A stretch of DNA of 64,000 nucleotides, taken from positions 186,001 to 250,000 of the forward strand of contig JAQGEQ010000351.1 in the NCBI GenBank assembly GCA_034620365.1, written 5' to 3'. Made by a program: the position numbers and the translations under genes. Numbering within the stretch: position 1 is the stretch's first letter; each line of letters begins with the position of its first letter. Below the pieces are notes generated by a model that saw only the letters and a list, made by a program, of their open reading frames with translations, did no database searches and was not told where the DNA came from. Below, in pieces: positions 1-64,000 of the stretch. The stretch is from Pegea sp. RAD2-039 (taxonomy: Eukaryota > Chordata > Thaliacea > Salpida > Salpidae).

Positions 1-103
1 TTAAATGCTGAATAATATTTTGCTATCAAACATAATTTATACAATGGCAATAATCTGGTGTTAAAAAATATTTATATTTACAATTGAAAAGACTGTTTGC
101 ATA

Positions 104-175
104 TCCTATATGGTCTAGTGGTTAGGATTCCTGGCTTTCACCCAGGCGGCCCGGGTTCGATTCCCGGTGTAGGAA
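104..175 (+). tRNA. tRNA-Glu (anticodon TTC)
   Basis: This is a 72-nt cloverleaf. The acceptor arms TCCTATA and TGTAGGA pair along their length with one G-T pair. The anticodon loop CTTTCAC gives TTC (glutamate), the T arm reads CCGGG-TTCGATT-CCCGG, and the discriminator is A. The internal A box and B box (GGTTCGATTCC) are intact. The nearest gene starts about 630 bases downstream on the same strand. It looks functional. Confidence 0.96.
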
Positions 176-806
176 CTTATTTTTTATATATTGTGCTAAA
201 ACTTAATTTTTGTTCAAGATAAAGTCACTTTTAGCAAAAAGATAAATGTGAAACTTTTGAATTGCAAATTTTGATTGTTAAAGTAGAAATTAACAAAATT
301 TAATTTCATATAGATATTTATAAGAATTGGATTTGATGATAAACTGTTAAATTATCGAAAAATTCAATCACAACTTGATAATTTACATTTAAAAGATTTC
401 AAATTTTCCTACATTTTTCCTCATGGTTTGTTGTAGTAAAAAAATTGAAAACTGAAATAAAATGTTACACAACGTAATATCTTCTAAGTTTTTGTTGCTT
501 TTAGATCTTAAAGTTTCCATTTTTCAAATTAAGTTTGAAGTTTTTAAAGATCCTTGCAATAATGAAATGAAAATGGCGGAGAACATTATCTGGCCCAGGA
601 AGTTTTTGCAGTAAAAAGCCATTGAAATTAATTTCATAATTTAAAGTATTTTATCAATTACAGTAAACAATATTCTGATTTTAAGCTGGAATATCTTGGA
701 CTGGAAAATTGTGGGGAACTTTTTTTCATTACGGATTTTCAAAAAAAAGAAGTTAGTTTAGAAAAAGAAGATTTGAGATATTTTTAAAACGACTTAAAAA
801 TTTCAG
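176..806. other. AT-rich spacer, no gene seen
   Basis: I see no conserved open frame or RNA structure. It ends with a TTTCAG immediately before the ATG of the next gene, which could be a cis acceptor of an unseen 5' exon or a trans-splice acceptor. Confidence 0.5.
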
Positions 807-1325
807 ATGAAAATTCCTAGAATCAACCAATTTGAAAATGATACGTCATTAATATACAAAGGTAAATACGTTATTAAGTAACGTCATCACAAACACTGTC
901 CTCTAACAGTTTTACCAAAGCATCATTCAAACACATCGCTATCATCTGTGACGTCACACAGGCAATCCTGTGCTGATGACATTGTTAGTTCAGATGATAT
1001 GACGTCAGCCGACACGCCAACAGTCTCTAAAATTAAAGCTTTGACGAGTAAACGCGATGTCGTCAGCAATTCATCAAGAAATGAGCAAGTAACAGCGGCT
1101 GTGACGACATCAGATGCTGCTGATAGCTCAATAGGAGGCGTTACATCAAATATTAATAATCAGAAAAAAACAACGTCTTCTCAAACTGATGACGTCATTT
1201 TCGTTTGTGACATCATCAAGTCGAACTCAGTTGGACCAGCTGTTCAAAGAAAAACTTCTTTAGATGATGTCACTTTTAATTTGTTTTTTAAGCACCTTCA
1301 GACCAGTAATGAAGTCACTAAGTGA
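807..1325 (+). CDS. Small two-exon gene rich in the TGACGTCA motif, unknown function
   Basis: The exons are 807-861 and 910-1325, joined across a 48-nt GT-AG intron (862-909) that keeps frame and gives 156 residues. The protein is Ser/Thr/Asp-rich and looks disordered, with no domain I recognise. Many residues come from the TGACGTCA motif read as MTS, VTS or DDVI. The intron length and splice signals match the introns of the CCDC33-like gene further on. The stop lies in a slightly changed motif copy (AAG TGA TGACGCCAC). A TTTCAG sits directly before the ATG, so upstream exons or trans-splicing are possible. It could also be a fragment of a larger gene. The coding call rests on the in-frame intron and the open frame, not on homology. 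Confidence 0.45.
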
Positions 1326-2549
1326 TGACGCCACTAAGTAAAGAGGTCACTAAGTGATCATGTCAATACTAGAGAAGCATTTTGAAGATATAAAAATTTA
1401 TGTTAGCGAATTTATGTTGGTTGGTTTTGATATTGTTTAAAAATCAATTTCAATTTTTATGAAAATCTAAATTCAGTTCACTCCTAAAACCTAAAATTAT
1501 TTAATTTACTATCTTCAGACATAAAACAATCTTTTATTAAATTGGCTTTCTTTAAATACCAAAGTTCAATTCAAAGAGCTTTTTGCAAATTTAATAGATT
1601 GAGCCAAAACTTAAGTTTAAAAAATGAAACAAGCAAATGAATAAGGCAAGAATTTAGTTTAAGAGTTTTCAACTTTTTTGGACAAAAATCAAATTTTGAA
1701 TTTTGTTTGAAAGGCTAACACAACCTTATAACACCAAAAACCAAATAACACTTAAGCCATTTTTATATTAACCTTAAAGTCTGTATTGGTGTCTTTAAAG
1801 AGTTGTGAGCTCGATCTTTTGTTAGAAAATATATTTTAATCTTTAATGGGTTTAGCTTTAAAGAATAGAAGAAAGAACTCTGTACAAATCTCAACGTCCA
1901 GTATGACTCTCCTCACAAGAGTAGTTAATGTCCTTTGAAGTGCCACTGAGTAGTAAGAACATTTTACAGTTTGAAGAAGCATTTGATCAAAGGTTCTCAG
2001 GGAGAGATTCCTCTGCAAACATGACAATTGTTTGATAATTTTACTTAATACTTTTATTATCGTGAATATAATTTTATATTTTTTGAAAGTTAAAAGCTGA
2101 CCTTCTATGATAACTTTCTTGTATGTCTGTAATTGGGTAGCAAGCATACTTCAAAAAGTTTTGTGATCTTTCATTTCACAGGAGGCAATTGTCATTAACT
2201 TCAATTTAAACATTTCAGCCTTCTTGCTAAAAACTACAAGCTAAAAATTGCTTTTTTAAAAGATTTTCCTGACATATTAGTGACAGTAAAAAGTTTATTT
2301 ATATAAATCAGCCTCGTCTACTTTCAAAGATATATTTATTTTTTTATTAAATCTAGTTCCTCTTAACACCATGTATGCTACACCTTAATTTTTGCAACCA
2401 AATTACCCTTAATTTCAAACTAATATTCTACAAAAAATTATTGGTTTCTATGATCTAAAATTGACAATTTTAGGCGGAACACATCTTCCTATGTACTAAT
2501 CACTAAAAGTATACAAGATATTTTTTTAATGTGGATATTTGTAAATATT
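1326..2549. other. AT-rich intergenic sequence
   Basis: A reverse-strand open frame of about 100 codons near 1836-2147 has no recognisable motif and an AT-driven composition, so I do not treat it as a gene. Nothing else is seen. Confidence 0.5.
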
Positions 2550-2632
2550 AATCACTTGTGAGAATGTGTGTTAGCGGAAGGCACTCTCTCTAGGCACCCT
2601 CCTTCGCATTTATTGTAATAAATAAGTATATA
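2550..2632 (+). mobile_element. Truncated 3' end of the LINE family found at 23-27 kb
   Basis: This stretch matches the reverse complement of about 23063-23142, the 3' end of the LINE at 23-27 kb. The shared order is GAGAATGTGTGTTAGCG, a divergent CT-rich stretch, ACCCTCCTTCGCATTTATTG and then an AATAAATAA tail. It is therefore a severely 5'-truncated, plus-oriented copy of the same non-LTR retrotransposon. It has no coding capacity. Confidence 0.85.
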
Positions 2633-4841
2633 AAGATTCTTGTCATTTTTAGAAATTTATTTACTCAAGTTTAAAAGGGGCTCTACAACTACATGGTTAG
2701 TTTCCTAAAAAGGGTTAGCTAACAGGAACCTAAAGATCTTAATCTTTTTATTTCAAAAAATTAACAGCAAAAATATAATAATTATAGATAATAATAAAAA
2801 TTAAAATTTTATGAAAAATATTTTAACAAATATCTAATAAGAATTCATTTTAATGATGTATTAGCAAATTACTTAAATTTAATGATAAAATACTGAAATA
2901 CAAGACAAATTACTTGTATCTAGCCTGTTAGATTAACCAAATTAGTTTTGGATCCACTTTTTGTTTCTTCAACCAACTCCATAGTTACTACCTTCTATTC
3001 CTTATTCGATTTGTTATCAGCTTTTTTTAAAATGGCCTAGATTCTATTTAGTGAATCAATTATAAAATGATAACTTTAAAATTTGTTAAACTGCAGCTTT
3101 AAAAGAAGTCATCAATGATTAGAAAATTAAAAATTAATAACCAAGTTATATTATGTACTGAAACAGTTGGTCTGATAATTGATCCTGAATTTAAATGTAT
3201 AAAAGCTTAAAGATTAACTATTTTAGCCTTTCTAATTTAGCAATAATTCTTGTGATGAATGTTTCGAAGCTCGCTGTAAGCTGCATGATTTTAAGAGTTT
3301 ATCCTAGACCACTGAAAATAAGATTTATTTTTGAAAATATGTTTTCTAAATCTTATGGTATTCACTGAGAAGTTTTAGAGGCGTTAAGTCAACTCAAGTA
3401 TCTTCTTACCTATTTTGTGCTCTGTGTAGGATTAAATCAACGACGCAACCCGCGCTTCGTATATTAGAGTCATTAAAAAAATCAAATTTTGTATCAAGTC
3501 ACCAAAAATATGATACCTGTTTATGAATGTAAGGCACTTTAGTTACTGTTGTCCTTAAATTTAAAGGGGACTTTGAACCTGATTTTTTTAACGCTATTTT
3601 CATAATGAACTATTAAGAATTGATTTTATTTTGATGGCTAATTTAACAATTAAAAACTTTTTATTCAAAGCTTGTCTAGTATACAGGAGATATCTTCGTA
3701 TTTTTTACTAGACCATTTAACAGTTGACTTAACTCAAATATTCTAGTTTTATTGAAACTTATAATAATTACTAATAAAAGGTTAAAATTTATAGAAATAA
3801 TACTTAGGTGAAATATTGTAAGTTGATAGTAAAAATAATTCAATTATATAATCATTTTCCGAAACTTCACTTTTATGTTTGTTCTCTGCCTAAGTTACTG
3901 TTTCAAATTAACTATTTTATGTTAAGTCCGATTTTTAAAATATTTCGTTTATTTTTGTTATTATTAATTTAAATACTTTAGTTTTTATAAAATGATATTA
4001 CTTTAAACTGATATTATTAACTTACAAAAAAGGTATTTCCAAAAGATTTTTTAAATTGTAAAAAAAGCATTTTGAATACAAAAGGAAACAGAGAAACAAA
4101 TAAAACAAACCCTGGTTGCTAAAACGAAGACGGAATCAGTGGAGCGTTACGGTGCACCGCGAGGAGATTGATTTTAAAACAAATTTTGTGATGTGACTTG
4201 GTTAGAAAATATAGATTTCTTCTTATTATCTTCTCATCTTCGATTTTTTCCTTTTGAGCCGTGTTTGTTTAAAGTCGGACATTTGTGTAACTTAATGGCT
4301 GTGTAACTTAACTTGGTGACTTTAATCAATTATTTTTTTTCAAGTTTGTAATTTGAAAAAGTTAGGTGACGATATCAACAAATAGTTTCTTGTATCCTAT
4401 TTTTCAGTTTCAAATTTTTGTTTGTTATTACAACAGATAGGTTTTAAGAATTTTTATCTTATTTGGTATTAAAAGATTAAATTAGCTTTTAGATCGGAAA
4501 TTATAAAATCAGAAGCTAAGTTTTTATGAAACAGTCGCTAGAATAATAGAAAAATATTAAAAAATTTAAAACAGTTTTTTTATAAATCAATTTTATTTTT
4601 TGACTAAATCTAAATTTTTCTCCTAGTTTTCTAAAAGTATTTTCATCATTATTTGAAATTAGAAAAATATTTTGAATAAATTCCAAGAATGAAATATTTA
4701 TCTCATGTTTACTAAAATCTATTTGAGTATATTTTTTCATTTTATTATTATTATAAACAATTCTATTTTCAGCTGAAGCTTAACTTTATTGTTTGTAATT
4801 TGTCTGTTAATGGAGTTTTTGTTTGTCTTGTAAATGTCAGT
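2633..4841. other. AT-rich intergenic sequence upstream of the CCDC33-like gene
   Basis: No supported gene. The 3' part may hold 5' untranslated exons of the next gene, since AG acceptors occur near 4772 (TATTTTCAG) and directly before the ATG at 4842. Confidence 0.5.
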
Positions 4842-7800
4842 ATGAGTTATAATCAAATTAAACTGGAAAATAAAATTCTTCAATTTGAGTTCAACTTTTC
4901 ACAAGTTCAGTTCAATAAAACTGGCAAATATTACCTGCGTCTTTCAATCCACAATCATCATCGTGAAGATTTGATTCCGGAAGTAATCAATTTCCAATCA
5001 TATCAGAGACACTAAAATGACCGTTTTTAGATTCTTCTTGAAAAGAACAACTCACGACGCCGAGATGCTTACAGTGACGTCATCACTGACGTAGCTACTT
5101 GGGATGGTACCAATCAGTCCGTGTCATTTGGTCAGAACACTCTCAAGTACACTCTACCTAAAGGTAAATATCAGTGACGTCATCACTACATGGGTGACTT
5201 CAGCATTCCAACTGGTTTTAGGTTTTTGTAAAAATGACAACAATTATGACGTCAATTTGACTATCGAAGCGTTTGCGCTTGAATCTGCTGGAAGAAAATT
5301 CGATGAACCAAAAATTGTTGGTGAGGCAAAGTTTGCAATTTACCCCAGAACGGATGCGCCCCGCGCGAATCTCCTTGTTGAGTGAGTTGTGACGTCATTT
5401 TTCAGAGTTTTTTAATTTAAATCAAATGAAAAAAATGTTATTTTGGGTTTTAAGTAATTTTTAAATAAAATAAAAAAACCTCCCCGTCGTGGAATCGAAT
5501 CCCGGTCTCTCGTGTGACAGGCGGGGATACTCACCACTATACTAACGAGGACTATGAGTTCAGAATTTAAAGCTTTTATTTATTTCATAGTTTTGAGAAA
5601 TTCCTCTTAGCAACAAACAAATTTATTTTCGAAAGTTATTTTATTTATAAATGATTGAAAATTTTCGAATCCGTTTCAACTTTTTCCAGTCTTTAAAAAA
5701 ACAAAAAAAATATTTTTATTCGATTGTTGACAATAAATTAGAAAATATTTTTTCTTTTGAGAATAAAAATCGGATTTCTTTGTTCCTTAGTTTTCATCAT
5801 TCACTTTTATCCTTTGATCTTCATCACCTTATCTTCTTATCTTCATCACTTTATCTTCATCACTTTATCTTCTGATCTTCATCACTTTATCTTCATCACT
5901 TTATCTTCTTATCTTCATCACTTTATCTTCTGATCTTCATCTTCTTATCTTCATCACTTTATCTTCTGATCTTCATCTTCTTATCTTCATCACTTTATCT
6001 TCTGATCTTCATCACCTTATCTTCTGATCTTCATCACCTTATCTTCTGATTTTAGACGAGGGGAAAACTACTATAACTACAATGGGATCCTGACTCTGCT
6101 TCGTCCTTTCACTAAATCTTCCATATCAATGCATTGTGGGCGTGTTTCCTATTCCGTCGCCTTCCGAGAAGATGTTGATGCCACTGATCGCGCTGATGAC
6201 GTCATCACTCAACCAAGTCCGTTACCAGCACGAGTGAGGACCTATCAGGTCCCACAACCAACCAGCCACCCAGTTGACCAATTATCAGGTGAGTAATGAC
6301 GTAAGCACCGAAGTCAGTGACGTCATCGAAGTTTGTTTTTATCGAGTAGATAAAGTCCAGGAAAAGATTGACGAAGCGAAGGTCGCGATAGTTGATAGTT
6401 TTATTGACAGTTTAAAGCAGTCAAGCAACACCAATGTCAGCGCACATCAGTCGAAGCGAAATGATGACGTCGTTAAAGGACTCGTTGATGACGTCATCAA
6501 AGAATCATCAGATGAGTTTTCAATTGGGGATGAGGATTTAGTCAAAGTTAAGGATGATGCTGTCACTGTTGAAAGTTTAGATAGTTCAGAAGGAAGTTCT
6601 GACGTCACCAGCTCATCAGAGTCAAGTAGTGATGACGTTAGCGTTAACTCTAGTCAAAGTGATGACGTCGTCAATTCATCGAAGATAATTGATGACGTCA
6701 CAGTTAAAAAGTCGATTTCGAAAGAGAGTGATAAAAATGATGACGTCATCAGCGAACAGATGATTTTTGACGTCATCAGTGGAACAAGCATCGATAAAGC
6801 AATTGCGAGAGTTTCACAAGCAGCTACTGATGACGTCATCAATCAATTAGCGTTTAACAGCATCGATGAAAATGTAGAAAGTGTCTATAAACCTGATGAC
6901 GTCATCAATTCACCGGGAACAATTTATGACGTCACAGTTAAAAAAGGTGGTGATGAAAGTAATGACGTAACTAATGACGACAAAGTGAAAAAAGTTGCAA
7001 ATATGACGTCATCAAAAGAAATAGACGATTTACGAAAACTGGATAGTGACAATTTAGAATCTTTTAAATCGACGCAGTTCTCTGATTGGCCCGAATTTCT
7101 CGATCTGTTACGACTGATGACGCGTATCCACACACACTCTCAATTATCACTGAACTCTGCTAGTCCAAGATCTCAATATGATCAAATCTCATCTCATTTG
7201 AAGTTTGCTCAACCAACCGCTATTGATTCGTTCCAAAATAGATATAAAAAGATTGAGAAACCAGGTATGACGTCATCAATGTTGACGTCATCAAATATTT
7301 CGTCATCAAATATATCATCATTAGCCAGATCAGCACTGAGACATAATATGTTACAAAAAGCTAGTCAGACTTCAACTGTAATGATGTTACCTCCAACAAT
7401 GTCACCAAAACCTAAACCTGATCTTAAATCGCTGCCGATGACGTCACACAAATCGACTCAAACACCACCACTTATGACGTCATCTAAGATTACTCAATTT
7501 CCAATTCAACTACAATCAAATAAAAAAAAGAGACAAAAAACTTCTCATGATATGACGTCACAAGAGCCTACATCTACTATGACGTCATCAAAACTTTCAC
7601 CTCTAGTTAAGTCACACAAGCGCTCATCTAATGTAGCGTCACAAGAGCCTACATCTACAATGACGTCACACAAGCGTTCATCTAATGTAGCGTCACAAGA
7701 GCCTACATCTACAATGACGTCACACAAGCGCTCATCTAATGTAGCGTCACAAGAGCCTACATCTACAATGACGTCACACAAGCGCTCTCCTCAAGCTCAA

Positions 7801-10800
7801 ATGACGTCACATGATCCCCTAACTTTTGTAAAACTACAAAAACGCCCACCACCTCCTATGACGTCACAAAAACGTCCACATCACATGGCGTCATCAAAGC
7901 GTCCATCGGTGGTTCCTCAAGATCTTTTAGATTATTTGAAATCACAAAAATTGTTGCCTTCAATGACAATTAGAGAGCTCACAAGCTACTTGAAGTGGAA
8001 ATCGCCTTATTTCATGACGTCACAACAACAACATGAGTCACAACAAGCTCCACCGGATATGACGTCACCAACACCAAAGCGGGTTGCTAAGAAAGGGACT
8101 CTATCGCTTGATGGTAACAAAGCACAAAACCGGATAAAGACGTTGACAGAGACGAGTCAATATTTCGACCGATTAGAAGCGAGAAGAAGAAGTTGGCAAG
8201 CGTACTTCTCAGGAGGAGAATCGCGTCGTGAACCGCGTCATAGATCGCGCCCAACTACCTTCAATGATGTCCCTAATGTTTCTAGTTCGACTTCTTTCGA
8301 AGATATGTCGTCATCCGAATTATCGTTAACTCGTGATCCGATCTTGGGAGTTTACAGGGAATCAAATCGAAGACTTCCTCGACGTAACTTCTTCCCACGT
8401 TATCGCGTCCCCGTCAAGATACTAAGTAACCGATGATGTCATCAGTAGTAGTGACGTCATCAACAATGATGTCATCACAGGTTCTCATCGATATCCGCCT
8501 GAATATCTGCATCCATCTGCGTCGATGCAGATGACGTCATCTAAATCGCGTCATCAGATAGTTGCAGTCAGTCAGTGACGTCGAGAAGTTTCTTCGACAA
8601 AATTTCCGCCAAACAATTTTCAAATCTCTTTCCGTTGCAGAATACCGGAAGCGACAACAAGCGCGATTGAAGAAGAATCGCGCCGATGACGTCATCAAGT
8701 CGAAAAAAAGCGTTCAGGTTCAAACTTCAGCTCCAAGCTCAGCGACAAAAAGTAAAACAGAAAAAAGAGGATTTTCAGAGCGGTGATGACGTCATTATGA
8801 GCAGATGATGACGTCAGTGGCACCCGCGATGTGGGTACGTCGATGCTTGATGACGATGAAGATAGATTTCACATTAGCATATCATCACGTGATCATGTTG
8901 TGACGTCATCGCATCAAGTAATCAGCCTCACTCACAAGATAGTGCATGCCGACGATGACGTCATCATCGTTTCGCTTTGACAATCAGTAGAGATTCGCGA
9001 AAAATCGCGTTGTAACGTCATCATCTCTAATTCGATCTTCCTTCTCATCTTCTTCTCGATCTTCTTCATCTCATCAATCGCAAGCTTTCGCGTTGCTGTT
9101 GTGACGTCATCAATTTGCGATTGCATCTTTGATTCGATCTCGAGCAGTTTTGTTTCCATCCAATCTTCGTGAAGCTCCAAACTTGACTGAAATAATAAAT
9201 GACGTCATCACGTTTGCGCACGTGTCTATGACGTCATCACCATTCTATTGACGCTCAGCTTGTTGATGAGGTTTCTATGGCAACGACAGATTTGCTGAAT
9301 CATCAAAGTCAGCTGCTGATTCATCTCAATTTCCAGATCATCGATGATGACGTCAACTTCGCTATTTCCTGACGTCATATACTCGTCACTAAAATCGCGC
9401 TCTAATACCTGTGACGTCATCTTCATTGCAAATGTTGTCATGATGTCATCAGACTTCGCTTACATTTACCAATCGATCTTTCATTCGTTCGTTGTTCAAC
9501 TGACAGCTGTGTGACGTCATGATGACGTTGTTCAGATGACGTAATTGATTAGTGATGACGTCATCACATCGTTTCTCGACCTCTAACATCATTTGTTCTT
9601 TCAAATCTTCTTTATTCTCTTCTTTAACTTCTGAAATCATCTCATCAACCATCTCTTGCATCTGTTTCTAATAAAAATGACGTCATCTTTGCTATTTGCT
9701 GAGTGACGTCATCAAATTTTCAGCAGGTGTCAAAATATTCGCTCACCTGAAAATACTCGCCAACTTTCTTTTCTACTTCATCCAAATTCAACTTTTCCGT
9801 TTTTGACTGAAAAATCGATACAATGACGTCACTAATACGACACATACACTGATGACGTCACTAATACGACACATACACTGATGACGTCACTAATACGACA
9901 CATACACTGATGACATCACTAACACAACATACACTGATGACGTCACTAACACGACATACACTGATGACGTCACTAACACGACACATACACTAATGACGTC
10001 ATCTCTAACCACGTTACTTTGGGTTGATCTTGTTGAAGATCTTGAAGAAGTTGCTGAACTTAAAATCGAAACATATTCTTTTGACATAATTGCTGATGAC
10101 GTTACTAATCAATGACGCCACTGCCTTGCTTAGTAATCGAACATCAAGTAGATCTTAACTTCAACTGAAATTTGTTGAAACTTTTTTTCTTTTAAATTAT
10201 TTATTTGAAAATTTTGAAACTTTTTTTCTTTGCGAAGCTCTTCGACAAAACCATCGACCAACCAGCTGGTTTCTATGACAATCCAACAACCAATCAGCGA
10301 GCAGCTTTGTATAATGGGGCCCAAATAGCCAATCAAACTCCTACCGACTACTATGGTCACCTAGCAACCTTCAACAACAGCAACAGCTACAAACAACGCA
10401 ACAATAAGAAATCACAAATTCTTAACAAAAGCAATAAGAAGAAGCTCGCGTCACAAAACGCCCCAAAACCTCGCGCAGGGGTTGAAGAGTCCCCCAGTGA
10501 ACCTAATTTTAGTCCCATACGTCATGTATCTAAGCCTGGCTTCGAAGACATCTACGTCGTCTTTCACGGAGCAACCAGTCTTCCTTCTTGCTCTGATGGC
10601 TCTGACCCTTCACCTTTTGCCATCTTGTAAGTTATGACGTCATAAAAAGTCGCGTCGTGCTCATCGACAATCTACAGAAAAACTAGTGGACAAGAGCGTA
10701 ACAACGAAACGACTTTATGTACGTCACATACTTCGCGAGAACCAACCCATTCACCTTTGTGGGAGGAAGCCTTTACACTTCAGGTAAAAAGAAATGCCTC

Positions 10801-13800
10801 GAGTGAGGATCGAACTCACGACCTTGAGATTATGAGACTCACGCGCTGCCTACTGCGCTATCGAGGCTGTAATTTAGTTTCAGTTGAAATGAATTTATTG
10901 TAGGTTGCGGATGAAGTTTTTAAGAATGAAGATGTCGTGTTGATTGTTGCTGATGCTATTTCTCGAGATGTCTTAGTGACGTATCGAATCCCGATGCGCT
11001 ATTTCCGCGAGTTTCAAACCTACCATTTAGAACTTGTGCAGGTTTACACAATAACCTTGCTCACCGCCGCACACTTAAATCTTTTTTCAGCCAACACCTC
11101 AAATTCCCAATGGAGTCCGACTTTATGTGACGATTCAACGTAAAATCAGTCATTTGAAGCGACTCAAGGTTCGAATCCATCATCAGCAGCAGCAGATTCA
11201 CGAATCAAATTCTGACTTTTAGTCGTTCGGTTTTTGCGCTCTTGAAGTTTCTCTTCGCGATTTCTATGAAGACCTTCCAGCCCCTGTTGGACCCCTTCTC
11301 GCGGTGGCACGCATCCTGCCCGACTTCCCTGCCTACCAGTTTGTCCCTGGCCCCTTCTCTTGAATCATATGACGTCATCGTGTTGCTTAGAAACGAGAAT
11401 TTGAAGCGGAAACCGTTCAAAGCGGGAATCGAACCTCAAACCATCGACATGAATCATCTAAGCGATCGCGACTTCAGCGCAGATGACGTCATCAACGGGA
11501 AAACCCCTCAGATGAGTTTGTTGAGTAGCGGATCGAGACGTCCGTGTTGGGATCACACATTTCTCTTCGCGCATGATGACGTATCAACGCTCTTCTCTAA
11601 AGATGCTGCTCTTGTCATCGAGCTCTACTCTGCATCATCCGGTTAGTCATCTCATTACGTCACTGATGACGTCATCATCTCGTCGATCACAGCAATTACT
11701 CCGATCACGTGGGCACTCAACAACCCGCTCGGCTATTCTGTTCTCACCCTCAACGAACTACTGCTCAAAGGTGATGACGTCATTGATGTTGTAAGCTTGT
11801 GACGTTAGTATCGCGTGTTGTAGTGTTGATGTCAGAATCAGGAAGACTCGGAGTTCGAGTAGAGAAGCTCCCGTTTCTTCACTCATCGTTTTTTTCGATC
11901 GATGCTGATGACGTCACTTCTGATGAGCTTTCTGCCTCGCACTTGCGTCTCATCATAAGATTGATAAACACGGAAGTAATCACCGATTCTTCATCTTCAA
12001 CTCCTCATCATCATCTCTTACAGCGTCCTGACGCGATGATTGCTTCCGGTGACGTCAGAGACCTTCCGCTTCTGGAATCACTGCTTAGAAACGAGCCGAT
12101 GACGTCATCAGTGACGCCGACACTCCAACAAGTAGCTGAAGAATATTTTCATCACGTCGACACACAAACTCCACCTGTGACGTCATCACCTACTCCCGAG
12201 GCACCTGTGACGTCATCACCTGCTCAACAACCACCAATGACATTGGCACAGACTCCTCAACCGACGATGACGTCATCACCGACGCCACAGTATCCGATAA
12301 TCATCTCATCAACTCCACCAGCTCCGGTCATCATCTCAACATCTCCTTTTATCGGATCTTTTTATCGCGATTCGCGGCGACCCCTGGTGAGTTCCCTTAT
12401 TTGGTCATAAAACGCAAACAGCGTCGTCTAGTGGTCGAAACTTCTTCGTTAGTTGGTCGCTAGCTAATGACGTCATTTGGAGTTGTTTGTTCAGCGATCG
12501 CTTCGATGTTTAATCTGTTGTTAATTCCGTCTCGCGTCGCTACACATTGACAGGGAGCGCCCATCACGCTTTTGTGACGTCATCACATAGGCGAGCGTTT
12601 GTTTGGTTTACGAAGAAGTTCAAGAAAATTGAAAATAGTTTTGAAAATAGAACAGAAAGTTGAGAGGAGAATCAGGTGAAGATGTGATAAAGATCAGATG
12701 AAGATGTGATGAAGATCAGGTCAAGATGTGATAAAGATCAGGTGAAGATGTGATGAAAATCAGATGAAGATTAGATGAAGATGTGATGAAGGTCATGTGA
12801 AGATGTGATAAAGATCAGGTAAAGATTAGATAGAGAAAGATCAGTTTGATAAAGATCAGTTAGATAAAGATCAGTTAGATGAAGATCAGTTAAACAAAGA
12901 TCAGTTAGATGAAGATTAGCTAGACGAAGATCAGCTAGATGAAGATCAGTTAAACAAAGATCAGTTAAACGAAGATCAGTTAGACGAAGATCGGCTAGAT
13001 GAAGATCAGCTAGATAAAGATCAGTTAGACGAAGATCAGCTAGATGAAGATCAGCTAGAAAAGATCAGTTTGATGAAGATCAGTTTGATGAAGATCAGTT
13101 AAACAAAGATCAGCTAGATGAAGATCAGTTAGACGAAGATCAGTTAGACGAAGATCGGCTAGATGAAGATCAGTTAGATGAAGATTAATTCAAACTATTT
13201 TTTTTTTGAAGTTTTTTAATTCTTTAATTGTCAACTTTTTGTAAATGTCAGTTTCATATTATCGGCCGATGTCATCAAAAGTGAGTAAAAAAAAAAGAAA
13301 ACAAAAAAAAAAGGAAATATTTGCAGTTGGTGAAAGACGACGAATTCCCTCCTGATGACGCCATCGAAAACATCCTTCCCGAATACTTGATGACGTCAGA
13401 CGACTTACAACTTCATAATGTCCCAACTAAGTTAGAAGGTTGTCCCTAAGTCGCGCTTTTAATCGCGGTCTTCTCGCTTTCAGCGCCACTATCAACAAAC
13501 AAGCTCGGAAACCGGAAAATTCCGACAAACGCCGAATTCAAGTTATCCTGGATCAGCGGGAGCGAGTAAGATCTGCTTCTTGTTTGCATCCTTGATGACG
13601 TCATCATTTCAGGAACTTGCTCGCTACAAGGACGCAGTGAAACGGATGTCACGTGATATCGTCAATTTGCGTCAAGAAAACCTCAGCCTACGAGTGAGTG
13701 TGCGATGATGACGTCATCGCCTTCTTGATGACGTCATCGATGTTGATTCAGAGCAACAATCAAGTGTTACGTCACGAGAACGAAGATTACGTCACGTATC

Positions 13801-14680
13801 GTAGCAACGTGCAACCGGAAATCAACCCCCTCGATTCTAGTGAACTTGTTCACGAGTTAGGTAAGTGATGACGTCAGCGGGTAGTGATGACGTCATTGTC
13901 GATGTAGAAGCGGCAAATGAGAAGTTGTTGAAGGAATCAGTCGATCTTCAAAAGTACAAATCAAAAGTTCAACATCTTCAAAACCAAGTGATCAAGGTGA
14001 TGACGTCATTTGATGAGATACGATGACGTCATGATGTCATGTGACAGGCGAATGATCGCGAGAAGCAATATTTGAACAAGGAGATGACGAAGAAGCAACT
14101 GGAATCGATGATCGGTGATCTTCAAGAGAGGTTGAAGAAGACACATCGGTTAGAAGAGACAGTTTTGAAACAGGAGAAAGTGATTTTGAAGATGGAGGAT
14201 TTGCTGAAGAAGTCTCAGAAGAAAGAAGATCAGAAGAAAGAAGATCAGGAGAAGAAGATTAAAAACCTAGAGGAAGATTTAAAAAGAGGTGAATTGCTGA
14301 AAAATAATTTCTTATGACGTCATCACTTATATTACGTCATCAGCTACATCGTCATCACCAAGACAACGCCTTTCATCAAACGAAGAAATTCTCGCATCAC
14401 TAACGAAGCAAAACAATCGTTTACATCTCGACTTACGACGCGCAAACGTAAGCAGCCGATGACGTCATCACCATCAAATGATGACGTCATCAACCATCAA
14501 CAGGAAGCAGTCGAGTTAGAGAAGTCGGAATTGTTGGCGAAACTGGAACGAGCTGAAAACCGCGCGACGTCTCTCGAAGAACAGCTGGTGAAGAACGCGA
14601 AAGTTTGGGCGCGCGAGAAGCAAGAGTTGATGGTTCGGCTACAAGAACATCGAAACGGAATTATTCGTAAAAATCAATAA
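4842..14680 (+). CDS. CCDC33: CCDC33-like protein: two C2 domains plus C-terminal coiled coil
   Basis: Exons I can place are 4842-4982, 5031-5163, 5222-5381, 6056-6288, 6350-8425, 8572-8782, one ending at 10626, 10678-10783, 10904-11041, 11091-11168, 11223-11338, 11391-11641, 11693-11770, 11809-12386, 13327-13430, 13484-13565, 13613-13693, 13752-13860, 13908-13996, 14048-14288, 14344-14447 and 14504-14680. Phases agree at every junction except between 8782 and the exon ending at 10626, whose start I could not fix. The first C2-like domain (exons 1-4) contains KFAIYPRTD and YYNYNGILTL. The second C2 begins DIYVVFHGATSLPSC and continues through VLIVADA, YRIPMRYF and YHLELV. The coiled coil has SKVQHLQNQVIKANDREK and RLEETVLKQEKVI, and ends with a LEEQLVKNAKVWAREKQEL segment. 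These agree in order with CCDC33 as I know it from vertebrates, where the gene is associated with testis and cilia. Most introns are 45-60 nt and nearly all carry TGACGTCA. Homology of the C2 and coiled-coil parts is near certain; inclusion of the 6350-8782 exons is less so. Confidence 0.9.
5480..5551 (-). pseudogene. Decayed tRNA-Asp (GTC) inside a CCDC33 intron
   Basis: It is identical to the intact tRNA-Asp at 16506-16577 apart from a few substitutions. These create two mismatches in the T stem (A-C and G-A) and two in the anticodon stem (C-A twice). The anticodon loop CTGTCAC (GTC) is kept. Four stem mismatches make it very likely non-functional. It lies antisense within the 5382-6055 intron of the CCDC33-like gene. 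Confidence 0.85.
5815..6051 (+). repeat. Pyrimidine-rich tandem repeat in a CCDC33 intron
   Basis: An irregular array of the units CTTATCTTCATCACTT and TATCTTCTGATCTTCATC ends just before the 3' splice site at 6055. The strand is almost pure C/T plus A, so the array may extend the polypyrimidine tract. Its units are the reverse complement of those in the 12.66-13.19 kb array of the same gene. Confidence 0.85.
6350..8425 (+). CDS. Giant low-complexity exon of the CCDC33-like gene
   Basis: The frame is open for nearly 2.1 kb. It can be spliced in phase from the exon ending at 6288 (acceptor GAGTAG before 6350) to the exon at 8572 (donor GTAACC at 8426). It encodes about 690 residues rich in Ser, Thr, Asp and Val, predicted disordered, with no domain I recognise. 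The first part (to about 6980) reads the TGACGTCA motif as DDVI; the second part reads it as MTSS. A more ordinary, Arg-rich stretch follows (ETSQYFDRLEARRRSWQAYF and on to RNFFPRYRVP). In the CCDC33 proteins I know, the two C2 domains are not separated by anything this long, so this is a lineage-specific insertion or a separate embedded gene. Confidence 0.6.
7600..7790 (+). repeat. Coding minisatellite, 54-nt unit
   Basis: About three copies of an 18-codon unit, MTSHKRSSNVASQEPTST, start at about 7660, 7714 and 7768, with a partial degenerate copy before them. Copies are nearly identical, so the expansion is recent. The frame is preserved, which supports translation. Each unit carries one TGACGTCA. 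Confidence 0.85.
8932..10087 (-). CDS. Five-exon coiled-coil protein nested antisense in the CCDC33-like gene
   Basis: Reading from the ATG at 10087, exons are 10087-9989, 9806-9747, 9667-9470, 9408-9241 and 9186-8932. All four introns are phase 0 with good GT-AG signals (the first donor is GTATGT), and the total is 780 nt, giving 259 residues. The protein is highly charged, with heptad-like runs such as QEMVDEMISEVKEENKEDL and EMKKIEKKMRRKIELEMM, so it is probably an extended coiled coil. There is no signal peptide or membrane segment. I do not recognise the family. TGACGTCA is found in its introns and in less conserved coding stretches. It lies opposite the gap between the CCDC33 exons ending at 8782 and 10626, so it is most simply an intron-nested gene. 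Exact splice choices at exons 3 and 4 are my best reading. Confidence 0.7.
9820..9988 (-). repeat. 29-nt minisatellite in an intron of the nested gene
   Basis: About six copies of a 29-nt unit (TGATGACGTCACTAATACGA followed by CACATACAC on the + strand) lie inside intron 1 of the antisense coiled-coil gene. Each copy contains the TGACGTCA core; one copy has TGACATCA. Small length differences (CGACACATACAC against CGACATACAC) mark separate copies. Confidence 0.9.
10795..10867 (-). tRNA. tRNA-Met, elongator (anticodon CAT), in a CCDC33 intron
   Basis: The 73-nt cloverleaf has fully paired acceptor arms (GCCTCGA and TCGAGGC), anticodon loop CTCATAA giving CAT, T arm GTGAG-TTCGATC-CTCAC and discriminator A. 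It lies antisense within the 10784-10903 intron of the CCDC33-like gene and fills most of it. The fold is intact, so it is probably functional. Confidence 0.95.
12660..13190 (+). repeat. Purine-rich GAAGATCAG tandem array in a CCDC33 intron
   Basis: An irregular array built on GATGAAGATCAG, AGATGTGATAAAGATCAG and the 15-nt unit GATCAGTTAGATGAA lies in the 12387-13326 intron. The strand is G/A-rich. The array is the reverse complement in character of the 5.8-6.05 kb array; GATGAAGATCAG here can pair with CTGATCTTCATC there. A micro-exon just downstream near 13250-13278 is possible but not supported by phase. Confidence 0.9.
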
Positions 14681-14829
14681 TCGCGCGTTGATGACGTCAT
14701 TAAATGTTTTTCGTGTTATTTGCTATTGTTGATGACGTCACTTAGTCGAAAAGTCAGTGACTTTGAAGAAGCTTTGATGATGACGTAATGTAGTTGAGCC
14801 TATAATGATGATGTGACGTGATGATGACG

Positions 14830-16016
14830 TCACGATTGATGATACGTACGTGAAAGAGGTGATGACGTCATGAAAACTGCTTTGCGTGGTTTGATTTCTT
14901 CGTAAAGATGATTCTCGAAATTTGGAAGTTGATTTTGGGGCGGAAGGTCGTAGATTTGCTCGATAATGACGTCATCATCATCGCTTTCTGAAGTCGAAAA
15001 ACTTTTGAAAGATGTTTGATGTGAGATTTATTTTTACCGAAATCATTTTCAAGAGGCGATGACGTCATAACTGCAGCTGGTGGATCGTGGTAAATGTAAG
15101 ATCGACTGATGGTTGTCATGTCAACGGCTTCGTTGTTGTTGTTGTTGTTAGCAACGTTAGAAAAGCAAAATCTGAAATCAAAATCCAAATTAATAACTGA
15201 AATTTTTTGAAAATTTTTTCGACTTTTTTTTCTTTTTTATCCAAAAAATCGCCAAAATGATAAGAAAAGTCGAAAAAGTTGTCAAAAATACAATTATGAA
15301 AATGTACGGCGAGAATGACATCACATTTGATGACGTCATCACTTCTGTGATAGTGACAATTGAAGATTTAGTAGCAGACGCTACTGATGACGTCATCGCT
15401 GTTGTATTTACATCTGATGACCTTATGGTTGATGACGTGACAACCTCTGAAATCAGAAAAGTTATCAAAAGTGGCGACTTTTTTGGTCGTTTTCACTTTT
15501 AGCGCAGATGAAGTAAGATTTATGATTACAAGGTTTGTTCATCCAACCAGCGGTTGCGTTGGTGAAGACGCGACCGCTCGTGTATGTGACGTCATCACGT
15601 GGATAAAGATAGATGCAGGAAGGATATGCGGTGAGGGCAGGCGATAATCCTACCCAGTTGGTGCCCTCTAGTGTTGATTTATTGTTCCATTTCCATTTGG
15701 AAGAGGAATTCAACTTCCGACCTGAAGTCCAGAACCCCATAAAGAAGGGGAAGCGGATAAAATCTTCTCTATCCACTTTAATCTTTGGAAGTTCATCTTT
15801 TAACGTCTTCTGGATGTGATCCTCATCAATTGAAATCAGATTTCCATCACAGCGTCTCATCGCGTCATCAGCGCTCAATAGCTGCGTGTGAAAGCTAATT
15901 TGTAATCCTGATGACGTCACTTGCCATGTGTCTTGTGATGACGTCATCGCTTGATGGGATTGAATCAGAAATGAAATTGAAAAGAGAGTAGTTAAAAATA
16001 GTATAGATGACGTCAT
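14830..16016 (-). CDS. Single-pass C-type lectin receptor with tyrosine-rich tail
   Basis: Exons are 16016-15497, 15446-15224, 15171-15038 and 14987-14830, with three 50-52-nt introns. All phases agree and total 1035 nt (344 residues). The order is a signal peptide (MTSSILFLTTLFSISFLIQS), one C-type lectin-like domain, a Ser/Thr-rich stalk, one membrane helix (PYIFIIVFLTTFSTFLIILA), a Lys-rich stop-transfer run and a cytoplasmic tail. The lectin fold is supported by the four canonical cysteines (MRRCDGN, YPSCIYL, NKPCNHK, YFICAK) and the FFMGFWTSG strand. No clear EPN or QPD calcium/sugar motif is seen, so ligand binding may not be classical. The tail carries YDLP and YEEI, the latter the classic Src-family SH2 site when phosphorylated. 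The start codon and stop codon each lie in a TGACGTCA copy. It converges on the CCDC33-like gene, about 150 bases apart. Confidence 0.85.
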
Positions 16017-16505
16017 TGAAGTTTCTATGAGATAACTTCATATAAAATTCAAATTTAAATATAGCTAGATGTGAAAAAAAAACAGATTCTTAAAAGTTAA
16101 GCTTCAAAAAAATAATCTGTTTCATTCTCATCTGAAACGACAAAACTGAAAGAAAAACCATTTTAGACGTTTAAATCTCGTTAAGACTTTATTGACTCGT
16201 AAATAAATTGAATTGAAGACAACTTTTCAAATAACAACTTTCATTTAAAAAAAAACATTTTTTAGCTGATTTTCTGCTGACGTCATCTCATGAGTAATCA
16301 CATCACTAACGACACACTAAAAGCTGGAATTTATTTTTTTAAAATAAAACTTTTATTCAAAGCAACTAAAAAATAATTCGATTTTTACTTATTTGGTAGA
16401 CAAATAAATAAAGTTTAAATTGAAGCAGTTAATGAAATAGTATATTTTTTCAATATTCTGAAAAGAATCGACTCTGAGATGTACAAAGTTGAAAAATAAA
16501 AAATC
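16017..16505. other. Upstream region of the lectin gene
   Basis: This stretch holds one TGACGTCA near 16278 and no gene. It presumably contains the lectin promoter, but I cannot mark an element. Confidence 0.4.
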
Positions 16506-16577
16506 CTCCCCGTCGGGGAATCGAACCCCGGTCTCCCGCGTGACAGGCGGGGATACTCACCACTATACTAACGAGGA
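16506..16577 (-). tRNA. tRNA-Asp (anticodon GTC)
   Basis: The 72-nt cloverleaf has acceptor arms TCCTCGT and ACGGGGA, anticodon stem CCCGC/GCGGG with loop CTGTCAC (GTC), T arm CGGGG-TTCGATT-CCCCG and discriminator G. All stems pair, with one T-G wobble in the acceptor. It is the intact counterpart of the decayed copy at 5480-5551. Confidence 0.96.
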
Positions 16578-17558
16578 CAACGAGGTTTTACTAAAATTTT
16601 TAATTACTATTATAATTTTCAAAATTTTTTCTTTGCATCAACAATTTTTTTTATACTTTCAAAAATTGGTGAAAACTTTTAAAATTTGACCAAGCTAAAT
16701 TTGCTTTTAAATATAATGTATTAAAATAAGTTCAAAGTTTCTGAAAAATACAAACTCTTTGTATAAATATAATTTTTCAAATACAGAAGTTCTTAAATGT
16801 TGAAATTATTTTTATTAAGGTTAAAAGATCAAATATTAACTATATTTTGTTGAAAATGTTTTAAAATTAGATTAATTAATTCATATGTATATGTTTAGAA
16901 ATCTTTAGCTCACCAAAGTTCTACAGTTAATTTATTTTATGTTACATTATAAGTCTTATGAAATCATGGTCTTTTTATTTAAACAAAAATTATAACCAAA
17001 ACTAACAAAAAATGTAAAAATAATTTGATGTAAATTTTAATAAATTGAATTTTAACAGTTTATATTTGATAAAGTTACTAAATAGGGTTTTTCCCAAATG
17101 TTTGGTGGACTTCAAGAACTCACCAATAAAAATTTGATTAAAAGTTTTATGTTTGCTCATAAATGTTGATTGATCTCAAGATTGGATTGTTCAGTAAATA
17201 TTTTCATTGTTTGAGCTAATTTGTTTTATAAAAAGTCAGTAATTTGCTGTGTTCGTTATTTGATAAAAACATTTCACTAAATATTTCCAGTTTAAAAACA
17301 ATTTAAGAAAAATTCAATTGTTTATTTTCACTTTAGATTTTAAACATAAATTAATTGAAATTTCTATTATTTTTAATTTTGATTTTTAAATTAGAAGAAA
17401 ATGATGAAAGTTGATAATTGAAAAAGTTTTCATGAAATAATTTTTTACTCAATAATCAAACAAAAAATTTCCTTTTTTGAAACAAATTTTTTTGAATTTT
17501 TTCTTTAAGCACTAAAGCAAAAAAATAAAAATAATTTTAGAAAAATTGATTTTCTGTG
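16578..17558. other. AT-rich spacer without motif or gene
   Basis: This kilobase between two motif-rich blocks holds no TGACGTCA that I can see and no supported coding sequence. Confidence 0.5.
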
Positions 17559-19006
17559 ATGTTGGAATCCTTCTTCCGATCTCAAGGGAAAGTCTTCCTG
17601 CTCCTTCTTCCTTTTATCATCTCATGTCTTGTTGATGTTGGAATCTCTTATTTCACTTACGTCATCTTACTAGTGACGTCATTGGTGGTCTTCCAGAAGC
17701 TAAGTGTTGAAGTGATACGTCATCACATCCGTCCAGTATGTATCTGATGCCCTTTAGTGGATGATTTTCAACTATTTTATTTGTAGAACTCACCACTAGG
17801 TGGCCTGATCTTTGTAAGTCTTTATTCATCGGCTTCTGCGGTTCTCATCTTGATGACGTCATTGACCAAATCTCATTGGTTAGTTGACGTTATTGTTTGT
17901 TTTCAACTAAAACTGAATTCAGAGTTTTGGGTTGGATTTTTATCAGTCAGTTACTAATATTGTTATTACTTCAAAAGTGAAAATTCAGCTTCTATTTTGG
18001 AAATCCATTTTAATTTTATTTTTGTGGGGTCCGAGATAACTTCCTGCATCCAACCTCTTTGAGCAAAAAGATTTGAAATCTGATTTGGAATTTGGTTTTT
18101 TTGAAAAATATTTTGAAGAAAAAACAGAAAAATATTTTTTTCATCTTTTTAGGATTTTTCATTTTCTTGACTTCTTCACTGATACAAACAGCGAATGTTT
18201 TTGGAGAGTGGTGACGTCACTGGTCGCTTTCGATTACGTCATCAAATACGTCACACTTGCCATCAAATCTTTTTTAGTTTTATTTTGTCGAACTTGCATC
18301 AAAGATTTCTATTTAGTAAGATGATGACGTCATTTATTGCATACAACAAATTTTTATCTCTAGGGTTCTCTTTTCTACGTCATCGAAATGACGTCACAAC
18401 TTTTACGCTGTATTTTACCTGTACCTCAATGGGGGAAGTTTTTTATCTTTACTTCGAGCCTTCGACCTTTTTTTCGGGTTTTATGCACTGCTGGTTACGC
18501 CATAGCGAAAGTAGGTGATGTCATAAGGACAATTACTGTTTTATGATGACGTCATATCCACACACAGGTCTATTTTCTTTTTGAGAAGATCAAATTGATG
18601 CGAAATTCATCTAGTGGCTTTAAATCGGTATTCTTTTTTCAACCGCCAGTTGGCGCTAACACTCTGTTTTCAGATATTTCATGAAACGATTGAATCGAGG
18701 AAAAATCCCCCAATTTTGATTTGCAGTCTCTGCAACAAACGTATTCTGCGTCGCGCTGTTATCCCTTGTGACGTCAGTGCAGCTAGTCATCAGTTACAAC
18801 TTTAATATGTGTTATTACAGGAAAATCATGAAGCCTGTATGAGGTGCTCCTTAATATGGTTTGATCGATTCCCAAAATGTCCTTTTTGTAATATGGAAGA
18901 TGGAAGTTTCCAGGTCTTTGAAAAAAGCAAAAATTCTGCAAAAATTGTGGAGATTGAAAGTTACTGGCGCACTGGAAAGTCAGATTCTATCATTCAATTC
19001 TTCTGA
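17559..19006 (+). CDS. Multipass membrane protein with C-terminal RING finger (probable E3 ligase)
   Basis: The ATG at 17559 starts a hydrophobic N-terminus (VFLLLLPFIISCLVDVGISY). Several short exons follow, rich in membrane-type sequence. Clear ones include 18364-18510 (GSLFYVIEMTSQLLRCILPV and on to LCTAGYAIAK), 18568-18617, an exon from about 18674 to the donor near 18774, and 18822-19006. The C-terminus holds a C3HC4-type RING: CSLC, eleven residues, CDENHEACMRC, ten residues, CPFC. The two halves are joined across a 47-nt intron containing TGACGTCA. Membrane-anchored RING proteins are usually ubiquitin ligases of the ER or endosomes, of the general RNF139/RNF145/RNFT kind, but I cannot assign a family. 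Exon borders between 17650 and 18350 are uncertain. The stop lies in a decayed motif (TTC TGA TGATGTCAC). Confidence 0.7.
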
Positions 19007-19583
19007 TGATGTCACTTTTAATTTTATAATATTTATTTTGATGACGTCATTCTTTTGATTTTATAATAAAAAATCTAAAAGAAATCTTGTCAGAAACTTA
19101 TTTGACCACTTAGAAGAGTGAACCCCAAAAAAGATCTTTTCTCAGGTTTTCTCTTAGAACTGAAAATGTTCAAATTATTTTTTTCATCTTCATTTACTGC
19201 AGCAACTTTTTAACTGGATTTTATTCAGTTAGTTTTTCATCGATAAATTAGCGGGAAGGAAACTGTTAAAGTTTTTTTATAGTAAGTATGTTTTGATAGA
19301 TTAGTTACAACTAAATAACATGATGCGCAACTTTTTATTGATAGTTAGCACCCTTAAACAAACATCGATAAAAAGTTTCGACAAATTAACAGAAAGTTAA
19401 ATATTAAAAGTTGCAAAGTTAGTTGTTGAAGATAGTTTTATGAAAGTGTCTTTTTAGTTTTTGATTCACAGAAACCAGCTGTCAATTGATTAGTTTATCT
19501 TAGTTTCCTCATCAAGTTCATTTCAAAATGAGATAAACTTTTTTCTAGATTTTTATTGGTGTAAGATCACTTAAGTGATAATT
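19007..19583. other. Spacer between the RING and UNC-93-like genes
   Basis: One TGACGTCA lies just after the RING stop near 19039. The rest is AT-rich with no gene seen; it presumably contains the UNC-93-like promoter. Confidence 0.45.
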
Positions 19584-21388
19584 ATGCAAAAAACTGAACG
19601 AAATATCCGGAGGGAATGTTTGAAGTTTCTTAGTTTGTTAACTTTTGGTTTCGTTCTCAATTATTCTGCATATAACGCATTAGAAGGTTTGAAAATATCG
19701 ACTTGTGACGTCACATGAAACGCGATTTCATAATATTTGTGTAACGCTTATTGCTTCTAAATACTTCATATCGACATCTCGATCTGAGCACGTGATTTGA
19801 TGACGTCATCAACGCTTTTAATGAATTTGTAGGATTACAGAGTAGCGTCAATCCAACTATTGGTTTGATTTCATTGAGTCTTATTTATGGACTTTACGGG
19901 ATTTCATCAACTCTACTCCCGTCAATTGTCAGCAAATATTCCCGATCGAGTCAAACGCTCGCTATATCGCAAGTTTGTTACACGTTCTACACGATCGGTA
20001 AGCTCGCTTCTGATTGGCTGTAATTTCTTTCAAAATATTTTTCAGCAAATTTCTACCCGACCTTTTGGACCCTTATACCGTCTGCTATAGCACTTGGGGT
20101 CAGTGCTGGGCCATTTTGGTCAACCGCCAGAACGTACGTTGCACAATTAGCAGAAATCGATTCAAAACTTTCAGGAAAAGCTGAAAGTGAAAAAAGTGGA
20201 AAATTTTTCGGAATTTTTTACTCGTTTCAAGTTTGTAACTTTTTTGTCAAAAACCGATGACGTCATTGATGACGTCAGCGCAGATTTCACAAGTGGTCGG
20301 GAACTTGTTGGTATGGCTGACCACAGCTTTGATGTCATTAAACAAAAAAGATGATGACGTCATTACAACACCTGATACCAATCTCACGTCACTAAGCAAC
20401 TCAACAAATATGATGACGTCTTCAAACGCGACTCCATGCGGAATTTACTATACAAAAGAAGTGACGTCAGCAGCGCGAGAAGTCAACCATCTAGCTTTAG
20501 GACTCTTACTGCTTCTTCAAGTCTTTGCGATCTTCATCTTCCTGAAGATTCCTGACATCATCTCGATCCGTGGTGACGTCATCACACGGGAGCCGTTGAC
20601 GTCACGTGCCAAGACCTTAGTGGATAAAAACGGCAATACACTTTTACCAGTAGAAAAGCAGAGTGACGTCATCAGCGAGGTGAAGACGTCATCAACCAGT
20701 GACAATTTATCACTGGTACGCGCGATGTTTCGGCTTTTGTCACGTGACAAAACCGCTCTTCTTCTATTGGCTCTTTCTTTTCACTGCGGATTTCTTCATT
20801 GCACCGTCATCGGTGACGTTACAAAGTCGTGGGTTACGTGCACACACGGTCAGTGGTTTTGAGGCTTCTGGCGTCATGATGACATCATCACTTTCAACAG
20901 GTGTTGCTTATGTGCCATCGATGATGATCTGTTACGGTCTAGTGACCACACTGACGTGTCTCTTCGCGGGATCGCTCTTTCGATGGATCACGATCACCAA
21001 ACTCGTTTACATCACTCTCATCTTCGAGACTCTACTCTTTATCGGATTGTTACTATGGCAACCGACATCTTCAAGTTCGTCACTCGTCGCTTATGGAATC
21101 ATTTTTTCATCTTTTGGAATCACAAATGGAATGAATCGAACTTTGATCGCCGACATCTTCTCTCTCCTCTTCACTGATTCTGTATCAGCCGGGATGGCGT
21201 TACTAGGGGCAACAGAAGCCGCGTCATCATCGCTTCTTTTTGGTCTCGGTGACGTCACTGCTCCCATATTCAAGATTCTTTTTACTGTGACTTCATCGGT
21301 GGTTGGAGGAGCAACTTTCAAGATTGCGTGGAAGATGAGAGACAGTGAAACGCGTTTTCGACAAGTGACGTCATCAAATGAGAAGTGA
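19584..21388 (+). CDS. UNC-93-like major facilitator family membrane protein
   Basis: Exons are 19584-19686, 19833-19997, 20046-20230, 20284-20848 and 20901-21388. Phases agree and give 501 residues. Family-typical signatures are NALEG/LQSSVN after the first helix, LPSIVSKYSRS, TIANFYPTFWTLIPSAIALG, the SAGPFWSTARTYVAQLA segment, GKFFGIFYSFQISQVVGNL and, in the second half, MMICYGLVTTLTCLFAGSLF. UNC-93 proteins are twelve-helix membrane proteins of the MFS fold; the founding member modulates a muscle potassium channel and UNC93B1 traffics Toll-like receptors. Insertions relative to the family sit in an extracellular loop (with several N-x-S/T sites) and in the central cytoplasmic loop, and these are where TGACGTCA is read as MTSS or DVI. 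The stop is followed at once by a motif copy. Confidence 0.87.
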
Positions 21389-22233
21389 TGACGTCAGTGT
21401 TTGATTATTTCAATAAAAATATTTATGTTCATTTTACCCTTGTATATATGTGACGTCATCAACGCTTTAATTCGTTTATTTTGCATTTTTCTGACAATTA
21501 AACTTCAATTTGAAGTTGTTTCAATTTTCAACACAAATCAACATCTGTAAGGATCATAACAACATCTGTAAAGATCAAATGAAAAGAGATGAAAAGAGAA
21601 CAAACTCTACCCACAGGCATCTAAGGTCAAAGTACTTAAAAAATATTTTTCAAAATATTTTGTTTTTTGAAAGGAAAAAACATGAAAATTAATTTTCAAT
21701 TTGATAAACAATTACATCATTTTTGAGTAAGCAAATTTATTTGAAAATTGATCAATATTTAATAACAAAGTTACCCACAATCAAGTTATTAAATTGTATT
21801 TAATTGAAATATAATCTTTGATGAGAAGTAAAGATTTTTTGAAGACATCTTTTGAGTTCATTTTTAAAGAATTTTTAAGATGGTTTAGTAACTAACCAAT
21901 GTATCTTAAGGCCAATTTTTTTTTTATAGAAACTAATTAAATAGTGAGCTTTCAATCAGATTATTTAAAAGATAAATTTTGAATTTATAATGAGAATCAG
22001 ATTTAAAAAAAATGTACAACGTCATAATATCCAACGAGAAAAAATATATTCGATCTTTTAAAAAGCTTTTGAAAATCGTTTAATCATTCAATAGCAAATT
22101 AAGTTATTTTAATGATTGACCTTACACAAAATAAAAAGAGAAAACAAGTTATTATTATTCAACACTTGTCAAAACACCTAAAAATGTTACTTATATCACG
22201 GCTTAAATATAAATATTTTAAAGTTTGTCAACG
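21389..22233. other. 3' flank and AT-rich spacer
   Basis: An AATAAA lies about 20 bases after the UNC-93-like stop, and the last dense-block TGACGTCA is near 21450. Beyond that the motif disappears and no gene is seen. Confidence 0.5.
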
Positions 22234-22306
22234 GCCTCTATAGCGCAGTAGGCAGCGCGTGAGTCTCATAATCTCAAGGTCGTGAGTTCGATCCTCACTC
22301 GAGGCA
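22234..22306 (+). tRNA. tRNA-Met, elongator (anticodon CAT)
   Basis: It differs from the copy at 10795-10867 by one substitution in the acceptor stem (GCCTCTA instead of GCCTCGA), giving a T-C mismatch at acceptor pair 6. The anticodon CAT, D arm and T arm are unchanged. Probably still expressed, but the mismatch could weaken it. Confidence 0.92.
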
Positions 22307-23062
22307 TACATTTTTCAAAAATAAACAAAATTTCAAGTAAATCAAAATTGATTTTCTCTTCAACTATTTGGTTATTACTTTAAAAAATTTTTATGACATT
22401 TCAAAATAAATGAAACTATCGCAACAAATATTCATATTTTGTTCCAAGTTACAAACTATTCGATCTGAAATTCCTAAGTTGATACAAGAGCGCCACCCAT
22501 CAATGCATAGATGTGTTACTAACTTATTCTAAGTAGATCTTAGAAGTTGGCATCTTTTGGAAGGGAGAACTGAAAAGTTCAGCTTCTATTGAAACTATTT
22601 TATCAATTTCACCACCAAATAAAAAACTTCCAAATCTGAGAATTTTTAAAGAAAATAAGATTACAAAAATAAGTTTTCGTTTAAAAACAATTGATAAAGT
22701 TCTAAATCTAAAAATATATATTATCCATTATTATATTTATTTGATAAAAGTTGAAATTAAGTTTAAATATTTTACAAAATTTTATGATAAAAGCAATTTA
22801 TGAAATTTATAGTTGCAAAAAAATTCATAATTTGTGAAAATTTAGCAAAATGAACCTTATGAAGATATTTAACTCTGAAAGAATATTCACTACGTAAGAA
22901 TGATAGGTTACATTTTTATATGTATGGGAAATATTAATTAAAAGTAATATAAAGATGTTTAATAATTGAATTAAAACTATTTCAATCACAAATTAGTAGA
23001 AACTTTGATTTTTACCAAGATATTCTAGTTATAAAATATCTACTTTCATCAAAAGAATGTTT
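22307..23062. other. AT-rich spacer before the LINE
   Basis: No gene, RNA or repeat recognised. Confidence 0.5.
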
Positions 23063-23595
23063 GTTTTATTTATTTATTACAATAAATGCGAAGGAGGGTA
23101 CCTGAAAAGAGCACCTCTCGCTAACACACATTCTCACAAATAACATCTATTTAGTCAAAAATATAGAAAGCAAAAATGTAACACATGGTATTTCGATATC
23201 ACTCCAAGCATATAACAGTGAACAATTACATAGAATGTTATTAATATGAAAAAGGAAAAAATTACAGTTTAGAAATGACAATGTTGGCAATGTTATAACG
23301 ATTCAACTTCTTTTTGAACAATGCGAGCGACTCCGACATGACAATGTCTGATGGAAGCTGGTTCCATGTACTTATTGTGCGGTATGAGAAAAAATTCAAT
23401 CTGAATAATGTACCAGGTGATATGGGCTTATTAAGATGTAATGTGTGTCGTCTGAGCTAATATAACTTGAAGGAAGGACTAATGGAAAAGAAATAATCAA
23501 ACTGAAGTCAACTAGATTGTGGATAATTTTAGAAATAAGAATTAAGTCGTATCTAATCCGTCGAATTTCCAAAGTATCTAAATTGAAGAGGCTTC

Positions 23596-26041
23596 TCAGC
23601 GAGAATGTTTATAACTATCATGTTTAATATTAAGTTTCCTACATACTAATCTCGTAAATATTGCCTGAACAGACTCGATTTTTTTGATATCACTAACTTG
23701 ATATGGAATCCATGCACTGACATTATATTCAAGAATTGGACGTACGTACAATTTGAAAAGATTGATAAAAAAACATGGGTCCTTAGAACTAAAGGTATTT
23801 ATAATAAGGAAGACAAGGTTGATTACTTTTCCAAAGATTTTGGAAACATAATTGCGCCATTTAAAGTCAGATAATAGAGTAATGCCAAGGTCTAGGACCA
23901 AAGATACTCGTTGAATAGCAAATCTATTGATGGAGTATTGGTTCAAGCAATTTACAGCTGGTTTACGAGAAAAAGTTGTAAACTCAGACTTTGTGGCCTG
24001 GATTCTGAGCTGCCAATTCGTAGACCAGTTTTCTACAGTGTGTAGTGCAGTTTGAAGTTTTGAAGGATTATAAGATGATAGCTTGATATTATCTGCATAC
24101 ACAAACACTCTGATATCTTCTACTGCTTACTAGTCTTCTGATGAGGTCTTCAATGAACATTAAAAAGAGAAGGGGACCCAGAACAGAGCCCTGAGGAACA
24201 CCACTAGTGATTTGACTAGAAGTAGATACAGATCTTTCTACACGAGTTTCTTGGGTTCTACCTGATAAGTAATCTTCAATCCACTGTAAGATAAAGCTGT
24301 TGAGTTTTTCAATACAGTAACGAGCTTAGTCTGTGGGACAGAATCAAACGTTTTAGCAAAATCGAGGTATGTGATGTCACAAAGAGTATTAATAATGCTG
24401 TAAGCTCATTAAGAAAAGTGAGATGTTGAGTCAGGGAAGATCTCCTCTTCACAGAGCCATGCTGGACATCAGATATTAGATGGTGCTCCATCAAATGACT
24501 GGTCATATGATTGTGAATGATATGTTCTTGAGTTCTGCAGATAACTGAAGTCAGCGAAACTGGTCTGTAGTTAAGTGCGGTGTTTCTGGGACCATTTTTT
24601 TGAATTGGAGTAATAATAGCTTTCTTCCAAATTTGTGGAACTCTTCCTCGCCTCAGAGTCATGTTAAAGAAAAGCGATAAATGTAGTGATAAAGAGGAAG
24701 TAGTTTTTCTTAAAAATAAAACTGGGATCTGATCTGGGATGTTGGAAACTGATGATTTAAAAAAAGAAATAGCCTTAGATACCATATCGACCGTTATGTC
24801 AAGATCTACCATCTCAGAGACATTTGTAAGAATGTCGGAGTAGGAGTATTGCCATCATCGGTTATAAAAACGCTATTAAATTAATTGTTTAGCAACTCAG
24901 CTTTATTTTTTGGTTCTATCACAAGCTGGTCGGTGTTATCAATTAGGGGGGGGGGGTATTTGAGATCTCGCCTTTAGCTTGAGATTAATGAAACCAAAAA
25001 TGCTTTCTTGCTAGGTGAAGATAAAACTGCAATTTCTCTTCCCAAATAGAAATTAGAAAAAGATTTCTTATAAACTATACAAAGATCTTTGTACAAAGAT
25101 TTGATGGAAGAGTCTGTTTTAGTTTGTTTGTATAGGAGGTTTTTTAAATGTCGTAAGTTTCTTAAATATCTGGGCAAATGTGGTTTTTTGTTGATTCTAT
25201 AAATCTTATCTATAAATCGTATGAATTTTTCGATTGACTCTTTAACGATGCTAGTAAACCTTGAGTAAATAGTATTGATGTCTTCAGAAGAGTTGAAAAC
25301 ATAAATCCAGTCAACATCTGATAGAAACTTGTTAATGCCATTATAATTTCCACAGTAAAAATTCTTTTTGCTTGAAGTTTTAACGTTCATAAAAAAAGTT
25401 TGATGGAGCTTGAATTCAATCATGTTGTGATCGCATGTCAGAGTAAAAGGTTCTTTTTGATCAATGTAGATAATCTTCTCAGGTTTTGATGTGATAAGAA
25501 GATCCAAAGTATTACCACTAACTTGGGTCAGAAAAGTAACCATCTCAGATAGATTATTGGCATTGAGGAAGCTTACAAAGGCATGACTTAGAAAGGCTGA
25601 ATTAGTATTATTGCTATCTAAGTTAAACGATTTTCCACTAAATGCTAAATTCGGGTTATTCCAATCAATTTTACTAAAGTTAAAATCCCCCAAAATATAT
25701 AACTCAGGACACACAACACTCTTCAGAACCTTCAATAAGGCCTTAACAGTAACTTCATCATTAGTTTTAGAGGGTGGTAGGTAGATACATATAAAACGAT
25801 AAAATTTGGACTTTGAGTAATAAAAATCAAAAGCGATAATCTCAAACCCTGGACAATTAATAGGATTGATCTGAATTCTAGAGATCATGGGTGAAAGCGA
25901 TGCTTTGTGAATTATGCAAACAAGGCCGCCTCTATCATACAGTCTGTCACAACGATTACCGCCAACCTGAAAAGAATTAGGATAAAACGGTTTCAGCCAA
26001 GTTTCAGTAATAAAAACAAATGTGAAATCTTGGGAAGGCAA
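23596..26041 (-). pseudogene. LINE ORF2 remnant: AP endonuclease and reverse transcriptase
   Basis: The endonuclease part (26041-24974) has FITETWL, LGDFNF, a TLDLLIT motif and CDHNMIEF, as in exonuclease-endonuclease-phosphatase domains of LINEs. The RT part shows IITPIQKNGP and NYRPVSLTS (fingers), SGVPQGSVLGPLLF in another frame near 24200, and the catalytic box read as VYADN, where active enzymes have two aspartates. The thumb region follows (LGITLLSDFKW). At least two frame changes separate these blocks and the second catalytic Asp is lost, so the protein cannot be functional. Confidence 0.9.
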
Positions 26042-26357
26042 AAGAGCTTTAAATTGAAAAAAATTGTTAAATAATCGACGGTGCGTTGAAGAACATACCT
26101 AATGTGATAGAAGAATTGTCTTTTTGATGCTTGTGAGATTTGATGATGGGCTTCTGTAAATTGATATCTTGGGTATTAATAATTGTGTCCGAAGAGAGTT
26201 TGAAAAAAGAAGATGTGGGTCCAGTGGTTATTTTCCACTTCCGTTTTTTGAAAAAAACTTGACAATTCTCAAGGCCCATGGTGGACCTCGAACTTTATAT
26301 TTGAAATCAGTTGGTTGTTCCTTCTGATTTCGGTTATACGCTTCTTTTAGAAGACGC

Positions 26358-27257
26358 TTATTTTAGAAGACGCTTATTTTCTAAGCGATCTGCTTCACAC
26401 ATATCATGTGCTACTCTAATGCGCTCGAATTTTTTGCAAAGCCTTAGCTTATACAGCTTGGCAAGAAACTTGCATTTGTTCCAACTTTTCTGAAAGGACA
26501 CTTTCAACGGACTTTGATGATCTGAGCTTTTTGCTCCAAGTCTAGTCATTGATACCTTTGGAACATCCACAAAATCAAGGCTTTGAGAGCACATTTGACT
26601 AAAAAACTTACTGTCATCATCTTTATCAGTCTCAGAGACATTAAAGATGATGACATTGTTTTCTATGTCCTCACGGTCTAAAGTGAGTTTTTTGTGCGTG
26701 TCGGTGACCTTCTTGGCAAGAAGCTGCACCATACTATCATTTTTTTCGGAGCCGGGATCACCGACCACCGAGGCCCATGTGACTGGTTTCTTTGTAGAGG
26801 TATCCAATTTGTCCATTGATTTAGACAAACTAGAAATTTTCTCATTGATCTTGGTAACATCGTTACCAATTTCCGATTGAAATTAGGCTAATTCAGCGGA
26901 TACGGATTTGCTGATGTCGGATAATAGGTTTTGATTAGAATTAGATGAGGGAGCTGTTGTGTCCATGGTTCTACATTTAATGCAGAGCCATTTAAATCCC
27001 ATTTGCTTCATCTGGTTGTTATTAAATATATCGTAAATTTTCTTGATCACATCACTACAGGTGAGATGAAACTAGGAGAGACATTTAAAGCATTCTATTG
27101 CCGGATCTTCCCCAGAGCAGATTTTATTGCATGATTGGCAATTGCCATTGCAAGCTTGTTTTGATGAAGTCGTTTGTGAAGTAAATTGTGTAGGATTTTT
27201 TTTTACATTTGAACGTAAGGTCTTGCCAGTTTTATTTGGGTCCACCATAGTTTTCAT
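26358..27257 (-). pseudogene. LINE ORF1 remnant with PHD-type zinc finger
   Basis: The frame starts at 27257. It encodes a cysteine-rich stretch CQSCNKICSGEDPAIECFKC, then after an in-frame TAG (about 27074) a FHLTC and CIKC, which together make a PHD-like finger as found in ORF1 of some CR1-type LINEs. A second in-frame stop lies near 26886. A charged C-terminal half (to about 26358) contains NNVIIFNVSETDKDDDS and a KVSFQKSW segment. Two stops mark decay. Confidence 0.75.
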
Positions 27258-27260
27258 GAA

Positions 27261-30200
27261 AGGTTTTTAGTGTCACCAGCCTCAATATATAATATACAAA
27301 TCACTTCCTAAAAATAACTTTACCACAACTTATAAGCACTTATTCAAGTAGAATATAATATATAACCTGAAACTTATTCAAATAGAATTTAAAAGTGAAT
27401 CAACCATAAAAACATTATTGTTTTTACATTTTTTAAACATTTTTATATTTTTCAATTATTATGATTTGATTGATAATGTTGATTACATAAATCTTTATAA
27501 AATAATTAACTTTAAAGTTTTCTTTTGATGTTAGTTTTTTAAAATATTTTCAGATTATTTTTTTACTTTTGAAATAAATAATTTAAAAACAGCTCTATCT
27601 GATGAAGTTTTAGTTTGTGGGTTTAATTGATAACCACACAAATCTATAAGAAGCTACCAAAAGAAAATAACAAATATTCGAAAATTCGTGGAAATGGATG
27701 TTATGACGATTTGAAATTGACAAAAATATCAGCAATTTTAAACTAAACAATAAACGATTTGATCAGCTTAAAATTGGATTGTTTGGTAGTTTCTGAAATA
27801 CTTTCTTATTATTATTTAACTTGATCATTAAAAAATATATTTTGAATAATTTTAAATTTCATCTACGGCAAGTTTTACGACATTTTTAAATTAACAACAA
27901 ATTAATGATAGAAATTATTGATATCTATAGATTAATGTGAACAAGTAGAAAGATTTTAAAGAGCTTTTTGCAAGAAGTTGATTTTGATTAAATTTTGGTG
28001 ATATGTTGTAGATGAAAACGTTACAAGTTTACAGTGTTTGTACTTCAAGTTTATTCATAAAAAGATGGATTAGTGATAAGAATAAAAAATACTAAAACTA
28101 CCACAAACTTTGCAAATTTAAAGCTAAAAATAGATTTAAAAAATTATAAGCTTTAAGACACTGATTTTAAGCGGCTAAAAAAATTTTGTTGTAAGGTTTG
28201 ATGATGCTTGCTCAGTGAACTTCTCAACTTTATTATTAAACCAATCTATAAATCTTAAAGTTAGTTGAAACAGATATAAGAATAAAGTTACAATAGAGTT
28301 TGATTATTTTCAAATTTAAATTGCTTTTTTTGAATACATTATTCTCAGATTAGCTTTTTTAGTTACAAATATTTATGCCAAAAGGACAAAAACCCGTGGT
28401 TGCGTCTTTATAATCTTTATTCATTCATTCTTTCTGGGTGTATCGTTCAAAATACTTTCTTTTCTCGCAATACTTTCTTCAAACTTCAGAGCACTGCCAA
28501 TAAAACAAAAAAAACTGATAAGAATTTTAATCAGGTGTTAAAACATTACTTTTCATGCATGCTTTATTTTAATAAGTTAAAATCTTGTAAAATTTATTGA
28601 ATTAGTTTATCTTGATTGTTTTGCAAAATCAACAATTTAATTTTAATTTTAAACAACAAAAATTTCAAGCAAAAGAATACTTTGAGATGTATTTGTTTTA
28701 TGAAAAATTTTAAACTTTACTTTCTGATCATTATATAAAGAAAAAAGTATAAAAAAGGAAATAAATAAGAATTTGACAATCGTTCAATAATAAATTTTTT
28801 AAGGTATTGAATATAACAGTGAACACTTCTTTTGACAAAACTTTCTAAAAAGATTATCCAAGAAATTTTTTTTGCTAGTTGTAAAGTACTTTTTATACAG
28901 AGCAAAAAATTTTATTTACTTTAGCATTTGTTGAAATTTTGTTGAAGTTTTGTTTAAACTTTGTTGATTTCTTTTTTTAGATACTTAAAAAAATATATAT
29001 TTGCTAAGTAATAGATATTGCTCAGTTTTGTTTACAAAATCGTTTGTTTTTTCAAAATAGCTTCAATAACCTACTAAACACTAAAAATAACTTCAGGATT
29101 TTCAAAGAAGCCACAACTTTGAACACTTGAGGTCGCTCTTTTTTTAACATACATTCTCAAAAGCTTTGAGTTTGTAGTGACGTCATCCATCGATTGTAGT
29201 TTAGCAGGACGCCTCCCTTATATATCAGTATGTACTTGAAATCAGTAATTTCAAATTTGATGATTCAATTATTTAAAAGTTATTCAAATTTTCTGAATTT
29301 GATTTTAACAAATTACTCACCCTTTTATTTGATATTAAAAATTGTTTACCTCAAAAATAAACATTTAAGGTTATTATGATATTCTAGTTTACATGTGTTT
29401 ATTTATCTATTAATCTCATTTTTTATATTTTTAAAAAGTAACTGAACTAAATTATCTGATTACTAGATATAGTATTATTTTTGAAATATTGTTTATTTTA
29501 ATAATTTTTGATTACAAATATTTCAAAATTTTCTTATTATTTACTAAATTAATTTTTTTATAAAAACTTGTTAATTTACAAAAAGAAATATTATTTATTA
29601 TTTACTAATATCTTTTTTTAGCTTTATATTCTGATTCTTTTGGAAAAAACTTTTATTTATCAACTGAAAAACTTACTGATGTTCAACTCTTAAAACAATT
29701 TCTATGAGTTTCTATTTTTTTTAAATATCATTTTATTGATTATTTTGCTTTTAAAGATTTTTCATTAAATTAATTTTAATTTGAATAATTTTAATTCATT
29801 TTTTGGTATAAAATAAAAAATATGACGCTTGCTGTTATTATTTTGGTTTTATTTATTTTTATTCAAAATAACTAGAGTTTTTATTAGCTTTTCATTATTA
29901 CTATTATCTTTCATTGACTGATTTTTTCTCAGAAATTATATTGCTATCATATATCTTTAATAATAAAGTGTTTATTACTTAATCTAAAATTTAAATAATA
30001 TTTTAATTTATGAGCTGATAATTTTACAAGCATATTAGCAATTATTTTAGAGTCATCAAATTAGATTTTCAGCTTTAATTATTTTTCATGAAAACTATTT
30101 TTGATTCAGATTTATTTAATTTTTTCTATTTTTAATTTTTTCTTTAAAAAGTTATATTTTAATAAATATTTTATAACATTATAGAAAACTTAAAGCTTTT

Positions 30201-31147
30201 ATCAAGTAAATTTGTACATGATAATTTTATAAATATCATTATTATGTATTATAATATCTTCAGCAAGAGTTTAGATTTATGTTTTAAAAATTGTTAATTA
30301 TTAATTTTCTGTTTTGAAATATTTTTATTTTTTTGACTGATTATTTTATAATTTTGAATGATATGTTTTAATAGAAATGTATTAATTTAAAACCTTTTAT
30401 TTTGATACCTTTTATGTTTGATCATCTTAAATACATTTTTTTATTAACATTTTTTTTTGAAAATTTAAAAAAATATCTATTTATAAGTTCGTTAATTATA
30501 TTCAATCATGTTTTTGTGAATTTGGCTCATAATATTTTACATTTAAAAGTAAATCTAACTTTAATCTTTCAGTTTTCTAAAAGATAGATTTAAATAAATG
30601 TTTAAAGTTTAATTTTGATATTATGCAAGATATTCTTCTGTAATGTTAACAATTAAAAGAAAATAGTAAAAATATTTTAAGTTAGCTAGAAAATGTTAAC
30701 TTGTTATTTTTTTATTTTAGATTTTTAAATCTCTGATTTGTTAATAAATTTTTGGAGCTAAAAATTAATTTTACTTTTTCTACTAAATGATATTTATCTT
30801 TACATAAATTTTTTATAATTATGTTTAGCTAAATTTTTACCAACTTTTAAGTTAATGAGAGAATTTTATGATGAAAAGATGTTTTTTATGTAAATTTTAA
30901 CAAAAATAACCTATATTTTGTTAATTTATATAAACAATGAATACAAAAAATCTTTTATCTTGGTATGGTAGTTAAATTTAAATTAATTACTTATACCATT
31001 AATAATAATAATTAATAATTTATCAATTAATTTCTAAGTATGTTGTAATTTTAAACATATTTTTAGGAATAATGAAAATATCAACTACTCGATAATTTGT
31101 TTTTAGATCTACTTAGGACTCCTACCTATTTATTTTGGTGCTGCATC
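27261..31147. other. Gene-free AT-rich region
   Basis: About 3.9 kb of very AT-rich DNA with no supported coding sequence or RNA. It contains one isolated TGACGTCA at 29178-29185, followed about 35 bases later by a TATATAT run, which could be a promoter-like pair, but no gene starts nearby. Confidence 0.55.
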
Positions 31148-31148
31148 T

Positions 31149-31158
31149 TATATATAAC
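31149..31158 (+). promoter_or_regulatory. Possible TATA box of the AP-2 alpha gene
   Basis: TATATATAA lies about 50 bases before the ATG at 31203. The spacing would allow a short 5' leader. In DNA this AT-rich such a match is weak evidence. Confidence 0.3.
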
Positions 31159-31202
31159 ATTTTAGTTAGTTTTGTTGAGTGTTTGATTTAAAAAGGATCA
31201 AA

Positions 31203-34200
31203 ATGCCCTCAGTGGCTCGAACTGATGCTATGCGGGGATTGGCTGTTTTTATATCAGATATAAGAAATTGTAAGTTGTGTCTCCATATTTGAACTACATA
31301 TCAATTTTGTCAATTATATTTGTAGTTTTATAAAGTTTTTAATCACAGTCATATTTATCAGTTTATTTTTTAAGGTAAAAGTAAAGAAGCAGAAAGTAGA
31401 AGAATAAATAAGGAATTGGCAAATATAAGATCCAAATTCAAAGGTAGTTTCAAAAGCTAATCTAAATAATTTATTTTTTACTTTTATTTTTTATGATTAA
31501 GTTTGGAATTATTTTCAATATTGATTTTTATTTGTTTCTGGTAACTTCCATGTTCTAATGATCTAATTCTACTTAAACTGATTTACATAAACACAAATTT
31601 TGATTCATTTAGGAGATAAAACCCTTGATGGATACAGTAAAAAGAAGTATGTGTGCAAGTTACTGTTTATATTTCTACTTGGTCATGACATCGACTTCGG
31701 GCATATGGAAGCCGTGAATCTACTAAGCTCAAATCGATACACTGAGAAACAGATTGTAAGAAGGAAACAAACCAACAATTTCCACAAACAGAAATATTCG
31801 TATTTTCAGGGTTACCTTTTTATATCAGTGTTGGTGAATGCACGTTCAGATTTAATGAACTTAATCGTGCAAAACATGAAGAACGATATCTCATCCAGCA
31901 AACCTGTCCACGTCAACCTTGCCCTACATTGCATCGCTAATATTGGCTCTATGGAAATGGCTGAAGCTTTTGGACCAGAAGTTCCCAAATTAATCGTGTC
32001 TCCGTCAGTAGATCAAATTATCGATGCTTCTCACAACTAAAGTATTTATTTGCAGCCAGGCAAGCGAATCTGTGAAGCAAAGCGCAGCTCTCTGCCTCTT
32101 AAGACTCTTCAGGACTTCTAAAGAGTCGATGACATATGCTGATTGGGCTTCTCGAGTGATCCATCTACTAAATGACCATCATATGGTCGATTTGTGACCA
32201 TCTGACCACTGACAACTCATCTGTAGACTTTTTAGGGGGTGGTAACTGCTGCTTCTAGCCTCATACATGCATTAGCTCAACATAGTCCAGCTGAGTACAA
32301 AGGATGTGTCTCTCTCGCAGTTTCGAGACTTAGTCGGATTGTTACAGCAGCTTACACAGACCTTCAGGTTCATCTCACATCTCATGATTTATCAAATATT
32401 TATGATGATTTCTATAGGATTACAGCTACTACTTTGTACCAGCGCCTTGGTTAAGTGTCAAGTTGCTTCGGCTCCTTCAGTGTTATCCTGTTCCAGAAGA
32501 ACCGGCAGTTCGCGGCAGGCTTGTTGAATGTTTAGAAACTATTTTGAACAAATGTCAGGAACCACCAAAGTCGAAAAAAGTTCAACATTCGAACGCGAAG
32601 AACGCGGTTTTGTTCGAAGCCATCAACCTCATCATCCACATCGATAGGTAATCCCATCATCTCCTCTTCAATCTTCTTCACGTTCATCTTTCAGTGAACC
32701 AAATCTTCTCGTGAGAGCTTGTAACCAACTTGGTCAGTTCTTACAACATCGAGAAACTAACTTGAGATACTTGGCACTGGAGAGTATGTGCTTGCTTGCT
32801 AATTCGGAGTTTTCTGCTGAAGCAGTAAAGAAGCATCGAGAGACTGTCATCAACGCTTTAAAGGTTCATATTTCTCTAAATTTTCTTCATTTCTTAGAAA
32901 CTTATTTTCCTGCTAAATCGTTCTTCTCGTTTCAGTCACGTGACTTCGACAATTTTCTAATTGCCATTCATTATTTTAATTGTTTCGAAAATTGATTTTA
33001 TTTTTAGACTGAGAGAGATGTAAGCGTTCGTCAGCGCGCTGTCGACTTGCTGTACGCGATGTGTGATAAAAGTAATGCTGAAGAAATCGTAGCAGAGATG
33101 TTGTCTTATCTCAAGACTGCAGATTATGCAATTCGTGAAGAAATGGTAAAAAATTCGACTTTTATCGAAATATTTTCACGATTGTTGATTACAAATCAAA
33201 TAAGTCAGATATTGATTTTTTGTAACTAATTATTTCCTCCAAAACCATTCGCTTGTTTTCAACCACCAATAAACCAGCTTCAAATCCTTACAGGTTTTGA
33301 AAGTTGCAATTTTATCCGAGAAATATGCTTCAGACTACACATGGTATGTAGACACGATCCTTCAGTTGATCCGAGTTGCTGGGGATTATGTGTCCGAAGA
33401 AGTCTGGCACAGAGTCATTCAAATAGTTATAAATCGAGATGATGCACAAGGATATGCTGCTAAGACTGTATTTGAGAACCTACAAGCTCCTGCTTGTCAT
33501 GAAAATATGGTGAAAGTGGGAGGGTACATCCTCGGCGAGTTTGGTAACTTGATAGCTGGTGACAGTAGATCTTCGCCTCTTATTCAATTCAACCTCCTTC
33601 ATTCGAAATTTCATTTGTGCAACGTTTCAACGCGCGCTCTTCTACTATCCACCTATATCAAGTTCATCAACCTGTTTCCTGAAATCAAAACTACTGTTCA
33701 GGTTTCTATCTCTTTAACTTTCAAAACTTATTCAATTTGCATTTGTTGCTGTTGATAGAATGTTTTGAACAATGACAACCAGTTGAGAAATGCTGATGTT
33801 GAGTTACAACAGAGAGCTCTTGAATATTCCCAACTAAGTTCCATCACTTCACAAGATGTACTTGCAACTGTCCTGGAAGAGATGCCTCCTTTTCCAGAGA
33901 GAGAGTCTTCGATATTAGCGAAGTTGAAGAAGAAGAAGCCATCAGCCACACAAGTTGGTTTCAATTTCAATTTTTAGAACAACTTTGTCAATCGCTACTT
34001 TCTATTCCGGAAGTATAGGAAGCTCATTAAAACCACTCGCTACTTCTCGCTATTTACTTTTCATGTTTAAAAAGTCGACAAAATCTTTGAAAGTTTTAAC
34101 AAAGTAATCAGCAAAAGTGGTTTCGAACAGTCAGTAAAACCCCTGCTTTAGTAAAACATTTATCCAAATTAGCTGACAACCACCATCATCATCATCTTCA

Positions 34201-36173
34201 ACCCACTCAACAATTTTGTTGATTCAATTCAGGCGCTTGAAAAAATAGAGGATAAAACAAAACCACAAATCACTACATCATCATCGACAACAGCCACTAA
34301 CAATCATTCTGATGCAAGCAAAGACAAACCAACCCTTGCTGAAGTCGCTGTGAGTCTCATTCGTCATCAGCTCTCGTCACTAAATCATCTTTCCAACAGC
34401 TGCAAGGTTCAGTTGATCTTCTTGGTCTAGGAGCTCCTGAGATGCAGCCTCCTAAGTCTTTGCTGGTGGATGTTATGAGTACAGATCCAATTATCAACAC
34501 AGAAACTCCAGAAGTTGTGGACTTCAACAAATCGATGTAAGTTGATGAGATTTGTAGTTGAAACTCAACACTAGGTGTCGTATGTTTGATGTAATCACTT
34601 CAATTAATCAGTTTGGATTCAGAAGATCTTCAAGACTCTTTTGTTTCTTCTGAAGTCTTTGATTTTACTGCTGAAAAAAGTCTTTCAGTTGACAATTTAG
34701 TTGATGATAAAGAACTGACTGGCAAGTAAGAACCGATAGCAACAGTAGAAGTAGCTGTCGGTGTCTCTAGTTGTCGGACAATTTGGCTTTTGGCAACTTT
34801 GCCACCATTTTGCTTGCTTTTAATTGGTCGAAATATTTTTCTATTTGTAAGTAGGAAGCTGATTAGAATATGAGAGATAGCTGGGTGACAACATAAACAC
34901 ATTTGTTTGTTTTAATTGGCAATTTATTTGCTTTCTTTCTGTAGGTTTCTATTCAAAAATAGTGGAGTGATTTTTGAAAACACAAATTTACAAATTGGCG
35001 TTAAATGTGAATTTAAAGAACATTTCGGTTGGTTTGTTGTTATTTCATCACATCCTGATTGAAGCATGTCATCATCGTCGTCTCTACTTGAAATTGTTTC
35101 AAATGTTGTTTCGTTGATAGGACGTTGTGGCGTTTTCTTTGGAAACAACACGAGTTTTGATCTCACTGAATTCTCTGCTTCTACTGAAGATTCTGAACAA
35201 CTTCAAGGCAAAGTTAGTTGATGAAAAGTTGATATTAAAAAAGTAAATAGATGGGAGGTAGATGATTAACAGAATGGTGGCGATGACTTTGTGTAAATGA
35301 AGAAACTCAATTTTTCATTTCAATCATATTTATTTCGAAATTGTTGTCTTCTTCAGTTGAACATCACAATCTTTAAAGAAGCTCCAAACCGAGTATTCGG
35401 GAATGAACAAGTCCAATACTTCATCAATCTTGAATGTGTATCTGTCTTCCAGGATTCACCTGTTCTAAGAATCAAGTACGACAATTGCACAGAAATTTTT
35501 ATAAATAATTAATTACAAGTTGGTGTACACGCGTTTGTATTTACAACAAGATCGATATCCAATCACCAACAGTTGAAATTTCAGCTTCAAGCAGTCAGGA
35601 CAAGCCCAATCGGTTGCTGTCAAGCTGCCTTTACTCATCAACAAGTTTCTTGAACCAGTTGATATGACAGCTCAGGACTTCTTTGGAAGATGGAAGCAAT
35701 TGGGACTGTGAGTAGTCATCCTCATCTTCAGCTACTTGATTGATTTTCAATTTCAGCGCTGAACAAGAATGCCAAAAAATCTTCAAAGCCAAATTCCCAA
35801 TCACAACTGAAGTGAATAAGAACAAGCTGACTGGTAAGTGAGTGGTGATGTAGGAGGAAATGCGTAGATGAAACAAGCGTGCTTCGATTGCTGTTTCAAC
35901 AATTCAATCAAACATTTCCAGGGTTCGGCTTATCAAACTTATCTGGGATCGACCCGAACCCTAATAACTCGGTCGGAGCAGGAATCATCAAAACTAAATC
36001 CGCACAGATCGGATGTTTACTCAGACTAGAACCGAATCTACAAGCAAATGTAGGTGAATCCCAATCACATCATCCACTAACACCTACTTCTACAGATGTA
36101 TCGACTAACTGTACGAAGTAGCAGCCCGCAAGTATCGACTTCCTTCTGTAATCTACTCGAAGAACAATTTTAG
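31203..36173 (+). CDS. AP2A: AP-2 complex subunit alpha (alpha-adaptin)
   Basis: There are 21 exons: 31203-31269, 31375-31443, 31613-31755, 31810-32007, 32060-32185, 32236-32367, 32418-32647, 32695-32863, 33008-33145, 33294-33701, 33759-33953, 34233-34349, 34400-34536, 34612-34725, 34945-35027, 35121-35212, 35357-35475, 35585-35707, 35757-35833, 35922-36049 and 36096-36173. The sum is 2943 nt, exactly 980 residues plus stop, the usual alpha-adaptin length. The trunk is very conserved: [73 protein letters not shown]. The middle exons (34233-34725) encode the variable acidic/Ser hinge. The ear follows ([58 protein letters not shown]). The protein recruits clathrin and cargo at the plasma membrane. 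Some introns here are longer than in the upstream genes, and no TGACGTCA is seen. Confidence 0.97.
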
Positions 36174-39100
36174 AACCATCTTGTACTTCAAACTGATTAC
36201 AAATGGAAGCAACCTTCCACCATTCCTCTTCTGTTTCAAATCTATAACTTTTATTTGTGTAAAATGCAACTTACTATCGAATTCAAGGAACCTGAACAAG
36301 TCATCTTCTCATCTTTTATAGCATATTGCTTTTTGGTCTCATCAAATTCTAGTCGAATTACTTTTCATCTCATCTTTCTCAACCTTTTAATTATCGAAAG
36401 AACATCATCTGCTGCTTGGTTGGTTTCACTTCCGAAACGAATGGTTCGTTTTCTGGTGTGTATATTTTGCAATGGTTTAATGAGCAGATGGTGTTTTAAC
36501 CACACCATCTAATCCACACCATCTGCTGGTTGTTTTCTTTTTTTCTTTTCTGTCGTATTTTAGTTCTTTTTCATCAAATATCTTCCCAACTTTTCACAAA
36601 AACACACTTTCATATAATTCACATCCAACATTTTTTCTTGTATTTTGCTTTTCATCAACCAGTTCATCTCTTGGCTAGAATTTTCTGTTTAATTTCAAAT
36701 CACTTTGAGGCTTCTCTCTACAATTAATTACCAAATATAATATCGCTTACCACATACACCAGACTTTAATTTGATATTTTCAAATCAGTTTGTAAAATTC
36801 AATTGTGATTTCAAAACTAAATTTAAATCTAAAATTCCCCTTTTTTTAATTTTGATTTCATTTCAAAATTGTTGAGTATTTTGGATGAGAGTTTCTCTAC
36901 TTCTACAAAAGATAAAAAAGTTTAAAAATCGATTTGAATTCCTTCATTAAACGTGTGATGACAATTTCAGCTACAAGTTTAATTCGATCTAAAAACTTTG
37001 CTTCTGTAGAATCAGCTGTAAATGAATATTTCATGAACTTATCGGTCCTCAAATTGATTAATTTCAGGTCAAATTAGAAAAAGTTTTTTCCTTTCAATAG
37101 AAATATTGTCGAATTGAAATTCGTGCTTGTTCACTAAACCATCTCAAAGTCATCAAATGCTGAAAAACCTTTTAATAAAAATATAAGATGATCGCCGCGT
37201 AGCAGCAACTCTATTTAACTCCCTATTACAGCAACACTGCTGCTTTTGATGAATTATTCAAATAAAGAAACTTGCAAATGTCTCATTGTTTTCAACAGCT
37301 TGAATTATGTGCTAAATTCTATTGGTTGGAAATTTAAGTTAACAAAACAATTGCTTCCAAACCCGTTCCAGTAAATATTTGTTAATTTCCACAAACTTTA
37401 AACAATCTGTCTTCTTTTAAATATCTAATTAATCAGCTGAGATTTTGTTGATTTAGAGATTCACGCTTCAGCGACTAAATATCGACGACTCACAAAGTTT
37501 TCTGAACTTGCTTTAAAATATGACTTTGAATCTATTTTGAAAGAGAACTGACTAATCGGATTAAAAGATGTCAATTGTCACCAACAGGTTGCGTTTGAAG
37601 GTCATTAATGTTAATTTACTTTCTACAAAGGCAATCCTTTACAAAACACTTCGAGAATTTCTTCTTTACTCAGAGACCCCATCTTTCGATGCCAGAAAAT
37701 CTTTGTCAAAGATCCATTTCAGTTTTTTGTTCTTTTTAAACTTTTGAATTAAATCTTTTAGTAAATATTTGTTCCAGCGTTTCTCTGAGGATAAATTATT
37801 TGCTCATCAGTAGCAACAAACTATATTTTATATCGAACCACGAGACGACATTTATAATTCAAATCTAGTTTTTGCATATGAAAAGAAAAATTTACTTCCT
37901 TAATATAAACATGAATTAATTTAGTCTTGCATCTTAAAATCAAAATTAGTAAATAACCAAATATTATTTTTAATTAAAATAGTTTTCAGTCTGAATAAAT
38001 TTGAATAAATCCCCGAAAAGTGCGTCCCAAAATTTTCTGGAGTTTTTCTAAATAAATGAAGATTTTTTATTTGAATTTTTTTGTTTTTCGACCCATGATG
38101 AAAATCTTATAAATTCAATTATATAAATTTAAACAACAGCTAGCTTGTTTTTCAAATCTTTTAGATATTTGATGAGAACAATTTGCATGACAGGTTTTGA
38201 GTCAAATTCGATGAACATTTTCTAATGTTTGAAAATTAATGTAAATTGAATTTGGAAAATTCTTTCTTCAAAAGTTCGGTTTTTGAGAAAGCGAAGAAAG
38301 ATCTTTTTCACAAATAGTAATTTAAAAGATGACTAAACAAACGCCAACTTGGTGGAATTAACATTTTTAATATTTGCGTTTATCCCACAGTTACTTGAGC
38401 ATAGAACCTGATATTTTTAAGATATGAGAAGTAAGACAGAGAAATTATCAAAAGTACAATTGTAAAAGTAATTTTTTTCTTAAACTTCAATGCTGTGTTT
38501 AAAACAACTTTTGAATGAACTTTCTAAAACTTTTTAGAATCTCAGAGACTTATTTGTTTTGAAGATGATGGCATCAAGTAGCTTTTGTGGTAACAACTTA
38601 GTAGTTGCCTCCCGAAAGAGACTTGATACCCCCTGGAAATTTGTCTACTGATATGATACGACTGGTAAAGCTGAAAAGATCTCTAGCTGCTGCTGAAGAA
38701 GATTTGGCATCAAAGAGGAAAAGGTATCCGGAGGTTCTGAGAGCTTGACCGAAAAAGAGTTTGAAAACTTCAGTTGAAACTGAAACACGAGTCATCCTGT
38801 ATTTGGTACCGAAGCTGAACTTGCCTTTTTAGAGGTTGGTCGTTGATCCATACAAGTGGACACATTTGCCATTTATCTGGTCAGAAGTCATCGGCAAATG
38901 AAGCAGTGGCAATATAAAAGCTAGAATTTTGTTAGGGTAAGGAAGTTCTTTCCGTGATAAATCTATGAATGTAATTGAATTAAAAAAGAAAGTATTTCAA
39001 AGTTACTTCCATAAATGGACTTCAATCTTTGAGAGAAACACAAAGTTTATTTTCAACTTACGCCAGGTAGTTATTGCATCAAGTAAAGGGCAGGGTTGAA

Positions 39101-42100
39101 CTGCAATAAGAAGAAAATAAATATTTAAAAAGTCAAGACAGAGATAACAGCCTCTTAGAAGAGCTTACAAGTTCTAACCTCTTGTAGTTGGAGAGCCACA
39201 TCTCAATTTCAAAGGTAGTCGAAAGCTTCGAGTTGTTTATAGTCAAAAATTCCCATTTAGTAGTCTCAGCACTTTTAGTAAAATTATTTCTATCAACAAA
39301 CTTTGTGGCTGGTGACAGCTAATATTTTGAAGCTTTATCATTTTTACCAACATAATTATTACAAATATAAGTAAAATGTTAAAAGACGTTTTTGGACTTA
39401 TTAAGAGAACATTTTTTTCGACTCTTGAGTCAATCGTATAGAATCTTGAAGACGACTGAGAACTTTTGATCGATAGAAACTCAATAAATATGTCAGCGAC
39501 TTCTTAAGTTTGTTTTATTTTTGTCATTTACACTTGTATTAACTTTGTAAGTGGTTTATTTCAATCAATTAATGCTTTTCTATATTAATAAATAGTACAT
39601 TGAACATAAATGTAATAATATAAGTTAAAAATACCATTTATATGTTATATATACTATATACATCAAAAATATAACCTTTAAGAAAACTTCTTAATTCAGC
39701 TTAATGGTCAACTAAACAATTGGCAACATTTAAAAAAAACAAAATACAATAAATTAAGTATTTGAGAATAATTCTTTAATAAAAGTTTATTGTGTTATAG
39801 ATTGTGCACAAATCAAACAGTAAACAAAAACCTTGCTTTATACAAAAGAAATATTAATCACACATACTAGCATATGCCTACTACAAATGGTACGTATACA
39901 GCAAAAAAAATCTTCTTAAATTTACTTCCATCTCGTGTTGCTTTAGTGATTGTAATGATCATAACTGTTTAAAAGAGTTTTATTCATTTGTAAAAGTGAC
40001 TAGATACAACAAAGTTTGTTACAGAATGAATTAGGTAAAAACTCAGGGATGACACATTTACGTAAGCAGCAAAATATTCTACTGTCTCCCAACTCAAATT
40101 TCCCATAGTGATGGTTTTATTTGTTGAAGTTTCAGCAAGCCCTAGAGATAGAAGAAACTAAAAACTTGATGGGTGCACCCTACAAGGTTCAAAAGAACTT
40201 TTAAAATATTGTTTGGAAATCATAGTAAATATATTTGATAATGGCTACCGCTAAATATCAGTAGCACGAGATTTTATCAAAAAACTTTATCAAGTCATTA
40301 GTATAAAGTTGAATAAAACTGATTTATTAGATACCTGGAAGTGAAAGTTGAAAGTTTATTGTGAAGTGTATTTTATAAGTACTCCAGTTATTTTATTTTT
40401 TAGGGGCAATTCAATCAGTTAAATTCTTTAAATAGCAACAAGTAGCGAGCAACAATCGATTTTTGGGCTTTTTATTAATTTGAAAAAGAACTTTAATTAA
40501 CCGTTTTATTTAGATATACAATAGAAGAGCTATAAAGGTTTTACGAACCGACAAATAAAACATCAAAAAAAGGTATTTATAAAAGATAGAAAAGATGTTT
40601 AACTTATGTATGTAACAATTATTTAAACATATTCACAAACAGAAGTTGAAGCTGCTGGCTGTAATCAACGAATGTCAAGAAAGATCAAACCAAAAAGAAC
40701 AAAACTGCAAAATAAAAGCTGAAATTACAATCATGTTATTGGAAGTCTAGCCAGCCGATCACATCATGATCTGATATGCAGGGGAGGGGGTTCTTGTAAC
40801 AGAGTTAGTACAAATAACAGTTAGCACTTTATCTTGCTTGACTAGAAAAAGTTGAAATAAGTACAGGAAGCATTCTAAGAAAATACGAATGATAAGAGGC
40901 GCTACTGATTGAAATTAGTTATTAAGCAAAGTTTGTTAGAAAGTTCTGAACTATTAAATAATAAAATTTTTCATATTTTTGTGTTTAAAGACTTATAAAC
41001 TGATTGTGTAAGTCACAGAGAATTGAAAGAAAAGTTGACAACACCTTTAGAAATCTAAAAAAGGGTTAGAATAATATACTCGTTTTTGATAAGCTCACTT
41101 TTTTGGTTTCTAAAAATAATAAAAATTGTAAAAAGAATATTGTAGCAGTAATAATATTTTCATAAAAAAAGTAATTATCTTTTAATTGCAAGAAGTAACA
41201 CAAAATTTTGGGACATTTTATATAAAAAAATCAATAAGAAAATATTTCTTGAGCCTTTCAAAGTGACTGCATTACTTGACGGTTTCCATTTTAATAAAAA
41301 TACATTTTTGTTCATTCTTGTTTTAAAAAATTAAACCTTGTTAGTGATTAAAAAATATTAATTAATAACAACTATTTTCAGTAAATTTCTAAAACCGAAA
41401 TTACTGATAAACTTTGGTAAAATATGTTTAGATATAAAGTTTTAAACACAAAAAAATCATTTTAAATTCAATTTTAGTAAAAGTATGATTAATAGAAAGT
41501 ATTATGATCGGTTATAGAAACAATAACTTTGAAGTAAATTATCTTATAAATTTTGAAGTTTACTTTTTACAAAATAACTTCCGACATCGACAGTTAATTT
41601 TCGTTATCTTTAAGGATAGACTTAATCTGGTATTTGGTTATAGTAAAAACCTATAATATTTAATTTGATGTTAATCATATTATCAAAAACTGTTTTAATT
41701 GAATAAATAATTTTAGAAACAGTTTTTATAAAATATGTTTTTATAACATTGTGTCGGAAAACTATCATTCGTAGAAAAGACATTTCGCCCTCAAAGGTTA
41801 AAAATAAATCTAATTTCTATCCATCAAAGTCTCTCCGATAAACATTAATTAAAAATCTTTAGAGCTTTATAGATTAATAAAGTTTTATAACAGATTTATT
41901 TATTCAATTTATAATAAACTAACTTAAAAGAAATTAAAAAAGAACTTTAATAAATATCTTAAGCAAAGTTGATTTAATTAAGCTTACTTTTTGGTCGTTC
42001 TGCATAATGATGAGATGTGTTAATTTGTCATCGATTAGATCGATTGAAATACGACTTAAGGCACAAACTAAATTAATAAAAAGTCGGTCAAGCCAATTTA

Positions 42101-44114
42101 ACAGCTTTTGACTTTACAACAAACAACACCTTTTTAAAGCACAAACAAACTCGTGTTTAGTGGCCGAGGTTGTTTTGAAGTTATGTAACTGTGATAAGTG
42201 AAGAACATGTCTTGATAGCTTATATGATCCACACAAAATCATTTTGTAATTTATTTATTGGTTCATAAATTCTAAGCTATTTATAGTCGACTAACTCACA
42301 AAAGAGAAAGTATGTTTGATAATAAAATTTCAAAAATGATTATTTTTTATTAATAAAATAAATTATCGTTATTAATCAATTTGACTTATCAGTATTAATT
42401 GTTACTAAATTTGTAAAATCGTTTCAACTTGTTGTAATACTTTGAAGTAAACAACTTTTGTTCTAATAAGAAATTAAACGAAATAATTAAATAAAAAGTT
42501 TTATCTATTTGTTAAAAGTTGAATACTAATACCACTCTTTGGTAGTTGCGCTATTTGTAACTTTTCAAACAAACAAAATAGAGATTTGAAATGGTAATAA
42601 GTCTGATTGTTTATTAAATGGCAAAACAAGAAAGATATACACAAAAAAACATTCATTTCAAGTATTAAATCGAAATTTGTTGTTTGGCCGCATTAAGAAA
42701 AATAAAGCGAAACAGAAAGGCTAAAAAAGTTTGATCAACTTTCATAGATGGGAATGGGAATTTACAGATGCAATCCACTAGATAGGCTGGCTTGTTACAA
42801 CAAGAAGAACTAGAAAAAGACATACTCATAGCAAAAAAAGGCAAAGCTTTTAAAAAAAGGAATTTATTTCAAAAAAAATTCGAAGCATCTAAATAATCGA
42901 TTGTTTTTTATGTGGTAAGATTTATCTACATAAAATAAGAATCTAAGAAAGTATTATCAGCCCCGTTCAAGATTTGCTACTTTACTTACAGAGATAATCC
43001 TCAAGACTGCTGCTGATGATGAAGCAGTTTTCTGTCAGAAAAGACAAACACAACAAAATTTGGTTTAAAATTCGATAGATTAAAACCCAATAAAATACGC
43101 TGAAAGCCTATTTTCATCACATGATCAACTGAAGCAGAGAATTTTACAAACAGATTAAAATATTTGTACACTGAAACAGTTTTAGTTGTTAATATTTCTT
43201 ACAAAACAACACTACAGGTCGAAAAAAATGCAAATAATTTAAGAATTTCTGTTTAAACATTGAATAAAACGCAAAAAGGAGTGATGGGAAAATTGCACTG
43301 TAGCAACTCATCATCAAGTTAATCTTCAGAAGGCAGAACATTCAATCGCTATTCATTATCAGGCAGTAAAGCATTAAACTGCTAAAAAGAAAAGCGTTTT
43401 AGAAAAGAAGTAGCTTTGCAAGCATCTCGTCGTTTGCTAGTTACACAAGTAAACCAGTTGACGATATAAAAGAAGAAAAAATACAGATTTCGGGTTTTTA
43501 CATCTCACAAAGACAGATCTTTGTACTTTTTTATTTGTACTTATCACCGTTAGATTTGATGCATATAACACAATGATTTCAAGATGGATTGAATTGATTC
43601 CAGTGATTTTTGATAAGGCAAATTATTACTGGTTCACTAATTTGTCAACATTATCAAGTATCTGAAAAAGATTTCCGCTAAACTACTTTGAAAGCAGATT
43701 TTTTGAGTTTCATCTCCGCTGTAATTTGATGTTTAAAGAAAAGAAAAAGATTATTGCAACAAAATGATAAAGCAGAAAACGAAGCTGGGTACTATCTGCT
43801 CTTAACTTTTATAAGATATAAATAGAAAAATATGAGTTTTAGTGAAAGAAAAATGTGAAATATGAAAGAAAAACTTTTCGATTATTTGCAATTAGCAAAG
43901 CAGCAATTGAAGCTGTTTTCAAAGACAGACAGACAGACACGTTTGAAATAAAAATGAAATAAATTGAGATAGGCTAAAAAAAGTTTCACCTTTTTTAGAT
44001 TAATTTTTTGTGAGTTTTTTATTCACCAAAAGTTTTCTGATTTAGATAAAAATATTTTCAAATATCCACAAGTTTCGAATATTGGTGTGGTACTTGGTTT
44101 CATGTCCACTAACC
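36174..44114. other. Gene-poor AT-rich region
   Basis: Nearly 8 kb in which I find only one candidate gene fragment (38598-38891). Downstream of the AP-2 stop the DNA is CT-rich for about 500 bases, probably 3' untranslated, then AT-rich. The part next to 44115 is the 3' flank of protein kinase D. Confidence 0.55.
38598..38891 (-). pseudogene. Possible gene fragment or pseudogene, unrecognised
   Basis: On the minus strand a frame beginning MTSDQINGKCVHLYG runs, past one in-frame TAA, into a 65-residue open stretch (KYRMTRVSVSTEVFKLFF and on to a C-terminus GGIKSLSGGNY). Codon content is higher in GC than the surroundings, which hints at a former coding exon. I recognise no family. It may be a decayed gene or a chance frame. 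Confidence 0.3.
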
Positions 44115-47100
44115 CTAACCAGCATGGTTGGCCCACTGTTGGTCATCAGCTTCATGAGTCAAGTACCTTTTACCGACTGAATTCTCTAAATTTCGAAGGT
44201 CTTTGTAGCAAGTATAATTCTATAAATTGAAAATATTCAATTAAACTGAAAATGTTTTATTCAAATTATTAAATCTACAACATTTTTTTCAATCTTGGAA
44301 AATCTTTGTAATTTTCCACAAAGACCAGCTTTTATATCTGGATAATTATCAGGAATTAATTAATTTTCTTCACACTCACATGAAGCCACCCATGACCAAG
44401 AGCCTTGTCAACACTCAGGCGTTTTCTTATCTTAACTTGTAGCAGTTTACCAATCAAATCAACAGCTAAAAAATAGAAATATTTTCAGAGAATATTTCTT
44501 ACTGATACTTGAATACCTTCACCACTTATATCTCTCCATGGGTAGGGGGGGTACATGAAGGCCGCATTCTGTATTTGTTGATTGATGTCTTCATCTTCAT
44601 TAAACGGGAAAGTCCCCGACAAGCTCACATAGATGATCACGCCAACGGACCACATGTCCAGCGAACGATTATAACACTGAGGGTTGAAGGACATGTTTGG
44701 ACATTTATGTGAGTTTATAAAACAGTATCGACCTCTTTGCGGAGGACTTCTGGGGCCAAGTAGGCAGGGGTCCCTACTACCGATCTTCGAAACGATTTTT
44801 GACCAATTATTCGAGCAAATCCAAAATCGCAGAGTTTTAACTGAAATTATTTCGAGTGAAAAAAAAGAAATCTTTTGTGGACGAAATATGTTGAAGATGA
44901 AAAGCTTCAGGAATTGAAATGTTGAAATTATTTAGATACAAACTTGAATACAGAAATATTCAGACCGATCTGAATGATTCGGATGTTTTAAAGATTCATT
45001 TAAATTATCTGAAGCTAAAATCTCTAATTGATAAATTTAGATTCAATTAATAATTGAGTTTGAAGACAAATTTCGACTTTCAACTAATTATCAAATTTAT
45101 TTGATATTTAAAAGTTTTAACATTTCACAATTTGATGACTGATTATTTTGTAGTGACAAACACAAGATCTGATCAATTAGAAATGATCATGAGTTTGTAC
45201 ACAACATTTGATGATGTGAGTTCAATTGAAGTTGATTCATACAAAAACAAATCTCCTCCTAATTCCTTACTTGTGGAAAAGCATCTGGTGTTGACAACAA
45301 GACATTTTCTGGTTTCAGATCACAATGAACGATGTTCTGCTTATGGAGGTAACGCAGTGCCATGAGGATCTGATGAAGATTTGAATGAGCTTGTGTGTGA
45401 GAGTTGGAAGTGATACAATTACCTGGGTGATGAGGAATTTAGTCATCCTTTCAGGTAAACGACCCTTTTCACTCGATAAAATCATCTCTAGCATATCACC
45501 TCTCAGCTTCTCCATCACAACAAAGATTTGTTCAGGAGTCTCAAACATATTGTAGAGTTTCACAATCCCTGGGTTATCTAAAGACTGCAGAGGTGATTGA
45601 AGTAAATTATCTGATTTCAAGATGTTTGATTGAAAACTTATCAAGTTTTGAGCTTACAAATTTCTTTGTTTGGTGTTGCAGTGAACAATTATTGAAATTT
45701 GAAGAAGTATTAATTGTTAGTTTTTACTGACGATATAAGATTAATTAATTTTAAAGTTTTTTTAGTTTACAAAATAAAGAATAAATTTGTAGTTTTGTAG
45801 AAATGTCCGTGAAGCAGGTGAGTTTGTAGCAAAAAGTTTTTTGTAAAAAGATTTTTCAATAAAAAATTTAATTAGAAAATTTCGTTGAAAATTGATTTGA
45901 ACAAAAAGCAGTTAGTGTCCTAGACATTAGATTTCCTGTCAAGCATATACACAAGCTTCTATACTAATATAGGAAGGCAGAAACCAGTAAAATTGGAGAC
46001 AGAAAAGCGAACAATTATGGAATTGCTGCTAACATAAGGTCAGGTGATGGTTTCAACTATTATGCTGATAAAAATCAAACTGAACAACTTTTAAAAGTTG
46101 AGAAATATGAAGAGAAATTGGAAGGAAGTGTTTCCAAATAGCTTCAACATTCGAACTTACTTCAAGAATTTCGACTTCATATCGAAGCTGGTTTTCTTCA
46201 GTGTGTTGAAACCGTTGCTTTTCAACAACTTTGATTGCAACATCAAAACCCTTTTTGCGATGTTTCCCGCCGTAAACGATACCGAATTGGCCAGAACCCA
46301 ACACTTCATCAGGAAAGACTTGATATATCTACATCAACAAGTTTTCATCAGCTGGTTTCAATTAACAAACAAAATGCCAACTTCACTAATATCTGCGGCT
46401 TTGTCGTTTTCAATTTCGTGTCTGAATGATATCATCACCGAAACCTCTGTCAACAAAATTTGTTCATTTTATAGAGAGGAGATCACAACATATATTTGTC
46501 ACTTTCTACATTTGTGAACAAATATTCTACTAAAAAACCAAATAGTTTTTTGCAAAAGTAAAATATGTAATAAAAAAGTATCTCTTCCAACAAATGAATA
46601 ATATTTATAAATTATTAAGTCTGATAACAAAGAAATCAATAAAAGTGAATTTTCCAGTTATTTGTAAAATACAAAAAAGTTCAATTTGATTTAAGAAAGT
46701 TGAAACAACAAAGAAGTAAATTGAAGCCTCAGGTGAAACCTCATCTTAGTTCAAAACAAACACTAACAAAACTTCGATCTTTTTCATACATTTTGTATTT
46801 AGCAACAAAATAACATCAACATGATTTTCATGCAAAGAACCAAATTTTTTAATGAATATATTATTTGTGTTTTTATATAAATAGTTTCAAAGAAACTGTT
46901 AAACATGAAACTGTATTAGCTGGCAATATATAACAAAATACCCCCTGTAAAAGCTTTATTGGTGTACTTAAATTAAACTGCAATTTCTATCGATATTTTC
47001 ATATATTTTGTTGTTTAAAAATAGTTTAGATGACATGAAGCTGGTATTTATGGAACTTAATCAAGTTTTAAAACAGTTAGTGCTTACTCCTTTTAAGACC

Positions 47101-50100
47101 AGTTGATACATTTGGTTGTTGTTCAGTTGTATCAACTGGTTTAAGTGCTCGGTTTAGTACACTATGCCACCTGTTAAGTGTCCCTGGTCTAGAAAAACAA
47201 ACATGTTGATAGATGGGCTTGAAGCTGAGAACATTTTATAATACATCATCTTGTCGAGGTTTGAAGAAAATGCTTTTATGTAATATTAAATCTTACTTAA
47301 CACTTTTCCACTAAATTCGTAAAATTATTTATTTATAAATAATTGTTATCATAAATTTTATTGGAAATAAAATGCTTCAAGTTTCCTAATTACATTTGAA
47401 AGATAAAGTTGTTGGAAACATAAAAAAGAAAGTCATAGACTTACTTGGCTTCTTTTTCTGCACAAACGAAGATGCTTGTTGTTGAGGTGTTTATTTTTAA
47501 GAAATTAGAAGACTTTGAAGAAGTTTCCTCACTTCTTTGCACAACATCAATACTTAAAATATCACATAAAGGTATTTCCTAGAAAGAAAAGATATCAACA
47601 ATTGCTTCAAGCAAAACATCAAATCTTTTATTTTTTCGATAAAACTTTTGTGGACAAGCTTACTCGATGGTAATTGGTCCCATGGTCACTTCTATAGAGT
47701 GTGATTGACTTGGAGTCCAGCCTCCAATAATGTCGCCGACTCTAAGATGAAAATTGATATTCAGATTTGTTTCATAAAAATCATTTAATATTTGTAATCA
47801 AGCAGAAAAAGTTTTAGGTTTCTGAAAACATTTTCTCCGCTCAGTAAAATTTCAACTTGGATTTTTACTCTTTAGTCGAAAAGTTGTTTTCAATTACTGA
47901 TAAGACTCCAGAACCTTAGATCACGAAAATAAGATCTGAAGGGCCGAAAATTTTTTGGTGATGAAGGGCTATGTAATCCAAAATATCTTTAATTCGTGTC
48001 TTAAAAAATTCTACTAAAACATGAGTAAAAAAATCCACCAACCAAAGCATCAACACTTGTGAAATGAAGTAACCATCCTTCTTGTAAAATTGTACTTGTT
48101 GCATGTTGCTTAGTGTTCCTAAAAGACTCCGCGATCCTCATCAGAGGTATGTTAGGAGCTTCTGTGGAATCAGATAACGGAGGCAGATCGCTTTCAACGG
48201 TTGTCACGGCAACGCTTCTGAAGATGAACAAGAAATTAGATCTGATTTATTTAACATTTAGCTTACGGTTCATCTACAGCCATGCGTTCATCTTCAAACT
48301 CCGAGGATGGTACTTGTAACATTCCCCCATTCTTCTTCCCGTTTATATGATCAAAAGGGTCTTGTTCGTTGCTATCATCACTTTCCATTTCTAATTCATC
48401 CCCATCAGCTTCTGAAGCTGCTGCGAAAAGCGAAGATTTTTTGGATGGAAGTTTTGAAGACACAGATTTGTGATTTGGAACATAAAATGATATTGATGTA
48501 GCAACAAACAGATTGGGAGGACACATGACATGCTTGCAACCACTTAAATCAGTGAACTTGTGGTGACCTTAATATGACCTTTCTCAAACTTTTCAAAGAC
48601 TTTTTAATGTCCTTCATGATTTCGATTTCTTCTGTCCATAAATTTTTCAATTTAAACACAGAAGAAATCTCGTAATGAATGAAAAATGAATATCTAAAAG
48701 CGAGATGGAAAAGCAAATACACTTTGATGACTTTACTTGACGTGTTTCTTCATGTTCACTTACTCTGTGTAGTAATATGTATGGTTGGAAGGCTGCCGTT
48801 AAAACATACTGTAAATATAGACCTTAAAGTTCAAAAGTATACTAGAAGGCGATAATTTGTAGAAAAAAAGTTTCATATCGATATATTTCAAAAATATATA
48901 CGAAAAGAGAAGATTATTTTACCGCGTTGGTAATTGTTGCGAATGGTTGTGACTTTGTTTAATAAACTGAATTCAATTTAAAGATTTGAGTAGAAATAAA
49001 AAGGATTTAAAATTTGAAGATTTGAATTATTTGATAAAAATTATAAATTTATAAAATTAGTAGAAAGTTTTGTTGATTCACAAAATCAAATCAAGTCGAA
49101 ATTGGTAAAGTGAATAATTTCAGATTTCTTAAATCAAATGTTGTTAAAAACTGAAGAAGAAAAACATGAATGAAAGATTTTAGTTGTAAATTAAATGAAC
49201 AAATTGATAAAATAAAAAGAGAATTTAAGCTTCTAAAAAAAGAAGTTCAAAAAAATTTACATTTTTCAAATAAAGTAGAAAAAATTCAATTATTTTTATC
49301 AGTTGAAACTAAATTAGAATGTGTTGGAATTGAAGTGCAGTCAGTTCAATAAAACCTATTTCATAACTTTCAATAAATAGTTGGGAAAGGGAAAAGTGTT
49401 TCTGGATATCTATGTCGTGGTTGGAAAGCTCCAAGAAAAAGGAAATCAGAAATGTTTAGTTGTTTCAAGTAGCTTAAGATGAACAACTTTCATTTTTGCT
49501 TTTATAGTTTGAAAAAAAAGTGAAAAAATACTTTGAATTAATTCAAAGCTGGAATTTGATTTGATAAAATCTGCATCAGAAGAATTGAATTGTTTTTGTG
49601 GAAAATGTTTATCTTTATTCTCACTGAGTTTGAAATGAAAAAAGAGAAAATCAAGATGTGTTGGGGTTTATTTTTAAAGAATTAAATACGATGGTAGCTT
49701 TGAAAAGATGAAATTTTATATGAACGATTCAAATTTCGAACTTTTAAGATCTCAATTCTTTTTGAAATACAAATTTATGGAAATAATTTTCTAATTTTTC
49801 TATTCTAAATCAGAGATAAGTTTTTACAAACTCACTTATACAGAGATTTACAAATAATCTTTAGAAGATAAATAATTTAGTAGCAGAATCAGGAAGCTAA
49901 ATATGTCTTGTGAGTGGCGAATGAGGTTCTAATTAGACGTTGCAAGAAAATAGTTTTTAGTAATTTAAAATTGTTGACAGTGCAAACATGCTGTTAAAAA
50001 ATCTTCTAAAATTAACTGCAAAACGACCAAAGCTTACTTTTAGAGTCATTAGCCTCACCAGGGCAATTGTCCGGTATTTCAGCTACGCATCTTTTGTGAC

Positions 50101-52718
50101 AATTAAATTTGCAATCTGAATGACAATAAGATATGGAAGATTTGGACAAAGAAGTGTTTTTATTGAAACAGTAAACCAAATACTTAATAATGTGTGAGTG
50201 TGAGATACTTGTAAAATAAACTTTTCAGTTTTCAATGTTGTTAAATAAATACTCGTAAAATTTATTCAAATATTTAATAATGTTTAAAACATTTTAATTA
50301 AATACTATAAATTTTAAACAAGTTTGGATTTAATTGAAATAGCAAAATGATAATTGATTTTGTAACCTACTTGTTTCATCTCTATCATAATAAAAATTCG
50401 ATCAAACAAGAGTTTTTAAAAAAAGTAAAAAATTTGTGATGATTTAAGGAGATAATTGATGTCTTTTAGATATTCTTTTAATTACATTTTAAACTTTAAA
50501 TATAGAAATTATTTTTAAGGAAGTAAGTGCTTTTGAAGGTTATATAAGATTTGTTTTTATGTAATTTCTCATTATAGGTAAATCTTTAGAGTAAATATCC
50601 AAATTATAATTGATAAACAGAATTAAAAAGTTTGTTTTAAAATTATATTTGTAGAGATTAAGCATCAGTGTTTACAGGAAGCAAACCAAACATTTAGTAC
50701 TTTGCAAACTAAATCAAGAGATGGTTTCCAAACCTTCAAATCGTGAGTTTGTAAACTTGCTTCACATATATATATGTGATATATTTTATTATCTTATTAC
50801 AAACGTTTACTTAAAAACTTGTAATAAAACGTTTATCCAAACAAGATAGAATCAAACCTCGCTCCACGCCAATCACTTTGTATTATCTGTTGCAACTTCG
50901 GTATACAGGTTATGTAGGTAGATAAATTGATGAAAGTAAACCCCTCTTAAATAAACAAACTGAAACAACAAATGCTAAGCACCTTTACATTGCATCCCTT
51001 GTTTGAAAATGCCTCGTAACAACCTTCGACAGTACTGACAGACTGTTGGACGGGTGTAAGTATGGACCTTTGAAAAAAAGTAATTATTTACAATTTCATT
51101 TGAACGAATTATGTTGAAGATAAATCAATTATTAGTAAAAGTAATTTGTTATCGATTCTATCTTTACCTGGAATGTATGTGGCACCCGTATAGTGGCGAA
51201 ACCTTCAATCCATAAAGGTCTTGGTGAACCTTTACTTGTCTTACTGGGTTGAGGTAAAAGTGCCAGCTGGAATAAGAGCTTTTGATTAAATGGAATTTTA
51301 GCAAATCTTTCAAACCGTTGATGTATAAGACTCCTGGGAACAAATTGATCCGTTTAAATTATGGGATGAACCGGGATTACTGACGGATGCTTTCCGCTTT
51401 CTTTCTAATGTGCAATTATTTGGGATTTTATAAGCACAACGCTTGTGATAATTTTGTCCACAACCTGGTCAACAAACAAAAGTTTTGATGAATAGATTTT
51501 TGTTGATGAGGAGAAAGGACTAGATGATGATTAGATGAGAGTTTTTCAACTGATTTATTTACTAGCTTAACATAATCGAAAATATGTGAATTTAATAAAC
51601 ATCAAAGCTTCAAGACGCAAAAATAATAAATTTGTTTTCTCTGTCAAAATGATTGAAATGAGATCTTTTAATTTGATTAAAAACAACTGAAAAAAACTAG
51701 AAGAAAAATCATTTTAAATGATGAATTATTAGAAAGTTTAGGTAGAAATGGTCATATATACCGTCACATCTAAGTCCCTGCCTTACAATACCAAACAACA
51801 TCTCTCCACAGTGGTCACAAAACGCTGGCGACCTATAGGAGTGGACATTGAGTGCATGGGGTTGTATTTTCAAGGATGCTTCACCAAAGTCAGCTGAAAA
51901 TGCCAGTAAATAGAACTGCATTTAGTTTAGCAGTGAAAAAAATTATCATTAAAAATTAATAAGAGGTGATAAACATTCATCATTAGAATATTTCTTTGAC
52001 TAAGATTAATTACTTGAACAAATACTTGAAAGTTTTGATGAGATAACTTTTAAGAAAATATGAAGCTATAAACGCTTTTTTCAGTTGTTAGTACTTTAGA
52101 AAGTTTATTTTCATCAACTATATTAATAGTAGCTTACCACTGAGCACAATTTCAATAATTGATCTGTTATACAACTCATTTGATGAGTTGTTACTGATCA
52201 ATTGAAGAATATTATCACTTTTGTCATTATGTAAAAACAAATGGATTTTTTCTGACAAGTTCCCATAGAATTGTGCTTGTGGGAACTAAATATGAAAAAA
52301 ATATTGTTGAAACTTTATAATAACTCACAAAAAAGTAACAACTATTTGTTTTACATTTGTACAAACAGTTTTTTTAATATTAATAAATCTTTAAGTTTTT
52401 CAACTTTTAAACTAGTTGAAACAAAAAATCAATATGTGAAAATAAAAAGATGTTAAGAAAATAGATTCAATTCTACCTTTCAACTCATTCATCTATTTAT
52501 TTAATTTATGATAAAAATATCTTTTATTTATTTAAAACAACACATGCCTGTTTTCCAACAGTGGTGGCTGCAAGTTCCTTTAGCTCTTCTAAGCTGAAAT
52601 TACTTCTATTAACTTGTATATGCTCCCTCAAAAGTCCAAATTGAAAAGTGAAGTGTATTCCAACATTTTCAGATACATGCATGTTTTCAAAATTCTCTGA
52701 AACCTCTACACTTTGCAT
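44115..52718 (-). CDS. PRKD: Protein kinase D (serine/threonine kinase, DAG receptor)
   Basis: Twenty exons, all in phase, sum to 2463 nt (820 residues). In order from the 5' end (minus strand): 52718-52542, 52285-52138, 51893-51762, 51464-51316, 51266-51168, 51067-50983, 50115-50038, 48420-48267, 48217-48043, 47741-47664, 47578-47445, 47188-47088, 46446-46382, 46328-46161, 45584-45423, 45369-45271, 44840-44733, 44676-44517, 44465-44380 and 44219-44115. Domains: the N-terminal ubiquitin-like dimerisation domain ([14 protein letters not shown]), C1a ([18 protein letters not shown]), C1b ([12 protein letters not shown]), an acidic linker, the PH domain ([22 protein letters not shown]), and the kinase: [28 protein letters not shown], activation loop [16 protein letters not shown]. 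The two activation-loop serines and all catalytic residues are kept. It acts downstream of diacylglycerol and PKC at membranes and the Golgi. It is slightly shorter than vertebrate members and ends right after the conserved C-terminal helix. Confidence 0.96.
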
Positions 52719-55700
52719 TTCAGGATTAAACAAACAAACTATCTCATCAAATATCAGTTAATTATTTAGAAGCAAAATTACTGTTTTAGAACATTAGAAA
52801 AACAAGTAAATAATGATGAGCCTAATGTATACAAACAAAAATACATGAAAATTGGAAATATTTGTTTGTGTCGGTGAAAACCAATCTAGTTTTGTTTCAG
52901 AAAGTTAAACATTTCAGAGTATAAATAGGAAATTAATAGTAGTAGTGAAATTTCTATGTAAACAACAAATTTACACAATATAATTCCTTGCAACATACAG
53001 TAGTCAAGTTCAAATGTAAGTTTCAATTTGAATTGTTCTTATCAAAAAATTTAAAAATCTAAATCATTAATATATAAAACCACTAAGATATAATTAAGGC
53101 TACAGTTGCTAATAGTTTGTATTTTGGAAAGAAAATTTAATTGATAAAAAACTACCCAGGGAACGAGAGAAGTTGAGACATCCATATTAAAAAGTTTAAT
53201 TAATTATTAAAAAAACAATCATCAAATTAAATTATTTATTTTTTAAACTATACATCATGCAAACGAATTCAAAGATAATTTAAAATATTGAAAAGAAATA
53301 TTATAATTAATAAGTTATTAATTAGTAATTACTTATCTTAAATATAAAAATCAATTTTTAAGTAAGTTAATAAGTAAACTAAAGTTTTTATTAATTAACA
53401 AGCAAAATACTAATTAAAATTTTTTAATAGAAACATTTGAACAAATATATAATTTTTATACTATCTAAAACCGTCTATTAGTTGTTAAAGTCAATAAAAT
53501 TAACAAACAATTTATTTGGTTAGAAATTGTGAGTTAATAAACAAAAATATCTGAAAATATCAAAAAAAAATTTACTTAAATATTATCTATTCTATAAGTT
53601 GAATGACGTCATTAGTGAAAATTAAAACAATTTAGTATTTCAATTATTTTACAGAATTTGATTTTTATCAAAATATTTAAAGTAGTCTAAAAATATAGAA
53701 CTGAAGCAGTTCAAATATTTCAACTCAAAAAATTATTTCTTAAAAGCGAACAGAAAAGATAAAAATAAAAAATTTCAAATCAAAGTTTTCAAACAACTAA
53801 ATTTTTCGATTATTCTTTCATAAATATTTAAAAGGAATTCCATAACATTTTACAGATATTATCATTCATAAAATTTTTTCACTACTTAACAAATTTTACG
53901 ATACCGTACTTGGAGATAGATGGTTAAAGCATAAATAAACAAGATAAAATTAAAAATCAGCTAAAATTGATAAAAACTATAAAAAAATAATAGTTCAAAA
54001 ATTACAAATTCTTTCATTGAGTATTAATAACCCACATGCTGGTTTACAAGTTTCGATTCAAACTAAAAGTTCAAAACAAAATCTATACTCGGCGGGAATA
54101 ATATTAGGTACAAGCTACTAACAGCCTGTGCGTAGTCAAAAAGAATTTCAGCTGGTAAAAGAATGCTAACAGCGTCACCAAGTGGTGGTTTAATACATAA
54201 GTGTGATGTCAATTTATGAATGCAAAGTTACTCAAGCAGAACAGTTGAAATTAGTCGATATTTTTAGAGAAAGTAAATAACTTAAGCAATAAGTAGTAGA
54301 GTAAAAGAAGGATTGATGCATAAAAGTACTTACAGTACAAGTAAATATAACGTATTCGCTAATAGATTAAATCATTAACAGTATTAATCAGTTTTCAGAT
54401 TGATTATTGCATTCTTAGCTTGTTATAAGTTTTATTGTTTGAAAAATATCTTTGATAAGTTTTGACAACTTTGCATTGAAAGCTTCAAATTTTTTAGCTT
54501 TTTTTTTGTTCTAAGAAGTTTTAGAAATCTTCATTTTTTATATAATGTTTAAAAAATCTTAACCTTAATAAAACATTTAAGTATTTTTTGACTGTTCTTA
54601 ACAAAATCCAACAAAGTTATTTTGTTATTTTTACCAATACACCACAATAATATGTTTACTAAGATCTGTTTAACTCTGAATTCTCTTAAAATAAATTTGC
54701 TGTTTAACGCCTTTGGATTACTTTTCAATCTCTCTATATGCAGTTTTACTTGGAAACCCTTTTATCAGATGATAGGATTTTTTCATTCAATCTAATAAGC
54801 ATTTTACAAACTCATCTGTGTAATGTTTATCAGTTTTTTATATCAAACTAAAAAGTCTTGCTGCTTCAGATTAAAAATTCCAATTTCCTAAGGGTAATTT
54901 CTATTTACATGTTTCAGTGATTCGCTGATTTGAAACTGAATATGTTTTTAAAGATCTTTAAGTAAACAGTTAATTTTTAAGCTTATTTTTTTTTATATAC
55001 TTTTACAAAATTTCAATCTTTAGTAATTAACAGTCAAAGTTAGTATTTAAAAAATCTAGCATTAACTTCTTCAAAATAAAAATTGTTTTCAGTTTTCTTG
55101 AGAATAAGTTTATTCAGAAGTTAGAGAATAAAATAAGGATTTTCAAGGATTTTCTAATTTATTTAATTACAATGAAGCAGTTAAGATCCACAAAGATGGT
55201 TGTTCTTATTTTGTTGATCAGCTTTTTTGTTATTAATCTTATTTTTTAAGTATCTTTTTTACATTTATTTTTGAGCTGTTATGCAAATTTCTTTATTCAG
55301 ATATGCAAGCTTGAAGGTAGCTTTGTATAATATGAAAAAATTTAAGCGAAACCATTTTATAAGGAGGCAGCTTATAACTCATTTAGAAGCAATTGTAGAA
55401 AATTCAAGAACCAGCAATAGATATGAAACGCTGAAAAAAGATTACAGCCATATCATTTAAAGCAAGTTCATTAACTCAACTGAATTTTTAGAAAATCTAC
55501 TAAATTTAATTTTACGGTCACCTAATAATTTTGTATAGCTTACTCAAAAAGGTGACTAACAAATAGTTTTAAGTCGCTTAGAGCTTATAAAGGAGTATTT
55601 GATTTTTAAGGTTTTCCACTTTCCATTTTTGTTATCACTAATTCTAAAATTCTCCATTTTTTAGTTTAAAAAAAATGTTTTGTTCATACAATTTATCATG

Positions 55701-56823
55701 TGTATCCAAACTGTATTTCCATAAAATTCAAAACTTATTTCTTATAAAAAATTATTTTAAGTAAGGTTTTTGACTAAACCAGTCCATAATATCCAAAAAA
55801 TAGTTTTTTCGGTAGTCTAACTAAAAGTCAAATTGTTTTTATTTTGACTTTTATACAAAATTCTTGATCATTTTTATCACATACAAAATAATTATAATAT
55901 TATTAGATTTATAAAGTAATTAGAAGCATTTCTTAACCGCAAAGTATCAATGTTATTTAAAGGTAAAAGTACATTTTTTACTTTGCTTTAATAAGTTTTT
56001 TTTGCTGATATTTATTTATATTCTAAAGCTGTATGTTTTATTTTAGTGATAAACTTTTTTGTTTAAGAAGTATCTTCCAAATTTTTTGTATTCTTGGATA
56101 ATTAGTTTTTAATTGTCTTTTGTAGGCTGGTATTTGATAAAAGCTTTAAATGATAATTACTTTAAAAAAAGGAAAAAATATTTAAATTTTTATTTCTTGT
56201 CAGTCGAGTATTTATTTCGATAATTTTAGTTGCTGTCTTATTTTGATTACTTTTAAGATTTATTATTATTTGAGAGTTTGTCTCCAATCTTAAGTTTTCA
56301 TTTATTTATATTTTTATAAGCCTCCAATAATGAATATTATTAAGATATTCTACTTTTAAATGTTTTATAAAGTTTGTTTAGAGAGTTATATGAATAATTT
56401 TTAGTTCAAAAACTCTATTATATAATATGTTAGTTGAACAATAATTTCTGATTCAAGTTGAAGAACTCTTAAAGTAAATAAGTAGATTAAATATATCTTT
56501 TGATATTATTTTCATCAAAAAGTTTTTTCGAATATTATTCTCATCATTTAAATTTATCAAACTTTTTATTGAAGTTGTTCTTTTATCTACCTAAATATTT
56601 TTAGTAATTATAAATAAGTATTTGTTTGTTAGTCTATATTATATATTTTATTTCATGATCAAATCTAAAGTAAGAAACTTTTATTTTGACAATTTATTTA
56701 TAATTTTTTAATATCATATAAAAACTTATTGTTAAAAATTGTATTAAAATAAAGTTAATAATTTTTTAAGCTTAAAAACCAAATTGATTAGTTTATCTGG
56801 TTTTTAATTTGCTGCTTTCAACA
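52719..56823. other. Gene-free AT-rich region between PKD and TMEM177
   Basis: About 4.1 kb between two divergent genes with no coding sequence recognised. It contains one isolated TGACGTCA at 53604-53611, about 0.9 kb upstream of the PKD start. Confidence 0.55.
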
Positions 56824-57771
56824 ATGGATCAATTTATAAAAGTTTACAAAAAAGTTTTGAAGTACAGAAAGCATATAGCTGTTGCAACTTCATTATATGT
56901 GATGGGAAAAAATTCTGGGAGAAACTTACTTCCTGAATATCTAATATTACCCCAAACTGCAGCTTTAGATTGCCTAAAATATCCTGGTGAATATCAACGT
57001 TGGTTAATTAGAATCACTAAAAGAGATTGTGATTATGAAGGAGATATTTTTCCTTATGTCACTAAATGTTTAACAAAAGCTGTTAGTGGAGGATTTCAAG
57101 GTTTTGGTTCTCTAAAACCAACATGTTTTATTGGAATACCAAAAACGTTTTATTGTAGTAATATGTTAGAAGTATGTGATGTAGATCTTCGATTTATTGC
57201 TGGCAAATCTATCGGAGTAAATAGCAAAACAGAAGAAAATTTCCTCAACTCTCTTGTTCTCTCTGATGCAGCTCAAAAATTCGCGGTAGCTCGCCATTTA
57301 ATGTATTTCAAAGATAATTGGGCTATCATCGAGTTACTTTTATCACCAGCATTTGTACTTCTTGGTTATATACTTTGTATGAAAGGTCCAAACTTATTAG
57401 TTAATAACAAAGGAGCCCTTTCAATAGCTCATCTGTTCAGATTTCAGCTTTTAGCAGTTGGGTTTACGTGGCTTTTATGCAAATTAACTTGGTCTCAATT
57501 AATGTATACAATTGCGTTTTCTGTTGATGAAAAAGCTGCTAGTATTTCTAAAGAATACTCTGAAGGTGCTTTGGAATATTACGCAAAAGAACGAGATTTC
57601 AACATGGCAACTAGGGTGTTACTTGGAAATAAAGGTGAGCGTTTCTTCACAGCTTTAGGTAACCGAAAAGATGGAGTGTTTGTTAATTGGCATGGACCTA
57701 GCACCACTGAAAAACAAAAACAAGTTCAAAAGATTTACCAGAAGTTCGAAAACTCTGATGACAATTCATGA
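56824..57771 (+). CDS. TMEM177: TMEM177-like mitochondrial membrane protein
   Basis: A single exon of 315 codons starts at ATG 56824 (MDQFIKVYKKV). It has two membrane helices in the middle (ELLLSPAFVLLGYILCM and HLFRFQLLAVGFTWLLC). Diagnostic stretches shared with TMEM177 are LSDAAQKFAVARHLMYF, EGALEYYAKERDFNMATRVL and LGNKGERFFTALGN, in the expected order and length. TMEM177 sits in the mitochondrial inner membrane and takes part in cytochrome c oxidase COX2 assembly with COX20. No intron and no TGACGTCA are present. An AATAAA lies about 115 bases after the stop. Confidence 0.9.
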   Translation: MDQFIKVYKKVLKYRKHIAVATSLYVMGKNSGRNLLPEYLILPQTAALDCLKYPGEYQRWLIRITKRDCDYEGDIFPYVTKCLTKAVSGGFQGFGSLKPTCFIGIPKTFYCSNMLEVCDVDLRFIAGKSIGVNSKTEENFLNSLVLSDAAQKFAVARHLMYFKDNWAIIELLLSPAFVLLGYILCMKGPNLLVNNKGALSIAHLFRFQLLAVGFTWLLCKLTWSQLMYTIAFSVDEKAASISKEYSEGALEYYAKERDFNMATRVLLGNKGERFFTALGNRKDGVFVNWHGPSTTEKQKQVQKIYQKFENSDDNS

Positions 57772-57885
57772 ATTATTCAAATTTTCAATTTAGGAAATTG
57801 TCTTATGATTATCTTCTTTCAAATCTGATTTCAGCTACTTTTTATATTTAAATTACGAATTATGATTTATTATTTTGTTGAGAAT

Positions 57886-58023
57886 TTAAATAAAAGTCTT
57901 ATAATTCAATATTCTATCTGTTGTATTTTTGGAAGAACGCGAAGCTCTTGTAGGTTTCAGAAGTCGAGGTGCTGGTAGTCCAGCTAGTTTCTTGTCCTTT
58001 ACTTGGGATTTGAACAAAGACCA
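57886..58023 (-). CDS. Possible terminal exon of an unidentified gene
   Basis: On the minus strand, after an acceptor CTGACAG, an open frame encodes SLFKSQVKDKKLAGLPAPR followed by a basic, Ser/Arg-rich stretch to a TAA at 57888-57886. The codons look more coding-like and GC-rich than the flanks. No upstream exon was found within the next kilobase, and the product is not recognised. It could be a gene remnant. Confidence 0.25.
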   Translation of the reverse strand, partial: WSLFKSQVKDKKLAGLPAPRLLKPTRASRSSKNTTDRILNYKTFI

Positions 58024-58689
58024 CTGTCAGCTGTAGTTGATAAATTAAACTATTTTTTTACAAAGCAATAAATATTTTTAGAAAATGAAAAAAACAAATT
58101 AGTCTTTTGCAGTTTCAATTATCAATATCGCCACGGTAGAAATGAAATGACTTTTAACTAATTTTCTAATAAAAGATGGTTTCTTGTGTAGAAAAACATA
58201 CAAAAAAATTAAATAAAAATTTCACGATAAATTCTTAAAAGTCCAACCAAATAGAATTTAATTCACAATTTGATTTTAAAGGTCAGTTACGTTTGTCTGA
58301 AAACGAGAGGTCACGTGAGATGTCATATGTTTTAACTTCGCGTAAATTCAGTTTCATTGGTAAACCTTATTAAGGTTTTTGGTTTACGCCACGAGCTACA
58401 AAATGTAATTAAGCTGATTCAAATGTTACTCAAGCATTTTGTTAATGTTTCATAATACTTATATTATTGCTTAGTTATAAAACAGTTTTATAAAAAATTT
58501 CAACTTAAAAAAACTTTTAAGATTTTATTGATAGCTCTTTCGATAATTTACAATTTAAAAAGTTTGTTTTATAAATGTAATGAACATCAGTACAACTGAA
58601 CTAATTGCTTCTTATTCTGCCATTTATCTATTTTATTATAATTTTTCTTTAAGTTTTAGCCACAAACCTTTCCAATGGAAAGAGCTTCA

Positions 58690-59370
58690 TCATTATCCTA
58701 GTTCATAAAAATATCGATTTAAACCACTTAGCTACCAACCAATTTCTCTCACTAGTAACTCCTGAACATTCGAACTGATTATTTCACAAAAATTCTGACT
58801 TACCTTCTCCACAAAAACCTATTTTTCTGAAAACCAATTCAAATTCCTATTTCAAAGATTCTCCTGTTGTTGTCCTGTCTCCACCAGTGCCTATATTGCT
58901 TCGCAAATAACCTTACTACAAATATAATCTCTACAGACATCCACAATGCTTTTGATTCACTTTCACATCCCATTTTAGTAAAAACCTTTCAGATAATTTG
59001 ATACTAACCCAACTCTTATCTCTTAGATTAAGCAATTTTTCAAAAGTGGAAAAGTCATCATAAATAACTTTATTTCAGTGTTTTTGGTTTTCAGTGGTGG
59101 TAATAACGGCAGTATTATTGGACCTTTTCTTCAATATCAATAATAGTACTTTATCTTTAAGTGATTCTGGAAACTTAATACGCTTCGCCGACCCTTGCTA
59201 GACTTTTTAGTACTAATTAGTTTCTCTTTGATCTTCTTTTGAGTCTACTAGCCTATGGCTTCAGTCCAGAAAACTCAAGCTTGCTACCAGATGTTTTCAT
59301 CTGTCATTAAATAAACCTTCAGACTCTAACCCGACATCATCTGACTTTCATCTAAACATGAATCAAATAT
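58690..59370 (+). pseudogene. Fossil reverse transcriptase of a non-LTR element
   Basis: RT landmarks appear in order but in shifting frames: YQPISLTS near 58730 (compare YRPISLTS), DIHNAFDSLSHPIL near 58940 (motif A), GSIIGPFL near 59112 (motif B, compare GSVLGPLLF) and RFADP near 59183 (motif C, compare FADD), followed by a thumb-like RKLKLATRCFHLSLN. Stops and frameshifts are frequent. It is another LINE lineage or a much older copy than the one at 23-27 kb. Confidence 0.65.
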
Positions 59371-60295
59371 GTGAATGCCACGTAAACTAACTGTTCAGAA
59401 CTGATTGACTTATTTATAGTAAGTTCTAAAATCTTTGCAATTGTTTTACCTTTTCTAGACCTCTTAAATTTAATGAGCCTTTTAAAGATCGCAGTCTCTT
59501 ACACGTTTGGGTACAATTGGGTAACCAAGGTTTGGAATTTTTTCTGACTCCATCACTACATCAAAATCTATCACTTATTTAAAAATCTTATTTTAAAAAT
59601 ATGATTTAAGTAATTTCTTTCACAAGTAACACTACTAGTTTTATTTCCTCCGCTAATTTTCCTATTTCTACTTTTATTCATCACTTATATTTACTTATGT
59701 CTCTTTACTGTTTCTATTCTTTCTGTATTACTTATGTTAAATTGTGATACTTAAGAGCTTTTCATTATCTTTCCGTTTATTTTGTTTTTGTTTGTTGAAA
59801 GAGCTGTAGAATTCGTCACTTGCAGTCATACGTTGATTAAAATAAACAGCGGAAGTATTCTCAAACACAAAATTCCATTTACAGTTGCTTACTAAGAAAC
59901 TTTTTCCAAAAAAACTTTTCGGTAGTTTCTTTACAGACTTTTGTTTAAAAGTCTTATATATTAACATACAAACTTAAGTTGATTAGTTTAAATATTACTT
60001 TTCATGAGATTTTTATTTTTAAAGTTAAAATACTTTTTCTGTTGAAATAAAAAATATTATTTAAAACTATACATAGCTAATATTTTTTTCTGAAAAATAA
60101 CACGATTATTATTATATCGTTTGTATTCCTTTTTGGAAATTTTAAAAAAGATTGTTTTAAGAACAGTATCTTCAACAAATTTATAATTATAAAGAAAATC
60201 AACAATATAAAATAACAACTTATTAATCAATAAATTTCAAAGGGAAGCAAGCACATTGTAGGGCGTAGAAACTTTGTTCAAGGAAATAAAAACAG
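59371..60295. other. AT-rich spacer
   Basis: No supported gene. The first part may still belong to the decayed retroelement. Confidence 0.45.
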
Positions 60296-60303
60296 TATAA
60301 AAG
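60296..60303 (+). promoter_or_regulatory. TATA box of the secreted-protein gene
   Basis: TATAAAAG lies 82 bases before the ATG at 60378 in an otherwise more GC-balanced stretch. The spacing fits a start of transcription near 60330. Confidence 0.55.
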
Positions 60304-60377
60304 TCCTTCTGCGTTTTGCTGTAACTATTGGATGACAAACTTATTGAAGTGAAACTTACTTAGAAATCACCATTACA

Positions 60378-61563
60378 ATGTCAAGAGTGCTTGTTATTAT
60401 GCTTCTAATATTTTCATTGACAAATAAAGGTCTGTAAATAACTTCTTATGAAGTACAATTATATGTTTTACTAAACTTACAGAACTGTTTGTTTTTAATA
60501 AAGTTGTTTCCTAAAAGCTATTAAATCTTTCGATTTTTAATTAAAACTAAAATTTACAGAAGTTAATGGAATCCGAAGCTCATTTGAATCTTTAGAAAGT
60601 AATGAAGATTTTGGAGATCAACAAGGTATGTGAAAGCAAATAATTACTAAATGAAAGTTTATTACCAGCTATTGAAGAATTTAGTTGTTAACTGATCAGA
60701 AAATAACCAAAATACTAAATATTAACTTGTCATCAGATAACATTTCAAAAAGGTTTATAATCTTTTTTTTTTATTTACTTTTTACTTTCTACTGAAATTT
60801 TATTAACTTTTAAAAGTTAAAGAATCCAGAATTTGTTTGCTTTTCTAATATCAGTATATAATAAAATAGAAAATAAGCTGAAATAATGAACAATGAATAG
60901 ATTTATCTAGATAAGCAACATTAACTTGCTACAAAATACAGAATTGATAATCATTTTACAGATAAAGATGAGAGTTTGTCGAAGATTGGTGATCTGGCAG
61001 ATGATAGAAAGATTTCAATTGAAGAACTCTTTTGCACTAAGCATGGAAATGGATTCATCATTAATTGCAAAGATTTTAGAAAAATTGGATTCCGTGAATA
61101 CAGTGAGAGAATTTATTCCAAAAAATAATTTTATAAAGAATAAATTTTCTGAGTTTTTGAGTTTGCTGTCTTGTAGGTATTTTGTAATATTCTCTGACAA
61201 ATATTTGACAAATTTTTTTTCAGAGTCGTGTTATTATTTCCAAAACAAAAAATGCCGCCGATATGTGAAAGGTTTATTCCATAATTTTGTGACATTTAAA
61301 TCAGTTTTGAAGGAAACATCAAGAAGTTTTATATCACGTTTTACTTAGACGCAGATGATGTAGAAGAAACTACCGCGGAAGAGGATGACAAAAGAAATAA
61401 TTTGTACAAAAAGTACTGCGACCGAGATGCTAAAACAAAAAAATATGTTATAAACTGCAAAAGTTTAAAATATAAGTTTTATATAAGTAAGTGTTGGAAC
61501 AATTTAGAAAATTATCTTTTAGAATATTGGAGAAAATTATCAATAATAAATACTGTTGAGTGA
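60378..61563 (+). CDS. Small secreted cysteine-rich protein with a duplicated module
   Basis: Exons are 60378-60429, 60560-60625, 60962-61093, 61224-61271 and 61349-61563. Every intron is phase 1 and the sum is 513 nt, exactly 170 residues plus stop. The protein begins with a signal peptide (MSRVLVIMLLIFSLTNK), then a short acidic region, then two related modules. Module 1 is CTKHGNGFIINCKDF and SCYYFQNKKC; module 2 is CDRDAKTKKYVINCKSL and SKCWN. They share the spacing C, eight to ten residues, INCK, then a further Cys. Module 1 is split by an intron before SCYYF; module 2 lies in one exon. A TATA box precedes it. I recognise no family; a secreted effector, mucus or venom-type protein is possible, but the function is unknown. 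Confidence 0.7.
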
Positions 61564-64000
61564 AAAAACTAAACAAATAAATACATCTTTGAATGATTTC
61601 ATATTATCCAGTTTACTACTTACTAGTATTTTTCATATTCATTTTCTATGACATGTTTTAACTTCAAGAGACACTTCCGTAAACTCTAGATTCTATTTTC
61701 CGCCTTTCATTAAATCTCATTTAATATAAGTTTAGAGTTTATCAATTTAAAAGGATGAAGGAAATGAGTTTAGTGACGTATATTGAAGTTATTGTTTTCG
61801 TTTTAAACTTTTCAGTTTTTTATGTTAATAAAATTAAAACTTTTCAGTTTAGTTTTTTTTATGTTAATACCTCTTCTTTGAATGTAGGAAGATGTAGTCT
61901 CTTCCAATTGAAACTTTGTTATCATTCCGAACTGTTTGATGAATAAACCGTCAAATCCGTAAGTATAAACTGAATTTTTGATTTAAACTTCAAACTAATT
62001 TTACCTTACAGAGATTACATCAAGTAGTCCATGAAAGTTATCCAGGAAAACTATTATCTTCTCACATATGATATCGTCACGTTGAAAATATTTGTCAAGA
62101 AATTAAAATTTTTATTGTAAAATAAAACATTGTAGCAGTAGACTTATGTGAATAAACAATACCTTGAAGATTGTTAAAGATATGTACAATTGCTTCTGTA
62201 TTCAAAACTGAAGATGCTTTTATAGAAGTAGACGAGCAAAATGAGCTTAGACCCCAAAAACGATATTCATCAAATTTAAATGGTTTTGAACATTTAGAAG
62301 TTACTTGTTACATAAATGATGGTTAAATAATTCCTCATAGTAAACTCAAATAAATTATTAATAAAGAATTTGATTTAAAAATTTTTTTATTTTTTATAAA
62401 GTAAGCAAATTACAAGTATCTGATAGACTTTTTTTTGTAAAGCCTGAATTCTGTTTACTAATATGAGAAATTTGTTGAGTAAAAGTAATAGAATTTTAAA
62501 TGTGTGTTAGTAAAAATGCTAAAACTTCTTTAATAACTTGTTAATAATTTTTCACTATGACTAGTCATTAACAAAGTCATTACAAGCATTTCTATTTCAA
62601 AATTTCTTTAACTTTTAGTAATTGTTGTCTGTTTAGGAGTCTTGAACCTTTCTGGAGTTTGAGAATTATTTTTCAAACCAAATTTCAACTTTTCTCATTT
62701 TCCTCTCCACTTTTAAACAATTTTAAATGAAAAATGATCTTTTTTCTTTCTCGATGATTGAAAACATTTCTACTAATTTGCAAATGTTTGCTCAAATATT
62801 AAATGGAATATTTCATCTTTTAATTTCAAAAGTTTACGAATAAGAAAATAAAGTGTTTTCAAATACTTTTTATATAATGCTCATCTTATTGCTGCATAAA
62901 AAACTGTAATATAATTTAACTTTAGAGGAGTTTTTGTTTATTCTAAAAAACTATAATGTTATAAATAAAGTTTATTTAGAAGGGTATCTGTGGAATAAAA
63001 TCAACGAAAAAATTATTATTTAAAAGTTTAGAAACTTGTTATGTTTATTTTCAGATGTATGATTATCTACTTCATTCAAACAATTTTATCTTTTAGAACT
63101 TCTAGATAATTATTTTGCTGAAATTACTTAGAGTTAGTCTGCATAAGTGTAATTTGATATTTCTATAAATTTTATTATTACGTATTTGATGGTATTGTAG
63201 CTTAATTGAGTGGAAATTAAAATATAAATTTTAGGCTAAGATCAACATCAAACTGGAATGATATTTACAACTCTTGAATATTTGATTCATAATATTACAT
63301 GTTGAACAGACTTAAGTTTAAAATGTTTGTGTTTTAAATACTTTGGTATAGATTTTTCTCTATTACTTTAATAATGACAAGTGCCTGCTGGGTACAGCCA
63401 TGCTGGATGTGATCCAGAAAAGTTTTTAATTATTGGTTAATTTCACTTTGCTGAAATATTGCTTTATTATTTTGGGAGCTTCAATTTTCTTTCATAAGCT
63501 TCTCATGAAGCAACTACTCATAATTAGTTGGATAATTTAAAGTTTCCAAATAATTATTACTTTAATCTCAGATACATACTAAATTCACACCCGAAAAAAT
63601 CATAGATTTTGATCATATTTATAAGTGAAGCTGTTTAATAAAAAGTTTAAGTTAATTTGGAAATCTTTTATAAACATGAGAATTCGTATGTTCGTTTTAT
63701 CCAATATTTTCTTTTCCAGATAATAGGAAACGGAATTCTTTTTGTTTAAAGTGTAAGTTGGATACATTTAGTAGTTTTTATGTTTTTGTTCTGCGTTAAC
63801 TTATTAGTTTCAGGATGTTTTAAAATTGTTGAGTCTAAATTTGATTCCTTTTCTTACTTTTTAGATCCAGTTGCTTACGATTTACAAATTAGTTTTTGAA
63901 TACTGTTAGTTACTTTTAAAAAAATGGTTTTTCTTTTAGGTAACAAAACAGATACTGAACACATTGAAGAGATTTGTTTTAACTCGAAATTACTTCTTCT
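61564..64000. other. AT-rich region to the window end, possible start of another gene
   Basis: No supported gene. An ATG at 63676 followed by a hydrophobic run (MRIRMFVLSNIFFS) and a TTTTAG-preceded open stretch at 63941-64000 (NKTDTEHIEEICFNSKLL) might be the first exons of a gene that continues beyond the window, but I cannot connect them. Confidence 0.3.

Follow-up and report, generated by a model that had tools for sequence, protein, structure and literature searches.

Highly iterated palindromes are known from cyanobacteria, where their cause is itself debated, and to meet one in an animal would be surprising. A second described system is the CRE, whose canonical form is the palindromic octamer TGACGTCA; in the available part of one report, the CREs of Ciona have no bias towards transcription starts (PMC1796609). 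In fission yeast, Atf1-Pcr1 reads the M26 site, which may be located within an open reading frame (available part of PMC9775316). According to the available part of a study of Ciona, the genes that are methylated and those that are not form fixed sets, and sperm agrees with muscle in the methylated ones (PMC3827831). Here we describe an animal genome in which the CRE octamer itself is present in gross excess.

The window, the whole stretch of DNA analysed, is 64 kb long (G000:C83:186001-250000) and belongs to an assembly of 105.7 Mb in 387 contigs. We took part of an AP-2 complex alpha subunit gene in the window (31179..33960, + strand) to place the host. With a query assembled from approximate exons, the best named matches were Ciona intestinalis and C. 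savignyi (up to 91%), followed by Styela clava and Clavelina lepadiformis (88%), and three further proteins labelled jgi, one of them also lgn, matched at 99, 95 and 93%. These matches indicate that the host is a tunicate and not a nematode, as its gene content might have suggested; a COX1 family search yielded no match. Tunicates are close relatives of vertebrates. The AP-2 alpha gene holds no octamer and served as the contrast gene.

We counted 114 copies of TGACGTCA in the window. An island at 5040..21460 (no strand assigned) contains 109 of them, where a first-order Markov model expects about 0.5; three copies lie to its left and two to its right. The first-pass annotation, made from the letters of the window, had put the octamer at more than a hundred copies against an expectation below one, as the counts bear out. 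It had also called the island saturated, a description that suits the octamer with its graded flanks and does not suit the full 14-mer form TGATGACGTCATCA, which occurs 11 times in the window, all within the island. The excess extends to the whole assembly, with 27,792 copies of the octamer compared with 969 of the reversed control word in the 105.7 Mb, and 1,972 copies of the 14-mer compared with 0 for its control. In the sampled loci the octamer was found 440 times for 3.2 expected, while the next palindrome reached 33 for 3.2. The palindromic octamer thus stands far above genome-wide expectation, as highly iterated palindromes do. A second palindrome, TCACGTGA, of E-box type, is also in excess genome-wide (4,614, and 237 for its reversed word) and is enriched both within and beyond the CRE islands of the sampled loci (14 vs 1.3 and 16 vs 1.6).

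Within the window, the octamer occupies several kinds of sequence. An open frame of 732 codons (6238..8433, + strand, stop to stop), for which Pfam gave no match, holds 23 octamers, 14 read as xTS and 9 as DV; inside it lies a tandem repeat (7551..7787, + strand) with 5 octamers. A 29-bp minisatellite (9823..10001, + strand) carries 6 and has diverged matches on several other contigs, and a C-type lectin domain frame (15468..16037, - strand) carries 4. The UNC-93-like transporter gene (19584..21388, + strand, five-exon model) has 7 octamers in coding sequence, or 4.6 per kb, and 4 in two of its four introns, or 13.4 per kb. Copies therefore lie in open frames, in the introns of the UNC-93-like gene, between frames and beside genes on both strands, and the placement in introns, gaps and coding sequence of several genes that had been read by eye is upheld. 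Three AT-rich gaps in or beside the island (5400-6180, 16300-17600 and 21480-23500) hold zero octamers; the one within it (16300..17600, no strand) has a G+C of 0.23.

Other elements were seen in the same region. Adjoining the island at 23596-26882 (- strand) are interrupted pieces of a non-LTR-type endonuclease and reverse transcriptase, named by eye and without octamers, and a similar piece occurs at 3688-4278 of another locus, L052. The island's tRNA-Met gene (10795-10867, - strand) matches again in the window at 22234-22306 and has 17 near-identical matches clustered on another contig (G000:C284:308344-360961). Minisatellites of the AAGATCAG and ATCTTCATCA type lie at 12657-13185 and 5801-6047; in the sampled loci AAGATCAG occurs 176 times, an enrichment over the third-order expectation of 16.1.

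We next consider how the copies are distributed. An unselected sample of 15 stretches of 2.5 kb yielded 6 copies in 37.5 kb, which indicates that TGACGTCA is clustered. Ten 10-kb loci on contig C1 (L015-L024) held 6 to 45 octamers each, and ten loci flanking the window on either side (L005-L014) held 0 to 51; since the former were picked for holding copies or clusters and the latter adjoin the window, pooled densities are biased upward (pooled counts exclude L001-L004). Some genes are filled with octamers, in their exons and short introns and in the narrow gaps as well, and others are spared. Of the 440 sampled copies, 119 lie in 47 long open frames, and density was 2.8 per kb in long frames vs 1.2 per kb outside them in these loci, which were partly chosen for clusters. 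The octamer is thus found in coding and non-coding sequence alike, as in highly iterated palindromes. Its density rises with G+C (rho 0.68), and exon G+C is alike in the AP-2 alpha gene (0.42, no octamer), the 732-codon frame (0.41), the UNC-93-like gene (0.43) and TAF2 (0.47).

The TAF2 gene shows how copies can arise. One open frame of 1,174 codons (L008:633-4154) matches TFIID subunit 2 entries of the PDB, which we take to be human, at 1,040 bits; it contains 27 octamers and has no second copy in the assembly. The alignment runs to query residue 918 and covers 17 of the 27 octamers, of which 15 lie on ungapped positions and 2 touch a gap, so that the octamers were built in place by point substitution. 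Residues touched by the motif were identical to the PDB chain at 17 of 62 positions (4 gapped), compared with 412 of 841 elsewhere (5 gapped). The octamers thus settled mostly in less constrained places and altered the TAF2 protein.

These alignments bear on whether the palindrome is carried by a mobile or tandem-repeat element, an explanation that we regard as scarcely credible. In its favour, tandem arrays account for 40 of the 440 copies sampled, and the CRE-bearing minisatellite is matched on several contigs. However, the other 400 lie outside arrays, no consensus extends past about 3 bp of flank, the TAF2 octamers sit on ungapped positions, and the island is otherwise near single-copy. 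The island stretch 6238-11800 (5,563 bp) had no second copy in the assembly, and its matches elsewhere were the tRNA, pieces of the CRE-bearing minisatellite and short stretches only, by a search that leaves out very common words and scores the top candidates only. The shared flanks, arrays and unit insertion expected of a tandem or mobile repeat do not characterise the octamer. The first-pass annotation had itself named what would overturn it, a motif rare elsewhere and derived here from one local tandem repeat; the genome-wide count (27,792 vs 969) and the share of copies in arrays (40 of 440) are the opposite. Its suggestion of spread by gene conversion or replication survives in part: the mostly ungapped TAF2 alignment speaks against copying or insertion of units, and it is compatible with a conversion bias that works on point mutations. 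One sampled locus (L029, G000:C15:300001-302500) is a long array of TACGATTG-bearing units with 118 copies of the word and a CpG o/e of 3.19, and a 639-codon open frame reads through it.

The same coding copies weigh on a second explanation, that these are ordinary regulatory CREs in the promoters and enhancers of cAMP- or stress-responsive genes of a compact genome. The octamer is the canonical CRE (available part of PMC1796609), and a CREB-like bZIP is present in the genome. The 27 copies along the TAF2 frame and the 119 in 47 long open frames are not promoters, however, and in the sampled, partly chosen loci long frames are denser (2.8 per kb) than the sequence outside them (1.2). Ordinary CREs thus seem quite unlikely to account for the pattern. 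The judgement that it lies nearer to HIP1 than to promoter CREs stands on the genome-wide excess, the sharpness of the word and its run along TAF2; the wider claim of a eukaryotic, genome-wide word of coding and non-coding sequence is likewise borne out by the genome counts, the TAF2 frame and the codon counts that follow.

To separate DNA from peptide, codon choice is informative. By reading frame, the octamer encodes xTS or DV or, in the third, a stop. In the 47 long open frames the two open readings are used 56 and 63 times, the third being closed by construction, and this near-even use indicates that no peptide is favoured. MTS is spelled ACG-TCA in 34 of 41 cases and other xTS, in which x is any residue but M, V or L, in 9 of 83; DV is spelled GAC-GTC in 66 of 87 cases after a codon ending in T, compared with 1 of 15 after other codons. 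In the 732-codon frame every MTS (13 of 13) is ATGACGTCA, and Thr outside the motif uses ACG in 4 of 40 cases. The same residues are thus spelled with the octamer only where the preceding base permits it, which indicates that synonymous codons complete the octamer. The pattern looks to be kept at the level of DNA and not of the peptide.

We also compared the octamer-encoded residues with relatives, which are known as proteins only. In P0125 and P0126, two nearly identical relatives of the 732-codon frame, 24 of 28 motif residues are identical (with 4 gapped in P0125), compared with 263 of 449 and 262 of 449 residues elsewhere. Against other T, S, D and V residues the difference gave P = 0.026 for each, two values that are not independent. 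In P0001 all 14 motif residues are identical, compared with 401 of 446 elsewhere, and the test against other T, S, D and V residues was not significant (P = 0.22). These comparisons support, and do not prove, that relatives retain the residues that the octamer encodes. Copies that are old and yet sharp in sequence imply upkeep.

Flanks and near-misses show what is being kept. At position -1 of 880 half-sites we found A 578, G 231, C 47 and T 24 times, with mainly G and then T further out, so that the flanks are symmetrical and graded (R, then G, then T). Genome-wide, 23,214 of 27,792 copies have the form RTGACGTCAY, compared with 228 of 969 for the control. Graded symmetrical flanks and this share resemble the site of a dimeric protein, and with its bZIP-like flanks the octamer corresponds in sequence to a CRE. 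Among 417 pairs of neighbouring octamers none is closer than 12 bp. At 19-24 bp there were 28 pairs vs 13.1 in 300 jittered controls; 9 of them come from one array-bearing locus (L021), leaving 19 of 373 pairs without it, and since the jitter allows overlaps that real copies cannot have, the spacing test is weak and a preference for 19-24 bp is suggestive only.

Genome-wide, words within one mismatch of the octamer number 64,917, and 28,668 for the control. The two words made by CpG transition, TGATGTCA and TGACATCA, account for 11,070 vs 2,673, and they are the sole near-misses clearly above control. When these and the exact word are removed, 26,055 words remain over 22 neighbours, about 1,184 each, compared with an average of about 1,154 for the control's 24; many of the 22 hold a CpG and so have a lower background, which may mask a small excess. 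In 66 one-kb island windows, 369 exact octamers stood against 1.3 expected. There TGATGTCA occurred 21 and TGACATCA 19 times, with about 2 expected, and the variants other than CpG decay were led by TTACGTCA (21) and TGACGTAA (15), with about 1 expected of each; the remaining 20 one-mismatch words occurred 0 to 7 times each. The ratio of exact octamers to the mean neighbour other than CpG-decay words in islands, 369 to about 4.3, would give, assuming equilibrium, an estimated scaled preference of about ln 86, or 4 to 5, which is weak per site. The AP-1 site TGASTCA was not enriched in island windows (9 vs 13.0 expected), which speaks against readers of the JUN/FOS type.

Taken together, these observations suggest, at slightly less than an even chance, that the octamer is a bZIP site of the CREB/ATF type, maintained along gene bodies as a mark on the DNA. 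RTGACGTCAY, in its fullest form TGATGACGTCATCA, would be a putative high-affinity site for a CREB/ATF-type bZIP dimer, and the tunicate lineage would hold such sites by a weak, pervasive preference acting on the DNA itself. The mark would cover the bodies of a subset of genes, with their exons, short introns and narrow gaps, and its role would probably be architectural: unlike single promoter elements, the copies would keep the gene bodies of these clusters open or free of methylation. The genome-wide count (27,792 vs 969), the codon choice, the substitutions in TAF2, the graded flanks, the lead of TTACGTCA and TGACGTAA and the 12-bp minimum spacing all point this way, as do the CREB-like bZIP exon in the genome (L041, named by eye) and the lack of transcription-start bias of Ciona CREs in the available part of PMC1796609. 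Among the candidates put forward from the letters, a bZIP-bound mark fits best, by the RTGACGTCAY share and the tolerated variants TTACGTCA and TGACGTAA; its reader is itself a prediction from the site.

Several results weaken the bZIP mark. The link to CpG is weak (rho 0.38), TpG/CpA is flat, P0001 gave P = 0.22, and no ATF2/ATF7-like bZIP was recognised among the bZIP exons inspected, which number 12 as a lower bound. Across the genome most weaker sites are nearly absent, more sharply so than selection for protein binding would lead one to expect, which counts against the mark. The 14-mer TGATGACGTCATCA we take to be the BATF3/JDP2/ATF7-type motif of motif libraries. The 12-mer GATGACGTCATC appears in 14 papers; a 14-mer holding it is labelled an ATF4 motif in the available part of one of them, PMC9930257. 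The same ATF6-like bZIP peptide, recognised by eye, was seen at two places (L050, C21:1488095-1488289; L051, C37:190668-190862), which hints either at a haplotype left uncollapsed or at recent duplication.

The main rival to the bZIP mark is an upkeep without function, as proposed for HIP1 (available part of PMC4390886), in which a mismatch-repair, methylation-linked or gene-conversion bias would restore near-misses and leave the excess as a by-product. The sharpness of the word is what such a bias would produce, its 22 neighbours averaging about 1,184 and the control's 24 about 1,154, and so is its presence in coding and non-coding sequence alike. However, the variants tolerated in islands form a graded series, with the transversions TTACGTCA and TGACGTAA among them, which resembles the tolerance of binding; the copies cluster in some genes only; and no motif-specific enzyme was found, the two scanned C5-methylase frames being DNMT1-like. 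We consider this explanation unlikely, and still the strongest of the rivals.

Eleven matches to the C5-methylase family (PF00145) were found, and the two that were scanned carry BAH and C5-methylase domains, as DNMT1 does; the encoded DNMT1-like enzymes make CpG methylation plausible. As a candidate for a motif-specific methylase these two frames were rejected, since they are built like DNMT1 and their loci hold no octamer. C5-methylase open frames of 603-873 codons lie in L052 (G000:C57:818501-828000), in L053 (G000:C32:35501-39500) and at other PF00145 places; two copies at C57 have opposite orientation, and in L053 the C32 frame has diverged near the catalytic PCQ motif.

Octamer density correlated with CpG o/e at rho 0.58 with the octamer masked, a value that is partly circular because motif half-sites also hold CpG; in contexts outside the motif (L029 excluded) rho was 0.38. 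There CpG o/e rises from 0.86 to 1.17 and GpC does not, a mild contrast. Six CpG-rich windows have no copy and seven CpG-poor windows have at least 4, and TpG/CpA fails to mirror CpG (rho 0.11, P = 0.17). The proposed methylation-linked site is thus only weakly favoured by the correlation outside motif contexts, to which these windows are exceptions, and an unmethylated-compartment model is a possibility rather than a result.

On passive retention, copies would last where germline CpG is unmethylated and elsewhere decay to TGATGTCA or TGACATCA. Among near-misses, these decay words alone clearly exceed the control (11,070 vs 2,673), the ratio of decayed to exact words is 0.27 at a CpG o/e of 0.5-0.7 and 0.09 at 1.3 or more, DNMT1-like genes are present, and Ciona has fixed methylated and unmethylated gene sets (available part of PMC3827831). 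Yet retention cannot create an excess of 369 vs 1.3 expected in island windows, and the CpG correlation falls from 0.58 to 0.38 outside motif contexts. As a cause it is improbable; it is more likely a co-factor.

On a last alternative, the copies would resemble M26, the ATGACGT of fission yeast, and, as CREs bound by a bZIP protein, would set meiotic recombination. Sites that initiate recombination are expected to be lost through conversion, which counts against this reading, as does the similar G+C of exons with and without copies. The core is the same, and M26 lies inside an ORF and is read by Atf1-Pcr1, but canonical TGACGTCA in fission-yeast ade6 was unbound and did not raise recombination, according to the available part of PMC9775316. 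We consider it very improbable. The readings as promoter CREs, as hotspots like M26, as passively retained copies or as mobile elements all explain less than the bZIP mark or a HIP1-like bias.

A literature search for the 14-mer TGATGACGTCATCA found no paper, and one on the octamer, tunicates, palindromes, CREB and CpG methylation recognised no report of the pattern, which does not prove it unpublished. That the word of this animal case is a well-studied transcription-factor site would make its cause testable through occupancy, methylation and transmission. Such a case would also show that a DNA word of 8 bp, where it is preferred, can change the protein that a core gene encodes, and this would bear on how codon use and protein divergence in tunicates are read.

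Compared with known systems, the mosaic gene-body methylation of Ciona (available part of PMC3827831) offers two gene sets that could match the CpG-rich and CpG-poor genes here, and fission-yeast M26 (available part of PMC9775316) offers a CRE-like core with a bZIP reader that can sit in an ORF. The present case is unlike the first in its mild CpG contrast and unlike the second in a genome loaded with the site. With the CRE as described in the available part of PMC1796609 it shares the identical octamer, the CpG-decay form TGATGTCA as main near-miss and, for Ciona, the lack of promoter bias; it differs in its tens of thousands of copies, arrayed through coding frames and introns. With the cyanobacterial palindromes typified by HIP1 (available part of PMC4390886) it shares a palindromic octamer, gross excess and presence in coding and non-coding sequence, and it differs in its animal genome, in a word already known as a bZIP site and flanked by R and Y, in strong clustering in some genes, and in that no cognate methyltransferase was found in the two frames scanned. 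We therefore propose, with somewhat less confidence than an even chance would warrant, an animal-evolved highly iterated palindrome, a gene-body CREB/ATF-type mark that would alter even TAF2 residues and define a chromatin or germline compartment. It is closest in kind to the CRE, whose sequence it shares, and to the highly iterated palindromes, with which it agrees in numerical features.
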